Of a stretch of DNA of 64,000 bases, positions 1 through 64,000 are shown piece by piece; the first letter of the stretch is position 1, and every line of letters starts with the position of its first letter. The translations under genes were made by a program, and so were the position numbers. The DNA comes from Yonghaparkia sp. Root332 (GTDB lineage: Bacteria; Actinomycetota; Actinomycetes; Actinomycetales; Microbacteriaceae), in assembly GCF_001425665.1 (NCBI RefSeq), contig NZ_LMCX01000002.1, positions 434,001 through 498,000 on the forward strand, in the 5' to 3' direction. The notes beneath the pieces were generated by a model. The model was given only the letters and a program-made list of their open reading frames with translations. It did not search any database and had not been told where the DNA came from.

Positions 1-41
1 AACTAATGAGCGACTCGAAATGAGTTTCGTCAACCCCTAAC

Positions 42-67
42 GGTCCGCCCCTGCCTGGGAGCGGACC
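42..67 (+). promoter_or_regulatory. small inverted repeat upstream of infB
   Basis: A 7-bp perfect stem (GGTCCGC at 42-48, GCGGACC at 61-67) with a 12-nt loop lies 15 bp before the infB start. It could end the gene upstream of the window or fold in the infB leader. There is no T-tract, so the role is open. Confidence 0.35.
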
Positions 68-82
68 CCAGACAGGAGAATT

Positions 83-2779
83 GTGGCTGGAAAACCACGC
101 GTGCACGAGATCGCGAGCGAGCTCGGCATCGAAAGCAAGGTCGCCCTCGAGAAGCTCAAGGAGCTCGGCGAGTTCGTCAAGGGACCGTCGTCGACGATCG
201 AGCCCCCCGTGGCGCGCAAGCTGCGCCAGGCGCTCGAGGCCGCTGGTGTGACCGCGACCAAGGTCGCTGCCGCGCCCGCCGCGAAGCCCGCGGCCAAGCC
301 GGCGACCCCCGCGGCCCCCAAGGCGCCCGAGGCCGAGGCCCCGGCGGCGCCCGCTCCCGCGGCGCCCGTCGCGCCGGCCGCCCCGGCGGCCCCCGCGGCT
401 GAGGCCGCGCCCGCCGACGCCCCGCAGGCGGAGGCGAAGCCCGCCGACGCGAAGCCGGCCGGTCCCGCGGCTCCTGGCGCCCCGCGCCCGGGCAACAACC
501 CCTTCGCCTCGCAGCAGGGCATGGCCCGCCCCGGCCAGCCCCGCCCGGGCAACAACCCCTTCTCGTCGACGCAGGGCATGCCCCGCCCCGGCGGCGGCGC
601 GATCCCGCGTCCGACGGCCCCGCGCCCGGGCGCCCCGCGTCCCGGCGCCCCGCGTCCCGGGTCGCCGCGCCCCGGTGCCCCGCGCACCAACGCGCCGTTC
701 CAGGCGCGCACGGGCGGCCCCGGTCGTCCCGGCGGCGCCGGTGGCGGCGGCTTCCAGCGCCCCGGCGGCGCTCCCGGCGGCGGCTTCAGCGGCCCCCGAC
801 CCGGTGGCGGCGGTCGCGGTCGCGGCCCCGGCGGCGGCACGGCGGGCGCCTTCGGTCGTGGCGGCGGCAAGAGCAAGGCTCGCAAGTCGAAGCGGACGAA
901 GCGGCAGGAGTTCGAGATGCGGGAGGCGCCGTCGGTCGGTGGCGTCAGCGTTCCCCGCGGCGACGGCAAGACGGTGGTCCGTCTGCGCCAGGGCGCCTCG
1001 ATCACCGACTTCGCCGACAAGCTCGAGACCATCAGCGGCATGAACTGCCCTCCGGGCAACCTCGTGACCGTGCTGTTCCACCTCGGTGAGATGGCCACGG
1101 CGACCGAGTCGCTCGACGGCGCGACCTTCGAGGTGCTCGGCGCCGAGCTGGGCTGGCGCATCGAGATCGTCTCGCCCGAGGACGAGGACAAGGAGCTCCT
1201 GGAGGGCTTCGACATCGACCTCGACGAGGTCGACGACGAGGAGGACCTCGTCATCCGTCCGCCCGTGGTCACCGTCATGGGCCACGTCGACCACGGAAAG
1301 ACCAAGCTGCTCGACGCGATCCGCGAGGCGAACGTCGTCGCGGGCGAGGCCGGTGGCATCACCCAGCACATCGGTGCGTACCAGGTCTGGACGGAGCACG
1401 AGGAGATCGAGCGCGCCATCACCTTCATCGACACCCCGGGTCACGAGGCGTTCACCGCCATGCGCGCCCGTGGTGCGCAGGTGACCGACGTCGCGATCCT
1501 GGTGGTCGCGGCCGACGACGGCATCATGCCGCAGACGGTGGAGGCGCTCAACCACGCCCAGGCCGCCGGCGTCCCGATCGTCGTCGCGGTCAACAAGGTC
1601 GACAAGGAGGGGGCCAACCCCGCCAAGGTGCGCCAGCAGCTCACCGAGTTCGGTCTGGTCGCCGAGGAGTACGGCGGCGACACGATGTTCGTCGACGTCT
1701 CGGCGCTGCAGAAGAAGGGCATCACCGAGCTTCTCGACGCCGTTCTCCTGACGGCGGATGCCGGGCTCGACCTGCGCGCCAACCCGGCCCGCGACGCCCG
1801 CGGCGTCGCGATCGAGGCCCGACTCGACAAGGGTCGCGGCTCGGTCGCCACCGTGCTCATCCAGGCGGGAACGCTGCGCGTCGGCGACCCGATCGTCGCG
1901 GGCACGGCCTACGGCCGCGTGCGGGCGATGACGGACGAGAACGGCGAGAAGGTCGACGAGGCCTACCCCTCGCGACCCGTGCAGGTGCAGGGTCTGTCGA
2001 GCGTTCCGCGCGCCGGCGACACCTTCATCGTCACGGACGACGACCGCACGGCCCGACAGATCGCCGAGAAGCGCGAGGCCGCCGAGCGCAACGCCTCGCT
2101 CGCCAAGGCGCGCAAGCGCATCAGCCTGGAGGACTTCACCAAGGCCCTCGAGGACGGCAAGGTCGAGTCGCTCAACCTCATCATCAAGGGTGATGTCTCC
2201 GGTGCCGTCGAGGCGCTCGAGGAAGCCCTGCTCAAGATCGAGGTCGACGACAGCGTGCAGCTGCGCATCATCCACCGCGGTGTGGGTGCCGTGACCGAGA
2301 GCGACGTCAACCTCGCGACGATCGACAACGCGATCATCGTGGGCTTCAACGTCCGGCCCGACACGAAGGCGCGCGAGCGCGCTCAGCGCGAGGGCGTCGA
2401 CATCCGGTTCTACTCGGTCATCTACGCCGCGCTCGAGGAGATCGAGAACTCGCTCAAGGGCATGCTCAAGCCCGAGTTCGAGGAGGTCCAGTCGGGTGTC
2501 GCCGAGATCCGCGAGATCTTCCGCTCGTCGAAGTTCGGCAACATCGCCGGTGTCATCGTGCGGTCGGGAACGATCACGCGCAACGCCAAGGCGCGCGTCA
2601 TTCGCGAGGGCGTCGTCGTCGGCGACAACCTCGCGATCGAGTCGCTGCGCCGGTTCAAGGACGACGTCACCGAGGTCCGCACGGACTTCGAGGCCGGTAT
2701 CGGCCTGGGCAAGTTCAACGACATCCAGATCGGCGACGAGATCGAGACGATCGAGATGAAGGAGAAGCCGCGCGTCTGA
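83..2779 (+). CDS. infB: translation initiation factor IF-2
   Basis: IF-2 is the GTPase that places initiator fMet-tRNA on the 30S subunit and promotes 50S joining. The 898-residue product has an IF2_N module near residues 4-55, then an Ala/Pro/Lys- and Gly/Arg-rich low-complexity stretch to about 275, typical of actinobacterial IF-2. A second N-terminal module precedes the G domain, with GHVDHGKT at 400-407, DTPGHEAF near 449 and NKVD near 503, and the C-terminal beta-barrel modules follow. The start is the GTG at 83, preceded by GACAGGAG; this gives the conserved beginning [11 protein letters not shown]. rbfA lies downstream, as usual in the nusA-infB-rbfA cluster, but a strong hairpin separates the two. 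Confidence 0.98.
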
Positions 2780-2791
2780 TGACGCCGGCCA

Positions 2792-2824
2792 CGGGCCCCC
2801 GCCTCCACGCGAGGCGGGGGCCCG
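2792..2824 (+). terminator. hairpin terminator after infB
   Basis: A perfect 14-bp GC stem (2792-2805 with 2811-2824) with a 5-nt loop starts 13 bp after the infB stop. There is no clear T-run, as is common in high-GC actinobacteria. It may reduce rather than abolish read-through into rbfA. Confidence 0.7.
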
Positions 2825-2860
2825 TCCCACTACCCGCACCACCAGCAAGGGGAAGAAGAC

Positions 2861-3328
2861 ATGGGTGAGAGCCCCCGCGTCCGCAAGGTCGCCGACCGCA
2901 TCCACGAGGTCATCGCCAAGCGCCTCGAGCGCGGCATCCGCGACCCCCGCATGGGGTTCGCGACGATCACGGCGGTCCAGGTGACGGGCGACCTCCAGCA
3001 CGCGAGCGTCTTCTACACCGTCTACGGCACCGATGAGGAGCGCGCCGATACGGCCGCGGCGCTCAAGGCGGCGACGGGGATGCTCCGCACCGAGGTCGGG
3101 CGCAACCTGAACACACGGCTCACGCCGTCGCTCGAGTTCATCCTCGACGGGGTGCCCGAGAACGCCGCGGCCATCGAGGCGCTGCTGCGCGAGGCGCGCG
3201 AGCGGGATGCCCGGACGGAGGCGGAGGCCGCCTCCGCCGAGTACGCCGGCGACCCCGACCCCTACGTCAAGCCGCGCGAGTTCGACGAGGACGACGACGA
3301 CCTCGACGAGGAGCCCGCGGCGCGCTGA
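2861..3328 (+). CDS. rbfA: 30S ribosome-binding factor A
   Basis: RbfA is a small KH-fold protein that binds 30S precursors and assists maturation of the 5' end of 16S rRNA. The 155-residue product has the family core from about residue 4 (RVRKVADRIHEVIAKRLE), the DPRMGFATIT segment, and a very acidic C-terminal tail of Asp/Glu after about 125, which is common in actinobacterial versions. The ATG at 2861 follows a good ribosome-binding site (AAGGGGAAGAAG). Position after infB supports the call. No truB follows; the next genes run in the opposite direction. Confidence 0.96.
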   Translation: MGESPRVRKVADRIHEVIAKRLERGIRDPRMGFATITAVQVTGDLQHASVFYTVYGTDEERADTAAALKAATGMLRTEVGRNLNTRLTPSLEFILDGVPENAAAIEALLREARERDARTEAEAASAEYAGDPDPYVKPREFDEDDDDLDEEPAAR

Positions 3329-3376
3329 GCCGCGCGCACGGCCCCGGAGGCGGCCCTGCTCCGGAGACCGACCCGC

Positions 3377-3550
3377 CTACTCGGAGATCTCGAGCGCGCT
3401 CCCGCCGAGAACGAGCGAGGCGACCATGACGACGAGCGAGCCGCCGATGATGAGCGCGCCCATGATGCCGAGCACGCCCAGCAGGGCGCCTTCGAGCACG
3501 CCGACCCTCTGCGTCGACTCGGAGGGGGTGGGGGTGCCGGGCAGCGTCAT
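3377..3550 (-). CDS. small single-span membrane protein
   Basis: A 57-residue product beginning MTLPGTPTPSESTQRVGV. The N-terminal part is hydrophilic and rich in Pro, Thr and Ser; one or two hydrophobic segments follow from about residue 20 to 52, with Gly-rich helices such as LLGVLGIMGALIIGG. The ATG at 3550 has GAGGAG about 7 nt upstream on the minus strand. It sits convergent to rbfA with 48 bp between the stops. No function is recognised. The good ribosome-binding site and clean hydrophobic pattern argue for a real gene. Confidence 0.6.
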   Translation of the reverse strand: MTLPGTPTPSESTQRVGVLEGALLGVLGIMGALIIGGSLVVMVASLVLGGSALEISE

Positions 3551-3726
3551 CGCGGACTCCTCGTGCGGTGCGGCCCTCGAGCGCGAGGGCGGGGTGGTCG
3601 GGGGAGCGGTGAGCCGCTCACGAGCATCCTGATCATTGTCGCTGATGAACGCCTGCGCGACGCGCGCGAGGGGTACGGGCTGCGGTCGGGTCGCGTCGTC
3701 CGTCGGGTCGCGTCGTCCGTCAGGTC

Positions 3727-5037
3727 TCAGGCGCCGCTCGCCGCGTGCTCGTCGGCCGATTCCGGCAGCCGGCGCATGCGCAGCAGCGGTGAGAGCACGA
3801 CGAACCCCGAGCCGAGGAGCATGCCGACGAGCGCGATCTGCAGGGTCGTCGCGATGCCGAGCTGGGCGGCGAGGACGCCGGAGAGCACGCCGGCGATCGG
3901 CATGACTCCCCACACGACGAACCGGATCGACGCGTTCATGCGCCCGAGCAGCGGCAGGGGGCAGATGCGCTGGCGGAAGCTCACCTGCGCGATGTTGTAG
4001 ACGAGCACGGCGATCGCGCTGAGCGCCTGACCGAGAATGAGCAGGGGGATGGCCGCGGCAGGCAGGAGCGGCATGAGCACGATCGGGATGAGGCCGACGA
4101 CGCCGAGCAGGGCCGCGACAGGGATGATCGTGCCCTCGCCGATGAGCGCGCTCAGTCGCGCCGCGACGATCGCGCCGACGATGCCGCCGATCGCGCCGAC
4201 GGCGGTGGCGATGCCGAAGATCTCGGGGCCCAGCCCGAGGTCGCGCAGCACGAGGAGGGGCAGCATCGTGAGCCCGATCGTGGCGAAGAAGTTCGTCGAC
4301 GCGGTGCAGAGCGTGATCGCGCGCAGCAGCCGGTTGCCGAAGACGAAGCGCAGCCCCTCGGCGATCTCGACGCGCAGCGGGCGGCGGTCCTCCTTCGGGC
4401 GCGCGACCTCGTCGTCGCGCACGGTCGCGAGCATGATGAACGAGCCCAGGTAGGTCGCGGCCGTCGCGGCGAGGAGCACGGGCGCCTGCACGATCGTGAG
4501 CAGCAGACCGCCGAGCGCGGGCCCGCCGACGCCCGCGAGCTGCGCGGTCGACTCGAGCTTGCCGTTCGCGTCGGCGATGCGCTCGCGCGGCACGAGCACG
4601 GGGATGTAGCTCTGGTAGGCGATGTCGAAGAAGACGGTCGCGACGCCGACGACGACGGCGAACAGGATGAGGTGCCAGACCTCGAGCACTCCCGCCCACC
4701 ACAGCAGCGGCACGGCGGCGAAGGCGACCACGCGCACCGCGTTCGCGCGCATCATGATGGGGCGCTTGCGGGCCCGGTCGATCCACGCGCCGGCGGGGAG
4801 GCCGACGACGAGGAAGGCGAGCGTTCCCGCCGCGCCGAGCAGGCCGACCTCGACCTCGTCGGCGCCGAGCAGCACGATCGCGAGCACGGGCATCGCGAGG
4901 AACCCGAGCTCGCTGCCCAGCTGGGCTCCCGCCTCGCCTCCCCAGAACCGCAGGAAGTTCGGGCGTCGCCACAGCGTCCGCGCGGCGTCGGGAGGGGCCG
5001 GGGGAGCGGGGGCGGTCGCGGGGGTCTCGGAGCTCAC
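3727..5037 (-). CDS. MFS transporter (drug-exporter type)
   Basis: A 436-residue membrane protein with about twelve hydrophobic segments. The first begins after RRPNFLRFWGGEAGAQLGSE, a start typical of the DHA3/MefA-like branch of the major facilitator superfamily. The cytoplasmic loop GAWIDRARKRPIMMRAN near residue 85 corresponds to the MFS loop 2-3 motif. Such proteins export drugs or metabolites by proton antiport; the substrate cannot be told from sequence. The gene starts with GTG at 5037 and is divergent from an ArsR-like regulator 80 bp away, an arrangement that suggests local control by that regulator. Confidence 0.85.
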   Translation of the reverse strand: MSSETPATAPAPPAPPDAARTLWRRPNFLRFWGGEAGAQLGSELGFLAMPVLAIVLLGADEVEVGLLGAAGTLAFLVVGLPAGAWIDRARKRPIMMRANAVRVVAFAAVPLLWWAGVLEVWHLILFAVVVGVATVFFDIAYQSYIPVLVPRERIADANGKLESTAQLAGVGGPALGGLLLTIVQAPVLLAATAATYLGSFIMLATVRDDEVARPKEDRRPLRVEIAEGLRFVFGNRLLRAITLCTASTNFFATIGLTMLPLLVLRDLGLGPEIFGIATAVGAIGGIVGAIVAARLSALIGEGTIIPVAALLGVVGLIPIVLMPLLPAAAIPLLILGQALSAIAVLVYNIAQVSFRQRICPLPLLGRMNASIRFVVWGVMPIAGVLSGVLAAQLGIATTLQIALVGMLLGSGFVVLSPLLRMRRLPESADEHAASGA

Positions 5038-5104
5038 AGCGGCCAGTCTGCCGCCACCGATTGAGAAGTGTCAATCGGTTCTTCCCGCGCGCCCGCCGAC
5101 GCAC

Positions 5105-5110
5105 TACCGT
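5105..5110 (+). promoter_or_regulatory. -10 element of a leaderless promoter (HTH regulator)
   Basis: TACCGT fits the actinobacterial TANNNT -10 consensus and lies 7 nt before the ATG at 5118, so transcription should begin at or next to the start codon. No purine-rich ribosome-binding site precedes that ATG, which agrees with a leaderless mRNA. Confidence 0.6.
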
Positions 5111-5117
5111 GGTCGCC

Positions 5118-5678
5118 ATGAGCAGCGAGGATGCCCGCGATCGGGCGGCGAGGCGCGCCCTGTCGTCGCCGCTGCGGCTCCGCATCCTCCGCTACTGCCT
5201 GTACGAGTCCCACTCGAACCGCGAGATCGCCGTGCAGTTCGGCCTCAACCCCGGGACGAGCCTGCACCACGTGCGCACGCTCGTCGACACGGGCTTCCTC
5301 GCCGCCGAGGAGGGGCGCCCCGGGCGGCGCGGGAGCGTGGAGATCCCGTACCGCGCGACGGGCAAGTCGTGGGATGCCCCGACCGACGGCACCGGAGACC
5401 TCCTCATTCGCACCTTCCTCGAGGAGATCGAGGGGCGCGACCTCGACGAGCTCTTCATGGTGCGCATGGGCTTCAAGCTGCGCCCCGAGCGGCTGGAGGA
5501 GCTGCAGCGCCGGCTCGTCGACCTCGTGCTCGAGTTCCACGGCTCGCCCGACGACGACGGCGAGCTCTCGAGCCTGTTCATCGCCGGGCACCCGGAGGAG
5601 CGACCGGCGGACCGGCCGGCGGAGCGGCCGGAGCCGGAGGCGCGGCCCGAGCGCCGTCAGGAGCCGGGCAGCGCGTAG
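5118..5678 (+). CDS. ArsR-like winged-helix transcriptional regulator
   Basis: A 186-residue protein, starting MSSEDARDRAARRALSS. Residues about 12-75 form a winged helix: SPLRLRILRYCL leads into the recognition region EIAVQFGLNPGTSLHHVRTL, and the wing follows at GFLAAEEGRPGRRGS. This is the ArsR-type HTH seen in many actinobacterial MFS-linked repressors. The C-terminal 30 residues are a Pro/Glu/Arg tail without predicted structure. The ATG at 5118 is preferred because a TACCGT hexamer lies 7 nt upstream. It probably controls the divergent exporter. Its 3' end overlaps the convergent mutY gene by 22 bp. Confidence 0.82.
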   Translation: MSSEDARDRAARRALSSPLRLRILRYCLYESHSNREIAVQFGLNPGTSLHHVRTLVDTGFLAAEEGRPGRRGSVEIPYRATGKSWDAPTDGTGDLLIRTFLEEIEGRDLDELFMVRMGFKLRPERLEELQRRLVDLVLEFHGSPDDDGELSSLFIAGHPEERPADRPAERPEPEARPERRQEPGSA

Positions 5679-6544
5679 CCCTCCTCGCGCGAGCCGGTCG
5701 CGAGGCAGTCGGCGAGCAGGCCGGCCAGGGCGCGCTCGCGCTGCACGGCATCCGCCCAGACCCCGTCGAGGATCTCCGCCGGGACCGGCCCGTCCGCGTG
5801 GCGCAGCTCGCGCATGATGAGGCCGCGCACCTGGCGGTCGCTGCCCTCGAAGCGCGCCTGCCGCGGCGCGCGCGGCCCGTCGTAGTCGGGGTAGCCGGCC
5901 GCGCGCCAGGCGCACAGCGCGGCGAGGGGGCACGCGTCGCAGCGGGGGGCGCGGGCGACGCACACGACCTGGCCGAGCTCCATGAGTCCGGCGTTCATGA
6001 GCCGGGCATCCGCGGCGTCGTCGGGGAGGAGGGCCTCCATGTCGGCGAGATCCGCGCGGGTGCGGGCCGGGCCCGCCGCGCCCCGGCCGTGGATCGCGCG
6101 CGCGATGACGCGGCGCGTGTTGACGTCGACCACGGGCGCCCTGACCCCGAACGCGAAGCTCGCGACGGCGCGCGCGGTGTAGTCGCCGATGCCGGGGAGC
6201 GCGAGCAGGGCATCCACGTCAGCGGGCACCTCGCCGCCGTGCCGCTCGCTGATCGCGACCGCCGCGGCGTGCAGGTTGAGGGCGCGGCGGGGGTAGCCGA
6301 GGCGATCCCAGGCGCGCACCGCCTCGGCGGGGGAGTCGCTCGCGAGCGCGTCGGGGCTGGGCCAGCGCGCGAGCCACTGCTCGAGCCGCGGGATGACGCG
6401 CGCGACCGGGGTCTGCTGCAGCATGATCTCGCTCACGAGCACGCCCCACGGCGAGAAGCCCGGCGCGCGCCATGGCAGGGGCCGAGCGTTCGCGAGGAAC
6501 CACGGGATGACGCGCGCGCTGGGGGAGGACTCGGCGGCCGTCAC
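5657..6544 (-). CDS. mutY: A/G-specific adenine DNA glycosylase
   Basis: MutY removes adenine mispaired with 8-oxoguanine. The 295-residue product shows the substrate-pocket region EIMLQQTPVARV with its catalytic Glu, the helix-hairpin-helix LPGIGDYTARAVASFAFG, the catalytic Asp in VVDVNTRRVIAR, and the [4Fe-4S] ligand pattern C-x6-C-x2-C-x5-C in VCVARAPRCDACPLAALC. After the cluster only about 75 residues remain, so the MutT-like 8-oxoG-sensing C-terminal domain is short or absent compared with E. coli MutY (350 residues). Start is GTG at 6544, 6 nt from a TAGGCT hexamer on the minus strand, so the mRNA is probably leaderless. It is divergent from a P-loop kinase and shares its -10 palindrome. 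Confidence 0.95.
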   Translation of the reverse strand: MTAAESSPSARVIPWFLANARPLPWRAPGFSPWGVLVSEIMLQQTPVARVIPRLEQWLARWPSPDALASDSPAEAVRAWDRLGYPRRALNLHAAAVAISERHGGEVPADVDALLALPGIGDYTARAVASFAFGVRAPVVDVNTRRVIARAIHGRGAAGPARTRADLADMEALLPDDAADARLMNAGLMELGQVVCVARAPRCDACPLAALCAWRAAGYPDYDGPRAPRQARFEGSDRQVRGLIMRELRHADGPVPAEILDGVWADAVQRERALAGLLADCLATGSREEGYALPGS

Positions 6545-6550
6545 GGGGCA

Positions 6551-6560
6551 AGCCTAGGCT
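6551..6560. promoter_or_regulatory. palindromic bidirectional -10 element (mutY / kinase)
   Basis: AGCCTAGGCT is a perfect palindrome, so each strand reads TAGGCT, a good TANNNT -10 hexamer. On the plus strand it is 6 nt before the ATG at 6567; on the minus strand it is 6 nt before the GTG at 6544. The two hexamers overlap by the central TA, so only one polymerase can open this site at a time. Neither start has a ribosome-binding site, consistent with two leaderless divergent transcripts. Confidence 0.7.
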
Positions 6561-6566
6561 GGCGCG

Positions 6567-7214
6567 ATGAGCGAGACCCGACGCGCTCTCCTGGAGCAGC
6601 TGGCCGACGACCTGCAGGCCGCGCACCCCCGCGGGCGCGCGCTCGTCGCGATCGACGGCGTCGACGGCGCCGGCAAGACGACGTTCGCCGACGCGTGGGC
6701 GGCGGTGCTGCGTGAGCGCGGCGTGCACGTGCTCCGGGCGACGGTCGACGACTTCCTGCGGCCGAAGGTCGAGCGGTACGCGCGGGGTCGCGACTCGGCC
6801 GAGGGGTACTACCGCGACTCGATCGACGTCGCCGCGCTCCGGGCGGCGCTCGTGGAGCCCTTCCGCTCGGGGGCGGACTCGGTCGCGCTCGCCGTGTTCG
6901 ACCACGAGCACGACGCGCCCCTCGAGGTGCGCGAGCGGAGCATCCCCGCCGATGCCGTCCTCCTGATCGACGGCATCTTCCTGCATCAGCCCGAGCTGCG
7001 CGGCCTCTGGAACCGGTCGATCTGGCTCGACGTCCCGCCCGAGGTGCGCGATGCGCGGCTCGTGGCGCGCGACGGCGAGGGCAGCCTCGCGCCGCGGTAC
7101 AGCGAGGGGCAGTACCTCTACCAGAAGGAGGCGAACCCGCGTCGGGCGGCGACGATCGTCGTCGACAACAGCGATGCGGCCCACCCGCGCCAGGTCTTCG
7201 ACGACTTCTGCTGA
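6567..7214 (+). CDS. uridine kinase-like P-loop NTPase
   Basis: A 215-residue protein of the uridine kinase/phosphoribulokinase fold. The Walker A motif is GVDGAGKTTFAD, near residue 32; VDDFLRPKVERYARGRDSAE is the substrate-side loop, YYRDSIDVAAL follows it, and DAVLLIDGIFLHQPEL carries the Walker B-like strand. Such enzymes phosphorylate nucleosides or small hydroxyl compounds; the substrate here is unknown. The start ATG at 6567 is placed by the TAGGCT hexamer 6 nt upstream. It is divergent from mutY and followed after 50 bp by an SDR gene with its own promoter. Confidence 0.85.
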   Translation: MSETRRALLEQLADDLQAAHPRGRALVAIDGVDGAGKTTFADAWAAVLRERGVHVLRATVDDFLRPKVERYARGRDSAEGYYRDSIDVAALRAALVEPFRSGADSVALAVFDHEHDAPLEVRERSIPADAVLLIDGIFLHQPELRGLWNRSIWLDVPPEVRDARLVARDGEGSLAPRYSEGQYLYQKEANPRRAATIVVDNSDAAHPRQVFDDFC

Positions 7215-7253
7215 CGCGCTCGCGCGGCACCGAGGGCACTCAGCCTCGCCGCC

Positions 7254-7259
7254 TAGCGT
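7254..7259 (+). promoter_or_regulatory. -10 element of a leaderless promoter (SDR gene)
   Basis: TAGCGT lies 6 nt before the ATG at 7266, with no ribosome-binding site between. Its spacing is the same as at the mutY/kinase, DUF2207 and Nudix starts. Confidence 0.6.
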
Positions 7260-7265
7260 GGGCGC

Positions 7266-8735
7266 ATGCGCGTACTCGTCACCGGAGCGACCGGCTACAT
7301 CGGCGGGCGGCTCGTGCCCCGACTGCTCGAGGCGGGCCACGACGTCCGCGTCTTCGTCCGCGACCCCGACCGCCTGCGCGAGGTGCCGTGGGGCGACGAG
7401 GTCGAGGTCGCCACGGGCGATCTGCAGCGCTCCAGCGACGTGCGCGCGGCGGTGTCGGGCATCGACGTCCTCTACTACCTCGTGCACTCCATGGCGAGCT
7501 CGGGCGACTTCGAGGAGACCGAGCAGCGCATCGCGCGCACCGTCGCGACCGAGGCGAGGGCCGCGGGCGTCGGGCGCATCGTCTACCTCGGCGGGCTCCA
7601 CCCCGACGGCCCGCTCTCGCGCCACCTGCGCAGCCGCAAGGAGGTCGGCGACATCCTGCTCGGCAGCGGCGTGCCGACGATCGCGCTCCAGGCGGGCGTC
7701 GTCATCGGGTCGGGCTCGGCGAGCTTCGAGATGATCCGGCACCTGACCGAGGTGCTGCCGTACATGCCGGCGCCGAAGTGGGTGCGCAACTTCATCCAGC
7801 CGATCGCCGTGCGCGACGTCCTCCACTACCTGATCGAGTCGGCGACGCTGCCGGCGACCGTCAACCGCGCCTTCGACATCGGCGGGCCCGACGTGCTGCG
7901 CTACGGCCAGATGATGAACGGGTACGCGGTCGAGGCGGGGCTCAAGCAGCGCCCGATCGCGAGCCTGCCCGTGCTCACGCCGTATCTCGCGAGCCAGTGG
8001 GTCAACCTCGTCACGCCCATCCCGCGCGCGCTCGCCGTGCCGATCATCTCGAGCCTGCAGTACGACGCGGTCATGCGCGAGCACGACATCGACGGTGTGA
8101 TCCCGCCCCCGCCCGGCGGACTCACGGGCTACCGGCTCGCCGTCCGGTACGCGCTCGCGAAGATGCGCGAGGGCGAGGTCGAGACGAGCTGGCGCAACGC
8201 CGCCGTGCAGGGCGCGCCGAGCGACCTGCTGCCGAGCGACCCCGACTGGAGCGGCCACACCGTCTACACCGACCTGCGCGAGCTCGACACGCCCGCGCCA
8301 CCGGAGGCCCTGTGGGCGGTCGTCGAGGGCATCGGCGGCGACAACGGCTGGTACTCGCTGCCCGTCGCGTGGGCCGCGCGCGGCTGGCTCGACAAGCTCG
8401 TCGGCGGTGTCGGCCTTCGGCGCGGGCGCCGAGACCCGGACCGCCTGGCCCCCGGGGACGCGCTCGACTTCTGGCGCGTCGAGCAGATCGACCGCGGCCG
8501 GTTCCTGCGGCTGCGGGCCGAGATGAAGGTCCCGGGCCGCGCCTGGCTCGAGTTCACCGTCCTGCCCCGCCCGGGCGGCGGGTCGACTCTCCGCCAGCGC
8601 GCGATCTTCTTCCCCTCCGGCCTCGGCGGGCGCCTGTACTGGTTCGCGATCGCGCCGTTCCACGACGTGATCTTCGCCGGCATGGCATCCTCGATGGCGA
8701 AGACCGCCGTCTCGGGCCGCCCGGTCCGACGCTGA
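7266..8735 (+). CDS. NAD(P)-binding SDR protein with DUF2867 domain
   Basis: A 489-residue two-domain protein. Residues 1-~290 are an atypical short-chain dehydrogenase: the dinucleotide-binding loop VTGATGYIGGRL is at the very N-terminus, FVRDPDRL follows the second strand, and the region LYYLVHSM replaces the usual catalytic tetrad area. The C-terminal ~160 residues (after VYTDLRELDTPAPPEALW) match the DUF2867 type, a lipid-binding-like alpha/beta domain. This fusion is common in actinobacteria, where the biochemical role is unproven; a quinone- or lipid-related redox function is often suggested. The start is fixed by the TAGCGT hexamer 6 nt upstream. Confidence 0.85.
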   Translation: MRVLVTGATGYIGGRLVPRLLEAGHDVRVFVRDPDRLREVPWGDEVEVATGDLQRSSDVRAAVSGIDVLYYLVHSMASSGDFEETEQRIARTVATEARAAGVGRIVYLGGLHPDGPLSRHLRSRKEVGDILLGSGVPTIALQAGVVIGSGSASFEMIRHLTEVLPYMPAPKWVRNFIQPIAVRDVLHYLIESATLPATVNRAFDIGGPDVLRYGQMMNGYAVEAGLKQRPIASLPVLTPYLASQWVNLVTPIPRALAVPIISSLQYDAVMREHDIDGVIPPPPGGLTGYRLAVRYALAKMREGEVETSWRNAAVQGAPSDLLPSDPDWSGHTVYTDLRELDTPAPPEALWAVVEGIGGDNGWYSLPVAWAARGWLDKLVGGVGLRRGRRDPDRLAPGDALDFWRVEQIDRGRFLRLRAEMKVPGRAWLEFTVLPRPGGGSTLRQRAIFFPSGLGGRLYWFAIAPFHDVIFAGMASSMAKTAVSGRPVRR

Positions 8736-8757
8736 CGGCGTCGCGAGGGGGCTCGCC

Positions 8758-9621
8758 ATGCGGCTGGTGACGATTCCGGGGGCGGATGCTCCGCGCACGC
8801 GCTCCGCACTCCTCGTCGCATTCGCCCTCGTGCTGGGTCTGTTCGGCTCACTGATCGCCGCACCGCAGCCCGCGCACGCCGACGAGAGCGGGGTGCTCTT
8901 CTCGCTCCTGAACCAGGCGCGCAACGGCGAGGGCCGTTCCTCGCTCGAGCGCATGGCGGCGCTCGACGCCGTCGCGCTCGAGTGGGCGCAGGCGATGGCC
9001 GCGTCGGGCGCGCTCTCGCACAACCAGTCGCTCGGCAGCCGGATCCCCGGCGGGTGGAGCTTCATCGGGGAGAACGTCGCGCGCGGCTACCCGAGCGGTG
9101 AGGCCATGCACCAGGGCTGGTGGGGCTCCTCCGGCCACCGCGCCAACATGCTCGGCGACTTCACCGACGTCGGAATCGCGTTCCTCTCCGCCGGCGGGTC
9201 GACGTGGGGCGTGCAGGTCTTCGCGCGCTACGGGGCGTCCCTTCCGCCGTACTCGGCGCCCGCACCCGTGCCGGCGCAACCGGCTCCTGCGCCCGCCCCC
9301 GCGCAGCCCGCCCCGGCGCAACCGGCGCCCGCTCCGCCCGCTGCGGCCGCCTCGCCCGACCCGCAGCCGAGCGTCATCGACCCCGAGCCCTCGCGTGCTC
9401 CGACGCTCCTTCCGTCGCCGAGCGCGACGCCCGCCCCGAGCGGCACGCGCGAGCCCTCGCCGAGCGCGGAGCCGAGCGCAAGCCCCGTGTCCGACCCGGA
9501 GGATGCCGCCTCGAGCGGCGCGATGGCGGTCGGACTCATCGCGCTCGCGGTGCTCCTCGCCGCCGCCGCTGCAGCCGCGGTGCTCCTCCTCCTCCGCCGC
9601 CGAGTCGCTGCGCAGTCGTAG
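8758..9621 (+). CDS. secreted CAP-domain (SCP/PR1-like) protein with C-terminal anchor
   Basis: A 287-residue exported protein. A signal peptide (hydrophobic stretch about residues 17-37, ending AHADE) leads into a CAP domain at about 40-160: LLNQARNGEGRSSLER, SGALSHNQSLGSRI, IGENVARGYPSGE and GHRANMLGDFTDVGIAF carry the family's His and Glu positions. A Pro/Ala/Ser-rich linker follows to about 245, then a membrane helix and the basic tail LLLRRRVAAQS, so the protein is probably tethered to the membrane with its CAP domain outside. No LPxTG sorting motif is present. The ATG at 8758 has GAGGGGGC upstream. CAP proteins of bacteria are poorly understood. Confidence 0.85.
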   Translation: MRLVTIPGADAPRTRSALLVAFALVLGLFGSLIAAPQPAHADESGVLFSLLNQARNGEGRSSLERMAALDAVALEWAQAMAASGALSHNQSLGSRIPGGWSFIGENVARGYPSGEAMHQGWWGSSGHRANMLGDFTDVGIAFLSAGGSTWGVQVFARYGASLPPYSAPAPVPAQPAPAPAPAQPAPAQPAPAPPAAAASPDPQPSVIDPEPSRAPTLLPSPSATPAPSGTREPSPSAEPSASPVSDPEDAASSGAMAVGLIALAVLLAAAAAAAVLLLLRRRVAAQS

Positions 9622-9770
9622 CCGCGAGGTCAGCGTCGCGCGGTCGTAGCCCCGGCCGGTGCCGCTGTCAACCGCATCGCCGCACCGTGCCGCGTGCGCG
9701 AGCATTGCTCGCAGGCCGCCCTACCAGGGAGGTCACCGATCCGGAGACGACGGCGTCCAAGGAGGACGAC

Positions 9771-10178
9771 ATGATGCGCACCGTTTCACACCGAGAACCT
9801 TCCACGGGCGTCCGCGCCCTCATCCTCGCGGGCCTGCTCGGCCTGCTCCTCGCCCTGCTGGGCGTCGTGGCGAGCGGCGCGGCGGCCTCGGCCAGCGAGG
9901 GCCCTGCCGGGATCTCGTCGCTCTCGGCCTCGCCCGAGCCGAGCGACGAGCCGAGCGAGGAGGCGAGCGAGGAGCCAGCCGAGGAGGAGCCCGCCGACGA
10001 GCCGTCCGAGGAGGCTCCCGACGAGCCCGTCGATGATGGGGACGACGTCGTCGAGACCGATGACGACGACGGCTTCCCGCTCTGGTCGACCGTGCTGCTC
10101 GTGGTGCTGGGCATCGCGCTCGTGGCCGCTATCGCGTACGCGGCGACGCGCGACCGCGACCGGCGCGATCGCATCTAG
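9771..10178 (+). CDS. acidic membrane protein of unknown function
   Basis: A 135-residue protein with two hydrophobic helices. The first (about residues 17-38, LILAGLLGLLLALLGVVASG) looks like a signal peptide or anchor. It is followed by a stretch of about 60 residues made almost only of Ser, Glu, Asp, Pro and Ala, then a second helix near 103-125 (WSTVLLVVLGIALVAAIAYA) and a basic tail RDRDRRDRI. The predicted topology is an acidic loop outside the cell. A strong AAGGAGG sits just before the first ATG at 9771. No family is recognised. A strong terminator follows 20 bp downstream. Confidence 0.65.
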   Translation: MMRTVSHREPSTGVRALILAGLLGLLLALLGVVASGAAASASEGPAGISSLSASPEPSDEPSEEASEEPAEEEPADEPSEEAPDEPVDDGDDVVETDDDDGFPLWSTVLLVVLGIALVAAIAYAATRDRDRRDRI

Positions 10179-10198
10179 CGGGCATCCGCCCCGAACCG

Positions 10199-10240
10199 AC
10201 GACGCCCGTCGCGCGACCCGCATCGCGCGGCGGGCGTCGT
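10199..10240 (+). terminator. strong hairpin terminator
   Basis: An 18-bp stem (10199-10216 with 10223-10240; one G-U pair) with a 6-nt loop lies 20 bp after the stop of the acidic membrane protein. It has no T-tract but is the most stable short hairpin seen in the first 15 kb. Confidence 0.8.
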
Positions 10241-10275
10241 CCTGTGCAGCGTGCGAACACGCGATCACGATTCAG

Positions 10276-10305
10276 GTCACGAAACGGTAACGGATGGGAT
10301 AGTGT
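10276..10305 (+). promoter_or_regulatory. promoter region of the GDPD gene with a direct repeat
   Basis: GTCAC (10276-10280) and GTAAC (10287-10291) form a direct repeat with 11-bp period, and TAGTGT at 10300-10305 is a likely -10. Direct GTNAC repeats one helical turn apart resemble the site type reported for the actinobacterial envelope regulator MtrA. That assignment is inference. The predicted leader to the ATG at 10355 is about 45 nt. Confidence 0.4.
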
Positions 10306-10354
10306 GGCGGAACCCTGCACCGAGGCAGGCTCCCCGACCCACGGAGCGACGTCG

Positions 10355-11263
10355 ATGACGACAGCGCGAACGCCCGATCGCGGCACTCCTCGGCCGTACT
10401 CCGTGCGGCGGATGACCGTCTCGGCCGCCGCGTCGCTCGCTCTCGTCCTCGTCATGGTCGTCGATCACGACGCGGCCACCGTCCACGCCGCCAACATGTG
10501 GGGCACGCTGCGCGAGCCGGGCCAGCCCGCCTTCATCGCCGGCCACCGCGGCGACCGCGCGAGCGCGCCCGAGAATACGATCCCCGCCATCCAGGCCGCG
10601 CTCGACTCGAGCATGGAGTTCGTCGAGCTCGACGTGCAGAAGACCCTCGACGGCGAGCCGGTGATCATCCACGATGAGACCCTCGAGCGCACGACGACCG
10701 GCACCGGGCTCGTCGCCGAGCGCACGTGGGCCGAGCTTCAGACTCTGGACGCGGGCTCCTGGTACGCGCCGGAGTGGGCGGGCACGCGCATCCCGCACTT
10801 CGACGACTTCGTCGACGTCTTCCAGATCTCGCGCAAGAAGGCGCTCGTCGAGCTCAAGGGCATCTGGACGGAGGACGAGCTCGAGCCGGTCGTGAGCGAG
10901 ATCTACGCCGCCGGCGTGCAGGACAGGATCGTGTTCGCGAGCTTCGAGATCGGCTCGCTGCACCACCTCGCGCGCGCGGCGCCGAACCTGCCGCGCGTCG
11001 TGCTGCGGCACACGCTGCCCGCCGACCCGGTGCGGCTCGCCCACTACTACGGGGCGGCGGCGGTCATGACGCGCCTCGCGGAGGTGCGCGCCCGGCCGGA
11101 GGTCGTCGACGCGATGCACGAGGCGGGCCTGGGCATCATGCTCTACACGCTCAACTCGCAGGAGAGCTGGGGCGAGGCCCTGGCGCACGGCGTCGACGGC
11201 GTCATCACCGATGAGCCCAGCGCCCTCGACGGCTGGCTCGCCGAGACCGCCCCCGGCACATGA
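10355..11263 (+). CDS. secreted glycerophosphodiester phosphodiesterase
   Basis: A 302-residue GDPD-family enzyme, which hydrolyses glycerophosphodiesters to glycerol 3-phosphate and an alcohol. Catalytic signatures are present: GHRGDRASAPENT near residue 65 (the HR and E-N-T elements), MEFVELDVQKTLDG with the E-x-D metal ligands, and PVIIHDETLERTT with the second catalytic His. LYTLNSQESW and GVDGVITDEPSAL complete the TIM barrel. A signal peptide (SAAASLALVLVMVV) is at the N-terminus, so it acts outside the membrane, probably on phospholipid head groups or teichoic acid-type polymers. The ATG at 10355 has GGAG about 9 nt upstream; an in-frame extension to 10244 is possible but would run through the promoter. 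Confidence 0.9.
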   Translation: MTTARTPDRGTPRPYSVRRMTVSAAASLALVLVMVVDHDAATVHAANMWGTLREPGQPAFIAGHRGDRASAPENTIPAIQAALDSSMEFVELDVQKTLDGEPVIIHDETLERTTTGTGLVAERTWAELQTLDAGSWYAPEWAGTRIPHFDDFVDVFQISRKKALVELKGIWTEDELEPVVSEIYAAGVQDRIVFASFEIGSLHHLARAAPNLPRVVLRHTLPADPVRLAHYYGAAAVMTRLAEVRARPEVVDAMHEAGLGIMLYTLNSQESWGEALAHGVDGVITDEPSALDGWLAETAPGT

Positions 11264-11277
11264 GCGTCGTTCGGCGC

Positions 11278-11283
11278 TAGCGT
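11278..11283 (+). promoter_or_regulatory. -10 element of a leaderless promoter (DUF2207 gene)
   Basis: TAGCGT lies 6 nt before the ATG at 11290 and overlaps the short gap after the GDPD stop. No ribosome-binding site is present. Confidence 0.6.
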
Positions 11284-11289
11284 CATCGC

Positions 11290-13077
11290 ATGCGCGCTCT
11301 CGCCCTCCTCGCCGCGGTGCTCGTGACGGCGATGCTCGGGTCGCCGCCCGCGGTCGCCGCACCGCTCGCGGCGAGCGTCGACGACTTCACCTTCGACTCC
11401 TTCGACGTCGAGTATCGGCTCGGAGTCGATGACGAGGGCAGAGCCGAGCTCACCACCGTGGAGACCTTCGTCGCGCGGTTCCCCGAGTTCGACCAGAACC
11501 GCGGGATCCGCCGCTCGCTGCCCGCCCAGTACCAGGGGCGCACGACCGCGCTCGAGGTCGTGAGCGTGACCGACGAGAACGGCATCGGGCGGCCCTACTC
11601 GGTCGAGGAGGACTCCGGCGTCGTCGACGTCATCGCCGCCGTGCCGGAGGGGCGGTACGTGCGCGGCCTGCAGACGTACGTCATCACCTACACGCAGCGC
11701 GACGTCGTCGACGCTTTCGACGACACCGGCGCCGAGGAGTTCTACTGGAACCTCACGGGCACCGACTGGGCGCAGCCGTTCGCGCAGGTCCGCGGCCGCG
11801 TCGTGCTGGAGGACGGCCTCGCCGACGCGCTCATCCCCGGCGCGCTCGCCTGCTATCGCGGCGACGCCGGCTCGACCGAGACGTGCCCGATCGAGCGCGA
11901 GGGGGAGGTCGTGTCGGTGCAGGCCGACGGGCTCCTGCCGTACCAGACGGCGACGATCGCGCTCGGCTTCGAGCCCGGCACCTTCCGGCTGTTCGACCGC
12001 TCGTACCTCGCGAGCCCCGCCGCGTGGGTGCAGCTGGTCGCGCTGCTGGCGCTTCTCGCGATCGCCGTCCGGTCCCTCGTCCTGCGCGCCACGCGGTACC
12101 GAGATGCGACGGGCCGCCCCGTCCTCGTCGCCGAGTACCTGCCCCCGAAGGGCGTCACGCTGCTCGAGGGCGCGGGGCTCGTCCGCCGCCAGAGCCGCGC
12201 AGTCGCGAGCCAGCTGATCGACCTCGCGGTGCGACGCGCGATCACCGTCATCGAGGTGGATGCGCGGTTCTCCCTGCGCTCGCAGTGGCGGCTGCGGCTC
12301 GAGTCGGCCGCGGGGCTGGCCGATCGGGAGTCGCAGCTCCTCGCCGCATTCTTCGGGCCCGCCCTCGCCCCTGGCTCCGAGCGCACGCTGAAGAACTCCG
12401 ACACGACCGTCGGCAGCCGGATCGCCGCTCTCGTCGCGACGATCGGATCCGATGCACGATCGCGCGGATGGCGCACGACGATCCCGCCGAGGCACTCCGC
12501 GGGGCTCCCCGCGCTCGGGCTCGCCGCCGTCATCACGGCGTTCGTGACCGGGATCCTCGTCAGCGACGAGGGCAGGGGCGGGGCGCTCCCCGGCGTCCTC
12601 ATCGCCGTCGCGATCGGCCTCCTCATCGTCACGGGCGTGTGCCTGTGGCGCTCGCCGCTGACGGCGTCGGGCGCCGAGCTCCGCGATCACATCCGCGGTC
12701 TCGAGCAGTACATCGAGCTCGCCGAGGCCGACCGGATGCGCGTGCTCCAGTCGCCGGAGGGCGCCCTGCGCGACCGGGTCGACGTGCAGGACCGCGACGA
12801 GGCGCTGCGGCTGACGGAGCGCCTCCTGCCCTGGGCCGTGCTGCTCGGCCACGAGAAGGAGTGGGCGGAGCTGCTCGGCCGCTTCTACGACGAGCAGCAT
12901 CAGCCCTCGTGGTACTCGGGGCGGTCGGCGTTCTCGGCCGCCGCGTTCTCCTCCGGCATCAGCACGGTGTCCTCCCGCGTGTCGTCGAGCTACTCGGGCA
13001 CGAGCTCGTCGGGCGGCTCGAGCGGCGGCGGCTCCTCCGGCGGCGGCGGAGGAGGGGGAGGCGGCGGCGGGGTCTGA
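11290..13077 (+). CDS. DUF2207 domain membrane protein
   Basis: A 595-residue envelope protein. After a signal peptide (residues 1-~25) an extracellular beta-rich domain begins at DFTFDSFDVEYRL, the typical opening of DUF2207, and runs to about 230. A membrane helix (WVQLVALLALLAIAVRSLVL) leads into a cytosolic part with VLVAEYLPPKGVTLLEGAGL, also characteristic of the family. Two more helices near 410-450 precede a second cytosolic segment with ALLLGHEKEWAELLGR-like sequence. The C-terminus is a Ser/Gly run ending in nine Gly and Val. The function of DUF2207 proteins is not established. The start is set by the TAGCGT hexamer. Confidence 0.9.
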   Translation: MRALALLAAVLVTAMLGSPPAVAAPLAASVDDFTFDSFDVEYRLGVDDEGRAELTTVETFVARFPEFDQNRGIRRSLPAQYQGRTTALEVVSVTDENGIGRPYSVEEDSGVVDVIAAVPEGRYVRGLQTYVITYTQRDVVDAFDDTGAEEFYWNLTGTDWAQPFAQVRGRVVLEDGLADALIPGALACYRGDAGSTETCPIEREGEVVSVQADGLLPYQTATIALGFEPGTFRLFDRSYLASPAAWVQLVALLALLAIAVRSLVLRATRYRDATGRPVLVAEYLPPKGVTLLEGAGLVRRQSRAVASQLIDLAVRRAITVIEVDARFSLRSQWRLRLESAAGLADRESQLLAAFFGPALAPGSERTLKNSDTTVGSRIAALVATIGSDARSRGWRTTIPPRHSAGLPALGLAAVITAFVTGILVSDEGRGGALPGVLIAVAIGLLIVTGVCLWRSPLTASGAELRDHIRGLEQYIELAEADRMRVLQSPEGALRDRVDVQDRDEALRLTERLLPWAVLLGHEKEWAELLGRFYDEQHQPSWYSGRSAFSAAAFSSGISTVSSRVSSSYSGTSSSGGSSGGGSSGGGGGGGGGGGV

Positions 13078-13155
13078 GCCGCGCGGCCGCGGCCGCATCC
13101 ACCCGTCTGTCGGGGTTTTCTCAGAATGGTGCCTGCGTTGCGCCGTCGGGAGGCG

Positions 13156-13373
13156 TAGACTGCTCTCAGCTTCCCGAGCCCACCGCGTCGTTCTCGACCG
13201 GGTCAGGGCGCGGAGGCACCGGCCCCGAGCACACCGGCGGGGCCACTGCACACCGGTTCATCACGGGTGCCGATGGCGGTTCCGCAGACGGATGCTCCTT
13301 CGAGGTCCGGATGCCCCGCCCACGCACCACAGCATCCCCGCGGTCCTCGTGCCGCGCGTTCCCGAGGAGGGGC
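13156..13373 (+). promoter_or_regulatory. structured 5' leader of the SNF2 helicase gene
   Basis: The 296-bp gap 13078-13373 has no convincing ORF on the gene strand. TAGACT at 13156-13161 is a possible -10, which would give a leader of about 205 nt. Within it GGCACC (13215-13220) pairs with GGTGCC (13266-13271), enclosing a 7-bp stem (13221-13227 with 13238-13244). ATGCCCC (13311-13317) is the exact complement of GGGGCAT (13369-13375), which covers the end of the ribosome-binding site and two bases of the start codon. No known riboswitch class is recognised. Confidence 0.4.
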
Positions 13374-15502
13374 ATGGCCCAGTCCGGCCAGCGTGTCAAG
13401 TCGTCCCAGCGCAAGGGCGGTTCACCGACCCGTCGCCGTCGCCCGCTCGACGAGCAGGGCATCATCCCGATCCTCGCCCGCGCGGTGCGCGAGGTGGAGA
13501 ACGCCGCCGAGCGCGGCGGCAAGGTGAGCCCGTCGAACCGCACCAAGTTCCAGGTCGCCGCCCTGCTCGTGCGCGAGGAGCGCGCGCGCGTCAAGGAGGA
13601 CCGCGAGGTGCCCGAGGGCGAGCGCGCCGAGGTGCTCAAGCGTCTCGACGGCCTCGCCGGCATCATGGCGAAGACGGCCGCGCGCGACACGACGCTCATC
13701 CAGCTTCTCGCGCCCGAGGCCAAGGTGTCGGACGCCGCCAAGCTCATGCGTCGCGACATGCTGCTGGCCTCCGGGGCCGAGCTCGAGCCGGACGACCTCA
13801 TCATCATCACCGAGCCCGCACCGGTGAAGCCGGAGGTCGCGAAGCAGGTGCTGCCGACGTCGGTGAAGCGCGCGCAGCTCGCGAACCCCTTCCTCGCCCC
13901 CGACTTCTCGGCCCTCGCGGCGCTGCCGAAGCCGCAGACGGCGCGCCTGTCGAACTGGGAGCTCATCGAACCGCTGTTCCGGTCGTTCGAGTACGGCGCG
14001 GGCGGTCAGGCCGCGTCGATGGATCTGCCGGAGGCGGGCTCGCTCGTGACTCCGGGCGGCATGGAGCTCATGCGTCACCAGGCGCGGCTCATCGAGGCGG
14101 TGCGCGCGGGTCACCGCTCGTTCCTGCTCGCGGACGAGCCGGGCCTCGGCAAGACGGCGCAGGCGCTCATGGCGGCGAACGTCGCGCAGGCGTTCCCGCT
14201 CTTGGTCGTGGTGCCGAACGTCGTGAAGACGAACTGGGCGCGTGAGGTGCAGCGCTGGATCCCGCAGCGCTCGTCGACGGTCGTCCACGGCGACGGCGAC
14301 GACCTCGACGCGTTCGCCGACGTCATCATCGTCAACTACGAGATCCTCGACCGTCACGTCGGCTGGCTCGGCCGGTTCGGCTTCAAGGGCATGGTCGTCG
14401 ACGAGGCGCACTTCATCAAGAACGCGACCTCGCAGCGCTCGCGCCACGTGCAGGCTCTCGCGACGAGCATCCGCGCGGTCACGCCGAAGGCGCTCATGAT
14501 GGCGCTCACGGGCACGCCGCTCATCAACCAGATCGAGGATTTCCGGATGATCTGGAAGTTCCTGGGCTGGATCGACGACAAGAAGCCGCTGGGCGAGCTC
14601 ATGGTGAAACTGGAGGAGACGGGCCTCACACCCGTCGACCCGGGCTTCTTCGCCGAGGCGCGTCGCTGCGTCATCGATATGGGCATCGTGCGGCGCAAGA
14701 AGGTGGATGTCGCCTCCGACATCCCCGCTCGCCGCATCGCCGACATCCCGGTCGAGCTCGATGACGAGTACGGTCGCTCGATCCGCGACTCCGAGCGCGC
14801 GCTCATCGCCCGTCTCGTGGAGCGCTACCGCCGAGTGGCGGCGGCGCGCGAGGTGCCTCCGGTCGGCGTCGACGCCGAGCTCGTGCGCCTCGTCGCGCAG
14901 TCGGAGCTCGAGGAGTCGAAGGGCTCGACCAACGGCGACAACGTGTTCACGCTCGTGCGCCGCATCGGCACGGCGAAGGCGGTGCTCGCGGCCGACTACA
15001 CGGCGCAGCTGGCGCGCAACGTCGGCAAGGTCGTGTTCTTCGCCAAGCACATCGATGTCATGGATGCCGCCGAGGCGCACTTCGCGTCGGCGGGGCTGAA
15101 GTCGGTGAGCGTGCGCGGCGATCAGTCGACGAAGGCGCGTCAGGAGGCGATCGACGCGTTCACGAACGATGAGGATGTCGCGGTCATCGTCTGCTCGCTG
15201 TCGGCGGCGGGCGTGGGGCTGAACCTTCAGGCGGCGTCCAACGTCGTCCTCGCGGAGCTCTCGTGGACCTCGGCCGAGCAGACGCAGGCGATCGACCGCG
15301 TGCACCGCATCGGTCAGGAGCTGCCCGTCACCGCCTGGCGCATCCTCGCGGCGCAGACGATCGACGCGCGCATCGCCGACCTCATCGACTCGAAGGCGGG
15401 CCTCGCGGCGCGCGCGCTCGACGGATCGGACGAGGTGCTCTCGCAGGAGGGCACGGTGCAGCTGCAGGCGCTCATCGCGATGCTGACGGAGGCGCTGAGC
15501 CG

Positions 15503-15506
<4 letters not shown>
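13374..15506 (+). CDS. SNF2-family DEAD/DEAH helicase
   Basis: A 710-residue SNF2/SWI2-type ATPase that translocates on DNA. The first ~185 residues are basic and unassigned (MAQSGQRVKSSQRKGGSPT...). The helicase core follows: Walker A ADEPGLGKTAQAL with K260, DEAH at 343-346 in MVVDEAHFIKN, motif III LTGTPL, and the second lobe with SAAGVGLNLQAASNV and ELSWTSAEQTQAIDRVHRIGQ (motifs V-VI). It resembles SMARCAL1/ZRANB3-like annealing helicases in layout but lacks a visible HNH or HARP domain. The start is the ATG at 13374 after GAGGAGGGG; longer in-frame extensions cover the leader. Its TAG stop shares CTAG with the convergent AbiEi-like gene. Confidence 0.9.
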
Positions 15507-16180
<674 letters not shown>

Positions 16181-16238
16181 GCCTCTTCGGCCGGTGCGCT
16201 GACGCGAGGGCCTGCGGAAACAGCAATCCCGCGCGCCG

Positions 16239-16297
16239 CACTCACGATGTGGAGGAGTGACGAAAACGGATTACGTCACTCCTCCACATCGTGAGTG
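16239..16297. repeat. 24-bp perfect inverted repeat
   Basis: The arm at 16239-16262 is perfectly complementary to 16274-16297, with an 11-nt AT-rich loop (AAAACGGATTA). It lies in the 166-bp gap between the end of the maltokinase gene (stop at 16347, minus strand) and the start of the AbiEi-like gene. It could be a bidirectional terminator for the maltokinase or a REP/MITE-like palindromic element; no T-tract is seen. Confidence 0.8.
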
Positions 16298-16346
16298 TGC
16301 CGAAGTCGACGGTCGTGTGCGGGCGCTCAGGTGAACGCGCGCAGGC

Positions 16347-17672
16347 TCAGGCGGGGCGGGCGCTTGCTCGGTCCGAGCTGACGAGGTGCTCGACCGCCGC
16401 GAGCGGGATCGGCAGCCACGTGGGGCGGTTGCGCGCCTCGTACATCGCCTCGTAGACGGCCTTGTCGAGCTCGAACGCGTCGAGGAGGGCGCGGTGGGCT
16501 CGGAGATCCGTGCCGGACTGGGCGATGTACCCGTCGAGGAAGGCCCGGCGGCAGCGGTGCGCCCACTCGGGGTCGACGGCGTCGCGAGCCGCGGCATCCG
16601 CCGCGGTGTTGCGACGCGCGCCCACGACGTAATCGAACGAGCGCAGCATCCCAGCCACGTCGCGCAGTGGCGAGTCGACCCGGTTGCGCTCGTCGAGCGG
16701 GCGCAGCGGCTCGCCCTCGAAGTCGACGAGCACCCACTCGCCCGTCGAGCGACGCAGCGCCTGCCCGAGATGGAAATCGCCGTGGATGCGCTGCAGCTGC
16801 GGCCACGGCGCATCCTGCGCCGCGTCGTACACCGCCTCGATCGCAGGGCGCAGCGCGCGCAGCGCCGGCACATCGGAGGTCGCGACCGACAGCCGGTGGT
16901 GCCAGTTCGCCACGAAGCCCACGATGTCGCCGAGGGTCGCATCGCGCGTCGGCATCGCCTCCGCGAGCCCCGTGTGCACCTCCGCGGTCGTGCGGCCCAG
17001 GCGCTCCGCCTCGGCGCTGAAATCCTCGCCCGCGGCGGCCGACGCGAGCGCGAGCTCCCACCCGTCGGTCGCATCGGTCACGAACTCCTGCGCGAACGCC
17101 AGATGCCCCATCGCCGTGCGATCGCCGTGGTACGGGTCGTTCCAGTAGCCCGTGATCGAGCCGAGCATGCGCGGCACCTGCCGGTACCCGCGCGACGTGA
17201 GCGCCGACGGCAGGGTCACGTCCGGGTTCTCGCCCGTGTGCACGAGCCGGAAGACCTTCGCCACGAGCGGCGCCTCGCCGCCCTGGTCGAAGATGATCGA
17301 CGTGTTCGACTGCTCGCCGCCGTGCACGCGCGCGCGACGATCGCTGCGGTGGATGTGCATGCGCTTCAGCAGCGCCGAGGTGTACGCGGGGTCGTACGCG
17401 CCGTCGAAGAGGTAGTCGTCGTCCGAGTCGCGGCCGATCAGGTGAGGCCCAGCGCCCTTCGGGATCGTCCTCCGGGCGACGAGCGGCACGTGATAGAGCG
17501 AGGGCGGGTTGTTCGCCAGGTCGCGAAGGATGAGCACGATCACGCGAGCCTCGGGCTCATCGGTCGGCCAGACCTCGCGTGTCACCTCGACGAGGTTCGG
17601 AACGCGGCCCTTGCCGGCGTACCAGCGCTGCCGGGTCATCCAGTCGGTCAGGCACTCCAGACTGCTGCTCAT
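16347..17672 (-). CDS. maltokinase-like phosphotransferase
   Basis: A 441-residue APH-like kinase matching Mak/Pep2, which phosphorylates maltose to maltose 1-phosphate for the GlgE alpha-glucan pathway. The N-terminal cap has TRQRWYAGKG near residue 14, a hallmark of the family. GEQSNTSIIFDQG is the nucleotide-binding glycine loop, LQRIHGDFHLGQAL the catalytic loop with its Asp, and WVLVDFEGEPLRPL the metal-binding DFE. treS and glgE are not in the window, so it stands alone. The ATG at 17672 is preferred to the GTG at 17681 because the TAGGGT hexamer lies 7 nt before it and would overlap the GTG. A 24-bp palindrome follows the stop. Confidence 0.88.
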   Translation of the reverse strand: MSSSLECLTDWMTRQRWYAGKGRVPNLVEVTREVWPTDEPEARVIVLILRDLANNPPSLYHVPLVARRTIPKGAGPHLIGRDSDDDYLFDGAYDPAYTSALLKRMHIHRSDRRARVHGGEQSNTSIIFDQGGEAPLVAKVFRLVHTGENPDVTLPSALTSRGYRQVPRMLGSITGYWNDPYHGDRTAMGHLAFAQEFVTDATDGWELALASAAAGEDFSAEAERLGRTTAEVHTGLAEAMPTRDATLGDIVGFVANWHHRLSVATSDVPALRALRPAIEAVYDAAQDAPWPQLQRIHGDFHLGQALRRSTGEWVLVDFEGEPLRPLDERNRVDSPLRDVAGMLRSFDYVVGARRNTAADAAARDAVDPEWAHRCRRAFLDGYIAQSGTDLRAHRALLDAFELDKAVYEAMYEARNRPTWLPIPLAAVEHLVSSDRASARPA

Positions 17673-17679
17673 ATCCGCC

Positions 17680-17685
17680 ACCCTA
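17680..17685 (-). promoter_or_regulatory. -10 element of a leaderless promoter (maltokinase)
   Basis: TAGGGT on the minus strand, 7 nt before the ATG at 17672. It overlaps the alternative upstream GTG and so argues for the shorter protein. Confidence 0.55.
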
Positions 17686-17742
17686 CGCGCGTGGGCTCCG
17701 GGACGGCGAGGAACGTCCCGAGGACTCCCAGGCCCGGCCGGC

Positions 17743-18618
17743 TCAGCGCAGCCGGCGCCGGAGGAACCCGTTCATCGCTGCGGAGAGCTCCGAGTCGATC
17801 GCGCGCTCGACGCCGTCGATCGATCGGATGGGCGCCGCGTGCCGCACGCTCGACACGAGCCACGCCGAGTCGGCGGCGGCGAGATCCGCGGCCGTGAGGG
17901 TCGCCACGCGTCCCTCCAGCCCCCACTCCGGAGCCGCCGCGAACAGGTCGACCTGCGTCGTGCCCGGAAGGATTCCGAGGGCGGCGGGCGGCGTCAGCAG
18001 CTCCGTCCCGCGGCGCACGACGAGCGTCGACGTCGGCCCCTCGAGCAGCAGCCCGTCGCTCGAGACGAACAGCGCGTCGTCCGCCCCGCGCCGCGCAGCC
18101 TCGCGCGCCGCCGCGCGATTGACGGCGTAGGAGAGCGTCTTCGCCCCCGCGAGCAGCCAGGGGGATGTCGCGGAGACGTCGCTGCGGAGCCCCCGATCCA
18201 GCAGCACGACGTCGATCCCGTCCGTGCGCTCGCGCCGGAAGTCGGCCGAGACCGTCCCGTACGCCCAGCCGGTCGGCGTCGGCTGACCCTCGACGCCGCG
18301 CGTGAGCACGATCTTCACCCAGGCCTCGTCGTGATCGGCCAGCAGCTCCGCGAGGGCGCGCACAGCATCCCCCCAAAGAGCGGGGTCGGGCTCGGGCAGG
18401 TCGAGCATGCGCGCCGACCGCGCGAAGCGCTCCAGGTGGGCGGCGAGGGCCTGCGGGTGCCCGCTGCCGATGCTGATCGTCTCGAAGACGCCGTCGCCGC
18501 GCGTCGCGGCGACGTCGGTCACGCGAACCTGCGGGAGGTCGGGGTGGGCCGTGACCCAGCCGGTGGCGTGCCCCTCGACGTCGTGCTCGACGAGGATCAG
18601 GTGCTCGTGCGTCGCCAT
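17743..18618 (-). CDS. pabC: aminodeoxychorismate lyase (PLP fold type IV)
   Basis: A 291-residue class IV PLP enzyme. PabC converts 4-amino-4-deoxychorismate to p-aminobenzoate and pyruvate for folate synthesis. RGDGVFETISIGSGHP near residue 40 is the conserved substrate-side motif. The PLP lysine is in LLAGAKTLSYAVNRAAARE (near 158), and DDALFVSSDGLLLEGPTSTL and GILPGTT are the phosphate-binding segments. A branched-chain or D-amino acid aminotransferase cannot be fully excluded on motifs alone. Its start lies 1 bp after the stop of the upstream Pr6Pr-type gene, so the two are one transcription unit. Confidence 0.85.
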   Translation of the reverse strand: MATHEHLILVEHDVEGHATGWVTAHPDLPQVRVTDVAATRGDGVFETISIGSGHPQALAAHLERFARSARMLDLPEPDPALWGDAVRALAELLADHDEAWVKIVLTRGVEGQPTPTGWAYGTVSADFRRERTDGIDVVLLDRGLRSDVSATSPWLLAGAKTLSYAVNRAAAREAARRGADDALFVSSDGLLLEGPTSTLVVRRGTELLTPPAALGILPGTTQVDLFAAAPEWGLEGRVATLTAADLAAADSAWLVSSVRHAAPIRSIDGVERAIDSELSAAMNGFLRRRLR

Positions 18619-18619
18619 G

Positions 18620-19333
18620 TCAGCGCCGCGCCACGCGGTGGTGGACGCGCGTGATGACCACGGCGAGGGCGGCGAGGGCGATGATCAGCACCGCGATGCC
18701 GACGACGTACTGCACGACGCCCGGCACGCCGGCGGGGCCGAACGGCTCGAGGAAGGGGTACGGGTACCAGCCCGTGATCGCACCGCGCACCATCGTGACT
18801 CCCACCCAGATGAGCGGGAAGCTCACCGCGAGCCCCATGGTGCTCCACCGCAGCCGGGGGCGCGTGGGGTTGAGCAGCCAGTCGAGGGCGATGTAGATCG
18901 GGATCCACACGTGCAGGTTCTCGTTCGGCCACGGCGGCGCGATGTAGCCGTCGTCGTTCGGGATGCCGCGCAGCAGCAGGTTGTACACGACGCCCGTGAC
19001 GACCGCGTACGCGAACACGCTCGCGCGGGTGGCCGCGTACAGCGGAGTGTCGATCGGCGTGCGGAAGGCGAGAACTCCGCCGACGCTGAGCACGACGATG
19101 TTGATGAGCGCCGTCTGGATCGTGAAGTACGCGAAGTACTCGGTCGGCTCGAATCGCCCCGCGGCGACCTGGTCGCTCACCTGCCAGACGATGCTCGCGA
19201 GGACGCTCACCCCGGCGACGAGGCTCAGGACGCCCGCGATGCGGCGCAGGCGCAGGATCACCGCGCTCGGGGTCGGCTCGGCGGCGCCGGGGCGCGGGTC
19301 GGCGGAGGGCGCGGGGGAAGACGTCGTCGTCAC
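18620..19333 (-). CDS. Pr6Pr-family membrane protein
   Basis: A 237-residue protein with about six membrane helices, starting with a short Ser/Pro-rich cytosolic segment. The motifs YFAYFTIQTALINIVVLSVG and VWIPIYIALDWLLNP, together with GWYPYPFLEP, are typical of the actinobacterial Pr6Pr (FAR-17a/AIG1-like) membrane proteins. The molecular function is unknown; eukaryotic relatives of this fold are fatty-acid ester hydrolases, which is a weak clue only. It starts with GTG at 19333, 6 nt from a TAGCGT hexamer, and is followed by pabC after 1 bp. Confidence 0.8.
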   Translation of the reverse strand: MTTTSSPAPSADPRPGAAEPTPSAVILRLRRIAGVLSLVAGVSVLASIVWQVSDQVAAGRFEPTEYFAYFTIQTALINIVVLSVGGVLAFRTPIDTPLYAATRASVFAYAVVTGVVYNLLLRGIPNDDGYIAPPWPNENLHVWIPIYIALDWLLNPTRPRLRWSTMGLAVSFPLIWVGVTMVRGAITGWYPYPFLEPFGPAGVPGVVQYVVGIAVLIIALAALAVVITRVHHRVARR

Positions 19334-19339
19334 GCCGAC

Positions 19340-19345
19340 ACGCTA
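19340..19345 (-). promoter_or_regulatory. -10 element of a leaderless promoter (Pr6Pr-pabC)
   Basis: TAGCGT on the minus strand, 6 nt before the GTG at 19333; it should drive the Pr6Pr-pabC pair. Confidence 0.6.
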
Positions 19346-19364
19346 TCAACCCGCGCGGCCCGCC

Positions 19365-19370
19365 TAGGCT
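19365..19370 (+). promoter_or_regulatory. -10 element of a leaderless promoter (Nudix gene)
   Basis: TAGGCT lies 6 nt before the GTG at 19377, and no ribosome-binding site is present. The opposite-facing Pr6Pr promoter is 20 bp away. Confidence 0.6.
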
Positions 19371-19376
19371 GGCGCC

Positions 19377-19877
19377 GTGCCGATGTTCGAGGTCGCCGCC
19401 GTCTACCTGACGCGCGAGCTCGCGACCCCCGACGGCCCGCGCACCGAGGTGCTGCTCGGCCGCAAGCGCACGGGCCTCGGCATCGACCGGCTCGTCGCCC
19501 CCGGCGGCAAGCTCGAGCCGGGCGAGACCGCGGCGGATGCCGCCATCCGCGAGGTGCGCGAGGAGGTCGGCATCGAGGTGGCGGCCCGCGATCTCGTGCC
19601 GATCGCCGAGATCGCGTACCCGTTCCTCGACCGGCCGCACCTCTCGCAGCTCCACCGCGTGTTCACCGCGAGCGTCTTCTCGGGCGACGCGACGACGAGC
19701 GCCGAGCTCGAGCCGGCGTGGTTCCCGGTGTCGGGCATCCCGTTCGATCGCATGTGGGCCGATGCGGGCCGGTGGGTCCCGCGGGCGCTCGCGGGGGAGT
19801 ATGTCGCCGCAACGCTGACGTTCAGCGAGGGCGACGTGATGGTCGCGGAGGACTGGACCGGCGCTCGCCGCACCTGA
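19377..19877 (+). CDS. Nudix hydrolase (MutT/MTH1-like)
   Basis: A 166-residue Nudix protein. The Nudix box is [20 protein letters not shown] followed by EVGI, giving the G-x5-E-x7-R-E-U-x-E-E-x-G-U pattern with all metal-binding Glu. The preceding [13 protein letters not shown] resembles the oxidised-purine-nucleotide hydrolases of the MTH1 type, so 8-oxo-dGTP diphosphatase is the best guess; that substrate is inference. GTG at 19377 is chosen because the TAGGCT hexamer sits 6 nt upstream. Confidence 0.9.
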
Positions 19878-19900
19878 ACGTCGGCTCCAGGTGCGCTGGG

Positions 19901-19906
19901 TAGCGT
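19901..19906 (+). promoter_or_regulatory. -10 element of a leaderless promoter (aldo/keto reductase)
   Basis: TAGCGT lies 7 nt before the ATG at 19914, with no ribosome-binding site. Confidence 0.6.
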
Positions 19907-19913
19907 CGACAGC

Positions 19914-20840
19914 ATGACTGCACACGACTTCGGGCCGCTCGTCCTCGGCGGCAACACCTTCGGCTGGACCAGCTCGCGCGAGGAGAGCTTCGCGGTGCTC
20001 GACGCCTTCGTCGCCGCCGGCGGCCGCGCGATCGACACCGCGGACGTCTACTCCTCCTGGGCGCCGGGCAACTCCGGCGGCGAGTCGGAGACCGTGCTCG
20101 GCGAGTGGCTCGCCCGCCGCGGGCGCCGCGACGACGTCGAGATCCACACGAAGGTCTTCGCGCTCGAGGCCCGCCCGGGGCTCTCGGCGGCGAACATCCG
20201 CGCCGCCGTCGACGACTCGCTGCGCCGCCTGCAGACCGACCACCTCGACCTCTACTACGCGCACCGCGACGACGACTCGGTGCCGCAGGAGGAGTACGTC
20301 GCCGCGTTCGGCGAGCTCGTGACGGCCGGCAAGATCCGCGCGGTCGGCGCCTCGAACTTCACCGCCGATCGCCTCCGCGGCGCCGTCGCGATCGCCGCCG
20401 AGCTCGGCGTGACGGGCTTCACGGTCGCGCAGGACGGCTACAGCCTCGTCCGCCGCGACTACGAGACGACCCTGCGCGGCACGGTCGCCGAGCTCGGCCT
20501 CGTCGAGCTGCCCTACGGCGCGCTGCAGGGCGGGTTCCTCACGGGCAAGTACCGCCCGGGCGTCGAGGTCGACTCGGCGCGCGCCGGCAACGCCACGAAG
20601 CTGCTCGACGACCCGCGCAACCTCGCGCTGCTCGACGCCCTCGATCGGGTGGCGGATGCCCGTGGCGTCTCGGTCGCGGCCGTCGCGCTGGCATGGCTCC
20701 GCCAGCAGCCCACCATCGGCGCACCCATCGCGTCGGCGCGCACGGTCGAGCAGCTGCCGCGCCTGCTGCAGTCGTTCGCCCTGGAGCTCACGGCCGACGA
20801 GCTCGCGGCGGTCGGCGCGCCGACCGCGCCCTCGGCCTAG
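19914..20840 (+). CDS. aldo/keto reductase
   Basis: A 308-residue TIM-barrel NADPH-dependent oxidoreductase. GRAIDTADVYSSWAPGN carries the catalytic Asp and Tyr, EIHTKVF the catalytic Lys, and YYAHRDD the His. IRAVGASNFTADRLRGA is the conserved strand 5 segment, and GAPIASARTVEQL near the C-terminus is the cofactor 2'-phosphate-binding region. This layout matches the AKR branch containing YhdN- and Tas-like proteins. The physiological substrate is unknown. Transcription is probably leaderless from TAGCGT. The convergent oligopeptidase gene ends 30 bp downstream. Confidence 0.92.
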   Translation: MTAHDFGPLVLGGNTFGWTSSREESFAVLDAFVAAGGRAIDTADVYSSWAPGNSGGESETVLGEWLARRGRRDDVEIHTKVFALEARPGLSAANIRAAVDDSLRRLQTDHLDLYYAHRDDDSVPQEEYVAAFGELVTAGKIRAVGASNFTADRLRGAVAIAAELGVTGFTVAQDGYSLVRRDYETTLRGTVAELGLVELPYGALQGGFLTGKYRPGVEVDSARAGNATKLLDDPRNLALLDALDRVADARGVSVAAVALAWLRQQPTIGAPIASARTVEQLPRLLQSFALELTADELAAVGAPTAPSA

Positions 20841-20870
20841 CGAGCGCCGCGATCGCGGGCCGGCCCCGCC

Positions 20871-23153
20871 CTACGGGGCGGTGTCGGCTCGCCCGAGCAC
20901 GTCGAGCATCCACGCCAGCTCGATCGCGCGCTGGTTCCAGGCCGAGTACCGGCCCGAGACCCCGCCGTGGCCGGCCTCCATCTCGCAGCGCAGCAGCACG
21001 TCGGCGCCGACCTCGCGCAGCCGCGCGACCCACTTCGCGGGCTCGACGTAGAGCACGCGCGTGTCGTTGAGGCTCGTCACGGCGAGGATGCGCGGGTAGG
21101 GCTGCTCGGTCACGTTCTCGTACGGCGCGTAGGCCTTCATGTACGCGTAGACGTCGGGGTCGTGGAGCGGGTCGCCCCACTCGTCCCACTCGATGACCGT
21201 GAGCGGCAGCTCGGGCATGAGGATCGAGGTGAGCGGATCGACGAAGGGCACGTCGGCGAGGATGCCCGCGAAGAGCTCCGGCGCGATGTTCGCGACGGCG
21301 CCCATGAGCAGCCCTCCCGCGCTGCCGCCCTCGGCGACGATCCGGTCAGGGGCGGTGACCCCGGCGTCGATGAGGTGCCGGGCGCTCGCGACGAAATCGG
21401 TGAAGGTGTTGGTCTTGGTGAGCGTCTTGCCGTTCTCGTACCAGGCGCGGCCCATCTCGCCGCCGCCGCGAACGTGCGCGATCGCGAAGACGACGCCGCG
21501 GTCGAGCAGCGACAGGCGCGGGATCGAGAAGCCCGGGTCCATGCTCGCCTCGTACGAGCCGTACCCGTAGAGGAGGGTCGGGCTCGGCTCGGCGGCGCCC
21601 TCGCGCGCACCCGCGGAGTCCGCGCCGTCCGCGCCGTCGGCCCCGTCTGCGCCGTCGAGCGCCGGCACGAGCCCGCGCTTCCAGACGAGCGAGATCGGGA
21701 TGCGCGTGCCGTCGTCGGCCACCGCCCAGTCGCGCCGCTCGGCGTAGTCGGCCGGGTCGTACCCGCCGAGGACGGGCTGGCGCTTGAGGATGATCCACTC
21801 GCCGGTCGCGACGACGTGGTTCGCGACGGTCGCCGGCTCGATGAAGCTCGTGTACCCGACGCGGAGCATCGGCTGCCCCCACTCGGGGTTGCCGCTCGCG
21901 CCGATCGAGATGAGCCCGTCGCCGACCTCGAGGTCGACGAAATCGAGGTCCTGTTCGCGGATGCCCGGCGCGAGCCGCGCGACGCCCGTGCGCGGCAGGC
22001 CGTCGCGGCGCGAGTCGAGCACGAGGAAGCCTGCGAAGGCGTCGACGCCCTCGACCCGCCGGCCCGGCAGGTGCGGCACGAGCGTCACGACCGGGGCGAG
22101 CGCAGCATCCGCCGCCTCGGTGCCCGTTGACCCGGTGTCCGTCGACCCGGTGCCCGCCTCGATCGGGACGGAGTCGACCTGGAAGTCGGGCGCGCCGTCG
22201 TTGTGGGTGATGAGCCAGCGGTCGCGGCCGTCGATGATCGCGTGCTCGACGTCGTACTCGACGCCGTCGACGCGCGGGCGGATGACCGCGAACTCGCCCT
22301 CGGGCGTCGACGCGTCGAGGTAGCGCACCTCGCTCGTGATCGAGCTCGAGGCCTCGATGAGCAGGAAGCGCTGCGAGCGCGTGAGCCCCGCGCCGACCCA
22401 GTACGACTCGTCGGGCTCGTGGAAGACGCGCACGTCGCCGCCCGCCTCACCGCCGATCGTGCCGACGGCGTGCCGCCAGACGGTGTCGGGGCGCCACGAG
22501 TCGTCGACCGTGCAGTAGAGGACGAAGCGGCCGTCGGGGGAGAAGAACGCGCCGGCCGCGGTCTCGGCGATCTCATCCGGCAGGTTCTCGCCGGTGGTGA
22601 GGTCGCGGATCCGCAGCGTGTACCGCTCGTCGCCCTCGGTGTCGACCGCGTAGAGCATGAAGCGGCCGTCGAGCGTGATGTCGAGCGAGCCGAGGCTCAA
22701 GAACTCGTGGCCCTCGGCCTCGGCGTTCGCGTCGAGGATGACCTGCTCGCCCTCGCGCGGCTGGGATGGGTCGTCGAGCGGCGGCGGGGGAGTCCACGCG
22801 GCCGGATCCTGCGGGTTCGCGGGGTCGATCGGCGCGGCGGGCACGCGGCACTGGATGGCGTACTGCAGCCCCTCGACCGTGCGGCCGTAGTACCACCAGT
22901 CGCCCTCCCGCACGGGGATGCCCATGTCGGTCTCTCGAACGCGGCCCTTGATCTCGGCGACGATGCGCTCGCGCAGCGGCTCGAGGTGCGCCATGCGGGC
23001 GTCGCTGTAGGCGTTCTCGGCGCGCAGGTGGTCGAGCACCGCGGGGCTCTCCTTGTCGCGCAGCCACTCGTAGTGGTCGACGACGACGTCGCCGTGGTGC
23101 TCGCGGCGGTGGGGGATGCGCTCGGCGATCGGGGCCGTGGAGGTCTCGCTCAT
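20871..23153 (-). CDS. S9 family oligopeptidase (oligopeptidase B-like)
   Basis: A 760-residue prolyl-oligopeptidase-family serine peptidase that cleaves short peptides in the cytosol; no signal peptide is present. The N-terminal half is a beta-propeller (for example SLGSLDITLDGRFMLYAVDT). The catalytic domain has EGGSAGGLLMGAVANIAPE with the nucleophile S611, TSLNDTRVLYVEPAKW with the Asp, and CEMEAGHGGVSGRY with the His. HYEWLRDKESPAVLDHL at the N-terminus and the 760-residue length fit PtrB. A low-complexity Asp-Gly-Ala repeat (about 20 residues) lies before EPSPTLLYGYGSYEAS, and a Ser/Thr/Gly repeat lies in the propeller. The start ATG at 23153 is set by a TACGCT hexamer 6 nt upstream. 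Confidence 0.9.
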   Translation of the reverse strand: MSETSTAPIAERIPHRREHHGDVVVDHYEWLRDKESPAVLDHLRAENAYSDARMAHLEPLRERIVAEIKGRVRETDMGIPVREGDWWYYGRTVEGLQYAIQCRVPAAPIDPANPQDPAAWTPPPPLDDPSQPREGEQVILDANAEAEGHEFLSLGSLDITLDGRFMLYAVDTEGDERYTLRIRDLTTGENLPDEIAETAAGAFFSPDGRFVLYCTVDDSWRPDTVWRHAVGTIGGEAGGDVRVFHEPDESYWVGAGLTRSQRFLLIEASSSITSEVRYLDASTPEGEFAVIRPRVDGVEYDVEHAIIDGRDRWLITHNDGAPDFQVDSVPIEAGTGSTDTGSTGTEAADAALAPVVTLVPHLPGRRVEGVDAFAGFLVLDSRRDGLPRTGVARLAPGIREQDLDFVDLEVGDGLISIGASGNPEWGQPMLRVGYTSFIEPATVANHVVATGEWIILKRQPVLGGYDPADYAERRDWAVADDGTRIPISLVWKRGLVPALDGADGADGADGADSAGAREGAAEPSPTLLYGYGSYEASMDPGFSIPRLSLLDRGVVFAIAHVRGGGEMGRAWYENGKTLTKTNTFTDFVASARHLIDAGVTAPDRIVAEGGSAGGLLMGAVANIAPELFAGILADVPFVDPLTSILMPELPLTVIEWDEWGDPLHDPDVYAYMKAYAPYENVTEQPYPRILAVTSLNDTRVLYVEPAKWVARLREVGADVLLRCEMEAGHGGVSGRYSAWNQRAIELAWMLDVLGRADTAP

Positions 23154-23159
23154 CCGACC

Positions 23160-23165
23160 AGCGTA
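23160..23165 (-). promoter_or_regulatory. -10 element of a leaderless promoter (oligopeptidase)
   Basis: TACGCT on the minus strand, 6 nt before the ATG at 23153. Confidence 0.6.
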
Positions 23166-23240
23166 GGCGGGCGGTGAGAGAACTCTCATCTACGCCCCGA
23201 TCCGCGCGCTCACGCCGATCGCGGGGCCGCCGGCTGGGAA

Positions 23241-23286
23241 TTGACCCCCGAAGGGGGGTGCGGATGCTGGGCTCATGCTCTAACGT
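23241..23286 (+). promoter_or_regulatory. candidate control region of the glucan operon
   Basis: The 278-bp gap between the divergent oligopeptidase promoter and the GT2 start contains ACCCCC (23244-23249) and GGGGGGT (23253-23259), a short GC palindrome, followed by TAACGT (23281-23286), a possible -10. Similar GGGGGTG elements occur near 32235, 36545 and 38144. If TAACGT is the -10, the leader is about 150 nt. Confidence 0.35.
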
Positions 23287-23443
23287 GGCCTGCTTCACGA
23301 CCACCCGTCACCGCCTCAGCGATCCGCCGGCGGTGGAACGGGGGGAGTCGTCACCGTCGCCGCCTCCTCATACCGAGGCTCAGCATCCGCGCGCTCTTCG
23401 CGAAGGACGCCCCCGAGCCGCGACCGAGAGAACAGGACTCTGC

Positions 23444-25282
23444 GTGACGAGCATGCGCATGAACACCCGGAGACAGCGGGAAGCAGCCCTCACCACCGAG
23501 GCGACCGACCGCCGATCGAGCCGCGCGCCGGCCTCGACCCTGCCGACGCGCGCGTCCGTGCGCTCCGACATGCTGTTCGCGGGGGAGCGCCGTCCGCCCG
23601 AGGCGCCGCTGCCGCGCGCGGTGGAGAACCAGTCGGTCACCTCGCCGACCCTGCTGCTGTTCGTCGTCATCGCCCTGCTGGGCGTGCTCGCGTACACGTT
23701 CTTCCTCTTCAACCCCGAGAACCGCGGCGACTGGCTGCCGTACACACTCGTCGTGATCGCCGAGGTCGTCCTCGTCGGCACCGCGCTGCTGTCGATGTGG
23801 ACGATCCTCTCCGGCTCGAAGGACCCGCGCGACTTCCTCTTCCACCACGCGCAGGAGCGCCTGTTCGACACCGCGGCGATCCGCGAGAACGCGCTCGACG
23901 ACGACCCGACCCGCTGGCCGCTGCTCATCGACGAGAAGCCCGTGTCGGTCGATGTCTTCATCACCGTCTACGGCGAGCCGCTCGAGACGATCGAGCGCAC
24001 CGCGCGCGCGGCCGTCGCGATGCGCGGCGCGCACACGACGTGGATCCTCGACGATGGCCGCAGCGACGAGGTGCGCGACATGGCCGCCGAGGTCGGCGCC
24101 CGCTACGTGCGCCGCCTGAGCAGCAATGGCGCGAAGGCCGGCAACGTCAACCACGCGCTGAGCATCAGCAACGGCGACTTCTACGTCATCCTCGACGCCG
24201 ACTTCGTCCCGCAGCCCGACTTCCTGTACGAGACCGTGCCGTTCTTCGTCGACCCCGTGGTCGCCTTCGTGCAGACCCCGCAGGCGTACGGCAACCTGCA
24301 CACGCTCATCTCGCGCGGCGCCGCCTACATGCAGCAGATCTTCTACCGCTTCGTCCAGCCGGGCCGCAACAGCTTCAACGCGGCCTTCAGCGTCGGCACG
24401 AACGTCATCTTCCGCCGCACGGCGATCGACGACATCGGCGGCATGCACACCGACTCGAAGTCGGAGGACGTGTGGACCTCGTACGAGCTTCACCAGGCCG
24501 GCTGGCGCTCGGTGTACATCCCCGTCACGCTCGCGATCGGCGACGCCCCCGAGACGATCGAGGACTACTCCAAGCAGCAGCTGCGCTGGGCGACTGGCGG
24601 CTTCGAGATCCTCCTCAAGGCCAACCCGCTGAACCCGCGCCGCCGGCTCACGCCCGACCAGCGCGTGCAGTACTTCGTGACGGCCACGCACTACCTCGTG
24701 GGAATCGTCCCGTTCCTGCTGCTGCTCGTGCCGCCGCTCGAGATCTTCTTCGACCTGCGCCCGGTGAACCTCACGGTCACGTGGGTGACCTGGCTGCTGT
24801 TCTACCTGGGCTTCTACGGCCTGCAGATCATGCTCGCCTTCACGACCATGGGGTCCTTCCGCTGGGAGACCCTGATGCTCGCGAGCGTGTCCTTCCCGAT
24901 CTACCTCCGGGCGCTCGGCAACGTGATCCTCGGCCGCGACCAGGCCTGGCACGTCACGGGCGGCAAGAGGGACAGGTCGAGCCCGTTCAACGTGATGATC
25001 CCGCAGACGCTGTTCTTCTGGTTCCTGCTGCTGACCTCGATCGTCGCCATCTACAAGGACGTCACGAACGGCGCGCTCACGCTCGCCACCGCGTGGAACG
25101 TCACCAACACACTCATCATGGGCGCGTTCATCCTGACCGCCTCGGCGGAGTCGCGGCAGATCGCCCGCGAGCGCCGACAGCGCAAGGCCCGTGAGCGCGC
25201 GATCCGCCGCTCCGACCGCCAGCACGCCCTCGAGGGGCGCCGACGCGCCCGTCGCTCCGACCGAAAGGCAGTCTCCGCATGA
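23444..25282 (+). CDS. processive family 2 glycosyltransferase (beta-glucan synthase-like)
   Basis: A 612-residue inner-membrane polymerase related to cellulose and curdlan synthases. Two helices (LLLFVVIALLGVLAYTFFLF; LVVIAEVVLVGTALLS) precede the GT-A domain: DDGRSD (D203), DADF (D251), SKSED (D342) and QQLRW (378-382) give the complete D, D, D, QxxRW processive signature. Four or more helices follow from about 405. There is no PilZ domain after the transmembrane region, so direct c-di-GMP control as in BcsA is unlikely. The tail is very basic. GTG at 23444 has AGGA 6 nt upstream. It overlaps the HlyD-like gene by 4 bp. The downstream GH81 suggests a beta-1,3-glucan product. Confidence 0.88.
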   Translation: MTSMRMNTRRQREAALTTEATDRRSSRAPASTLPTRASVRSDMLFAGERRPPEAPLPRAVENQSVTSPTLLLFVVIALLGVLAYTFFLFNPENRGDWLPYTLVVIAEVVLVGTALLSMWTILSGSKDPRDFLFHHAQERLFDTAAIRENALDDDPTRWPLLIDEKPVSVDVFITVYGEPLETIERTARAAVAMRGAHTTWILDDGRSDEVRDMAAEVGARYVRRLSSNGAKAGNVNHALSISNGDFYVILDADFVPQPDFLYETVPFFVDPVVAFVQTPQAYGNLHTLISRGAAYMQQIFYRFVQPGRNSFNAAFSVGTNVIFRRTAIDDIGGMHTDSKSEDVWTSYELHQAGWRSVYIPVTLAIGDAPETIEDYSKQQLRWATGGFEILLKANPLNPRRRLTPDQRVQYFVTATHYLVGIVPFLLLLVPPLEIFFDLRPVNLTVTWVTWLLFYLGFYGLQIMLAFTTMGSFRWETLMLASVSFPIYLRALGNVILGRDQAWHVTGGKRDRSSPFNVMIPQTLFFWFLLLTSIVAIYKDVTNGALTLATAWNVTNTLIMGAFILTASAESRQIARERRQRKARERAIRRSDRQHALEGRRRARRSDRKAVSA

Positions 25283-26022
25283 CCTGGGCCACCCGATTCA
25301 AGATGTTCTTCGGCGTCATCGCCGTCTTCCTGCTCGTCCTCGCGCTCACCGTCGCGCTCTCGCACCGCAAGGGCGAGACCGACGCGAGCTCGGCCTCGAT
25401 GGACGCCATCGAGTACCCCGTCGGCACCGACTACTCCGGCACCGTGATCGAGCAGTTCGTGGTGCAGGGCGACGCCGTCGCAGCGGGCGACCCGATCGCG
25501 CGCATCCAGTCCACGCAGCTGCTGCAGGACATCGATGACGAGATCTCGGTGCCCGACAGCGAGGTCTTCCAGGTCAACGACGACGGCACCTACACGGTGC
25601 TCTCGAGCGTCAACGGCCTCGTCCAGGACGTCGCGGTGCAGCAGGGCGGGTACGCGGCCGGTGGCTCGACCCTCGCGACGATCGCGGCGCTGGACTCGCT
25701 GTTCGTCTCGGCCGAGTTCATCCTCGACCCGAAGGACTTCGAGCGCATCGAGCAGGGCGCCCGCGTCGAGGTGACCCTGCCCAACGACCAGATCCTCGCC
25801 GGAACCGTGGAGTCGATCGAGGTCGCGACGGTCGAGGACAAGGCCGTCGCCACCGCGACCGTCGACATCGACGAGTCGCAGTTCGCCGAGCAGGGCGGCC
25901 TGATGACGCCGGGCACGCCGGTCGAGGCGACGATGCAGCTGCGCAACGACGACCTGCTCGCGACCTCGGTCGCCGAGCTGCGCACCCTCATCTCCGACGT
26001 GCGAGAGGCGCTGTTCGCGTGA
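25279..26022 (+). CDS. HlyD-like membrane-anchored protein
   Basis: A 247-residue protein with one N-terminal membrane helix (FFGVIAVFLLVLALTVALS), followed by an extracytoplasmic domain. YSGTVIEQFVVQGDAVAAGDPIARIQS and VNGLVQDVAVQQGGYAAGGSTLATI are two halves of a biotinyl-lipoyl-like (barrel-sandwich) fold, and GARVEVTLPNDQILAGTVESI is the beta-barrel part of membrane-fusion proteins. In BcsA-type operons the second gene guides the polymer across the membrane; this protein sits in the same place and may do a similar job. It overlaps the GT2 gene (ATGA) and the GH81 gene (GTGA), so translation is coupled. Confidence 0.8.
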   Translation: MTWATRFKMFFGVIAVFLLVLALTVALSHRKGETDASSASMDAIEYPVGTDYSGTVIEQFVVQGDAVAAGDPIARIQSTQLLQDIDDEISVPDSEVFQVNDDGTYTVLSSVNGLVQDVAVQQGGYAAGGSTLATIAALDSLFVSAEFILDPKDFERIEQGARVEVTLPNDQILAGTVESIEVATVEDKAVATATVDIDESQFAEQGGLMTPGTPVEATMQLRNDDLLATSVAELRTLISDVREALFA

Positions 26023-28157
26023 GGGCCCGCTCCCGCACGCCCCGAGCCCCGCTCGTGGCCGTCGCCGCTCTCGGCATCGGCGCTGTGATCGCGGGATGCG
26101 CGTCCCCCGCCGACCGCGGCGGCTCCGCCGGCGACGGCGCGGCCTCGCCCCTCGGCGCGACCGTGCTGGGCGACGAGCAGACGCGCCCGCTCGCTGACGC
26201 GCTCCCGGAGGCCCCCGGCACCGAGGTGTCGCTCGACCGCCTCGCCGAGGGGCTCATGCCGCCGACCAACTCGTGGTTCAGCGGCCTCGTCTTCGGTAGC
26301 GAGCCGCAGCCGGTGTTCCCCTTGCCGCTGTCGTTCGGTCTCGTCGCGGACGGCGTCGCGTTCGGCGTGCCCGAGGTCACCTCGCGCCCCGGGGCCATCA
26401 GCGCCCCGCACGCGCCCGCCGTGACGCTCACCGCCGGCACGGATTCGGCCGTCGTGACCCGTTACGACGAGGTCTCGGTGACGCTCGCGCTCGCCGCGGC
26501 CGACGAGCCGACCGCCGAGGTCACGATCGCCCGCGGCTCGCCCGTCGTGAGCTACACCGCGACCGCCGCGCACCAGCTGCGCCTCAACGCGCCCGTCGAG
26601 GCCGCGCCCGACGCGGGGGAGGGCGTGCACACGCTGCAGACGCCCACCGCGACGTTCGCGCTCGTCGCGCCCGAGGCATCCGTCTCGGATGACGGCCTCG
26701 TCGTGGAGCTCCCGGAGGGGGCGACCGCGAACTGGGTCGCCGTTCCCGAGGGCGCCGACGTCGCCGAGCTCGCGGCGCTGGCCGCATCGCCCATCACGCG
26801 CGTGGAGGTCTCGGCCTCGCTCGCGGAGGACGCCGCGACGACCGCTCTCACCTACGCCACGGCCGACGGCAGCGACACCGTCACGGGCCGCCTGCCGCAC
26901 CAGAGCGAGGGTGCGTCGTGCGCGCTCGGCTCGTTCCTCACCGCGTACGGCGCCATGGAGCTGTGCGCGAGCGCCGAGCTCGAGTGGAGCGTTCCGCAGC
27001 TCGCCCCCGCCGGCGCGCTCGCGCTCGACGACGCGCAGCCGACCGGCGACGACCGCGCCGAGCTCGTCGCCGCCCTCGAGCAGGATGTCGCCGAGACCCC
27101 TGAGAGCCCCGCCGACACCTACTTCGGCGGCAAGGCCCTCGCGCGCCTCGCGACGATGCTGCAGCTCGCCCGCCAGCTCTCGACCGGTGACGACGCGACC
27201 GCCGAGGCGGCCGCCGGAATCGCCACGGGGCTCGAGGAGCGCCTGACCGCCGAGCTGCGCACGTGGACGGAGCCGCAGGGCTGCGAGGAGCGCGCCGAGC
27301 GCTGCTTCACCTACGACTCGCGGCTGCGCGGCATCGTCGGCCAGGAGGCGTCGTTCGGCTCGGAGGAGTTCAACGACCACCACTTCCACTACGGCTACTT
27401 CCTGTACGCCGCGGGCGTGCTCGCCGGCGCGACCGGACCGGCCGGCGCTGGCGGTTCGGGATCCGCCGAGATCGACACCGAGCTCGTCGACGAGCTGCGC
27501 CCCGTCATGGATCTGCTCGCCGCCGACATCGCGAGCAGCGGCGGCGAGGTCTTCCCCGCCCAGCGCGCCTTCGACCCGTATTCGGGCCACTCGTGGGCGT
27601 CGGGCTTCTCGCCCTTCGCCGACGGCAACAACCAGGAGTCGAGCTCGGAGGCCGTGAGCGCCGCGAACGGCCTCGCGCTGTGGGCGGAGGCGACGGGCGA
27701 TGACGCCCTCGCCGACCAGGCGCAGTGGATGCTCTCGGCCGAGGCGCACAGCGCCCGCGCGTACTGGACGGCCTTCGATCGCGCCGCAGAGCCCTACGCG
27801 GGCTACGAGCGGGGCACGGTCGGCATCGTGTGGGACGCCAAGCGCGACTTCGGCACGTGGTTCAGCCCTGAGCCGTCTGCGATCGTGGGCATCCAGCTGC
27901 TGCCGATGCACCCGATGGCGGGCTACCTCGCCGACGGCGTGGACGCCGAGCGCATCCTCGACAACATCGCCGAGGCCGCGCCCGGCGGCGCCGAGACCGC
28001 GACGCTGTTCGCCGACTCGCTGCTCATGTACCAGTCGCTCGCCGGCCCCGAGCAGGCGGAGGCGGCCCTCGCCGCCGCGCGCGAGCTCCCGGCCTCGAAG
28101 ATCGACCAGGGTGGCTCGCGGGCGTACACGCTCGCGTTCATCATGAGCCAGCAGTAG
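26019..28157 (+). CDS. GH81 endo-beta-1,3-glucanase lipoprotein
   Basis: A 712-residue exported enzyme of glycoside hydrolase family 81, which hydrolyses beta-1,3-glucan by an inverting mechanism. The N-terminus is a lipoprotein signal ending VIAGCASP, so Cys is lipidated and the enzyme is held on the outer face of the membrane. PTNSWFSGLVFG and VFPLPLSFGLV open the N-terminal beta-sandwich. NDHHFHYGYFLYAAG with D453 and GHSWASGFSPFADGNNQESS with E540 and E544 (in the next residues SEA) hold the catalytic acids known for the family. GTG start at 26019 overlaps the upstream gene by 4 bp. It parallels the endoglucanase of cellulose operons. Confidence 0.88.
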   Translation: MRARSRTPRAPLVAVAALGIGAVIAGCASPADRGGSAGDGAASPLGATVLGDEQTRPLADALPEAPGTEVSLDRLAEGLMPPTNSWFSGLVFGSEPQPVFPLPLSFGLVADGVAFGVPEVTSRPGAISAPHAPAVTLTAGTDSAVVTRYDEVSVTLALAAADEPTAEVTIARGSPVVSYTATAAHQLRLNAPVEAAPDAGEGVHTLQTPTATFALVAPEASVSDDGLVVELPEGATANWVAVPEGADVAELAALAASPITRVEVSASLAEDAATTALTYATADGSDTVTGRLPHQSEGASCALGSFLTAYGAMELCASAELEWSVPQLAPAGALALDDAQPTGDDRAELVAALEQDVAETPESPADTYFGGKALARLATMLQLARQLSTGDDATAEAAAGIATGLEERLTAELRTWTEPQGCEERAERCFTYDSRLRGIVGQEASFGSEEFNDHHFHYGYFLYAAGVLAGATGPAGAGGSGSAEIDTELVDELRPVMDLLAADIASSGGEVFPAQRAFDPYSGHSWASGFSPFADGNNQESSSEAVSAANGLALWAEATGDDALADQAQWMLSAEAHSARAYWTAFDRAAEPYAGYERGTVGIVWDAKRDFGTWFSPEPSAIVGIQLLPMHPMAGYLADGVDAERILDNIAEAAPGGAETATLFADSLLMYQSLAGPEQAEAALAAARELPASKIDQGGSRAYTLAFIMSQQ

Positions 28158-28189
28158 TCGCGCCCAGCCGTTTCCTCGCCCGCGCTCGC

Positions 28190-28195
28190 TAGGCT
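28190..28195 (+). promoter_or_regulatory. -10 element upstream of the DnaJ-NERD gene
   Basis: TAGGCT lies 9 nt before the ATG at 28205, so the leader would be at most two or three nucleotides. Confidence 0.5.
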
Positions 28196-28204
28196 CGGTG
28201 CACT

Positions 28205-29137
28205 ATGTCGGAGTCCCCTCTCGCCGCGAACCCGTACGAGGTTCTCGGCGTCGCCCCGACGGCGAGCGACGACGACCTCAAGCGCGCCTACCGCCGCCGG
28301 CTCCGTCAGGCGCACCCCGACACGGGCGGATCGAGCGCCGAGTTCGATCGCGTGCAGCAGGCGTGGCAGCGCATCGGCACGCCCTCGGCCCGCTACGCCT
28401 ACGACTCGGGCGCCGACGTCGGCGCGGGCGGCTCCGCGGCGTGGACCTCGGGCAGCTCTGGGGGAGGGGCGGGCGCGCGCCGCGGCGACTCGCGGCCGAA
28501 CGCGAAGTCGCACGGGCATCCCGGCGGCATGTACCGCGAGCGCTACCTCGCGATGATGCGCGAGTGGGTGGGGCGCGGCGCCGCGCTCGACGACCCGTAC
28601 GACCTGCAGCTCGTGCGGAGCGCGCCGCGCGAGATCCGGCACACGCTCGCCGCCGCGGTCGCGGAGGAGAAGACGGCGACGGCGCTCGCGACGCTCGGCA
28701 TCGGCTTCACGATCTGGCACGACGTCGTCGCAGGCCCCGGCCCCGACGACAAGGTCGACCACGTCGTGCTCGGCCCGACCGGCCTCTGGGCGGTGCTCAG
28801 CGAGGACTGGGGCGGCCCCGTGAAGGTCAAGCGCGGCGACCTCATCGGCGAGGGGCTCGCCTCGGGCGAGAAGCCGCTGCACCAGCTCGGCATCCGCGCG
28901 AAGACGATCGCGCGCTCGGCGAAGGTCACGTTCTCGGGCCTCGTCATCGTCGTCGAGGACTCCCAGGCGCCCGCCTCGCTCACCGAGCTCGGCAGCGTCC
29001 GCGGCGCGCAGGGGATGCTCGTGGAGCGCTCGCGCCTGGTCAACCTGCTCCGGACGGGGCTGCCCGGCGTGGGCGTCGGCGGTACCGACCTGTTCGAGGT
29101 GCGCACGCGCCTGCAGGCGAGCATCCGCTTCGTCTAA
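28205..29137 (+). CDS. J-domain protein fused to a NERD-like domain
   Basis: A 310-residue protein. Residues about 8-65 are a J domain with NPYEVLGVAPTASDDDLKRA and the HPD motif in QAHPDTGG, which stimulates Hsp70 ATPase. A Gly/Ser-rich linker (about 70-105) leads to a C-terminal domain containing DDKVDHVVLGPTGLWAVLSE, which resembles the core of the nuclease-related domain (NERD), with an Asp at the expected strand. The usual ExK is not evident, since VKVKRGD follows, so the domain may bind rather than cut. Partner and role are unknown. Confidence 0.75.
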   Translation: MSESPLAANPYEVLGVAPTASDDDLKRAYRRRLRQAHPDTGGSSAEFDRVQQAWQRIGTPSARYAYDSGADVGAGGSAAWTSGSSGGGAGARRGDSRPNAKSHGHPGGMYRERYLAMMREWVGRGAALDDPYDLQLVRSAPREIRHTLAAAVAEEKTATALATLGIGFTIWHDVVAGPGPDDKVDHVVLGPTGLWAVLSEDWGGPVKVKRGDLIGEGLASGEKPLHQLGIRAKTIARSAKVTFSGLVIVVEDSQAPASLTELGSVRGAQGMLVERSRLVNLLRTGLPGVGVGGTDLFEVRTRLQASIRFV

Positions 29138-29238
29138 CTGGGCGGCACTCCGCCCACGGCGTTTTCGCCACTCACTGACAGAGAACACGCGGTCTCGCTC
29201 CAGCGTCCTCCCCGTCTCGCGGCGCACTGTTGCCCGCA

Positions 29239-29284
29239 CGCGCAGTCCGCCGTCTGCAAGATCGGGTGGCCGGCGGACTGCGCG
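29239..29284 (+). repeat. 14-bp inverted repeat between the DnaJ-NERD gene and a small ORF
   Basis: The arms 29239-29252 and 29271-29284 are perfectly complementary, with an 18-nt loop. The structure ends 18 nt before the ATG at 29303, close to the ribosome-binding site GAAGGGGACG. It could terminate the DnaJ-NERD transcript or regulate the next gene. Confidence 0.7.
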
Positions 29285-29302
29285 CTGACGAAGGGGACGA
29301 CG

Positions 29303-29740
29303 ATGACCTGGAAGTCGAAGACGAGCGGTCCGGTGCGGCGGCTGTGGGCGACGGATGCTCCGCGCGAGCCGCTGTTCGCGACGAAGTCGCTCAAGCAGGG
29401 CCCGTGGGCACTGCAGCCGAAGCCGAAGCACGAGCCCACCACGCAGGAGATCCCCGTGCTCGACGGCGCTCTCGGCGCGCGCGAGCGCGACAAGCTCGAC
29501 GGCCTCATGGACCAGATGCGGTTCGACCTCGGTCGCGGTCACCACCTCGAGGCCGAGACGCTGCTGCGCGAGCGGCTCAAGGCGTGCCGCATGTCGCTCA
29601 GCGACGCGGAGATCGCCGACCTCGCGGAGTCATTGCGTGATGTCGACCGCGCGCGGCGGCTGCGGGAGGAGAGGGAGGCTGAGGAAGCGGCCGCAGCGGA
29701 GCAGGAGCAGGACGCTGAGGGTAATCCGCCCGCTGCCTGA
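29303..29740 (+). CDS. conserved small protein of unknown function (paralogue 1)
   Basis: A 145-residue soluble protein starting MTWKSKTSGPVRRLW. The N-terminal third is basic and Pro-rich. Residues about 52-113 (VLDGALGARERDKLDGLMDQ through SDAEIADLAESLRDV) form a helical module that recurs in the next gene, and the C-terminal end is an Arg/Glu/Ala-rich helix. No enzyme motif or membrane segment is visible, and no family is recognised. The ATG at 29303 has a good GAAGGGG site. It is probably transcribed with, or as a duplicate of, the gene at 29795. Confidence 0.7.
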   Translation: MTWKSKTSGPVRRLWATDAPREPLFATKSLKQGPWALQPKPKHEPTTQEIPVLDGALGARERDKLDGLMDQMRFDLGRGHHLEAETLLRERLKACRMSLSDAEIADLAESLRDVDRARRLREEREAEEAAAAEQEQDAEGNPPAA

Positions 29741-29794
29741 ACGTCCGTCGAGCGGATTCAGGGAACGCCCCGGAAGCAGGGCCAGAGTCGAGGC

Positions 29795-30184
29795 ATGACC
29801 TGGCAGCCCCACGAGAATTCACCCGCTCACCTCGACCCGCGCGACGTCGAGGGCGCCCCGCCCGCCGGCAGCGGCTCCGGCGAGTTCGTCGAGACGGCGG
29901 AGACCTCCGGCACGGCGGACAGCCAGCGGCACGAGGGACTCGACGCGAAGGATGCCGGCGCCGAGGCGGAGCAGTCCCGCCCGATCGAGGACGGCGCTCT
30001 CGACGCCACCGACGAGCAGAAGATCACCGGAATCCTCGATCAGACCCGGCAGGACCTCGAGCAGGGCCACGCTCGCTCAGCCCTCGAGCTCCTCGCGCAG
30101 CGCTTCGAGCAGTCGGGCATCCCGGTTTCCGAGTCGCGGCTCGCGGAGCTCGCCGCGTCGCTGCAGCAGTACGAGGAGCGCTAG
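29795..30184 (+). CDS. conserved small protein of unknown function (paralogue 2)
   Basis: A 129-residue acidic protein starting MTWQPHENSPAHLDP. Its second half (IEDGALDATDEQKITGILDQ to SRLAELAASLQQYEER) aligns with the C-terminal module of the preceding gene: both have the pattern DGAL-x(4-5)-K-x2-G-x-x-DQ-x-R-x-DL-x2-GH. The N-terminal half is low-complexity and rich in Glu, Ser and Ala. It has no recognised family or catalytic motif. Its TAG stop shares the CTAG tetranucleotide with the convergent DUF429 gene. Confidence 0.7.
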   Translation: MTWQPHENSPAHLDPRDVEGAPPAGSGSGEFVETAETSGTADSQRHEGLDAKDAGAEAEQSRPIEDGALDATDEQKITGILDQTRQDLEQGHARSALELLAQRFEQSGIPVSESRLAELAASLQQYEER

Positions 30185-31038
30185 CCGCTCTCGTCCTCTG
30201 CGGCGCGGCGCTGCTCGGGGCGCGCGGGCGCGACGATCGTCGCCCGCCGGCCCCGGGCATCCACCTCGCCCGTGTCGGCCCCGAGCACCTGCGTGCGCTC
30301 GGGGCCGTTCGCGTGCCAGAGGGCGGCCGTCCAGGCGCAGATGACCGAGTCCAGCAGCTCCTCCCGGTGCTTGTAGGCGGCGTCGGTGATCGGCGAGGGC
30401 TCGTCGACGAGCGCGCGAGTCGCGGGGTGGCTGCGCAGGTCGAGCGGCGGCGTGCTCGGGCCGAGGCGGGAGAGCCGCGCGATGAGGTCGTCGCAGGCGG
30501 CGGCGCGGCGGGCGCGGGCATCCGCCCGGTCGATGCCGGGGATGAGCCGCTTGTAGCGGGGGCGCTCGTCGTCGTAGCCGAGCTCGGCGACGCCGACGAG
30601 CGTCGTGTACGGGTAGCACTCGAAGGCGACGGTCGTGCCGGCGAGCGGCGGCCCGGTGCCGTCGGTGTAGCGGATGCCTCGGGGCTCGAGGGCGGCGAGG
30701 AGCAGCTCTCCGGCGCGGGCCGCCGAGCCCGCGTTCGACGCGTTCGCCGCGACCTTCCAGCGCCCGTAGCGGGAGGCGACCTCGCGCTCGGCGGCGCGCA
30801 TGCCGGTGGGGTTCGGCACGATGAGGGGCGCGTCGATCGCGATGACGTCGCCCGGCTGCTCGTGGGCGGCGATGAAGTCATGGACGGCGTCGACTCCGCG
30901 GGCCCAGCCGGCGTCGAGGATGCGCCCGGTGGCGTCGAGCAGGCACAGCCCGGTTTCGTTGGGCGGCCGCACGCGACCGGTGCGCGGGTCGGTGCGGCCG
31001 AGACCCCAGGCGAGGTCGATGCCGAAGTAGCGCGCCAC
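30181..31038 (-). CDS. DUF429 family protein (predicted RNase H-like nuclease)
   Basis: A 285-residue protein. FGIDLAWGLGRTD at the N-terminus, DVIAIDAPLIVPNPTGMRAAE near residue 65 and FECYPYTTLVGVAE in the middle are the three signature segments of DUF429. The conserved Asp residues sit where an RNase H fold would place metal ligands. No substrate has been established for the family. GTG at 31038 is 6 nt from a TACGCT hexamer on the minus strand, so the transcript is probably leaderless. The stop codon overlaps that of the convergent small ORF within CTAG. Confidence 0.82.
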   Translation of the reverse strand: MARYFGIDLAWGLGRTDPRTGRVRPPNETGLCLLDATGRILDAGWARGVDAVHDFIAAHEQPGDVIAIDAPLIVPNPTGMRAAEREVASRYGRWKVAANASNAGSAARAGELLLAALEPRGIRYTDGTGPPLAGTTVAFECYPYTTLVGVAELGYDDERPRYKRLIPGIDRADARARRAAACDDLIARLSRLGPSTPPLDLRSHPATRALVDEPSPITDAAYKHREELLDSVICAWTAALWHANGPERTQVLGADTGEVDARGRRATIVAPARPEQRRAAEDESG

Positions 31039-31044
31039 GCGGCG

Positions 31045-31050
31045 AGCGTA
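31045..31050 (-). promoter_or_regulatory. -10 element of a leaderless promoter (DUF429)
   Basis: TACGCT on the minus strand, 6 nt before the GTG at 31038. Confidence 0.55.
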
Positions 31051-31084
31051 GTCGAGCGGTCTGGGCTCGGACGCCGGGCCGGCG

Positions 31085-31132
31085 GTGTGGTCGGCGGTGT
31101 GGTCGTCGCTGTGGTCGTCGCTGTGGTCGTCA
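31085..31132. repeat. four tandem 12-bp repeats each carrying GTGGTCG
   Basis: Four near-identical 12-mers contain GTGGTCG at 31087, 31099, 31111 and 31123. They lie between the kinase stop and the DUF429 promoter; the last copy runs into the kinase stop codon. The same heptamer makes both arms of the palindrome at 32156-32173 upstream of the kinase. Confidence 0.75.
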
Positions 31133-32134
31133 GGCGGCGACGGAGCGGGAGCTGGTCTGCAGGAGCGCGTCGCGGGTCTCGGCGGAGGTCGGCGGCTCAG
31201 CGCCGGGGCGTCCGATGGTGAGCGCGGCGGTCTGCTGCGCCCAGTCGCCGACGGCGCGCAGCGTGCGCTCGTCGATGCTGCGCAGCTCTTCGCGACGGTC
31301 GGCTCCGAGCAGGCCGAGGGTGCCGAGCCCGGCGAGGAGCCCGGCGGTCATGGCATCGCCGGCCCCGATGGTGTCGAGCACCTCGACGTCGTAGGCGGGC
31401 AGGTCGACGACGGCGTCGGCGGTCATGAGCAGGGCGCCGTCAGCGGCGCGGGTGATGACGACGAGGGCGACTCCGGCGTCGAGCCAGCGCTGGGCGATGG
31501 CGGCGTGCGGCTCGTCGCCGTAGAGGTAGGCGAGGTCTTCGTCGCTGGCCTTGACGATGTCGGCGAGGCGCGCCTGCCGTTCGACCCGTGCGCGGGCCGC
31601 GTCGGGGTCGGTGTCGTGCGTGGGTCGGATGTTCGGGTCGTAGCTGATGGTCGCGGTGGCTCGGGCGGCGCGGACGGCGTTCTCGAGGTCGGAGCAGCAC
31701 GGGTTCATGGCGGCGGCGAGCGAGCCGAAGTGGAGGACCTCGACGGGCCGGTGCGCGGGCATCTCGCCGCAGCCGAGGCTCCAGTCGAGGTCGAAGGAGT
31801 ACTCGGCGGAGCCGTCGCCGCGGAGGTGGGCGCTCGCGGTGGCGGTGCTGCCGGCGCGGGGCGCGATGAGCAGGTCGACGCCTTCGCGGACGAGGCGCTC
31901 TTCGAGGCGGTCGCCGCGCTGGTCGGCGCCGAGCTCGGTGACGAACTGCACGTCGATGCCCTGGCGGACGAGGCCGATGCTGGCGTTCATGGGGCTGCCG
32001 CCCGGGTATTCGGTCGTCAGCGGAGCGCTGCCGTCGCCGGCGCGGTCGTCGTGGACGATGTCGATCAGCGATTCGCCGATCACGAGTGCTCGTGTGCGCG
32101 TCGGTGGTGTCGTGAGACGTCGGGTGTCCACCAT
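31130..32134 (-). CDS. PfkB-family carbohydrate kinase (fructokinase/ribokinase-like)
   Basis: A 334-residue sugar kinase. ALVIGESLIDIVHDD near residue 17 and YPGGSPMNASIGLVRQG are the PfkB N-terminal sugar-binding signature. VEVLDTIGAGDAMTAGLLAG near residue 245 contains the DTxGAGD anion hole and the catalytic Asp. Fructokinase is the most likely activity by overall layout, but ribokinase or another ketose kinase is possible. The ATG at 32134 has an excellent GGGGGAGGTG site. A perfect palindrome at 32156-32173 lies 22 bp upstream, so a repressor probably controls it. No transporter is adjacent. Confidence 0.88.
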   Translation of the reverse strand: MVDTRRLTTPPTRTRALVIGESLIDIVHDDRAGDGSAPLTTEYPGGSPMNASIGLVRQGIDVQFVTELGADQRGDRLEERLVREGVDLLIAPRAGSTATASAHLRGDGSAEYSFDLDWSLGCGEMPAHRPVEVLHFGSLAAAMNPCCSDLENAVRAARATATISYDPNIRPTHDTDPDAARARVERQARLADIVKASDEDLAYLYGDEPHAAIAQRWLDAGVALVVITRAADGALLMTADAVVDLPAYDVEVLDTIGAGDAMTAGLLAGLGTLGLLGADRREELRSIDERTLRAVGDWAQQTAALTIGRPGAEPPTSAETRDALLQTSSRSVAA

Positions 32135-32155
32135 TGCACCTCCCCCTGGATGTGC

Positions 32156-32173
32156 CGACCACCCCAGTGGTCG
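32156..32173. promoter_or_regulatory. palindromic operator candidate upstream of the sugar kinase
   Basis: CGACCAC and GTGGTCG arms separated by CCCA give an 18-bp dyad, just downstream of AT-richer sequence on the minus strand that may hold the promoter. Its size and place fit a LacI- or TetR-type operator, but no repressor gene is next to it. Confidence 0.55.
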
Positions 32174-32290
32174 TTCTACCGCGACTTTATCTCGTGAACG
32201 GCAGGTAAACGAGGTGGTGAGACCATTTCACCCCCGACTTGGGGGTGTCCGCATTTAGGGGGACAAATTGGGGGACCTGGTGTTGTTACG

Positions 32291-33178
32291 TCAGCAGCCC
32301 GGCCCGCGGGGGTTGGCGGCGCAGTCTCGGTCGACGAGGGCGGTGGCGGCGCTGTCGGCGACGACGATGCTCACGGGGTCGGAGGGAATCGCGAGGGTGC
32401 CGGGGATGGGTGTCCAGAGTCCGGAGCCGCCGATGCGGTACTCGGCGGCGTAGTCGACGAGGAGGGTGACGGCGTAGGTGCCGGAGCTCTCGTAGACGTG
32501 GCTGGTGGGGGTCGCGTCGAACTCGTCGAGGCCGAGCGCCGCCCAGGTGGCGCCGGGCGTCGAGGTGCTGAGCGGTGCGGAGCCGTCGCCGTAGTCGAAG
32601 AGGTAGGCGACGGGGGTGAACCGCACCTCGGCGGTGATGCCGAAGAGCTCGCCCGTGCGGATGCTCGTGCCGCCGGCCGCGAGGACGTTGGCGTGAAGCC
32701 CGCGCACGGCCCAGCCGTCGGGCTCGGAGGAGAGGGTCGCCAGCTCGGGCCGGAAGGAGGCGACGTCGCGGATCGTGATGCCGGGGGTGCCGGGAGCGGA
32801 GTCGGCGGGCGGGGGAGCGGCGGGGGCGCCGGGGCGAGCAGCGGTGCAGTCGGCGGCGATGTCGCCCTGCGCGACGCAGCGCTCGACGGGGACGACCCAC
32901 GGCGGGATGCCGGGTGGAGGGGTCCAGGCGACGCGGTCGGCGACTGTGTTGTCGGTAGGGGCGTTGGCCGAACTGCTTTCTTCGGTTGACCCAGCGCTTT
33001 CGGTGCCTTCAATCGTGGTTTCCTCTGTGCCGTTCTTGGCACACACCTGTCCGCCGGTTTGATGATTGGCGTTGGTGTTGCAGCTTTCGGCCGCTTGTGC
33101 TGAGGAGATTGTGGGGTCAAACGCAAAGAGCAACCCGGCGAGTAGAAGAACCGAAGTAAACGTCGTGGTTACTCGCAT
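32291..33178 (-). CDS. exported protein with a PKD-like domain
   Basis: A 295-residue secreted protein. The signal peptide ends near SSAQAAES. An acidic, Ser/Thr/Glu-rich segment follows, then WTPPPGIPPWVVPVERC with several Cys that may form disulfides. The C-terminal half contains VAYLFDYGDGSAPLSTS and HVYESSGTYAVTLLVDY, the two halves of a PKD (polycystic-kidney-disease) beta-sandwich. No catalytic domain is present. It overlaps the upstream lipoprotein gene by 10 bp, so the two are coupled and probably act together at the cell surface. Confidence 0.75.
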   Translation of the reverse strand: MRVTTTFTSVLLLAGLLFAFDPTISSAQAAESCNTNANHQTGGQVCAKNGTEETTIEGTESAGSTEESSSANAPTDNTVADRVAWTPPPGIPPWVVPVERCVAQGDIAADCTAARPGAPAAPPPADSAPGTPGITIRDVASFRPELATLSSEPDGWAVRGLHANVLAAGGTSIRTGELFGITAEVRFTPVAYLFDYGDGSAPLSTSTPGATWAALGLDEFDATPTSHVYESSGTYAVTLLVDYAAEYRIGGSGLWTPIPGTLAIPSDPVSIVVADSAATALVDRDCAANPRGPGC

Positions 33179-33723
33179 GACTCCGACGCTTCCCAGAACT
33201 CATTTCGTTCGAGTCGCCATTTGCCTTCTGAGTCGAAGGACACTACGGCCTCGAACGTCACGTAAGGGGGTCGATCGGGGTTTACAACAGATACATCGTC
33301 GGGCCCGACCACGTCGACATCAAGATACGAAACGCAGACGAAAGCGATGACTTCCGCGCCACTCGCAGTTTCAGATGACTGCTGCAGTTTGGTGCTGACT
33401 AGCTCGGTAGAGCCGACGCTTCGCCAGTTTTTGGCTCGTCGTTCCGCATATGAAGCGCTCTCGTCCTCAAAGACCTGGTCGGACACGAGCGGACGTAGCT
33501 CCTCTTCACCCACTCCTCCGCTCTCAAGGATCTCGTTCGATACGGCGAGGTACTCGGCATATGCCGCCTCCGCAGCCGCGAGCGCTTCCTCGTCGCTCGC
33601 GAACAACGGCTCGGCCTCGGCCGAGGGTGGCGCGCTGGGCACTGCGGCCTCGGGCGAGCATCCACCGAGGGCGAATGCGGAGGCGGCGAGCAGGAGGGCC
33701 AGGGGCAGGCGGGACGACGTCAC
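33169..33723 (-). CDS. lipoprotein of unknown function
   Basis: A 184-residue lipoprotein: a signal peptide with lipobox ALGGC near residue 21 is followed by a Pro/Ser spacer. The mature part has EEALAAAEAAYAEYLAVSNE, a helix, and then FVCVSYLDVDVVGPDDVS and YVTFEAVVSFDSEGKWRLER, a beta-rich domain resembling NTF2-like lipoproteins of actinobacteria. GTG at 33723 is supported by a TACCCT hexamer 6 nt upstream. The coding strand is less GC-rich than most neighbours. It is the first gene of a pair with the PKD protein. Confidence 0.75.
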   Translation of the reverse strand: MTSSRLPLALLLAASAFALGGCSPEAAVPSAPPSAEAEPLFASDEEALAAAEAAYAEYLAVSNEILESGGVGEEELRPLVSDQVFEDESASYAERRAKNWRSVGSTELVSTKLQQSSETASGAEVIAFVCVSYLDVDVVGPDDVSVVNPDRPPYVTFEAVVSFDSEGKWRLERNEFWEASESCE

Positions 33724-33729
33724 CCGCAC

Positions 33730-33735
33730 AGGGTA
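33730..33735 (-). promoter_or_regulatory. -10 element of a leaderless promoter (lipoprotein-PKD pair)
   Basis: TACCCT on the minus strand, 6 nt before the GTG at 33723. Confidence 0.55.
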
Positions 33736-33896
33736 GGCAGAGCATTCGTCGGATTCGGGTGTTCTCCACAACGGCGCACGACCCGACCGCAACCCCACGC
33801 GCGGGGGACGACCGGCGCGGTCAGAGCTCCCCGGAAACCCGCGTACCGTTAACCCTCGGGCCACGAGCCCGCAACGGAGTGAGGGAGCAGTAGTAC

Positions 33897-34673
33897 ATGG
33901 ACGAGTGCATTCACGGTTTCGAGCCCGGCATGTGCGCATCGTGCTTCCCTCCGCCCGAGCCGGAGAAGGTCGCGATCCGTCGTGCGCCGAAGGCTCCGAA
34001 GACGAATCTGCGCACTCCCGCTCCCGGAACGACCGCCGCGAAGGCTCCTGAGCCGCGCGCGAGCAACCTCCCGAAGCGCATCTTTCACGTCACGCACGTG
34101 CGCAACCTGCCCGCGATCATCGCGAGCGGCGAGCTGAAGCCGAGCACCCTGAGCGCCGAGCAGGCCGAGGTCGTGCTCGCGAGCCCGATCACGCACGAGC
34201 TGCGGGCGACCGCGCAGGCGACGGCAGACGCATCCGTGCTCGAGTGCATCGCGTTCTCGCTCACGCCGCGCGCGACCTGGTGGTCGCTCGTGCAGGACGG
34301 CGCCGCCGGCCCCACCTGGAGCGACGACGCCCGCCGCGCCCTCGCCGTCGACTTCGTCGTGCTCGGCGTCGACATCCCGGCCGTCGCCGACCGACTGATC
34401 GTCACCGACGGCGACGCGGCCGCGATGACGACCGCCGTCGGCAGCAGCCCCGACGCGGCGAAGCGGATGCTCGCCCGCGCCGCCATGGACGAGGACGTCA
34501 TGCAGGCTGCCGAAGCCCTCGTTCCCGGCCCAGTGCCGCTCGCGAGCGTCGCGCTCGTCGCCGTCGCCAACGACAAGCGCCGCGACGAGGTCAAGCGCGC
34601 GCTCGCCGACGCGGGGCTCAAGGCGAAGGTCGCCGTCTACCCGCCGTGGTTCGTGCCGACGCCGATCGCGTAG
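33897..34673 (+). CDS. DarT-like (DUF4433) ADP-ribosyltransferase-fold protein
   Basis: A 258-residue protein. The N-terminus CIHGFEPGMCASCFPP looks like a small zinc knuckle (C-x8-C-x2-C). After a linker, RIFHVTHVRNLPAIIASGEL near residue 62 closely matches the NAD-binding start of DarT-type ssDNA thymidine ADP-ribosyltransferases (family DUF4433). DarT proteins are toxins paired with the macrodomain antitoxin DarG; no macrodomain gene is adjacent here. The zinc knuckle and the lack of DarG suggest a diverged, chromosomally domesticated form. The ATG at 33897 has GAGGGAG 9 nt upstream. Activity is not certain. Confidence 0.65.
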   Translation: MDECIHGFEPGMCASCFPPPEPEKVAIRRAPKAPKTNLRTPAPGTTAAKAPEPRASNLPKRIFHVTHVRNLPAIIASGELKPSTLSAEQAEVVLASPITHELRATAQATADASVLECIAFSLTPRATWWSLVQDGAAGPTWSDDARRALAVDFVVLGVDIPAVADRLIVTDGDAAAMTTAVGSSPDAAKRMLARAAMDEDVMQAAEALVPGPVPLASVALVAVANDKRRDEVKRALADAGLKAKVAVYPPWFVPTPIA

Positions 34674-34872
34674 TCGGCAGCGCGAATTCGCCGATCCGCT
34701 CCGGCGTGTCCCCCGCACGCGGGGTGTCGTTCTAGCGCCCTCGGGTGCACAATGACGAGAACGGTTCGTGTCCCCGCGCGTTCCGTCATACCCGAATACC
34801 CGCACCCAGTCCCGCGCGTGGCACCCGAACCACCCATCCTCGCGCCCGACGGACCCCCCGATGGGATGCATC

Positions 34873-35694
34873 ATGACCGATATCGCCCCCGCGCGCTCGC
34901 GCTTCGACTACGCGGGCCTCGCCCGCCCGAACCTCCCCGCCGCCGGAGCCCCCGCCTCCGTGCCGCCTCTGATCAGCGTCGTCACCGCCGAGCCCCGGCC
35001 CGATGACGCCGAGCTGCTCCACAACTCCAACGGCCGCGCCGAGTGGATCGCCGCCGAGCTCGTGAAGGCCGGTGCCGTGTTCGACGGCAAGGTCCACGTG
35101 CCGCAGGCGAAGAAGCTCGCCAAGAAGGTCGGAGCCGTCGAGCCCATCACTCTCAGCGCCCTCAAGGCCATCGTCTCGATCACGCTGCGCGAGATGCCGC
35201 GCGTCGAGGCGCAGTGCTTCCCGCCGGAGGTCGTGCTCGCCGCGATCGAGGGCGGCCCGCACTCGGCGTCGCAGCTGCAGCTCGAGCAGGGCGCGCGCCT
35301 GATCACCCGCATGGTCTCGTACTACTGGTCGGCCGTCGCGAAGGCCTACCCCGAGGCGTGGGATGACCGGCACGGGTTCATCCTGTGGCAGAGCTTCGGC
35401 CTGACCGCCCTGAGCAAGTTCGGCGGCCGCATCATCCAGGAGCGCGTCGACGAGCGCGAGATCATGCAGCAGTACTTCGACACGGCTCTCGCCGCGGTCG
35501 CCGCGCGCATGCCGCTCGACGTCGCGGACTTCGCGGGCGTCAGCTCGCAGGCCGGCGCCAACCAGGTCTACTCGATGCTCCTCGAGGCCAACAGCGAGCA
35601 CGGTGCGGCGTTCACCGAGCTCGTCGACTCGCTCGCGCAGACCATCGACTGGGGCAAGGCGGCCTCGGCGCCGTCGCCGCTGCCGTTCGGCTAG
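34873..35694 (+). CDS. conserved protein of unknown function next to the DarT-like gene
   Basis: A 273-residue protein from the ATG at 34873 (an in-frame ATG lies at 34861 and a longer extension reaches 34768). It is mostly helical; recognisable features are HNSNGRAEWIAAELVKAG, AKKLAKKVGAVEPITLSALK and VSYYWSAVAKAYPEAWDDRH, then FILWQSFGLTALSKFGGRII. The W-containing C-terminal part faintly recalls the C-terminus of DGQHR/DndB-type proteins, but the DGQHR motif is absent, so this is only a guess. It follows the DarT-like gene after 199 bp and ends at a strong hairpin. Confidence 0.6.
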   Translation: MTDIAPARSRFDYAGLARPNLPAAGAPASVPPLISVVTAEPRPDDAELLHNSNGRAEWIAAELVKAGAVFDGKVHVPQAKKLAKKVGAVEPITLSALKAIVSITLREMPRVEAQCFPPEVVLAAIEGGPHSASQLQLEQGARLITRMVSYYWSAVAKAYPEAWDDRHGFILWQSFGLTALSKFGGRIIQERVDEREIMQQYFDTALAAVAARMPLDVADFAGVSSQAGANQVYSMLLEANSEHGAAFTELVDSLAQTIDWGKAASAPSPLPFG

Positions 35695-35707
35695 TTCCCG
35701 CCCAGCT

Positions 35708-35746
35708 CGAGAGCCCGGCGGTGTCTACGCACCCGCCGGGCTCTCG
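35708..35746 (+). terminator. hairpin terminator
   Basis: A 14-bp perfect GC stem (35708-35721 with 35733-35746) with an 11-nt loop lies 14 bp after the stop of the gene at 34873. It faces the convergent dodecin gene 48 bp further on. Confidence 0.8.
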
Positions 35747-35794
35747 TCTGCGCTCGGGAGCCCTCCCGGGCATCCGTTGCTGTGTTCTCGGTGT

Positions 35795-36001
35795 CTAGTC
35801 GTCGAGGACGAACGTGACCTCGAGCGTCACGTGCCACATGCGCACGGAGCCGTTGTCGATGTCGACCTTCTGCTCCTTGACCCAGGCGCCTTCGACGTTG
35901 CGGAGCGTGGCGCTCGAGCGCTCGATGCCGACGCGGATGGCGTCTTCGAAGCTCTTCTCGGATCGTGCGGTGATGGTGGTGACGCGGGCGACAGATGACA
36001 T
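35795..36001 (-). CDS. dodecin family protein
   Basis: A 68-residue protein beginning MSSVARVTTITARSEKSFED. Dodecins assemble into hollow dodecamers that bind flavins or coenzyme A and act as buffers. The pattern SFEDAIRVGIERSSATLRNVEGAWVKE (the helix followed by the conserved Trp strand) and IDNGSVRMWHVTLEVTFVLDD match the family over its full length. The ATG at 36001 follows AAGGAGGA on the minus strand, which rules out the long upstream in-frame extension. It is a single-gene unit followed by two DUF2510 genes upstream on the same strand. Confidence 0.92.
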   Translation of the reverse strand: MSSVARVTTITARSEKSFEDAIRVGIERSSATLRNVEGAWVKEQKVDIDNGSVRMWHVTLEVTFVLDD

Positions 36002-36081
36002 GGCGTTCCTCCTTCTTCGGTGAAGCGGGTGAAGGGGCCAGTCAAGGTGCGCGGCCGATGTGCCGCAAGGGGGTGCGCCGG

Positions 36082-36492
36082 CTAGAAGGGAAGCGCTACT
36101 GTGCCCGACTGCACGAGGCCGGTGGTGATCACGGCGGTGGCGGCGATGAGGGCCGAACCGAGCATCCCGACGGCGATCGCGGCGGCGTAGCCGGCCCGTG
36201 CCGACGGCTGGCGGGCGGCGTCGGCGAGCTCGGCGGCGTCGACGCGGGTGACGAGACGGTCGTCGATGCGCGGGGGAGCGAGGTCGACGAGCTCGGTGTA
36301 GGCCTCGGCGCTCTCGATCGCAGTCTCGATCTGGTCGGGGCTCGCGGGCTGCTCGGGGCCGACGGGGGCGGTGCGGGCGGCGGGGCGCGTGAGGGGCGTC
36401 CATGCGACGCCATCCCACCAGCGCTCCTGGCCGGGGACGGTGGGGTCGGCGAACCATCCCTCGCGCGGCTGGATGATCACGATGTCAGTCAC
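36082..36492 (-). CDS. DUF2510 membrane protein (paralogue A)
   Basis: A 136-residue protein. The N-terminal GWFADPTVPGQERWWDGVAW is the DUF2510 signature, a short W-rich module common on actinobacterial membrane proteins. It is followed by SAEAYTELVDLAPP, and then one hydrophobic hairpin (YAAAIAVGMLGSALIAATAV) at the C-terminus. DUF2510 has no assigned activity. GTG at 36492 is the likely start, without a clear ribosome-binding site. The gene upstream on the same strand encodes a paralogue with the same ELVDLAPP box. Confidence 0.75.
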   Translation of the reverse strand: MTDIVIIQPREGWFADPTVPGQERWWDGVAWTPLTRPAARTAPVGPEQPASPDQIETAIESAEAYTELVDLAPPRIDDRLVTRVDAAELADAARQPSARAGYAAAIAVGMLGSALIAATAVITTGLVQSGTVALPF

Positions 36493-36598
36493 GTGAGAAT
36501 CGTCCGGGATGCCCCTGGCATTTCTCGGAGTGCCCCCCGAATGGGGGGTGTGAATCAGCGATCGCGGCTCGCGTTGTTGGCTGGTGCTCGTGCGGCGG

Positions 36599-37081
36599 TC
36601 AGCGGCGGGTGCGAATCGCCCCGACGACGATGCCGGCGAAGAAGACGACGGCGCCGGCGACGGCAAGCAGAATCGCTGCGGTGGTCTGCAGCGCGAGCAC
36701 GCCGACGAGGCCGTAGACACCGACGATGACGGCGATGACTCCGGCGAAGACGAGCAGCAGTGACAGCCCGCCGACGAGCCGGCGCGTCTTGCGGTCGCGC
36801 TTGGGCGCGGTGGCGACCGACAGCAGCGGCACGGAGGCCGGCGGCGTCGGGGGAGCGAGGTCGACGAGCTCGCTGTAGGCCTCGGCGCTGAGGATGGCGG
36901 CGTTGAGCTGGTCGGGGCTCGCGAGCGCGGACGGCTCGATGAGCTGCGACTTGGCGGACTCGCGGGTCTCGTTCGTCCAGGAGGTGCCGTCCCAGCGGCG
37001 CTCGTGACCGGGGGAGGTGGGGTCGGGGAACCAGCCCTCGGCGGGCGGTGCTTGGCCGTAGTCGGCGGGGTTGAGGGTCAT
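36599..37081 (-). CDS. DUF2510 membrane protein (paralogue B)
   Basis: A 160-residue protein starting MTLNPADYGQAPPAEGW. DUF2510 is at residues about 14-40 (GWFPDPTSPGHERRWDGTSW). SPDQLNAAILSAEAYSELVD follows, and two adjacent membrane helices fill the C-terminus (LVGGLSLLLVFAGVIAVIVG; TAAILLAVAGAVVFFAGIVV), ending AIRTRR. It differs from paralogue A mainly in the longer membrane part. The gap between the two genes is 106 bp and holds a GC-rich palindrome near 36533-36552. Confidence 0.78.
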   Translation of the reverse strand: MTLNPADYGQAPPAEGWFPDPTSPGHERRWDGTSWTNETRESAKSQLIEPSALASPDQLNAAILSAEAYSELVDLAPPTPPASVPLLSVATAPKRDRKTRRLVGGLSLLLVFAGVIAVIVGVYGLVGVLALQTTAAILLAVAGAVVFFAGIVVGAIRTRR

Positions 37082-37185
37082 GGCGGGTTCCTCGAAGCTC
37101 GGGTGGGGGCGCGTGGGTGAGGCGCGCGGTGAGGTGAGTTCATTATGCGGCGCCCGCGGCGCCGTAGCGAGCGCTTGGGCGTGGA

Positions 37186-38082
37186 CTAGGAGGCGAAGGT
37201 GGCGAAGCGCTCGGCGAGGAAGTCGCGATCGGGGCGGTCGTCGCGACGAGCCGGCAGCTCGAGCGGCTTGCCGTTCATCGCCTGGAGGCCGTACTGCAGC
37301 ATGGGCCCGTCACGATCGGCGAGCAGACGTTCGTTGATATGCACGACGTAGTCGGGGCTGACTCCGAGGAAGTTCTGGTCGTAGGCGGCGTGATGAATCT
37401 TGCACATCGCCATGCCGTTCGTGACGACGGGCAACCCCCGCTCGTCGGTGTCGGCGATGATGTGCGCGGCGTCGAGGAGCTCGGCGTACTTGAGCGTGCA
37501 GACCGCGCATCGCTTGTTGTAGGCGCTGAGCACACGCGCCCGGAACACCGGCTGATGCACACGCTGCTTCACGAGGCGCTCGACGTAGCGCTTGTCGAGC
37601 GTCGTCGCAGTGGTGGCGCGTACGCCACTCTCGTCGAGGTCGATGACGAACTGGCGGCGCTCGGGCAGCACGTCGATCACGTGCACCGGGAAGACGGGAA
37701 CGTAGAGGTTCGGCAGCGGCTTCTCGAAGAGGATGATGGGCACCTGCTGCTCGAACGCGACGTGCAGCTTCCGGTTGTCGCCGGCGTTGAGCGGGCCTTG
37801 CGCCCACGAGTAGTAGAGAAGCCCGCTCGTCCGGTCGATCGCGTCATCGTAGACGTTGTAACGACCTTTGTCGCCGGCCGAGACGATCGCCAGGGTGGCA
37901 TCGAACTCGGCCGGGTTGCGGATGCCCTTGTTGCGGTCGATGAGCGGGATGCGCAGGCCGCCTCGCAGCGTGAACGCGGTCAGCTCGTCCCGGCTGGCAA
38001 AGCCACCTCGCGCGTCGATGAAGAGCTCAAGCTCGGCGAAGATCTCCAACCGCAGACGTGCCTGTTCCTCGCTCGACAGCAT
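37186..38082 (-). CDS. HNH endonuclease with N-terminal putative DNA-reader domain
   Basis: A 298-residue protein. The C-terminal HNH nuclease is clear: CAVC as the first zinc pair, YAELLDAAHIIADTDERG with the catalytic His, and VVTNGMAMCKIHHAAYDQNF with the Asn/His. The N-terminal ~180 residues are beta-rich (IRIPLIDRNKGIRNPAEFDA-like, GRYNVYDDAIDRTSGLLYYS) and occupy the place where modification-dependent enzymes such as ScoMcrA carry SRA or EVE-like base readers; which fold it has cannot be told here. A type IV restriction role is plausible. The ATG at 38082 has AAGGAG 5 nt upstream, better than the GTG at 38088. It opens a nuclease-rich region. Confidence 0.8.
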   Translation of the reverse strand: MLSSEEQARLRLEIFAELELFIDARGGFASRDELTAFTLRGGLRIPLIDRNKGIRNPAEFDATLAIVSAGDKGRYNVYDDAIDRTSGLLYYSWAQGPLNAGDNRKLHVAFEQQVPIILFEKPLPNLYVPVFPVHVIDVLPERRQFVIDLDESGVRATTATTLDKRYVERLVKQRVHQPVFRARVLSAYNKRCAVCTLKYAELLDAAHIIADTDERGLPVVTNGMAMCKIHHAAYDQNFLGVSPDYVVHINERLLADRDGPMLQYGLQAMNGKPLELPARRDDRPDRDFLAERFATFAS

Positions 38083-38173
38083 CCGCACTCCTTGCCCTAT
38101 TTCACCGCAGCCTATTGGTGAGCCCAGACTTTGCCACCGATTCGGGGGTGTCGACCGAGCCCGGCATTCGACC

Positions 38174-38179
38174 TACGCT
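38174..38179 (+). promoter_or_regulatory. -10 element upstream of the NERD-helicase gene
   Basis: TACGCT lies 8 nt before the ATG at 38188. A GGGGGTG element (38144-38150) lies 23 bp before it. Confidence 0.5.
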
Positions 38180-38187
38180 CAATTCCA

Positions 38188-39912
38188 ATGGCACGGATGA
38201 TCCCTTCCACGATCGGCGATGACGCCCCACCGGGGGAGCACGCCGTCTTCGCGGCGCTCCGCGACGCACCTCGCACCGACGATTGGGTCGTCTTCCACTC
38301 GCTCGAGATCGCCCGCCACGTCAGCCAGGTCCAGGGCGAAGCCGACTTTGTGGTCGTGGCGCCGGGGCAGGGCATCCTGGTCATTGAAGTGAAGTCGCAC
38401 GAGAGCATCGAGGCCGACGGCGAAGGCCGCTGGCGCTACGGCAGCCGCGACTGGGTCACCCGCAGCCCCTTCGAGCAGGCGTCGGGGGCGCAGCACTCCA
38501 TCTTCGAATACCTGCAGTCGAAAGGAGCCGGCCCCGTCGGCTACCCGGTCTTTCACGCCGCCTGGCTCACGCAGCTGAGCAAGACCAAGTTCGCCCCCAG
38601 CATCGGCTGGCACAACTGGCAATTGCTGGATGCCGCCGACCTGGCGAACGGCAACGCCGCCGCCGCGGTGATCCGCACGCTCACCCACGCGAATACCCAC
38701 CTCGCCGACAGCGTCAGCGGCTACCGCCGCGTCGCCGGCCAACCCGTCGCCGAGCACACCGCGAGAATCACAGAACTGCTCACCCCGCGGTTCGTCGCCG
38801 AGCTCAGCGCGAAAGAGCTCGCGCGGCGCCGCGAGGCCGAGCAAGCCCAGTTCACGGCCGAGCAAGTAAAGGTGCTCGACGTGGTCGGAACCAACCCGCG
38901 GCTGCTGGTCGAGGGGCCCGCCGGCTCGGGAAAGACGTGGGTTGCGGCAGAGGCCGCGCGCCGAGCCTGCGTCGCCGGGAAGCGCACCCTCGTCGTCGTC
39001 TTCAATCGCCTCATCGAAGCCCGACTCGCCGAGCTCTGCGGTGAAGGCTTGGAGGTGCGGCGCATCCACTCGCTGATGGCGCAGGTGGTCGATCGGTACG
39101 CGGGCAAGAACGAGGCGCGGCGCAAGCTCGAAAGCGGGCGAGTGGAGCCGGAGTGGTACGACCAGACCCTGCCCGAGCAGGCACTCGAGGCGGCCCTTGA
39201 GCTGGGCCCGCAGTACGACTATCTCGTCGTCGACGAAGCGCAAGACGTGGCGCTTGAGCAGTACCTCGACGTGCTCGACGCGCTGCTCGTGGGCGGGCTC
39301 GAGCGCGCGCCGGTCTTCCTCACCGGCGACTTCGACCACCAGGTCATCTACCGCCGCCACGCAGACGACGAGGTTACGGATGCCCGCGCCACCGTGCTGC
39401 GCCGCATGCCGGGTCTCATGACGCTCCGACTCGACAAGAACGTGCGCTCGACCCCCGAGGTGGCGCGTTTCGTGGCCGAGCTCATCGGCGAGCCGACCCT
39501 CTACAGCGAGCACCGCCGCAGCGACGACGACCAGGTCTCGGTCGAGCGCCACACCTTCACCACCTTGGAGCAGCAGCAGCCCCTGCTCGCCGACGCCGTC
39601 GAGCGCATCCTGTCGGAGCCGTTCACGGTGCGCGAGCTGGTGATTCTGTCGCCCTACGCTCGCGAGCGGTCGGCTGCCGGCCAGGCTCTCGCCAGTCAGT
39701 CGACGGATGCCCGACTCACCTCACGCCTCGGCACGAGCCTCGACGACTCGACGCGCATTCGGTGGGGGAGCATCCACGAGTTCAAGGGTCTTGAGGCGCC
39801 CGCGGTGATTCTGACCGACGTCGACCTGTCGAAGGGGTACCACCGCGATCTGCTCTATGTGGGGGCGTCGCGCGCGACGGATCGGCTGGTCGTGCTCGAG
39901 CTTAGGGACTAG
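38188..39912 (+). CDS. NERD nuclease-UvrD-like helicase fusion
   Basis: A 574-residue protein. Residues about 15-120 form a NERD domain, with GEADFVVVAPGQGILVIEVK holding the Asp and ExK of the PD-(D/E)XK-type core. Superfamily 1 helicase motifs follow: Walker A LLVEGPAGSGKTWVAAEAA (K249), Walker B YLVVDEAQDVALEQY, motif III LTGDFDHQVIYRR, motif IV/V RLDKNVRSTPEVARF and WGSIHEFKGLEAPAVIL, and YVGASRATDRLVVL (motif VI). NERD-helicase fusions are frequent in defence islands, where they are thought to degrade foreign DNA. The product is cytosolic. Its TAG stop shares CTAG with the convergent nuclease gene. Confidence 0.88.
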   Translation: MARMIPSTIGDDAPPGEHAVFAALRDAPRTDDWVVFHSLEIARHVSQVQGEADFVVVAPGQGILVIEVKSHESIEADGEGRWRYGSRDWVTRSPFEQASGAQHSIFEYLQSKGAGPVGYPVFHAAWLTQLSKTKFAPSIGWHNWQLLDAADLANGNAAAAVIRTLTHANTHLADSVSGYRRVAGQPVAEHTARITELLTPRFVAELSAKELARRREAEQAQFTAEQVKVLDVVGTNPRLLVEGPAGSGKTWVAAEAARRACVAGKRTLVVVFNRLIEARLAELCGEGLEVRRIHSLMAQVVDRYAGKNEARRKLESGRVEPEWYDQTLPEQALEAALELGPQYDYLVVDEAQDVALEQYLDVLDALLVGGLERAPVFLTGDFDHQVIYRRHADDEVTDARATVLRRMPGLMTLRLDKNVRSTPEVARFVAELIGEPTLYSEHRRSDDDQVSVERHTFTTLEQQQPLLADAVERILSEPFTVRELVILSPYARERSAAGQALASQSTDARLTSRLGTSLDDSTRIRWGSIHEFKGLEAPAVILTDVDLSKGYHRDLLYVGASRATDRLVVLELRD

Positions 39913-41033
39913 CTCAACGCCTGCACCTCTTCGACCAGCGCCTCGATCGCTTCAATCAAGGCGGGCACCGCAGCGGGAGCAGTGGCGGCGTCAAAGCTGC
40001 GGGCCGAGATCTTTGAGTTCGCTGTCCGGCCACCGGGAATCGCGCCGATCGCGGCGAGATAGCGTTCAGCGGCTTGGGCGACGCTCGGGGTTCTGGCCAG
40101 CGACGTTCGATCGATGCCCACCGACAGATACTTGAGGCCCTGCCAGCTTGTGGTCTCCGGCAGCCCCCACGCGATCGAGATCGGCAGATTCTGGTCGGGT
40201 GTCTGCATGCGGATGGAGAGCCCCTTCGATCCCCAAGCGAGGGCGAGCCCGAGCGAAATGCAGCCGGCGAGGAAGTCGCGGAACGCATCGCGATACTGGT
40301 CATCATTGATCGAGGCCAAGAAGGCGACTTCGTCGGTCGTCGTCTGCGACCGGCTGGTCGCAGCTGTCCGCCGAGACGGCGATGCGACGACCTGGGCGGC
40401 GTGAGCGGTTAGTTCCGCGCCCGCCAATTGCACAATCTCCACCAAGAAGAAGCGCCCCGATCTCATGGTTGCGTTCATGTACTCAAGGCTCGTCCGCATG
40501 GTCTCGGTGAACCTCTGCGCGGCGACCACGAAGTGGAAATCGCCCGACTGCAGCACATCGGCAAGGCGCTCGAGCAGAGCATCCGTCGCCTCGGAGTCGA
40601 GGGCCCATCCGGCGCGACTGATCGCGTCGCGCAGATCGTGGCTACCGGCGAGGCGCTCGGGCGCGTGCCCGCTGCGCAGGAAGCGCTGCACGACGCCTCG
40701 GTCGAAGTCGTCGACCGACAGCCGCCACAGGTCTGAGCCGTAGTCGATCAGCTGGGCGAGGGCGTGCCTGAAGTCGGGGTTCTGTGGCCCAGTTTTGAGC
40801 TCCACGAGCACCACGTCGCCCGACGAGGCGAGGCACAGCAAGTCGATGGACCCGGAAGCCAAGGAGGTTTCACGCCCAATCACGAGCAGGTCACCATCGA
40901 GCCCCAGGTCGTCAGCGGGAATGAGCTGCGGGTTCATTTTCATGACCTCCTGCAAGTGGTGTTCGCTCGCTGCGGGCGACTCAACGAGATCGAATCGCTC
41001 GCCTGCACGCTCGACCAAAAAGCGACGCGGCAT
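39909..41033 (-). CDS. PD-(D/E)XK nuclease-like protein (DUF91/NucS-like core)
   Basis: A 374-residue protein. Near residue 60, SLASGSIDLLCLASSGDVVL followed by VELKTG is the D-x(n)-E-x-K core typical of NucS- and RecB-like nucleases (Asp in IDLL, Glu and Lys in VELK). NPDFRHALAQLIDYGSDLWR supplies the following helix with its conserved Gln and Tyr. The C-terminal 200 residues hold no recognised domain; ISIAWGLPETTSWQGLKYLS resembles a DUF4268-type region only loosely. The ATG at 41033 follows AAAGGAG. It is convergent with the NERD-helicase and probably part of the same defence cluster. Confidence 0.75.
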   Translation of the reverse strand: MPRRFLVERAGERFDLVESPAASEHHLQEVMKMNPQLIPADDLGLDGDLLVIGRETSLASGSIDLLCLASSGDVVLVELKTGPQNPDFRHALAQLIDYGSDLWRLSVDDFDRGVVQRFLRSGHAPERLAGSHDLRDAISRAGWALDSEATDALLERLADVLQSGDFHFVVAAQRFTETMRTSLEYMNATMRSGRFFLVEIVQLAGAELTAHAAQVVASPSRRTAATSRSQTTTDEVAFLASINDDQYRDAFRDFLAGCISLGLALAWGSKGLSIRMQTPDQNLPISIAWGLPETTSWQGLKYLSVGIDRTSLARTPSVAQAAERYLAAIGAIPGGRTANSKISARSFDAATAPAAVPALIEAIEALVEEVQALS

Positions 41034-41279
41034 GGATGCTCCTTTCGTGCTGGCGCCGAGGCTACTGCTTCAGCCCTCAGATCGCGCTCCTGGGCAGGCC
41101 CGATTGGCGGTTGCCTATCCGGCAGCTTCAGTCGATCACCTGTCGAGGGGGCAATAAGAACTGACCGGCGCTGAGTGATTGTGTCGTGCACGTGGATAAG
41201 GCCACGGGTTCGTGCGTCTTCGCAGCTTCGCCTTCGCGCCGTAAGCGTTGCGAGCCCGCTTTGTCACTGGTGATACGTA

Positions 41280-42347
41280 ATGTTGGGAGCAAGTCAGACC
41301 AGCGAATTTGTGCGAAGGATGGCAGGCGTGGACGCAAGTATGCGCGAACAGGACATGGTCTTTCGGCGTGCGCTCGGCGAGTCACTCGACAGCATCGGTA
41401 AGTCGTACGGCGTCAGCAGAGAACGTGTGCGGCAGATCATCGTTAAGGCGGGCGGCCCGACCGCTCAGGATGCCCACCGGGCGGCGAGAAGCACGAAGTC
41501 TGCCGAAGGGCAGCGTGAGCGAGAAGCGTTTGCGGCCCAGTACCTACCCATCGCGCGCGAGCTCGCGAGCAAAGGCACTTCGCGACGCGATGTGATCGCC
41601 AGGCTGAAGGCCATTGATCCGAGTATTGACGAGGTGATGGCCGGGTTTGTGCTGCGCAAGGCTCGTATCGTGTTTGCGCAGGACTGGGTGGATGACTTCA
41701 TGTCAAACCGGTTGCTCGTGGCAGCGGTCTGGTTCCTGTTCGGTCTCGACTACCAGATCCCCGCCGACCCCTCACTCGCCATCAAGAAGCTTGACCACGC
41801 GCTGATCTCCGAACTCACCGAAGTTCTTGCGAGGCAAGGGGTCCACGAGCTTGAGCGCGCACGCGTTCTCGGCGTCATTGCTGCGGCTCAAAACTTCGCC
41901 ACAGAAAACCCCGGAGTGTCGATTACCGCGGCCCGGTACGGGGTTCTTCGAAAGAAGCAGGTCGTCGCCTGGGGTCTCGAGTCAGCGCGAGGTACCCACT
42001 TTTGGCCGCCTACGCGACAGGCCGCGATGGCACGGTTCGGCGGATGGAGCGAGACCCTGCTGCGGGTGGGGCTGAAGCGATCGGAGTTTGGGCGCTCAAA
42101 GGGGTTTCTCAAGTACACCGCCGATGAGTACCAAAGGGCGGCGATGGACTACGTCGCGTGGGCCGATCGTCGCGATGCAACGCCCTCGGTGGACCGCTAC
42201 AAGGAGTGGCGCCGACTCGAGGCAAATGAGGGACGCGAGCGACCGTCCGGCGCGTCCTTGCGCAACATCTTTGGTTCTTGGTCGAAGGCCATGCGGGCAG
42301 CGCGCGAGAGCGCAGACCATGCCGGTGCGCATGCACTGCAAGAATGA
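41280..42347 (+). CDS. sigma-region-4-like HTH protein with homing-type DNA-binding repeat
   Basis: A 355-residue protein upstream of the five-gene defence operon. Near residue 35, LGESLDSIGKSYGVSRERVR followed by QII is a helix-turn-helix very like sigma-70 region 4. The C-terminal 75 residues (YTADEYQRAAMDYVAWADRR, then TPSVDRYKEWRRLEA and SGASLRNIFGSWSKAMRAA) match the short helical DNA-binding repeats found beside homing endonucleases. No nuclease or kinase motif is visible. The ATG at 41280 or the GTG at 41328 (AAGGA upstream) may be the start. It ends 75 bp before the DUF1156 gene, so it may regulate or belong to that system. Confidence 0.65.
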   Translation: MLGASQTSEFVRRMAGVDASMREQDMVFRRALGESLDSIGKSYGVSRERVRQIIVKAGGPTAQDAHRAARSTKSAEGQREREAFAAQYLPIARELASKGTSRRDVIARLKAIDPSIDEVMAGFVLRKARIVFAQDWVDDFMSNRLLVAAVWFLFGLDYQIPADPSLAIKKLDHALISELTEVLARQGVHELERARVLGVIAAAQNFATENPGVSITAARYGVLRKKQVVAWGLESARGTHFWPPTRQAAMARFGGWSETLLRVGLKRSEFGRSKGFLKYTADEYQRAAMDYVAWADRRDATPSVDRYKEWRRLEANEGRERPSGASLRNIFGSWSKAMRAARESADHAGAHALQE

Positions 42348-42422
42348 AGATTCCGCGGAGATCCGCCTGGTGCGGCCGTGGCGCAGCGTCGACCGAACAA
42401 CCAAAGTGAAGGGCTCCAACGC

Positions 42423-45251
42423 GTGACGAAGCGCAAGCTGATTGAAGTAGCACTGCCGCTCGAAGAGATCAACAAGCAGTCCGCACGCGAGAAGTCCATT
42501 CGCCACGGCCACCCTTCAACCCTGCACCTCTGGTGGGCGCGTCGCCCGCTCGCCACGGCGCGCGCGGTCCTCTTTGCCCAACTCGTGGATGACCCCAGCA
42601 ATCGCGAAGACGAATACCGCGAGGAAGCGGTGCGCAAGGGCGAAGCGGATGCGGACGCCTACGCTGAACGCGCGGTTCAGGCCGAGCGCCAACGACTCTT
42701 TCGGCTGATCGAGCGAATGGTCAACTGGGACAACCTCGGCGACGAGGCGCTGTTCGACGAGGTGCGTGCGGAGATTCTCAAGAGCACGAACGGCAACCCG
42801 CCCGCCATCCTCGACCCGTTTGCCGGCGGCGGCACTATCCCTCTCGAAGCGCAGCGCCTCGGGCTCAAGGCTCATGCGTCTGATTTGAATCCTGTCGCGG
42901 TGCTCATCAACAAAGCGCTGCTCGAAATCCCACCAAAATTCCGCGGCCGACCGCCGGTATTTTCAGGAGCCGCCGAACAAAGAAATGATTGGCCCAACGC
43001 CTCCGGTCTTGCTGAGGATGTCCGCCGTTATGGCTCCTGGGTGCGTGATGAAGCTGAAAAACGGATAGGACATCACTATCCGAAGGCAACATTGGCCGAC
43101 GGTTCGACTGCAAATGTCATCGCCTGGATATGGGCTCGCACGATTACCTGCCCGAATCCGGCCTGCGGAATTGAGATGCCTCTGGTGAGCACTTGGTGGC
43201 TGGGCAAGAAGAAGGGCAAAGAGGCGTACATAGTCCCATCCGTGGTGAGCGGTCGAATCGAGTATGAGATCGGGCATGATACAAAATTCGGTCCAACGAA
43301 AGAAAAGGATGGGACGGTGGGTCGAACTGGTGCCGCTTGCTTGTCTTGTCAAACCGTCGTACCGCTGGAATATGTGCGATCAACAAGTCGAAGTGGTGGC
43401 CTGGGAGCCCAGATGACCGCAGTTGTTGCTGAGGGTTCCCGGACGCGCGTTTACCTCCCGGCTACGGAGCGCCACCGTCATGCCGCGGACGTTTCGAAGC
43501 CTCTTGTACTACCTGCGGGGAGCCTCCCAGACAAGGCATTGTCTTTTCGGGTACAGGCATACGGCATGACCGAGTGGGCTGACCTCTTCACAAATAGGCA
43601 GCTAACCGCTCTGACAAACTTGAGTGACTTGATTATGGAGGCGCGTGGAAAAGTCCTTGCGGAGACGATGGCGGCATCGCATGCTCGAGCCGGGAGCCTG
43701 GAGCATGCGCGTTCGGACTCCGAGTCTTACGCTGATGCGGTCACAACCTACCTCGGGTTCGCTCTCAGCCGGACCCTCAACAAGAGTTCCACGTTGTCCG
43801 GTTGGGACTCCAGCACGAAGGTCGAAGGCGTCCGTGGAGTCTTCGCTCGCCAAGCCTTGCCCATGGTCTGGGACTTCGGGGAGGCGAATCCTTTTGGCAA
43901 CGCAGCAGGCGACTACAAGGAGGATCTAGCCTGGGTCGCGAAGGTCATCGAGAAGTTGCCCGCGAGTGGAATTCACGAGGTCATTCAAGCTGACGCTGCA
44001 AACCGCTCGTACGCGGACGTCGTACTGTCCACCGATCCTCCGTATTATGACAATATCGGCTATTCAGACTTGTCAGACTTCTTTTACGTTTGGCTTAGAA
44101 GGTCATTGCGAACGGTTCATACGGATCTGCTTGGCACAATGCTCGTGCCAAAGGCTGATGAATTGGTCGCAAACCCTTATCGCCATGGCGGAACAGAGGG
44201 GGCGAGAGATTTCTTTGAATCTGGGTTTGAGGAGGTATTCGCACACGCTCGCTCATCTGCATCAGAGATTTACCCGATAACCGTCTACTACGCGTTCAAG
44301 CAGTCGGAGTCCCTTAACGGTGAAGAGTCCTCCCGTGGGTGGGAGACGATTCTTGGATCCATGGTCCGCGCAGGCTGGTGCATAACAGCGACCTGGCCAA
44401 TGCGCTCGGAACTTGGTAACCGAATGATCGCGTCGGGGACCAACGCTCTTGCCTCATCCATCGTTCTTGCCTTGCGCCCGAGGTCAAAAGACGCGCCGAT
44501 TACAGATCGAAGAGGTTTTCTTTCCGAGCTAAAGTCCTCGATGGCTGGGTCGCTTCGTGAGCTGTACCAGGGAACAGTGGCGCCGGTGGATATGGCGCAA
44601 GCAGCAATCGGGCCCGGAATGGCAATCTTCTCGAAGTACATAAAGGTCGTGCAGCCGGATGGCTCAGCGATGACTGTGCATGATGCGCTCGTCCAGATCA
44701 ACTCGGTACTCGATTCGGTCCGTCGTGAGCAAGAGGGTGATTTTGACTCGGACACCCGGTGGTGTGTCACGTGGTTCGAACAGCATGGATTCAGCGCTGG
44801 ATCTTTTGGCGATGCGCATACACTCGCGACTGCGAAAGCGACTACGCTCGACGGCCTCGCGCGAAGCGGGATCTTGAGCACTGGTGGGGGCAAAGTCAAG
44901 CTGTTCGATCTTGCCGAGCTCAGAGCCGGATACGACCCGCGAGCGGACGACCGCGTGTCGCTCTGGGAAGTTGTAATGCACCTTGCCAAGTCCGTCACCG
45001 AGTTTGGGCTCGCGGATGCTGGACGCATTTTCGCGGCAGCAGTTGAGCGCGGATTCGACATGACGGAAGGCAAAGCCCTAGCTGACCTGTTGTTCGTCAT
45101 CTCAGAGAAGCGGGGCAGCACCAAGACGGCGATCGTCTTCAACCAGTTGGCATCCGCTTGGTCGGAGATCATGGCGGCATCTCACGATGCTGTTGCCATC
45201 GCGCCGGCAATTTCTGAAGCGACACTCGACTTCGATTCGCTGGAGGATTGA
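42423..45251 (+). CDS. DUF1156 DNA amino-methyltransferase
   Basis: A 942-residue protein. KRKLIEVALPLEEINKQSAR and SIRHGHPSTLHLWWARRPLA at the N-terminus are the DUF1156 signature. NPPAILDPFAGGGTIPLEAQ (D131) is the AdoMet-binding motif I, and VVLSTDPPYYDNIGYSDLSD (D538) is motif IV, DPPY, which marks N6-adenine or N4-cytosine methylases. Between them two Cys pairs (CPNPACG and CLSC) form a zinc ribbon. Such proteins accompany DUF499 in anti-phage loci and presumably mark self DNA. GTG at 42423 is preferred because it gives the conserved start. The middle (about 42900-44700) is clearly lower in GC than either end. DUF499 follows after 3 bp. Confidence 0.88.
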   Translation: MTKRKLIEVALPLEEINKQSAREKSIRHGHPSTLHLWWARRPLATARAVLFAQLVDDPSNREDEYREEAVRKGEADADAYAERAVQAERQRLFRLIERMVNWDNLGDEALFDEVRAEILKSTNGNPPAILDPFAGGGTIPLEAQRLGLKAHASDLNPVAVLINKALLEIPPKFRGRPPVFSGAAEQRNDWPNASGLAEDVRRYGSWVRDEAEKRIGHHYPKATLADGSTANVIAWIWARTITCPNPACGIEMPLVSTWWLGKKKGKEAYIVPSVVSGRIEYEIGHDTKFGPTKEKDGTVGRTGAACLSCQTVVPLEYVRSTSRSGGLGAQMTAVVAEGSRTRVYLPATERHRHAADVSKPLVLPAGSLPDKALSFRVQAYGMTEWADLFTNRQLTALTNLSDLIMEARGKVLAETMAASHARAGSLEHARSDSESYADAVTTYLGFALSRTLNKSSTLSGWDSSTKVEGVRGVFARQALPMVWDFGEANPFGNAAGDYKEDLAWVAKVIEKLPASGIHEVIQADAANRSYADVVLSTDPPYYDNIGYSDLSDFFYVWLRRSLRTVHTDLLGTMLVPKADELVANPYRHGGTEGARDFFESGFEEVFAHARSSASEIYPITVYYAFKQSESLNGEESSRGWETILGSMVRAGWCITATWPMRSELGNRMIASGTNALASSIVLALRPRSKDAPITDRRGFLSELKSSMAGSLRELYQGTVAPVDMAQAAIGPGMAIFSKYIKVVQPDGSAMTVHDALVQINSVLDSVRREQEGDFDSDTRWCVTWFEQHGFSAGSFGDAHTLATAKATTLDGLARSGILSTGGGKVKLFDLAELRAGYDPRADDRVSLWEVVMHLAKSVTEFGLADAGRIFAAAVERGFDMTEGKALADLLFVISEKRGSTKTAIVFNQLASAWSEIMAASHDAVAIAPAISEATLDFDSLED

Positions 45252-45254
45252 TTC

Positions 45255-48200
45255 ATGGCTGACTTGTCGAATAAAGATCGCGTGCGACGAGCCCTTGACG
45301 ATGTGGTCGCACCGGCACTTCGCGGATTCATCGAGTCGGTGCTCGGTCCTGGTGATGAATGGACTGAGATCGTCTCGGCGCGGTTTCCGGGCAACGTGTA
45401 CGAGCCCTACGATCCGCAGGCACAGTTCTACTTGATCTCGCTTCCGTGGCCAGGCGGGCGGCGCAATCCGTTCTGGGACCAGCTGAGCAAAACGGCGACG
45501 AAAGCGTGGACGGCCGAACTGCTCGACGTTCGCAATAAGGCGAACCACAATAGGCCGTGGCAGCCCAAGGAGGCCGAGCGCGCCCTCGACACCATGGTGC
45601 TGTTACTGCGCGAGATTAATGACCCGCGAGCGGCCGATGTGGTCGAGGCGGAGCGTCGTGAGATCGCGAAGGCGAGCCAGCTTGCGGAGGTAAGGAAAGA
45701 CACGAAGCGCGTTGCGGCTATGCCCACCCTCGACGCGGGAGACGTTCCGGCATGGCGAGACGTGCTCGAACCGCATCCCGATGTCGCGGCTGGAAACTTC
45801 GTCAGCGCAGAGTTCGCCGCCGACTTGTACCAGGTCGCACGCGGGCAGGCAGGCGCTGACTACGCCGACCCGATCGAGTTCTTCAGGCGTACCTACCTGA
45901 CCGATGGTATCCAGACTCTGCTCAAGCATGTTGCTCGACGTATTTCAGGCGACACGAATGCCGAGCCGATCGTTAACCTCCAGACGACCTTCGGCGGAGG
46001 CAAGACCCACGCCATGCTGGCCGCGTGGCACCTATTTGCCGGTCGACCACTGAGCGAGTTCCCGCAGGCCGTCCAAGACCTTCTCGGCGACCTGGTCTCC
46101 GCTGAAACTTTCACGACCCCGGTGCGGCGGGTTGCTCTCGTCGGTAACGAGCTTTCGCCGGGCCAGACGTGGGTGCATAGCGACACCGAGATTCACACAC
46201 TTTGGGGCGAATTGGCCTGGCAACTCGGGGGAGCCGAGGGCTACGCGATCATTGCGGACTCTGACCGCAACGGGACAAATCCGGGACACGCTCTTCGCAC
46301 TCTGCTCGAGACCTACGGACCGGCGGTCATTCTTATTGATGAGTGGGTGGCGTACGCCCGTGGACTGGTGGGCAAGGACGGACTTCCAGGAGGTGACTTC
46401 GGCGAACAACGAAGCTTTGCGCAAGCGCTAAACGCAGCCGTCAAGGCGACCCCGGGCACGGTGTTGTTGGTCTCGTTGCCGGCATCGGAAATTCGGGCCG
46501 ACGATGACACGGTCTCGGCGCACGACATCGAGATCGGCGGCCCACGAGGTCGCGAAGCCCTCGACATGCTCGATCACACCATTACGCGCGACGCTTACCG
46601 TTGGGCGCCGGCGAAGCCGATCGAGTCTTTTGAGATCGTTAAGCGGCGACTCTTCCGGGAGCCGGATGCTGCGGCCCTCACTACGATCGAACAAGTTGCC
46701 CGGCGGTTCACGAAGTTCTACACCGATCACAAGGGTGAACTGCCGGGTGAGTCTCTTGACTTCAGCTATGAAGACCGCATCAGGGCGGCGTATCCGATTC
46801 ACCCGGCGCTCTTCGATCGACTGTATGGCGACTGGTCAACCCTCGAGCGTTTTCAGCGCACGCGTGGAGTGCTGAGACTCATGAGTCACGTCGTTCATTC
46901 GCTGTGGGCGACCGGAGACAAAGCGCCGCTTATCATGCCCGGGTCGATGCCACTTGACTTCGACGCTGTGCGAGACGAGATCGCCGGCTATCTGCCGGAT
47001 GAATGGCAGCCGATCATCGCGAAAGACATCGACGGTGAACTGGCAACGTCGGTCTACATCGACAATGACAAGCCGCTCTTTGGTGCGCGAGCGCTGACAC
47101 GACGGATCGCGCGCGCAATTTTCATGGGGTCGGCGGCAACACTGACCACCGAGCACAAGGGCATCGAGCGCAAACAAGTGTTCCTGAGCGTCGCGCTGCC
47201 GGGTGACACGATCGGCAACTTTGGGTCGGCGCTCAGTCAACTATCCGAGCGTGCGACTCACCTTTACGCAGACTCTGACCGGTATTGGTTCGACCGCACG
47301 CCCTCGCTCAACCGCACAGTCACTGAGCGAGCTGAGTCCTATCAGCAGTCGGACGTGTGGGCAGCAGTTATTGAGCGTCTCCGTCAGGAGCCGAAATCGA
47401 CGCCGGAGATACCTGAAGTCGTCATCGCGCCGGAGGGCTCTCTCGATATCGATGAGAAAGACCGTGTGCGACTGGTCATTGCCCACCCCCGCTACACACA
47501 CGAGCAGAAGGGCAAAGACACCACGGGTCGCTTGTGGGCCCACGAAGTGACCTCGAAGCGAGGCGCCGGTGGCCGCGTCAACGCGAACACGGTCGTGACG
47601 TTGGCCGCAGACAGCGAGCGCCTGAAGGAGCTCGAACAGTCAGTGAGGCACTACCTTGCGTGGACCTACATCTACGACTCTCGGTCGACACTGAACCTGA
47701 CGGAGAGCCAGTCGAATGAGGCGAAGGCCAAGATCGACCAGTTCAATGGCGTCGTGAGGCAGCGCATCCGCGAGACCTGGATCTGGGCATTGCACGCCCA
47801 GCAGGGTGCAGGTGAATCGCAGTGGGCCATCAGCCAGCTGAAGGTTGACGGCGCCACAGATTCGATCGCTCGCCATGCTGCCGAGAAGCTGAGGCGCCAC
47901 GATATCGTGCAGGTGCAGCACTCGGCCACTTCGATCGGAATCGCGCTGAGCAACCACCTTCGCGCGAAGTGGAACACGGGTCGAGTGAGCGTGGGCGAGT
48001 TGTGGGAGTACCACGTGCGGTACCCCTACCTGGCTCGACTTCGAGACAAAGCAGTGCTTACGGACGCCGTTGCCTCGGTAATGACCGATATGGCGTGGGA
48101 CGCTCATGGGTTTGCGCTCGCTGGTGGATATGACGAAGCAAGCGGAGACTTCCGTGACCTCCTCATTCCCATTGAGGATCAGGCGCCAGCGATCAACGAC

Positions 48201-48584
48201 CAGACTCTTCTCGTGTCCCCGGCATTGGCTCGCGCCCAAAGAGAACGTGAACGCGGCGAAACTCCAGAGCCTGATGTCACACCGGGGCCCGCTGGGAGAG
48301 ATGTTCCGAAGCCACCTAAGCCCAATCCTGTTCCGTCCGCGATACGCAACACCACCTATAGCGCGCGAGTGGATCTCAAACCCGCAGATGATCTGGGTGC
48401 GCAGCTGAAGTTGATCGTCGACGAGGTGCTTGTTCACCTACAGCACGCAACCCCGGATAGCTTCGAAGTCCGAATCGAGATTGACGCGTCAAAGCGTGGC
48501 GGTTTTGGTGAAGCCGAGATTCGGACGATCAAGGAGAACGGTTCGACGCTTGGTTTCAAGGGTGACGGGTTCACGGGGACATGA
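45255..48584 (+). CDS. HEPN-DUF499 ATPase
   Basis: A 1109-residue protein. Residues 1-~130 look like a Swt1-type HEPN domain (NKDRVRRALDDVVAPALRGF), with the catalytic R-x4-H motif as RNKANH at R93-H98, the signature of HEPN ribonucleases. The DUF499 P-loop ATPase follows, with Walker A NLQTTFGGGKTHAMLAAWHL (K250) and AVILIDEWVAYARGLVGKDG as Walker B region. The last ~70 residues are a separate small domain after a Pro-rich linker (PGPAGRDVPKPPKPNPVPSA). DUF499 proteins are paired with DUF1156 in defence islands. ATG at 45255 lies 3 bp after the DUF1156 stop; the 3' end overlaps the next gene by 4 bp. Confidence 0.85.
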   Translation: MADLSNKDRVRRALDDVVAPALRGFIESVLGPGDEWTEIVSARFPGNVYEPYDPQAQFYLISLPWPGGRRNPFWDQLSKTATKAWTAELLDVRNKANHNRPWQPKEAERALDTMVLLLREINDPRAADVVEAERREIAKASQLAEVRKDTKRVAAMPTLDAGDVPAWRDVLEPHPDVAAGNFVSAEFAADLYQVARGQAGADYADPIEFFRRTYLTDGIQTLLKHVARRISGDTNAEPIVNLQTTFGGGKTHAMLAAWHLFAGRPLSEFPQAVQDLLGDLVSAETFTTPVRRVALVGNELSPGQTWVHSDTEIHTLWGELAWQLGGAEGYAIIADSDRNGTNPGHALRTLLETYGPAVILIDEWVAYARGLVGKDGLPGGDFGEQRSFAQALNAAVKATPGTVLLVSLPASEIRADDDTVSAHDIEIGGPRGREALDMLDHTITRDAYRWAPAKPIESFEIVKRRLFREPDAAALTTIEQVARRFTKFYTDHKGELPGESLDFSYEDRIRAAYPIHPALFDRLYGDWSTLERFQRTRGVLRLMSHVVHSLWATGDKAPLIMPGSMPLDFDAVRDEIAGYLPDEWQPIIAKDIDGELATSVYIDNDKPLFGARALTRRIARAIFMGSAATLTTEHKGIERKQVFLSVALPGDTIGNFGSALSQLSERATHLYADSDRYWFDRTPSLNRTVTERAESYQQSDVWAAVIERLRQEPKSTPEIPEVVIAPEGSLDIDEKDRVRLVIAHPRYTHEQKGKDTTGRLWAHEVTSKRGAGGRVNANTVVTLAADSERLKELEQSVRHYLAWTYIYDSRSTLNLTESQSNEAKAKIDQFNGVVRQRIRETWIWALHAQQGAGESQWAISQLKVDGATDSIARHAAEKLRRHDIVQVQHSATSIGIALSNHLRAKWNTGRVSVGELWEYHVRYPYLARLRDKAVLTDAVASVMTDMAWDAHGFALAGGYDEASGDFRDLLIPIEDQAPAINDQTLLVSPALARAQRERERGETPEPDVTPGPAGRDVPKPPKPNPVPSAIRNTTYSARVDLKPADDLGAQLKLIVDEVLVHLQHATPDSFEVRIEIDASKRGGFGEAEIRTIKENGSTLGFKGDGFTGT

Positions 48585-50128
48585 TGGGAATGCCGGAGCC
48601 GCGACTTCAGGGCTCAAAGACTGTCGCCCCCGATGAGTCGATCGTCCACGCCGTAGGGAGGAGTCATTCCTTCGAGAGCGCGGTAGCGGACCTCGTCGAC
48701 AACAGCGTCGACGCTGGCGCCCGCAACGTCCTGATCCGGTTCATGCGATCCGACAGCGTCGTCATCGGACTCCGTGTTATCGACAACGGCAGTGGCATGG
48801 ACTCCGCAACCCTTGATTCCGCAATGCAATACGCGAGGACGCGTGAATACGGTGCCGGTGACCTTGGTCACTTTGGCATCGGACTGAAGGCGGCCAGCCT
48901 GAGTCAGGCAGATACCCTGCGTGTGTATTCCTCCGCTGCCGGCGCTGTTCCCGCTGGCCGGCAGATCGACCGCATCAGTCCGACAACGGTGCACACGATC
49001 GACACGGAGGCCGTGGTTGACGCACTGCGCGGGGCGAAAGGGGGGTTCTCGACCGCCACTGGAACCATCGTTGAATGGTCTGCGCCCCGCTCGTTCCTAG
49101 TTGATGCATCGATGTCAGATCGAGAGATCTGGTTCAGCAGTACGAGCCGCAAGTTGATCACGCACCTGGGGATGACATTCCATCGGATGATCGCCAATGG
49201 GTCCGTCACGCTCACGATCGATGAGTGGGATCTAGAGCTGGAAGATGGTGGCTTTCCCATCGAGGTTCTCGCGGTCAACCCATTCGGCTACGAGATCGTG
49301 GGGGGAGCAGGCTTCCCCGAACAGTTCACTTTCACGCTCGACGGGAAATCCCGCATTGTCGACCTCCACGTCTGGCCCGCCGCTCAGGCGACGTTGCCTG
49401 GATACGTTCTTGCGGGGAGGGGCGCTGAACACCAAGGCGTTTTCGTATACCGACGAGATCGACTCCTGTCTACAGGCGACTGGCAGGGGCTTGTTCATCC
49501 CGACGTGAAGTACCGCTTCGCGCGAGTCTCGCTGGACCTTAGTGCGGACCTCGAGCAGCACGTGACGATCAATCCCGAGAAGAGCGGCGTCGAGTTTGAT
49601 TCCGAGCTTCGACAAGCACTGCTGAGCGCTACGGGGCCAAACAGCCTTACATTCCAGGACTTCCTCAGTCTCGCGGCGAGCGAGTATCGGGAGTCAAAGA
49701 CCCACGCACTTCAACCAACGCGTCTTGTCAAGCCAGACCGTGGGTTCTCTGCGGGACTCCAAGCGACCTTTGCCGAGATCGTTGAGTCATTCGGCGAGGC
49801 AGCTCAGTTCATCGACGGCGACGAAGTGGACGTGCGCTGGCGTGCAATGACCAGCGACGACCTCTTGCACTTCGATTTCAACACCCGAACGATCTGGCTG
49901 AACACCCGCTACCGGCATGTGTTGAACGGCGGACTCGGTTCCGAGGACAACGATGACGCACCTCTCCTGAAGTCCCTGTTGCTTCTTGTCTACGGAGCGC
50001 ACTTCACGGGTGCGCGCCCAGGCCCGAAAGAACGAGCCGACCAACGTGTGTGGCTCCGACTGCTCACGGCAGCCGCTCATTCCGAGGAACGTCGCTATCG
50101 AGAGCGAACGAAAGGACACACTGAGTGA
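48581..50128 (+). CDS. MORC/MutL-like GHKL ATPase
   Basis: A 515-residue ATPase of the GHKL (gyrase, Hsp90, histidine kinase, MutL) fold. FESAVADLVDNSVDAGARNV contains the catalytic Glu and N41, VIDNGSGMDSATLDSAMQYA contains D68-N-G-S-G, and GHFGIGLKAASLSQADTLRV is the ATP-lid glycine motif. After the ATPase core, VFVYRRDRLLSTGDWQGLV marks the transducer domain. Prokaryotic proteins of this type were described together with DUF4420 and Z1 proteins as restriction-like systems related to eukaryotic MORC ATPases. ATP-driven clamp closure on DNA is the likely action. Overlaps of 4 bp on both sides show translational coupling. Confidence 0.88.
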   Translation: MMGMPEPRLQGSKTVAPDESIVHAVGRSHSFESAVADLVDNSVDAGARNVLIRFMRSDSVVIGLRVIDNGSGMDSATLDSAMQYARTREYGAGDLGHFGIGLKAASLSQADTLRVYSSAAGAVPAGRQIDRISPTTVHTIDTEAVVDALRGAKGGFSTATGTIVEWSAPRSFLVDASMSDREIWFSSTSRKLITHLGMTFHRMIANGSVTLTIDEWDLELEDGGFPIEVLAVNPFGYEIVGGAGFPEQFTFTLDGKSRIVDLHVWPAAQATLPGYVLAGRGAEHQGVFVYRRDRLLSTGDWQGLVHPDVKYRFARVSLDLSADLEQHVTINPEKSGVEFDSELRQALLSATGPNSLTFQDFLSLAASEYRESKTHALQPTRLVKPDRGFSAGLQATFAEIVESFGEAAQFIDGDEVDVRWRAMTSDDLLHFDFNTRTIWLNTRYRHVLNGGLGSEDNDDAPLLKSLLLLVYGAHFTGARPGPKERADQRVWLRLLTAAAHSEERRYRERTKGHTE

Positions 50129-51111
50129 CCATGAATGAGGCAAGCGCGCGACTGAGCCCGGAAGACATCGAAGAACTCTTCAAGGCCCCGATCCCGCGTG
50201 CGAGGCGACGAATCGCGGCTGAGCCTGAGACCTACCTGATCGTGGTGCCAGGGACGGACCAATTGACCCTCCAGAGTCGGATGATGACGGCGGTCGAGCC
50301 CGACGTCACGGCGATGAGGCACATGGACTACCAAGCAGTGACGGATTCGAGCGGCGTGCAGTGGCACGAGTTGACTATTCGCGCGGGCGAAGACCGCTTC
50401 GCCGCGTACCAGGTTCTTGCTGTCGTCACGGAGTTGCTCCGAAGTGGAGTGAAGTTCCACGACGCAGTTCCGGTCGCTGTCGGAGCTCTTCGCGAGCTAC
50501 TTGCTCGCCGAGCCCGCTTGTCTGAGGAACAACAAGTCGGCCTAATGGGTGAGTTGCTCGTGCTAGAGCATGGTCTCGCGGTGAACCCTAACGAAACTCT
50601 CGCTGCATGGTTGGGGATGGATCAAGAAGAGCACGATTTCGTCTTCGAGGACTTCGACGTCGAGGTGAAGTCAACGCGGAGTGAGGATCGCGTGCACATG
50701 ATCGGCTCGCTCAAGCAGTTGTCGGCGGCGCCAGGCCGGCCGCTCTACTTGCTCTCCATTCAGCTGACGGGCGCGGGCGCTGCACACGAGGGTCGATCTC
50801 TCGCGGACATTATCGGAGCCCTTCGATCTGCCACTCCGGAGAAGTGGCATCAAGGCATCGATGAGAAGCTCAAGCGCGCCGGCTGGCACGACGAAGACGC
50901 AGACCTGTACCCGACCCGCTGGCTGTATCGGACGAAGCCTCGGGCCTACCTCGTTGACTCCAGCTTCCCGGCGTTGACCCCGTCGACCGTGGCAGACAAC
51001 GTCCCAAGCCCGCAGTTGATCGTCAGTGTCCGCTACCAGGTCAACGTCTCTGGTTTGTCGAGCACTGCGGTTGGCCAGCCAGTTCAGGATCTCGTGGAGG
51101 TCGCCGAGTGA
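50125..51111 (+). CDS. DUF4420 PD-(D/E)XK family protein
   Basis: A 328-residue protein. QQVGLMGELLVLEHGLAV holds the first conserved Glu. EEHDFVFEDFDVEVKSTRSE provides the Asp and the E180-x-K182 pair of a PD-(D/E)XK core, giving the E...D...ExK order of DUF4420 (PF14390-type) proteins. MIGSLKQLSAAPGRPLYLLS supplies the Gln-containing helix after the core. This makes it the likely DNA-cutting component of the GHKL/Z1 block. GTG at 50125 (AAAGGA upstream) overlaps the ATPase stop by 4 bp, and its own stop overlaps the Z1 start by 4 bp. An ATG at 50131 is an alternative start. Confidence 0.85.
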   Translation: MTMNEASARLSPEDIEELFKAPIPRARRRIAAEPETYLIVVPGTDQLTLQSRMMTAVEPDVTAMRHMDYQAVTDSSGVQWHELTIRAGEDRFAAYQVLAVVTELLRSGVKFHDAVPVAVGALRELLARRARLSEEQQVGLMGELLVLEHGLAVNPNETLAAWLGMDQEEHDFVFEDFDVEVKSTRSEDRVHMIGSLKQLSAAPGRPLYLLSIQLTGAGAAHEGRSLADIIGALRSATPEKWHQGIDEKLKRAGWHDEDADLYPTRWLYRTKPRAYLVDSSFPALTPSTVADNVPSPQLIVSVRYQVNVSGLSSTAVGQPVQDLVEVAE

Positions 51112-54100
51112 GCTCTGAGCTCATCGCCGTCGCAATCCGCGCGGCCATAGAGGGAATGTCGTCGATCGGACCTCGCAATCTCGTAGATGAAGTGAACCGC
51201 AACCTGGAAGACCACGACATTTCAGTTGATGAGGCTGTTGTGGTGCCGGCGGTCACCCAGGTTGGTCAGGCCGCGCAAACTGCGTTCTGGATCGCACTCA
51301 CGGCTTGGGATCAGGAGCTGGACGCCAAGTGGACTGCGGGGACTCTCCAGGGATCGCTCGAGAGGCGTGCGCGAGTCCACGAACGGCTTGGACTCTCTGC
51401 TTCCGCCCGTCAGGCTGTCGACGCAGAGTTTCCGGTTGAGAGCTTCAGTGACGGAATCGTCGATGCGAACTGGGAGCCGTGGTACACCACGGCCCGACAG
51501 AGTGCCCATGATTTCTATTGGACGCACTATCGGAACGTACTGATCAAGAACCGCTTCGATAAGACCGCAATCAACGGGCTCGACGTGATGACCGACAAGA
51601 TCATCGGCCGACTCGCAGACCCCACATCTGAGGTTCCTTATCAGAGCAAGGGTTTGGTCGTCGGCTATGTGCAGAGCGGCAAGACGGCGAACTTTAGCGG
51701 AGTAATTGCCAAAGCCATCGACGCTGGCTACCGGTTGATCATTGTTCTTACCGGCACGTATGACAACCTGCGCACGCAGACGCAACGTCGTCTCGACAAG
51801 GAACTCGTGGGTTGGGAGAACATCGTCGGTGGACTACCGCTCGACAACCCAAAGCTCGCCCAACAGATCGACTACATCAGCTCAAACGACAACGAATGGA
51901 AGGAAGGGAAGTTCTCCAAGCTGGGAGTGAACCCAGTGAACGTTCCGGGTGTACCAGCGATCAACCGGCTCACGACATCGCTCACTGACTACAAGTTGCT
52001 CGGTGTCATCAACCGGAATGTACTTGACTTCCAGGTTGAGAAGTCGGTCAAACATAGGCCGCTGTGGGACGAAAGGAACTTGTACGACTCTGCCGTGCGA
52101 CTGGCCGTCGTCAAGAAGAACTCCGCCGTCCTGAAGAAACTCAACGCCGATCTTGAAGCGCTCCACATTGACCTGAGCGAGATACCCGCGCTCATCCTGG
52201 ACGACGAGTCTGACCTCGCCTCTATCAATACGAAACGCCCGGGCAAGCGAACCAAAGACGAGGAGAAACAGGAAGCGGAACGTACCGCCGTCAACGGCGA
52301 GATCGTGCAACTTCTGAAGGCGATGCCGCGGGCTCAATATTTGGGGTACACGGCGACACCTGCGGCCAACGTGTTCGTGAACCCCGACATTGAGGAAGAC
52401 ATTTTTCCGAAGGATTTCGTCTTCTCGCTCGATCCATCCGGTGAGTACATGGGTGGCGCGGCGTTTCATGACCTCGAAGCAGACTCGACGCTTGACAAGG
52501 CGGATCCTGCTGTTTCCAATGAAGCCGCCTATGCGAGAAGCCTTGGCTTAGACCCTCAACGCGATGAGGATCATGAACTCGCTGACGCGTTGGACGCCTG
52601 GGTACTCACCGGAGGAATCAAGCTTTGGCGCCAGGCCACCTCTGATTTCCGCTTCCGTCACCACACGATGCTTGTTCATGAGTCGGTGCGGACGGAAGAA
52701 CACAAGGCGTTGGCTGCTCGCATTGACAAGCTGTGGGGTGAGGCGGGCTACAAGACCGCGGCCGGAAAGCAGCGCATCAAGAAGAAGTGGGAAGAAGACT
52801 TCCTCCCGACCTGGCAGTCGCGACGCCACGGCGACTTCGCGGACTTGCCAATGCCCGAATCCTTTCAGGAGCTCGTTCCGTATCTTGGCGCTGCAGTTGA
52901 TCGCATGGAGCGCAATAGGGAAGCCAACGTTGTCTCACCGGTCGTCATCGTCAACGGGGATAAGGACTCTGACTATGGGAAGTTGAACTTCCAGTCTGAA
53001 GAGACCTGGCGCGTCCTGGTCGGTGGAGCGAAGCTCAGCCGAGGATTCACGATCGAGGATCTGACCATTTCCTACTTCAGGAGGAAGTCGGAGTCGGCAG
53101 ACACACTCATGCAGATGGGTCGATGGTTCGGCTACCGACCTGGTTATCGGGACCTAGTACGCCTCTACATCGACCGATATGTGGTCGATAAGAAGGGCAA
53201 GGTCTTTGACCTGTACAAGGCCTTCGAGGGGAGCCTGGAAGATGAGCTCATTCTTCGCCGTCAGCTCCGACGGTTTGAGGGTGTCGACGAGCACGGAAAG
53301 CCCAAGATCACTCCTCGACAAGTTCCAGCACTGATTTTCCAGGCGGTGCCTTGGCTTCGCCCGGTTGCCGCAAATAAGCGCCACAACGCCGTGCTGAAGG
53401 AAATTGGGGAGGGAGGAGTGCCTATCGAGAAGACCTGGTACCCACCTCGCTCGTCAAAGGCGAATAACCAGCGTCTCTCCATGGTCTCGGCTCTCTTGCA
53501 GGCGCCGGCACATCGGATCAACTTTGTGAGCCCGGAAGGCCTGCCAGTCTGGCCCGCGAACTGCTGGGTCGTCGATGCCGCGAAGACCGTCGAGCTACTA
53601 GAGGGCTTCACCATGCCAGATGGCTATGGCATCGAAGAGCACACGGCCTTCATGAGGCTCCTGATCTCTGAAGAGAGATTGACGGAGTTCGTTGTGATGA
53701 TTCCCGAGACACAGGGTGCTGCGATTAGAACCTTGGGCGATCTGCGCCTACCGATCCGGTCAATCACTCGACGACTTGACCGACCCGCATTCTCCGGAAA
53801 GCTCACGCGAGCCGAGGGTCCGTTCAAGGCGATCGCCGGCCATCCAGAGTTCGGCGACTTGCCTGAGTCGCAGATCCTCCGAGGTGACGGTACTCGTGGC
53901 GTCCTCGCACTGTTCTTCGCCTATGACCCGGAAGATCAATCGAAGGTGTCTTCCGCTAGGGGCATGCCCAAGGGCCCCCAGGAAACGCTGCCGCAAAACC
54001 TATCTCAGGAAGACGTGGCGACGGTCTTCAGCTTCACAGTTCCGTATGCGGCTGCTCCTGAGCCGCGGCTTGTCTGGACCTGGAGGGTGAAGGGGAAAGC

Positions 54101-54134
54101 GGCAACCGTCGAAGCGGATTCGGCGAAGGTCTAG
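51108..54134 (+). CDS. Z1-domain helicase-like protein
   Basis: A 1008-residue protein. The helicase core contains Walker A KGLVVGYVQSGKTANFSGVI (K192), Walker B IPALILDDESDLASINTKRP (D365), motif III LGYTATPAANVFVNPD, and the Z1 signature GGAKLSRGFTIEDLTISYFR followed by TLMQMGRWFGYRPGYRDLVR with the motif VI Arg. Z1 proteins are superfamily 2 ATPases that occur beside MORC-like ATPases and DUF4420 nucleases in restriction-like operons. It is the last gene of the coupled operon, starting at GTG 51108. Its TAG stop is immediately followed by the open remains of a DUF2130 gene, so there is no terminator or intergenic region. Confidence 0.9.
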   Translation: MSSELIAVAIRAAIEGMSSIGPRNLVDEVNRNLEDHDISVDEAVVVPAVTQVGQAAQTAFWIALTAWDQELDAKWTAGTLQGSLERRARVHERLGLSASARQAVDAEFPVESFSDGIVDANWEPWYTTARQSAHDFYWTHYRNVLIKNRFDKTAINGLDVMTDKIIGRLADPTSEVPYQSKGLVVGYVQSGKTANFSGVIAKAIDAGYRLIIVLTGTYDNLRTQTQRRLDKELVGWENIVGGLPLDNPKLAQQIDYISSNDNEWKEGKFSKLGVNPVNVPGVPAINRLTTSLTDYKLLGVINRNVLDFQVEKSVKHRPLWDERNLYDSAVRLAVVKKNSAVLKKLNADLEALHIDLSEIPALILDDESDLASINTKRPGKRTKDEEKQEAERTAVNGEIVQLLKAMPRAQYLGYTATPAANVFVNPDIEEDIFPKDFVFSLDPSGEYMGGAAFHDLEADSTLDKADPAVSNEAAYARSLGLDPQRDEDHELADALDAWVLTGGIKLWRQATSDFRFRHHTMLVHESVRTEEHKALAARIDKLWGEAGYKTAAGKQRIKKKWEEDFLPTWQSRRHGDFADLPMPESFQELVPYLGAAVDRMERNREANVVSPVVIVNGDKDSDYGKLNFQSEETWRVLVGGAKLSRGFTIEDLTISYFRRKSESADTLMQMGRWFGYRPGYRDLVRLYIDRYVVDKKGKVFDLYKAFEGSLEDELILRRQLRRFEGVDEHGKPKITPRQVPALIFQAVPWLRPVAANKRHNAVLKEIGEGGVPIEKTWYPPRSSKANNQRLSMVSALLQAPAHRINFVSPEGLPVWPANCWVVDAAKTVELLEGFTMPDGYGIEEHTAFMRLLISEERLTEFVVMIPETQGAAIRTLGDLRLPIRSITRRLDRPAFSGKLTRAEGPFKAIAGHPEFGDLPESQILRGDGTRGVLALFFAYDPEDQSKVSSARGMPKGPQETLPQNLSQEDVATVFSFTVPYAAAPEPRLVWTWRVKGKAATVEADSAKV

Positions 54135-54491
54135 GCCCGGTTCGTTCAATTCGATCGAGAGATCATCACGGTGCTGCACAACGCCGCCCTCAGCTCGCTG
54201 CACTACAAGCGCGAACTCGAACTGGTGAGAGCGCAAAAGGTCGACATCACCAACTTCGAGAACGACCTCGACGGGTTCAAGTCGGAAATCGGCGAGAGCT
54301 ACGAGTTGGCGTCGCGCCGCTTCGGCGAGGCCATGACCGAGATCGACAAGGCGATCGAGCGGTGGCAGAAAGTTAGGGACGCGCTGCTCGGGTCAGAGCG
54401 CAACCGGCGATTGGAGAACGACAAAGCGCAGGATGTGACCATCAAGAAGTCGACGCGTGGCAACCCAACGATGGCATCCAACGCACGCTGA
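54135..54491 (+). pseudogene. 3' fragment of a DUF2130 family gene
   Basis: An open reading starting directly after the Z1 stop encodes [20 protein letters not shown], then [20 protein letters not shown] and, near the end, [19 protein letters not shown] plus NPTMASNAR. This is the C-terminal part of DUF2130 proteins, which normally are over 400 residues with a long coiled coil before it. Only about 118 codons remain, there is no ribosome-binding site, and the only early start codon is the GTG at 54171. It is best read as a gene cut off by the insertion or rearrangement that placed the defence operon here. A short GGAGCC/GGCTCC hairpin lies at 54513-54526. Confidence 0.7.
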
Positions 54492-54546
54492 GACGTGGTC
54501 ATCCGTGGTGCCGGAGCCGAGGCTCCACGCCGAGCCAAAGGAAGTT

Positions 54547-57500
54547 TCACTCCTCCCCGGAGATCTCCTCTTCCACCACGAACCCTCGGATTCGGTGGAG
54601 GGTCTGAATCGCTTCTTTCACCGTCGACAGAGTGAACTGTGTCGGCAGGTTCCCCCACGGCTGCCCTTCGCCAATCCATGAAATCGTCCAACGGTGAGCG
54701 GAAACGTACGGTCCGTCCCGGAAGTCGCTGAAGGTGACCAGCCAGGGGCGCCGCTGATAGCGAGCAGGGTCCCACTCATCACTCTCGAGCTGTCCGAGTG
54801 CTTCTGCTACCTCGCAGACTCGTTCCCAGGCAGCCTCCGTGCTCTCGTGGTCGAAGTAGGCGAACCCTCGATGCGCCTGGCCGAGGAACGCAAAGCGCCC
54901 AATCGCCAGTCGAAGGTTGACTGAGTAGCTGTTCATGCCATGGCCGCTGTGGGTGACGGCGAACTGATCGCATAACAGGCCCATCAAGTGTGAGAAGCGC
55001 CCAGGGTAATAGTCATGGGCCGGCAGCGGTTCGGGACGCGTCGCCCAGAACCACGAGTCGTAGCGGCGAAGCCCGCGGGTGATGACCACTGGCATAGAGG
55101 GTCTCCGCAAGCCTTCGTATCGAAGTTCGGAAGACATGTCGTGCGCTGCATCCTCGCAAAGCGGCCCACATCCGGCGCCGCGCACGGCGCGCTCTCGTAG
55201 GCGAACAGGCCGATCCTCGTCGACATCCGGCGCATCACGCTCGCGCGCAGTATCGGAGACGATTCGGCAGGTGTGATCGCGCAGAAGGTGAACCGTTAAG
55301 GCATCCGTTGAGCAGGCGGCAACGAGAATGCGTCCCACTGGGTCCCGCATCACGCAGCGGGGGGAGCAGTGCTCATGGTTGCGCAGCTCCTGGTTCTCGC
55401 TCGTGGCCGTCACCAAAGTCCACCAGTCCACCAAGTGCCCGATGTGATCCTGGCGCTCATTCAGGAGTTCTAGCGCGCTGATCGCCCGCGACAGGTGCGG
55501 GAGTCGTGTCAGGGCGGAGTTGAGAAGCCGCAAGGCTTCGGCGATGGTGAGGGGTTTGTCCTCCGCGAGTGCTTCTGGGTCGAATTGCCGACACCCGCCC
55601 CCGTCATCGGCGTCAGGTGGACCGTCGTAGAACTGGCGCTCCAGAACCGCGATGATCTCGTCGGCGGACAGTCCCAAGTCGGTCGCGACCGTAGCGATCG
55701 CATCCCTTGCCTCCTGAGTGAAGAAGTCGCTGTCGTCGACGTCATTGCTGGGGAGCGTAGAGTCGCCCATCGACCTTCCGGAGTCATCTTCCTGCGATGA
55801 CGGAGTAGGGGGCTGTGGCGGCGATGGCTGGATGAGCACATCTGGTGGTTGCAGCACCGTCAAGTGGCGGAGCACTGCTTCTCGAACCGCATTCGAGCCG
55901 CCGAACGCGATCGGCGTCTCCCACTCATGGCCGTAGATCGAGACGAATATTTCGAGCACCTCGCGAGCGACGCGGTGACCCGTCCACGACGACTCGAGCG
56001 TCAGCACCCAATTGGCTCGGCTATCTGCCCCCGCCTGCGTCCACCCCAGAAGGTCGAGCCCTCGTAGTGTCTCGGCGCTCGACCAGTCGGGACCGCGACC
56101 GTGCCCGCCCACTTCGAGGTGGTGTGTGCCGTCGTTCTCGACGAGCCCTTGAACATACGGGGCGGGCCCCGGGTCGAAGCCCGTGTGTCGCGGGTAGGTG
56201 TTCATCTGCCACAACCCGCCACTGCGGGCGCACTCACTTGCGGCCGCGATCGCGTCCGCAAGTGGAAGCCACTCCGGCCCGAGCAAGGGGTTCTCGAGGA
56301 TCGCATTGCGCGCGTGCTCAGGCTCGTCTCGATGCGGCAGTGGTGTGATCTCGTCGACGATCGCGGCCGTCAGGCCGAGAACGCCCGCGAAACGGATGGC
56401 GTCCGATTCGGCGGCGGCTGCGCATCCGAATCCACGATCTCCGAGGTCGTCACGGCCGCTGAGCCGGTAGTGCTTGAGACTCTGGGTCTCCGCTTCTCGC
56501 GCCTCAACCGCGGGCGTCTTTTCGCCGTCCGCACTTATCGAGCCCTGGCGTTCGTTGATCGGTGCGATCCGCGCGGCCCCGACGGGGTCGCGCCGTGTCG
56601 TGCCATCGAGCAAGTCAACAGCCCACGTGCCGTCGCGACCGAGGTGAATGCTCTCGACGTCGGCTCGGCAGACGGAAGACGCGCCGGGTTCGCGGTCGAG
56701 TGCGTCTGCGGCCTTCAGCTCGGTCATGAGCTCGTTCCACGCCCAACCCGGGTACTTCGCGGCGACGTGTTCGGTGTGCAAGCCATTCTTGACCGGGATG
56801 ATGTGCGCGAAAACAAGCAGCTCATTGATCTCGGTTCGCGTGCGGAACAGGTCGAAGTGCGCTTCGCTTGCTCCTCCGCGGGAGTCGCGTCGGACGTTGT
56901 CATCTTCCGTCGCCGACCCCGCGACCGACTCATATCCGAGAACCACCTGGACAAGCTCGTGGCGAAGTTCTGGGTCCGCGTCGTTCTCCCAGGTGCTGTC
57001 TGCGCGCATGGTGCCCAGTGCCGCCAACGTCCCGGCGGCTGCGAGGGCGCTGTTGAATGCCGCTTCGATGACAGCGCCCCGAGCATCCGGCACCTCATGC
57101 CCCACGCGCAACATGCGGCTGCGAACGTAGTTGTCTCGCCACTCGTGAGCGAGTGACTCAAGTGAGGCCGCGATCTGCGGTGGGCAAGCGCGTCGCCAAG
57201 TGTTCGACCGTGGAATGCGCGCCAGCTTCTCGATGATGTCGTTGGGTAGTCGCGCGAGTCGCCCGATCGCACGAGCAGCATCGAGGACGACGGGGTCAGA
57301 CGAAGCCGCCAACGCGGCAGACGTGCGCACGACCGTGCCATCGATTGCCTCGCACAGCGCGGCAGCGCGCAAGGCGAGGGAGAGCTCAATATCCGCACCG
57401 CCGGCAACAGGCTGCTCCACGTTCTCGGAAGTGATGACGAAAGCCCAGCCATCTCCGCCCCCGGCGCCCCAGGTTTTTCCGGAGAGATCGATCTCGCCGC

Positions 57501-58149
57501 GGACAGCGCACTCAACGGCGTCTGCCGCGAAACGGTTCTCGATCACCACGTGAAGTGCTGACCGTTGCTCGCTGCCCTGATTGTGAGCGAACGCGTGCGC
57601 GTATTCTCCTCTCTCCGCCAACTCGCGCAGTTCTTCCCCGAGCGGCCCTCCCGAGTCGATGAAGAACGACGATTCTTGCGCAAAGCCGACGCGGCACGCG
57701 GCGTCGATCACCTGCGCAGCGCTCGTATACCGGGCGTCGAACCACTGCGGCGCCGGAATGTCGCGGTGTGCCACGACGTCACCGCCGAACAGGTCGAGCA
57801 CGACCCGTTCGAGCTCTGGGTCGATTTCCGCATCGCGTGCGACCGGCATGGCGCCGATGCTCCATCCATCGCCCGCGACGATGAACAGAACCTCCGTCCA
57901 GGCCACGAAGCCATCGGCGAAGTGGTCGCCCAGCGGATCGTGACTGTCACCGTCCCACACGCATACAGTCATCTCGTAGGCATCGATCTGATCGCCGGAA
58001 AAGGGCGACGTCGTCATCGAGCGGCCACCGCGACGAATGGGTCCGCAGTCGGGGTCCTCAAATAGCGGCCTGCCGATCTCGTCGACGAGTCCTGCACGGA
58101 CGAGCCGATTCATCAAACTATGGGCTCGCTCAACAAGATCATGAGTCAT
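54547..58149 (-). CDS. giant protein of unknown function (1200 residues)
   Basis: A 1200-residue protein with no recognised domain. The ATG at 58149 has GGAGG 8 nt upstream. It is predicted soluble: no signal peptide or membrane helix. Visible parts are an N-terminal alpha/beta region (YEMTVCVWDGDSHDPLGDHF, GDGWSIGAMPVARDAEIDPE), a helical middle rich in Ala and Leu (residues about 250-400), a Pro/Ser/Gln linker near 790-830 (LIQPSPPQPPTPSSQEDDSG), a Cys/His-rich segment (HEHCSPRCVMRDPVG) that could bind zinc, and a C-terminal domain with FAFLGQAHRGFAYFDHESTE and HRWTISWIGEGQPWGNLPTQ. It stands alone between the defence operon and a small orphan, so a defence role is only suggested by place. 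Confidence 0.75.
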   Translation of the reverse strand: MTHDLVERAHSLMNRLVRAGLVDEIGRPLFEDPDCGPIRRGGRSMTTSPFSGDQIDAYEMTVCVWDGDSHDPLGDHFADGFVAWTEVLFIVAGDGWSIGAMPVARDAEIDPELERVVLDLFGGDVVAHRDIPAPQWFDARYTSAAQVIDAACRVGFAQESSFFIDSGGPLGEELRELAERGEYAHAFAHNQGSEQRSALHVVIENRFAADAVECAVRGEIDLSGKTWGAGGGDGWAFVITSENVEQPVAGGADIELSLALRAAALCEAIDGTVVRTSAALAASSDPVVLDAARAIGRLARLPNDIIEKLARIPRSNTWRRACPPQIAASLESLAHEWRDNYVRSRMLRVGHEVPDARGAVIEAAFNSALAAAGTLAALGTMRADSTWENDADPELRHELVQVVLGYESVAGSATEDDNVRRDSRGGASEAHFDLFRTRTEINELLVFAHIIPVKNGLHTEHVAAKYPGWAWNELMTELKAADALDREPGASSVCRADVESIHLGRDGTWAVDLLDGTTRRDPVGAARIAPINERQGSISADGEKTPAVEAREAETQSLKHYRLSGRDDLGDRGFGCAAAAESDAIRFAGVLGLTAAIVDEITPLPHRDEPEHARNAILENPLLGPEWLPLADAIAAASECARSGGLWQMNTYPRHTGFDPGPAPYVQGLVENDGTHHLEVGGHGRGPDWSSAETLRGLDLLGWTQAGADSRANWVLTLESSWTGHRVAREVLEIFVSIYGHEWETPIAFGGSNAVREAVLRHLTVLQPPDVLIQPSPPQPPTPSSQEDDSGRSMGDSTLPSNDVDDSDFFTQEARDAIATVATDLGLSADEIIAVLERQFYDGPPDADDGGGCRQFDPEALAEDKPLTIAEALRLLNSALTRLPHLSRAISALELLNERQDHIGHLVDWWTLVTATSENQELRNHEHCSPRCVMRDPVGRILVAACSTDALTVHLLRDHTCRIVSDTARERDAPDVDEDRPVRLRERAVRGAGCGPLCEDAAHDMSSELRYEGLRRPSMPVVITRGLRRYDSWFWATRPEPLPAHDYYPGRFSHLMGLLCDQFAVTHSGHGMNSYSVNLRLAIGRFAFLGQAHRGFAYFDHESTEAAWERVCEVAEALGQLESDEWDPARYQRRPWLVTFSDFRDGPYVSAHRWTISWIGEGQPWGNLPTQFTLSTVKEAIQTLHRIRGFVVEEEISGEE

Positions 58150-58308
58150 ACATGCCGCCTCCGTTGCTGAACGAGAGTCATGCCTGAAGGGTATTCACGA
58201 CCTCTGACAACGAGGAAGCGGTTCAGCGGAACTCGTCTTGGGGTCGCATTTGTCGGTGCATACGGGCATGCTGGCGGACACAGTTCGACTGAACGCCGAG
58301 GAGCAGGT

Positions 58309-58734
58309 TTGGATGACGTCAAAGCAGTGGAGTTGCGCACGCGGTTGGCACGTCTTCACGCTGGTCTCCTTGCCTCGATGTACGCAGCAGAGGCGGAAGA
58401 GTACCCCGCGGGTCAGGACTTCTTCGCGCGATGCTTTCGACAGCAGAAGATCCCAGCCAGATGGCCCGCGATAAGAAGAGTCTGTGATGGCTCCTTTAGT
58501 GGCCTCTCCGCTGAAGAAGGCCTATTTACTCACTGGGCTTTGAGAGGTGCCGATTTCACGGAACAACTGGTGTGGCCCCAGGCCGTGATCAAGGCCCTCA
58601 CGCTACGAGCGTCGGGACTCATCGATAGCGATGAACTCGCTCAACTCTGCTCGATCGTCATCCGCAGCTGGGAGGACGAGTACGGACCGCTCGGCTCCAT
58701 TGATGAACCGCGAGCGTTCGCCTGGAGAGAATGA
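58309..58734 (+). CDS. small protein of unknown function
   Basis: A 141-residue protein if it starts at the TTG at 58309, which has GAGG 7 nt before it; an in-frame ATG at 58180 would give 184 residues but lacks a site. The sequence is helical: LRTRLARLHAGLLASMYAAE, FFARCFRQQKIPARWPAIRR and GADFTEQLVWPQAVIKALTL, then LCSIVIRSWEDEYGPLG. No family is recognised. It is divergent from the giant gene, 160 bp apart, and the two could form a pair. The 162 bp after it hold no clear gene. Confidence 0.55.
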   Translation: MDDVKAVELRTRLARLHAGLLASMYAAEAEEYPAGQDFFARCFRQQKIPARWPAIRRVCDGSFSGLSAEEGLFTHWALRGADFTEQLVWPQAVIKALTLRASGLIDSDELAQLCSIVIRSWEDEYGPLGSIDEPRAFAWRE

Positions 58735-58896
58735 GTAGTCCAGGGCTTCGTTCCCCGGTGTTCGCTTGGGAAGCGTCGCTCCCGGAGGGGCCCAGTCTCT
58801 GAATGCCGCTTCCGCGATGGCGCGCGTCGCGAGACGTGACTGACGGTCCAAGCGCGCTGGTTGCTCACGCAGTCGCGTGGGTTGCCGCACCTGAAA

Positions 58897-61800
58897 TTAC
58901 GCCCGCACCTTCTGCCTGACGTGCGCGGGGTGGGCGCGGCAGAACACTAGGTACAGCGCGCTTACGACCTGCCCGCTCGCCTCGGTGATCAGGTCGGCGT
59001 AGGCGTTCAGCTGCTTCCAATATGCCTCGACCGAGAGCTCGGTGACCCCCTGATCGGTCTTGAAGTCGACGATCACGAGGGACCCGTCCTCCTCGCGATA
59101 GACCAGGTCAGCGACACCCTCCACGATGATGGGTCCGGTCTCGGGCAAGTCGCGCACTGCGGTCACGGGCAGCTCGAGCCAGTGCGGCAGTCTCGCCGCG
59201 CGGGCCACCGGCTCGGCCGCCAGTGCCGAGCGAGCCATCGTGGCGAGCGTCGCGGCGTCGATCCCGAGAGCATCCACACCGGATGCGGAGAGGACCAGTC
59301 GCGCGGTCCCCTCGACGTCCGCCTCTGCATCCAGCTCCGTGAGCTCCAGGACACGATGGACAGCGGTTCCGAGCGCGGTGCCGCTTCCAGCGTCGCCGCC
59401 GAACCGGCGCCCCACGAACGGGGCGTCGTCCTCGGCATCGGTGAACGAGAGAGTCGGGGTGAATGGTTCTGACCCGCCGTGCGCCATGCCTGTGACAGAG
59501 ATGCTCGACGGTCGGGCGGAGACCTCCTGCCACCGTGCCCGCTCGGCGAGCCAGGCTTCCCACTCCACGACGGGCGCCACCTCCGCTCCACCGGCGGGGC
59601 GCTCGACCTCCGGAAGGGGCTCCCACTCGAAAGTGACCCCGGGTGCAGCGTCGAGAGCGGGGGCGAGAAGTCCGCCCCACGATGAGGTGCGACGCGACTG
59701 GAATCCAGAGACGATCAGGTGCGACTCGGCGCGCGTGCACGCCACGTAGAGCAGCCGCAGTCGCTCGGCCCGGAGGAATTCTTTCTCGTTGTCGTACGCC
59801 TCGGTATAGCCGGTCGACTCGAGCTGCTTCTCAGCGCTGAACGCGGCGAGCGGGCGACCCCCATCGCTCCACAGCAGGGTCGGGCGGCTGCTGCGCCAGC
59901 CGGTGCCCATCCCGTGCAGCGCAACGATCGGAAACTCGCGGCCCTTCGACTGGTGGATAGTCGTGATGCGCACCGCGTCAAGGTCCTCCTCGGGCACCGA
60001 GCGCTCGGCGACGCGGGCCTTCTCGTCCTGCTGCAGCTCGGCCCACTCCAGGTACTCGCGCAGGCTGCCATGCGTGGCGTCACACCAGGCATGCGCCTGA
60101 TCGACGACGAAGCGGATGCGCCGCCACACGTCTCGCGACCGCGGCGTGTCCACCACCACCGCGCGCACGAGTCTGTCGCTGACCAGCCGCGCGAGCACCC
60201 CGCCCGCCGTGAGCGTGCGCGCGTCCTGCAGCAGTGAGGCGAGCGAGGTGAGAGCGCCCGCCACGGGGTTCTCCTCCTGGCACTCGGGCACCTCGGCGTC
60301 GACCGCCCAGCGTCCTCCTGCCACGCGCCACCGCAGCAGGTCGTCGTCGCCGCACGCGTACATGGGTGTCCGCAGCGCGAGTACGAGCGCGGCCTCGTCG
60401 GCCAGGTTGGCGATCGCCCGGACTGCGAGCAGCAGGTCGGCGACCTCGCGGGTCGAATAGACGAGCGACGACGACTCGGCGACGAACTCGACCCCCGCCG
60501 CGTCGAGAGCCGCCTCGAGGGCGGGCAGGGCGGTGCGGCTCGGCAGGAGGATGCAGACGTCCGCGAGCCGCGCGGCCCGTCGTTCGTACTGCTTCGTCTC
60601 GCGGTTGCGGCTCTCGACGAGCCAGGCGGCACCCGTCGCCGTCGGGTGCCGCCCGACAGCGCGCAGCACCGCGCTGGCGACGGACGCCGCCTCGTCGGCC
60701 CTGATCTGTTCGGCCTTCTCAGCGTCGGTGGGAGCCAGCACGACGACGGGCGGCCCGCCCTCGATGGCGTCCCAGGTCGATCGAGCGGGTGCGGGCGACA
60801 ACGGCGTGTACCCCGGCTGACGGTGACCGTCGGCCGTGATGAGAGTGCCGAAGGCGATGTTGATCCAGTCGAGCACAGGCGCTGTCGACCGGAAGTTGGT
60901 GACCATCGACACAGTGGCCCCGCCCGGCACAGAGCTCACTCTCTCACCCTGCTCGAGGTAGGTGGCGATGTCGGCGCGGCGGAACCGGTAGATCGATTGC
61001 TTAGGGTCGCCCACCATGAACAGGCGTCCAGCCGGGGTGACCGATTCGACCCAGCCGGCTGCGGGCAGCACAGTGTTGGCGGCGATGCGCACGGCCAATT
61101 CGGCCTGCAGCGGGTCGGTGTCCTGGAACTCGTCGAGCAGCAGATGCGGATACGCCTCGTGCAGCCGCGCGTGCGCGGTCGCTGCGCCAGGCCCGACGAG
61201 CAGGTCGCGCGCGAGGATCAGCAGGTCGTGGAACTCGAGGGTGCCGCGTCGACGGCGCTCCTTCGCCTCGGCCTCGAGCGTCGCGCCGAGCGTCGCGATA
61301 ACCCGGGTGAGGGCGGGGTCGATCGCGGCGCGGAGCGTTTCCCCTTTCAGCGGGTCGATCTCGCGCACGAGCGTGCGGATGCTCTCGACGTCCGGCCAGT
61401 TGGCCCCTCGACCCACGTTCGGGCGGGGGCGCTTGAGTGTCGACAGTGCCGTGAGCTGCGCGGTGATGTCGCCTCCCGCGGCGGCCGTCTGCAGGGCCTC
61501 GAGACTCCCTTGCAGCAGTGGGAAGCCGCGCACCATGGCGTCGTCAGGATCGCTGCACTCACCGTGACGGTCGAGGATGCTCTGGAGCAGTCGCACGAGT
61601 GGCTGCAGGTCGAGCGTGATCGGGCCGAGAAGCGGCGCGGGCGCATCTCGCACGCGATCCCAGGCCGCGTCGAGCTCGCGTGCGAGGTCCTCGAGGTTAC
61701 CGAGTGTGGCGCCGCCGGCAAGCAGCAGCTCGATGGCTGCCGCGGCGTCACGGTCGCCGAACAGCGCGCCTCGTGCCCGGCGCCAGCGCTGCGCGAACGC

Positions 61801-62190
61801 GATGCCGGCGCGCAATTCGTCGACGACCTCGATGCCCGGCGGCAGCCCTGCCTCGATCGGGTTCTGCTCGAGCACGCGCGCAGCGAACGAGTGGATGGTG
61901 CCGATCGGGGCGGCGTCAAGATCATCGAGCGCCGCATCCCGCTGCGCCGCCGTCAGCGCGGTCGACACCTGCAGTGCGGTTCGCATCCGATCTCGCAGCT
62001 CGCCGGCGGCCTTCTCGGTGAACGTGATGGCGGCAATGCGGCTGACGGGAACGTCCGCCGCGATCAGGGTCAAGATGCGCGTCACCAGGTGGTGCGTCTT
62101 GCCGACGCCGGCGCCCGCCTCGACGAAGAGAGTCGTCCCGATATCCGCGTCGATGCGCTCGCGGGCCGCACTGTCCACGAACGTGCTCAC
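58897..62190 (-). CDS. AddA-like UvrD helicase-nuclease
   Basis: A 1097-residue superfamily 1 helicase fused to a RecB-type nuclease, as in AddA, which processes DNA double-strand ends for RecA loading and destroys linear foreign DNA. Motifs in order: Walker A VEAGAGVGKTHHLVTRIL (near residue 25), ITFTEKAAGELRDRMR (Ia), HLLLDEFQDTDPLQAELA (II), MVGDPKQSIYRFRRADI (III), NFRSTAPVLDW (IV), ITTIHQSKGREFPIVALHGM (V) and LLYVACTRAESHLIVSG (VI). The C-terminal nuclease shows GIVEGVADLV-like sequence as IIVEGVADLVYREEDGSLVI followed by VDFKTD, with Asp and DxK. GTG at 62190 overlaps the upstream AddB-like gene by 4 bp. Confidence 0.88.
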   Translation of the reverse strand: MSTFVDSAARERIDADIGTTLFVEAGAGVGKTHHLVTRILTLIAADVPVSRIAAITFTEKAAGELRDRMRTALQVSTALTAAQRDAALDDLDAAPIGTIHSFAARVLEQNPIEAGLPPGIEVVDELRAGIAFAQRWRRARGALFGDRDAAAAIELLLAGGATLGNLEDLARELDAAWDRVRDAPAPLLGPITLDLQPLVRLLQSILDRHGECSDPDDAMVRGFPLLQGSLEALQTAAAGGDITAQLTALSTLKRPRPNVGRGANWPDVESIRTLVREIDPLKGETLRAAIDPALTRVIATLGATLEAEAKERRRRGTLEFHDLLILARDLLVGPGAATAHARLHEAYPHLLLDEFQDTDPLQAELAVRIAANTVLPAAGWVESVTPAGRLFMVGDPKQSIYRFRRADIATYLEQGERVSSVPGGATVSMVTNFRSTAPVLDWINIAFGTLITADGHRQPGYTPLSPAPARSTWDAIEGGPPVVVLAPTDAEKAEQIRADEAASVASAVLRAVGRHPTATGAAWLVESRNRETKQYERRAARLADVCILLPSRTALPALEAALDAAGVEFVAESSSLVYSTREVADLLLAVRAIANLADEAALVLALRTPMYACGDDDLLRWRVAGGRWAVDAEVPECQEENPVAGALTSLASLLQDARTLTAGGVLARLVSDRLVRAVVVDTPRSRDVWRRIRFVVDQAHAWCDATHGSLREYLEWAELQQDEKARVAERSVPEEDLDAVRITTIHQSKGREFPIVALHGMGTGWRSSRPTLLWSDGGRPLAAFSAEKQLESTGYTEAYDNEKEFLRAERLRLLYVACTRAESHLIVSGFQSRRTSSWGGLLAPALDAAPGVTFEWEPLPEVERPAGGAEVAPVVEWEAWLAERARWQEVSARPSSISVTGMAHGGSEPFTPTLSFTDAEDDAPFVGRRFGGDAGSGTALGTAVHRVLELTELDAEADVEGTARLVLSASGVDALGIDAATLATMARSALAAEPVARAARLPHWLELPVTAVRDLPETGPIIVEGVADLVYREEDGSLVIVDFKTDQGVTELSVEAYWKQLNAYADLITEASGQVVSALYLVFCRAHPAHVRQKVRA

Positions 62191-64000
62191 GCGTCAGCCT
62201 CCTCGGTCTCGATGAAGAAGCGGCGGTAGGCGGTGAGCTCGGGGCCCTCCCTCAGCAGGCTCCACAACCGGTCGAGATCGGCCTTGCCGCTGAGCGTCGT
62301 GAACCGTTCGAGCGAGCCTCCCGCCGGTCGGGCCGGGAAGACTCCGGCGCGGATCGCCCGGATGACCGCCGTAGTATCGGCGCGCAGCACCGCCACGGAC
62401 TCGTCGGACATCGTGAACCCCAGCACAGGATCGTCGGGCGACCGCAGGTAGTCGTACTCGGTGCGGACGGCGCTGGCCGCTTCGCCCTCGCCCAGTTGCG
62501 CCGCGAACAGCCCGTACACCGCGAGCTGGAACTTCTGGCCACCCGCCGTCGGGTCGGCGGCCGTGATGCTGAGCTTCTTCGGCCGCCAGCCCTTGTAGTC
62601 GACGACTCGCACGCCGTCGGTCGTGCGGTCGATCCGGTCGACCTTCCCGCGGAAGGTGATGGTAAATCCGTCGTTGAGCGTGAACGGCACCGCGTCGACC
62701 GACTCAGGGTCGTCGAGCCCGAACGGCTGTTCCGCCGACACCGGGCTCCAAGCTCCCGTGGCGACCTCGCGGCGCCACCACGCTTCGAGCTGTCCGGCCA
62801 CCCGGCGCCGATCGCGGGTCTCAAGGTGGCGGATCCAGCTGATGCGGCGGTGCGCGTCGAAGGCCCGCTCGCTGCAATCGAGCAGCAGCTCGAGCGTCGC
62901 CGACGTGATCGTGCCCGCGAGCGCCTCTCGAGTGAACGCTTCGATCGCCTCGTGCTGGATCGTTCCCAGCTCGAGCAGCGACGGCTCGAAATCGTCGACC
63001 TGCAGATCGAGGGCCCGAACACCGAGTATGCGTCGCACGAAGAAGAACAGGGGGCTCGCCACCCATTCCTCCAGCTCGGTCGCGGCGATCGGAGTTTCGG
63101 CGTACGGGATGAGCGCGGCGACCTCGACGACACTGCCAGTGAAACGAGTGAAGCGGCCCCGGCGTCGGTCGTCACGCATTTGTCGGGCGCGATCGATGAG
63201 GTCGGCCTCGGGGGCCGCCCGCCAGTCACCCTCACTGCGCTCGGCGCGGATGCGCCACTCCGCCTCCGTCGCCGGAACCGTCGAGGCAGCGGGGGCTCCC
63301 GTCATCAGTCCATCGTGGTGGGCGCGCACAGTGAGGGTCTCGCGTGCATCCGGCACGCTCGTGAGCCAGCGCGAAGCCTCTCGCTCGCCGCCGCTGCGCA
63401 GGTCGCCGCGCGGCACGACGATCGTGAGTGTCTTACGGGCGCTCGCGAGAGTCTCGATGAATTGCTGTCGGGCGACGGTTGCTCGATCGCGCATGGTCGG
63501 CAGCCCCCACCTCTTCCGCACCACGTCGGGCAGCAGCGCGTCGTCGCGGCCGCGCGCCGGCGCGACCCCCTCGGCCAGCCCGACGACGATCACGTGGTCG
63601 AGGTCGCGCGCCACGCCCGCGTCGAACGATCCGAGCGCGACACCCGTTCCCTGCTGGCCATGCCTCGCCCTGGTCTCGACGAATTGAGTCTCCAAAGTGC
63701 TTCGCACGTCGGCCAGGGTCGGTCGCGCGCCCGCAATCGCATCGAGCGACGCGAGGTCGCCAGTGATGCGGCTCAGCTGCTCGCGTGCGAGCAGCAGTTC
63801 GGAGGGCTCGAGGGCGGCGGGCACGGCGAAGTGGGTCTCGACGAGCGCGCGAAGGGCATCCGTCGCCCCAGCCCAGCTGTCGCAGGAGGCGACGTCACGG
63901 ATGCTCGCCGACACCACGGCGAGGTATTCGTCCCACAGCGTCTGACGCTTCAGGCGTCGGCGTTGCCGATCATCGAACTCGGTGCCGGCACCTTCATCGC
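62187..64000 (-). CDS. AddB-like PD-(D/E)XK nuclease family protein (5' end outside window)
   Basis: At least 604 codons are open to the window edge; the frame continues upstream of the GTG at 63917 without a stop, so the start lies beyond 64000. LDHVIVVGLAEGVAPARGRD is the AddB-type segment that ends the helicase-like part, and PTMRDRATVARQQFIETLAS follows it. The C-terminal nuclease domain contains FRGKVDRIDRTTDGVRVVDY and KGWRPKKLS, giving the D...D-x-K core. It forms a coupled pair with the AddA-like gene (GTGA overlap). An AdnA/AdnB assignment is less likely because the AdnB helicase motifs are not visible in this part, but the missing N-terminus prevents a firm choice. Confidence 0.85.
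   Translation of the reverse strand, partial: DEGAGTEFDDRQRRRLKRQTLWDEYLAVVSASIRDVASCDSWAGATDALRALVETHFAVPAALEPSELLLAREQLSRITGDLASLDAIAGARPTLADVRSTLETQFVETRARHGQQGTGVALGSFDAGVARDLDHVIVVGLAEGVAPARGRDDALLPDVVRKRWGLPTMRDRATVARQQFIETLASARKTLTIVVPRGDLRSGGEREASRWLTSVPDARETLTVRAHHDGLMTGAPAASTVPATEAEWRIRAERSEGDWRAAPEADLIDRARQMRDDRRRGRFTRFTGSVVEVAALIPYAETPIAATELEEWVASPLFFFVRRILGVRALDLQVDDFEPSLLELGTIQHEAIEAFTREALAGTITSATLELLLDCSERAFDAHRRISWIRHLETRDRRRVAGQLEAWWRREVATGAWSPVSAEQPFGLDDPESVDAVPFTLNDGFTITFRGKVDRIDRTTDGVRVVDYKGWRPKKLSITAADPTAGGQKFQLAVYGLFAAQLGEGEAASAVRTEYDYLRSPDDPVLGFTMSDESVAVLRADTTAVIRAIRAGVFPARPAGGSLERFTTLSGKADLDRLWSLLREGPELTAYRRFFIETEEADA

Follow-up and report, generated by a model that had tools for sequence, protein, structure and literature searches.

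How did a single run of genes in Yonghaparkia sp. Root332 come to carry the modification half of one kind of predicted defence system and the effector genes of another, and is their joining an accident of neighborhood or a variant in its own right? We took up this question in a stretch of 64,000 nucleotides (the window; contig NZ_LMCX01000002.1, positions 434,001 to 498,000), where five genes, here A to E, follow one another on the forward strand; operons with the same five genes in the same order are called hybrids below.

The operon and its flanks

By ORF calling, A (42423-45251) is followed after 3 bp by B (45255-48584), and C (48581-50128), D (50125-51111) and E (51108-54134) each overlap the preceding gene by 4 bp, which bears out the claim of an earlier note that 42423-54134 is one tightly coupled five-gene unit. 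A GTG at 42378 offers A an alternative upstream start that is also open; the PADLOC match to HmaB begins at residue 2 of the 42423 form, which is residue 17 of the longer one.

A is a DUF1156 amino-methyltransferase (Pfam E 4e-27) that PADLOC identifies as HmaB (1048 bits), and its motifs DPFAGGG and DPPY are kept in all 11 hybrids checked; a simple CxxC...CxxC zinc-finger pattern matched none of 11 hybrid A proteins. B fuses a Swt1-type HEPN domain (E 2e-11) to a DUF499 AAA+ ATPase (E 2e-24), is identified as HmaC (803 bits), and retains Rx4H, Walker A and Walker B in 11/11 hybrids checked; the 11 hybrid-specific residues in B are scattered and form no clear interface. Both proteins score far below what NCBIfam requires of its “anti-phage-associated” equivalogs, with 121 bits against 1000 for A (DUF1156) and 161 against 1200 for B (DUF499).

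C is a MORC-type GHKL-S5 ATPase (HATPase_c_3, E 7e-23) whose GVFVYRRDRLL fits the published MORC-family S5 motif, G-h-x-h-h-p-x-x-R-h-l (PMC2292703), with G286, Y290, R291, R294 and L295 invariant in 24/24 sequences. Among the best Foldseek matches of its model are SMCHD1, MORC, Hsp90 and MutL modules, and the GHKL G1 box reads DNASGM in loci L057 and L061. D carries DUF4420 (E 1e-36) and is a putative PD-(D/E)XK nuclease, its E143, D171, E180 and K182 (E-D-ExK) being invariant in 18/18 sequences. Its predicted model (pLDDT 90.7) had no match in the PDB at an E-value cut-off of 0.001, and solved structures searched by sequence, with A, B, E and an alignment of D as queries, likewise yielded nothing. 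E is a Z1-domain superfamily 2 helicase/translocase (E 5e-48) with SGKT, DDE(A/S)D and TATP in all 11 hybrids checked; the SF2 motif published for MORC-Z1-RE-fold operons, DThhQXuRhFG (PMC2292703), is intact in the window, matches in 8/11 hybrids and is one residue off in the other three.

Upstream, and outside the coordinates of the earlier note, lies p1 (41280-42347, forward strand), which ends 75 bp before A and encodes 355 aa with a sigma-70 region-4-like HTH and homing-endonuclease-associated repeats by Pfam. A homologue (~60% identity) occupies the same position in the genome G1017, with a gap of 66 bp, so that p1 is present upstream in both genomes that lack a C5-methylase, and a 37% homologue adjoins a BREX-like block; p1 is probably a regulator and an optional member of the operon. 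A promoter scan gave a single match, on the reverse strand and none on the forward strand, fewer than the average of 2.7 in shuffled sequences, and the 13 terminator-like sites are close to the shuffled average of 10.7. Directly 3' of the operon is a DUF2130 C-terminal remnant (54171-54494, forward strand; PF09903 positions 157-252 of 255), possibly the scar of an insertion or rearrangement. In 12 other genomes of the genus the UvrD/nuclease gene on the right flank found no match at E 1e-100, and for that reason no empty site is drawn. The neighbors of the operon in the window resemble a defence island.

Resemblance to described systems

As the earlier note had proposed, the operon joins two halves, each of a described kind. 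The first follows Hma and Type-1 BREX-Related (BR) systems, which have a DUF1156 methylase and a HEPN-DUF499 ATPase in the same order (passages of PMC8565338 and PMC12839542); HmaB and HmaC are thus present in the window, but HmaA, an SNF2-family helicase that usually bears a nuclease at its C terminus, is not, and a MORC ATPase, DUF4420 and a Z1 helicase are found instead. Main-text passages of PMC12839542 describe the BR helicase as always of the Swi2/Snf2 family, and the main text of that paper contains no mention of MORC, MutL, GHKL, DUF4420, AIPR or “Z1 helicase.”

The second half shares with the MORC-Z1-RE-fold operons described in passages of PMC2292703 a GHKL-S5 ATPase, an RE-fold or DUF4420 neighbor and a Z1 helicase, the motif-bearing SF2 helicase adjoining the E-D-ExK protein. 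It shares the RE-fold or DUF4420 neighbor and Z1 with the putative Z1, PD-(D/E)XK and cytosine-methylase defence system in passages of PMC9523054, and Z1 and DUF4420 with the corynebacterial island, which also has a C5-methylase, in those of PMC5379612. The window differs from the loci in these passages in that its modification half is DUF1156 plus DUF499 and its genome has no C5-methylase; the cytosine methylase that the PMC9523054 passages give as a core gene is absent here and present in 15/17 hybrid genomes. The MZA system (mzaABCDE) is also related, C, E and D being distant homologues of MzaB, MzaC and MzaD (PADLOC 79, 210 and 51 bits), but the window operon has A and B in addition. Membership was rejected because the NCBIfam scores lie far under the curated cut-offs (MzaB 88.7 against 850, MzaC 264.5 against 1500, MzaD 80.9 against 420 bits); among the window proteins scanned, none reached the cut-off for MzaA and none matched MzaE. 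Main-text passages and sections of the open PMC literature yielded no description of the joined operon.

Recurrence, descent and the HmaA gene

The order A-B-C-D-E occurs in the window and in 16 further genomes, 17 in all, which span seven named actinobacterial families and whose hybrid proteins are 33-84% identical. When the in-frame start closest to the preceding stop is taken, the gaps run from -20 to +18 bp in the 16 genomes with an intact C (in L165, C is split by ~1.1 kb), and the B-C junction, where the halves meet, keeps within -4 to +5 bp in every one of these. Contiguity only here by chance insertion, which the earlier note had named as a way in which its reading could fail, does not fit with 17 genomes, such tight junctions and a B that is monophyletic in the trees made; recurrence and phylogeny together lead us to reject chance adjacency, and since several families share the joined set, it appears to be a genuine variant and not an accident. 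Compared with those of G1017, the closest relative, the window genes differ at 58-64% of third codon positions and 8-22% of second ones, and the genes of both operons are under purifying selection. Distances for all ten gene pairs in 11 hybrids correlate at Spearman 0.61-0.88 (0/1000 shuffles as high in each), although this correlation partly reflects shared descent.

Among ordinary Hma proteins, hybrid B forms one clade (11/11, support 99/96), as it does in a quick tree of 41 rows (17/17), whereas the hybrid methylases do not form a single clade; this suggests that one DUF499 lineage joined a new effector and that methylases were swapped later. C has no single hybrid clade either, and since the C of L064 pairs with that of the non-hybrid L067 (100/100), C-D-E would have been exchanged or joined at least twice, so that the effector too was apparently swapped later in at least one member. 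A quick tree of E needs three changes and leaves the window unplaced.

No full-length HmaA-type helicase was matched in any of the 17 hybrid genome sequences examined, with both control genomes positive (one being the query's own) and a single 199-residue, 73-bit helicase match in G399; nor was HmaA found beside the hybrid operons. The 18 loci with A and B only gave 12 strong HmaA matches (three of them the query loci), four partial ones and two without a match, and all eight plasmid A-B loci carry an annotated “helicase-related protein.” To judge from gene content, then, the part missing from the Hma half is the HmaA SNF2 helicase-nuclease, and MORC, DUF4420 and Z1 stand in its place. The earlier note had seen a loss as well, which it placed in the second block.

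Of plasmid records, 134 match B and 42 match C, with no accession in common between the best 60 of the B matches and the 42 C matches; where A and B would be, Arthrobacter p2MP, the best plasmid match for C and E, carries a cytosine methylase and a protein of 1096 aa. Viral contigs hold 11 loci with weak matches to C (25-44% identity, best E 2e-25).

A restriction-like reading and its rivals

It seems likely that this is a restriction-like anti-phage system, in which an Hma methylase and HEPN-DUF499 ATPase traded their SNF2 helicase-nuclease for a MORC/Z1/DUF4420 effector of the kind associated with C5-methylase and Vsr. We infer this role, and the steps that follow, from the domains. A would methylate host sites; B, as a BrxC-like DNA-scanning ATPase, would load onto unmodified foreign DNA and recruit C, which would close on the DNA and loop it; E would translocate along or unwind the DNA, D would cut it, and the HEPN domain of B may cleave RNA as a last resort.

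The fate of the C5-methylase bears on this reading. The earlier note held that the second block had lost its own methylase and uses that of the first, and the absence is real: PF00145 has no match anywhere in the window genome (99.99% complete), and G1017 has no C5-methylase gene either. As an account of how the halves were joined the claim does not hold, since a C5-methylase is kept in 15/17 hybrid genomes (within 6 kb of the operon in 12). The halves could thus be joined without losing it, and the loss looks to have come later, in the lineage of the window; the presence of the enzyme in those 15 also makes the mark that the effector reads ambiguous. The same counts, together with Vsr in the examined stretch around 8 of the 17 operons, favor an alternative in which a working C5-methylase/Vsr/MORC/DUF4420/Z1 system has gained A-B as a further layer, for modification or against counter-defence, and the window version, its C5-methylase lost, is a partly reduced relic. 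In L166-L168 a set of C5-methylase, GHKL, D, E and Vsr lacks A-B-C, and in L164 one of C5-methylase, Vsr, C, D and E lacks A-B, so that A-B or A-B-C looks inserted. A relic, however, sits poorly with a C5-free form common to two genera, with intact genes under purifying selection and no C5 gene elsewhere in either genome, and we regard this alternative as unlikely.

Less probable still is that an Hma remnant lacking its helicase and a restriction block of the MORC-Z1 kind are two independent systems that merely adjoin in defence islands. Each half does stand alone elsewhere (18 of the 20 loci fetched from the order have A-B but no C-D-E, and many loci among the C-side homologues have C-D-E or C-E but no A-B), and the surroundings in the window would suit such a neighborhood, but the 17 genomes with their narrow B-C junctions, the single clade of hybrid B and the absence of HmaA from all 17 genome sequences examined argue against it. 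That the HEPN RNase is the main effector, acting by abortive infection while MORC-Z1-DUF4420 merely senses or opens DNA, is very improbable: Rx4H is conserved and main-text passages of PMC12839542 propose the HEPN of Type-1 BR as a suicide effector, but D and E keep their nuclease and ATPase motifs throughout, and ordinary Hma proteins also have the HEPN motif (15/18) yet another effector.

If the restriction-like system is as proposed, a whole effector was changed while the recognition ATPase was kept, which would make DUF499/BrxC-type ATPases a hub linking marking to destruction. We put forward tentatively that DUF499 may be a general defence-effector adaptor, with an exchangeable methylase and an effector replaceable wholesale, and that the operon may represent a further BREX-related class (MORC/Z1/DUF4420), in which an adenine- or N4-cytosine-type DUF1156 mark would license a MORC clamp tied in its relatives to 5-methylcytosine. 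With a C5-methylase in most members and none in two genomes of two genera, the family offers a natural test of which methyl mark the prokaryotic MORC machine reads, and would thus bear on the role of MORC in restriction and, by the argument made in passages of PMC2292703, in eukaryotic chromatin.

Composition and conservation of the operon

All five genes lie where the earlier note had placed them, with junctions of +3, -4, -4 and -4 bp: a DUF1156 methylase (A, 42423-45251), an ATPase with Pfam Swt1-HEPN and DUF499 domains (B, 45255-48584), a MORC-type GHKL ATPase (C, 48581-50128; HATPase_c_3), a DUF4420 protein (D, 50125-51111) and a Z1 helicase (E, 51108-54134). In PADLOC, A matches HmaB (1048 bits, near full-length) and B matches HmaC (803 bits, near full-length apart from the HEPN part) of Hma systems, whereas C, D and E are only distant homologues of MzaB, MzaD and MzaC of MZA. 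NCBIfam's DUF1156 and DUF499 equivalogs termed “anti-phage-associated” have cut-offs far above the scores of A and B, so these two proteins belong to the Hma branch rather than to that equivalog branch. Measured from the in-frame start closest to the upstream stop codon, intergenic gaps are -20 to +18 bp in all 16 loci of A-B-C-D-E order (hybrids) with an intact C, the B-C junction being -4 to +5 bp in each; in one further hybrid, C is interrupted by ~1.1 kb (L165:8963-11585). The closest relative of the window (genome G1017, locus L159) has identical gaps throughout, at protein identities of 72% (A), 84% (B), 75% (C), 72% (D) and 72% (E).

The predicted active sites are largely retained. A carries DPFAGGG and DPPY in 11/11 hybrids, which we take to denote an amino-methylase (N6A or N4C); HmaB is called m5C in PMC8565338 and N6 in PMC12839542. 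Two further amino-methylases are encoded in the same genome, both on the other contig, so that A is the sole methylase of the operon but not of the cell. In B, the HEPN Rx4H, Walker A and Walker B motifs are each present in 11/11 hybrids, and in 15, 17 and 18, respectively, of 18 loci with A and B alone. C has its G2 box in all 11 hybrids, an altered G1 box in two of them (L057, L061), a MORC S5 motif and a predicted fold (model pLDDT 82.5) resembling SMCHD1, MORC, Hsp90 and MutL modules. D has E143, D171, E180 and K182 in 18/18 proteins and no fold match in the PDB; E has helicase motifs in 11/11 hybrids, with the Z1 motif exact in eight and one residue off in three. Between the window and G1017, third codon positions of the operon genes differ by 58-64% and second positions by 8-22%, an excess that, judged by codon position rather than by a synonymous distance for A-E, points to purifying selection on each gene.

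Recurrence of the gene order and replacement of HmaA

The order described in the earlier note recurs in at least 17 distinct hybrids, the window included. B (E 1e-20) matched 28 of 396 genomes of the order, its own among them; neighborhoods were taken from 20 of the 27 others (the remaining seven match its C-terminal part only), and two have A-B-C-D-E and 18 have A and B alone. A genome-contig scan with a three-row C alignment gave at least 80 loci, and 9/80 among the C matches listed have the full order, one shared with the B search. At E 1e-40, C matched 12 of 398 family genomes, of which four are non-hybrids and eight are hybrids; the window and one hybrid from the counts above are among the eight. 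It matched none of nine other same-genus genomes listed, and in a phylum search of 396 genomes, the window's own was the sole match. The named hybrids fall in Microbacteriaceae, Promicromonosporaceae, Gordoniaceae, Nocardiaceae, Micromonosporaceae, Actinomycetaceae and Intrasporangiaceae, and no pair of hybrid B proteins exceeds 86.1% identity; the operon is thus widespread yet rare.

In ordinary Hma loci (A-B, no C-D-E), the SNF2 helicase HmaA lies upstream of A, with a NOV_C domain in the one tested. Tblastn with three of these helicases gave strong matches in 12 of 18 A-B loci (three being the query loci), partial or weak ones in four, and none in two, both 5-kb contigs; all eight plasmid A-B loci selected from 134 records have an annotated helicase-related protein. 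In contrast, three tblastn queries found no such helicase beside the operon in 11 hybrid stretches, which extend 2.1-4.6 kb upstream of A (further in the window), nor did one query in the other six. Searching entire genomes with a single HmaA protein makes this absence firmer: both control genomes (one the query's own) were positive, none of the 17 hybrid genomes had a full-length match, and the sole match among them covers 199 of 1200 residues (73 bits; G399). C-D-E thus stands in for HmaA.

Midpoint rooting served only to draw the trees. The B tree unites 11/11 hybrids in one clade (28 rows, support 99/96; L049 and L050 are long branches), and a quick tree of 41 rows places 17/17 in one clade amid ordinary Hma proteins, with an SH-aLRT of 100 and no bootstrap; L048 (685 aa) was omitted from both, L050 from the larger, and L032 because it shares its genome with L053. 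In the A tree, which has 27 rows after removal of two short ones from 29, the hybrids require three changes, at least two of them forced, which argues that methylases were exchanged with ordinary systems. With 20 selected non-hybrid rows included in each, the C tree groups 10/11 hybrids (95/89) and makes the hybrid L064 sister to the non-hybrid L067 (100/100), and the E quick tree requires three changes and gives the window no firm position. Taken together, these trees suggest that B defines the hybrid and that methylase and effector have been exchanged around it.

C5-methylase distribution and genomic surroundings

The earlier note inferred that the second block had lost its own methylase and uses that of the first. 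A loss fits the window's genome and G1017, where genome searches found no PF00145 (C5-cytosine methylase), but it does not extend to hybrids generally, as 15/17 of their genomes have one (10/10 and 5/6 in two sets searched). In 12/17 hybrids (L054 included) a C5 gene is no more than 6 kb away from the operon, only a fragment is near it in L057, and none occurs in the stretches of L058, L159, L160 and the window; Vsr is within the examined stretch in 8/17. In three loci without A-B-C (L166-L168), genes for C5, GHKL, D, E and Vsr occur together, the GHKL gene matching a GHKL-sigma fusion (with no detectable sigma part in L167), and L164 has a C5, Vsr, C, D, E set; from these, A-B or A-B-C looks inserted into such a locus. 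We infer that loss of C5 and Vsr was secondary in the window/G1017 lineage.

A GHKL-sigma fusion lies upstream in four hybrids other than the window and G1017 (L052, L056, L161, L169). In L052 (1055-3628, minus strand) it is an 858-aa GHKL ATPase fused to sigma-70 regions, MzaB-MzaA-like (a likeness tested in this locus only), and adjoins C5-methylase, DUF4420 and Z1 genes; relatives occur in the other three and, without A-B-C, in L166 and L168. The window has p1 upstream of A (41280-42347; sigma-70 region-4-like HTH and HNH_repeat in Pfam), probably a regulator, with a homologue of ~60% identity at the same position in G1017. Homologues occur in 4/396 family genomes, in one adjoining a block of DEAD helicase, BrxC/D, PglZ and DUF6079. 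Of the p1 homologues at L183:5909-6958 and L184:6649-8184, one is beside a BREX-like block and the other in a TniQ-gene region; upstream of the former, a 423-aa ORF resembles the N-terminus of a 1200-aa window protein (54547-58149, minus strand) that is convergent with the operon and matches nothing in Pfam, PADLOC, NCBIfam or PHROGs.

G+C is 0.58-0.62 at 42-56 kb, against 0.66-0.75 in all 2-kb steps to the left of 40 kb, and a shortened DUF2130 C-terminus directly follows E, both of which fit an acquired island. An HNH_2 protein, a NERD-UvrD helicase and a NucS_C-like protein (37186-41033) are probable defence-island neighbours. Elsewhere, loci of Rhodococcus, Rhodococcoides and Gordonia (L055, L059, L060, L062, L084) combine a ~690-aa protein with related MORC and Z1 genes and no DUF4420 match; in L055 this protein has a weak sigma-70 region-4 match, and a ParA-like ATPase, tested in that locus, goes with the set. 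In one hybrid genome (L032:875-2536, minus; L053:15581-17242, plus), a sixth gene shares 4 bp with E and encodes a fusion of GHKL to Hypoth_Ymh, which PMC3710099 describes as a HEPN family fused to paraMORCs. On Arthrobacter plasmid p2MP (L051:7681-10971), a 1096-aa SACS-domain protein occupies the place of A-B, flanked by a C5-methylase and C-D-E.

A candidate restriction-like system

We consider it reasonably probable that the operon encodes a restriction-like system in which Hma A-B works with a MORC/Z1/DUF4420 effector in place of the SNF2 helicase-nuclease. In published proposals, DUF499 is a BrxC-like scanning or looping ATPase and HEPN as a last-resort RNase (PMC12839542, PMC3710099), and MORC proteins as DNA-looping ATPases coupling recognition to cleavage (PMC2292703). 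A would mark self DNA, and B would detect unmarked DNA and then summon C, E and D, which would clamp, move and cut it, with HEPN as a backup.

Each half, A-B and C-D-E, is already known. No description of the joined set was found in open PMC texts, outside which most of the subscription literature falls, and the main text of the closest paper, PMC12839542, as distinct from its supplements, has no mention of MORC, MutL, GHKL, DUF4420, AIPR or “Z1 helicase.” Thus, the kind of system is not new, but the joined variant appears to be.
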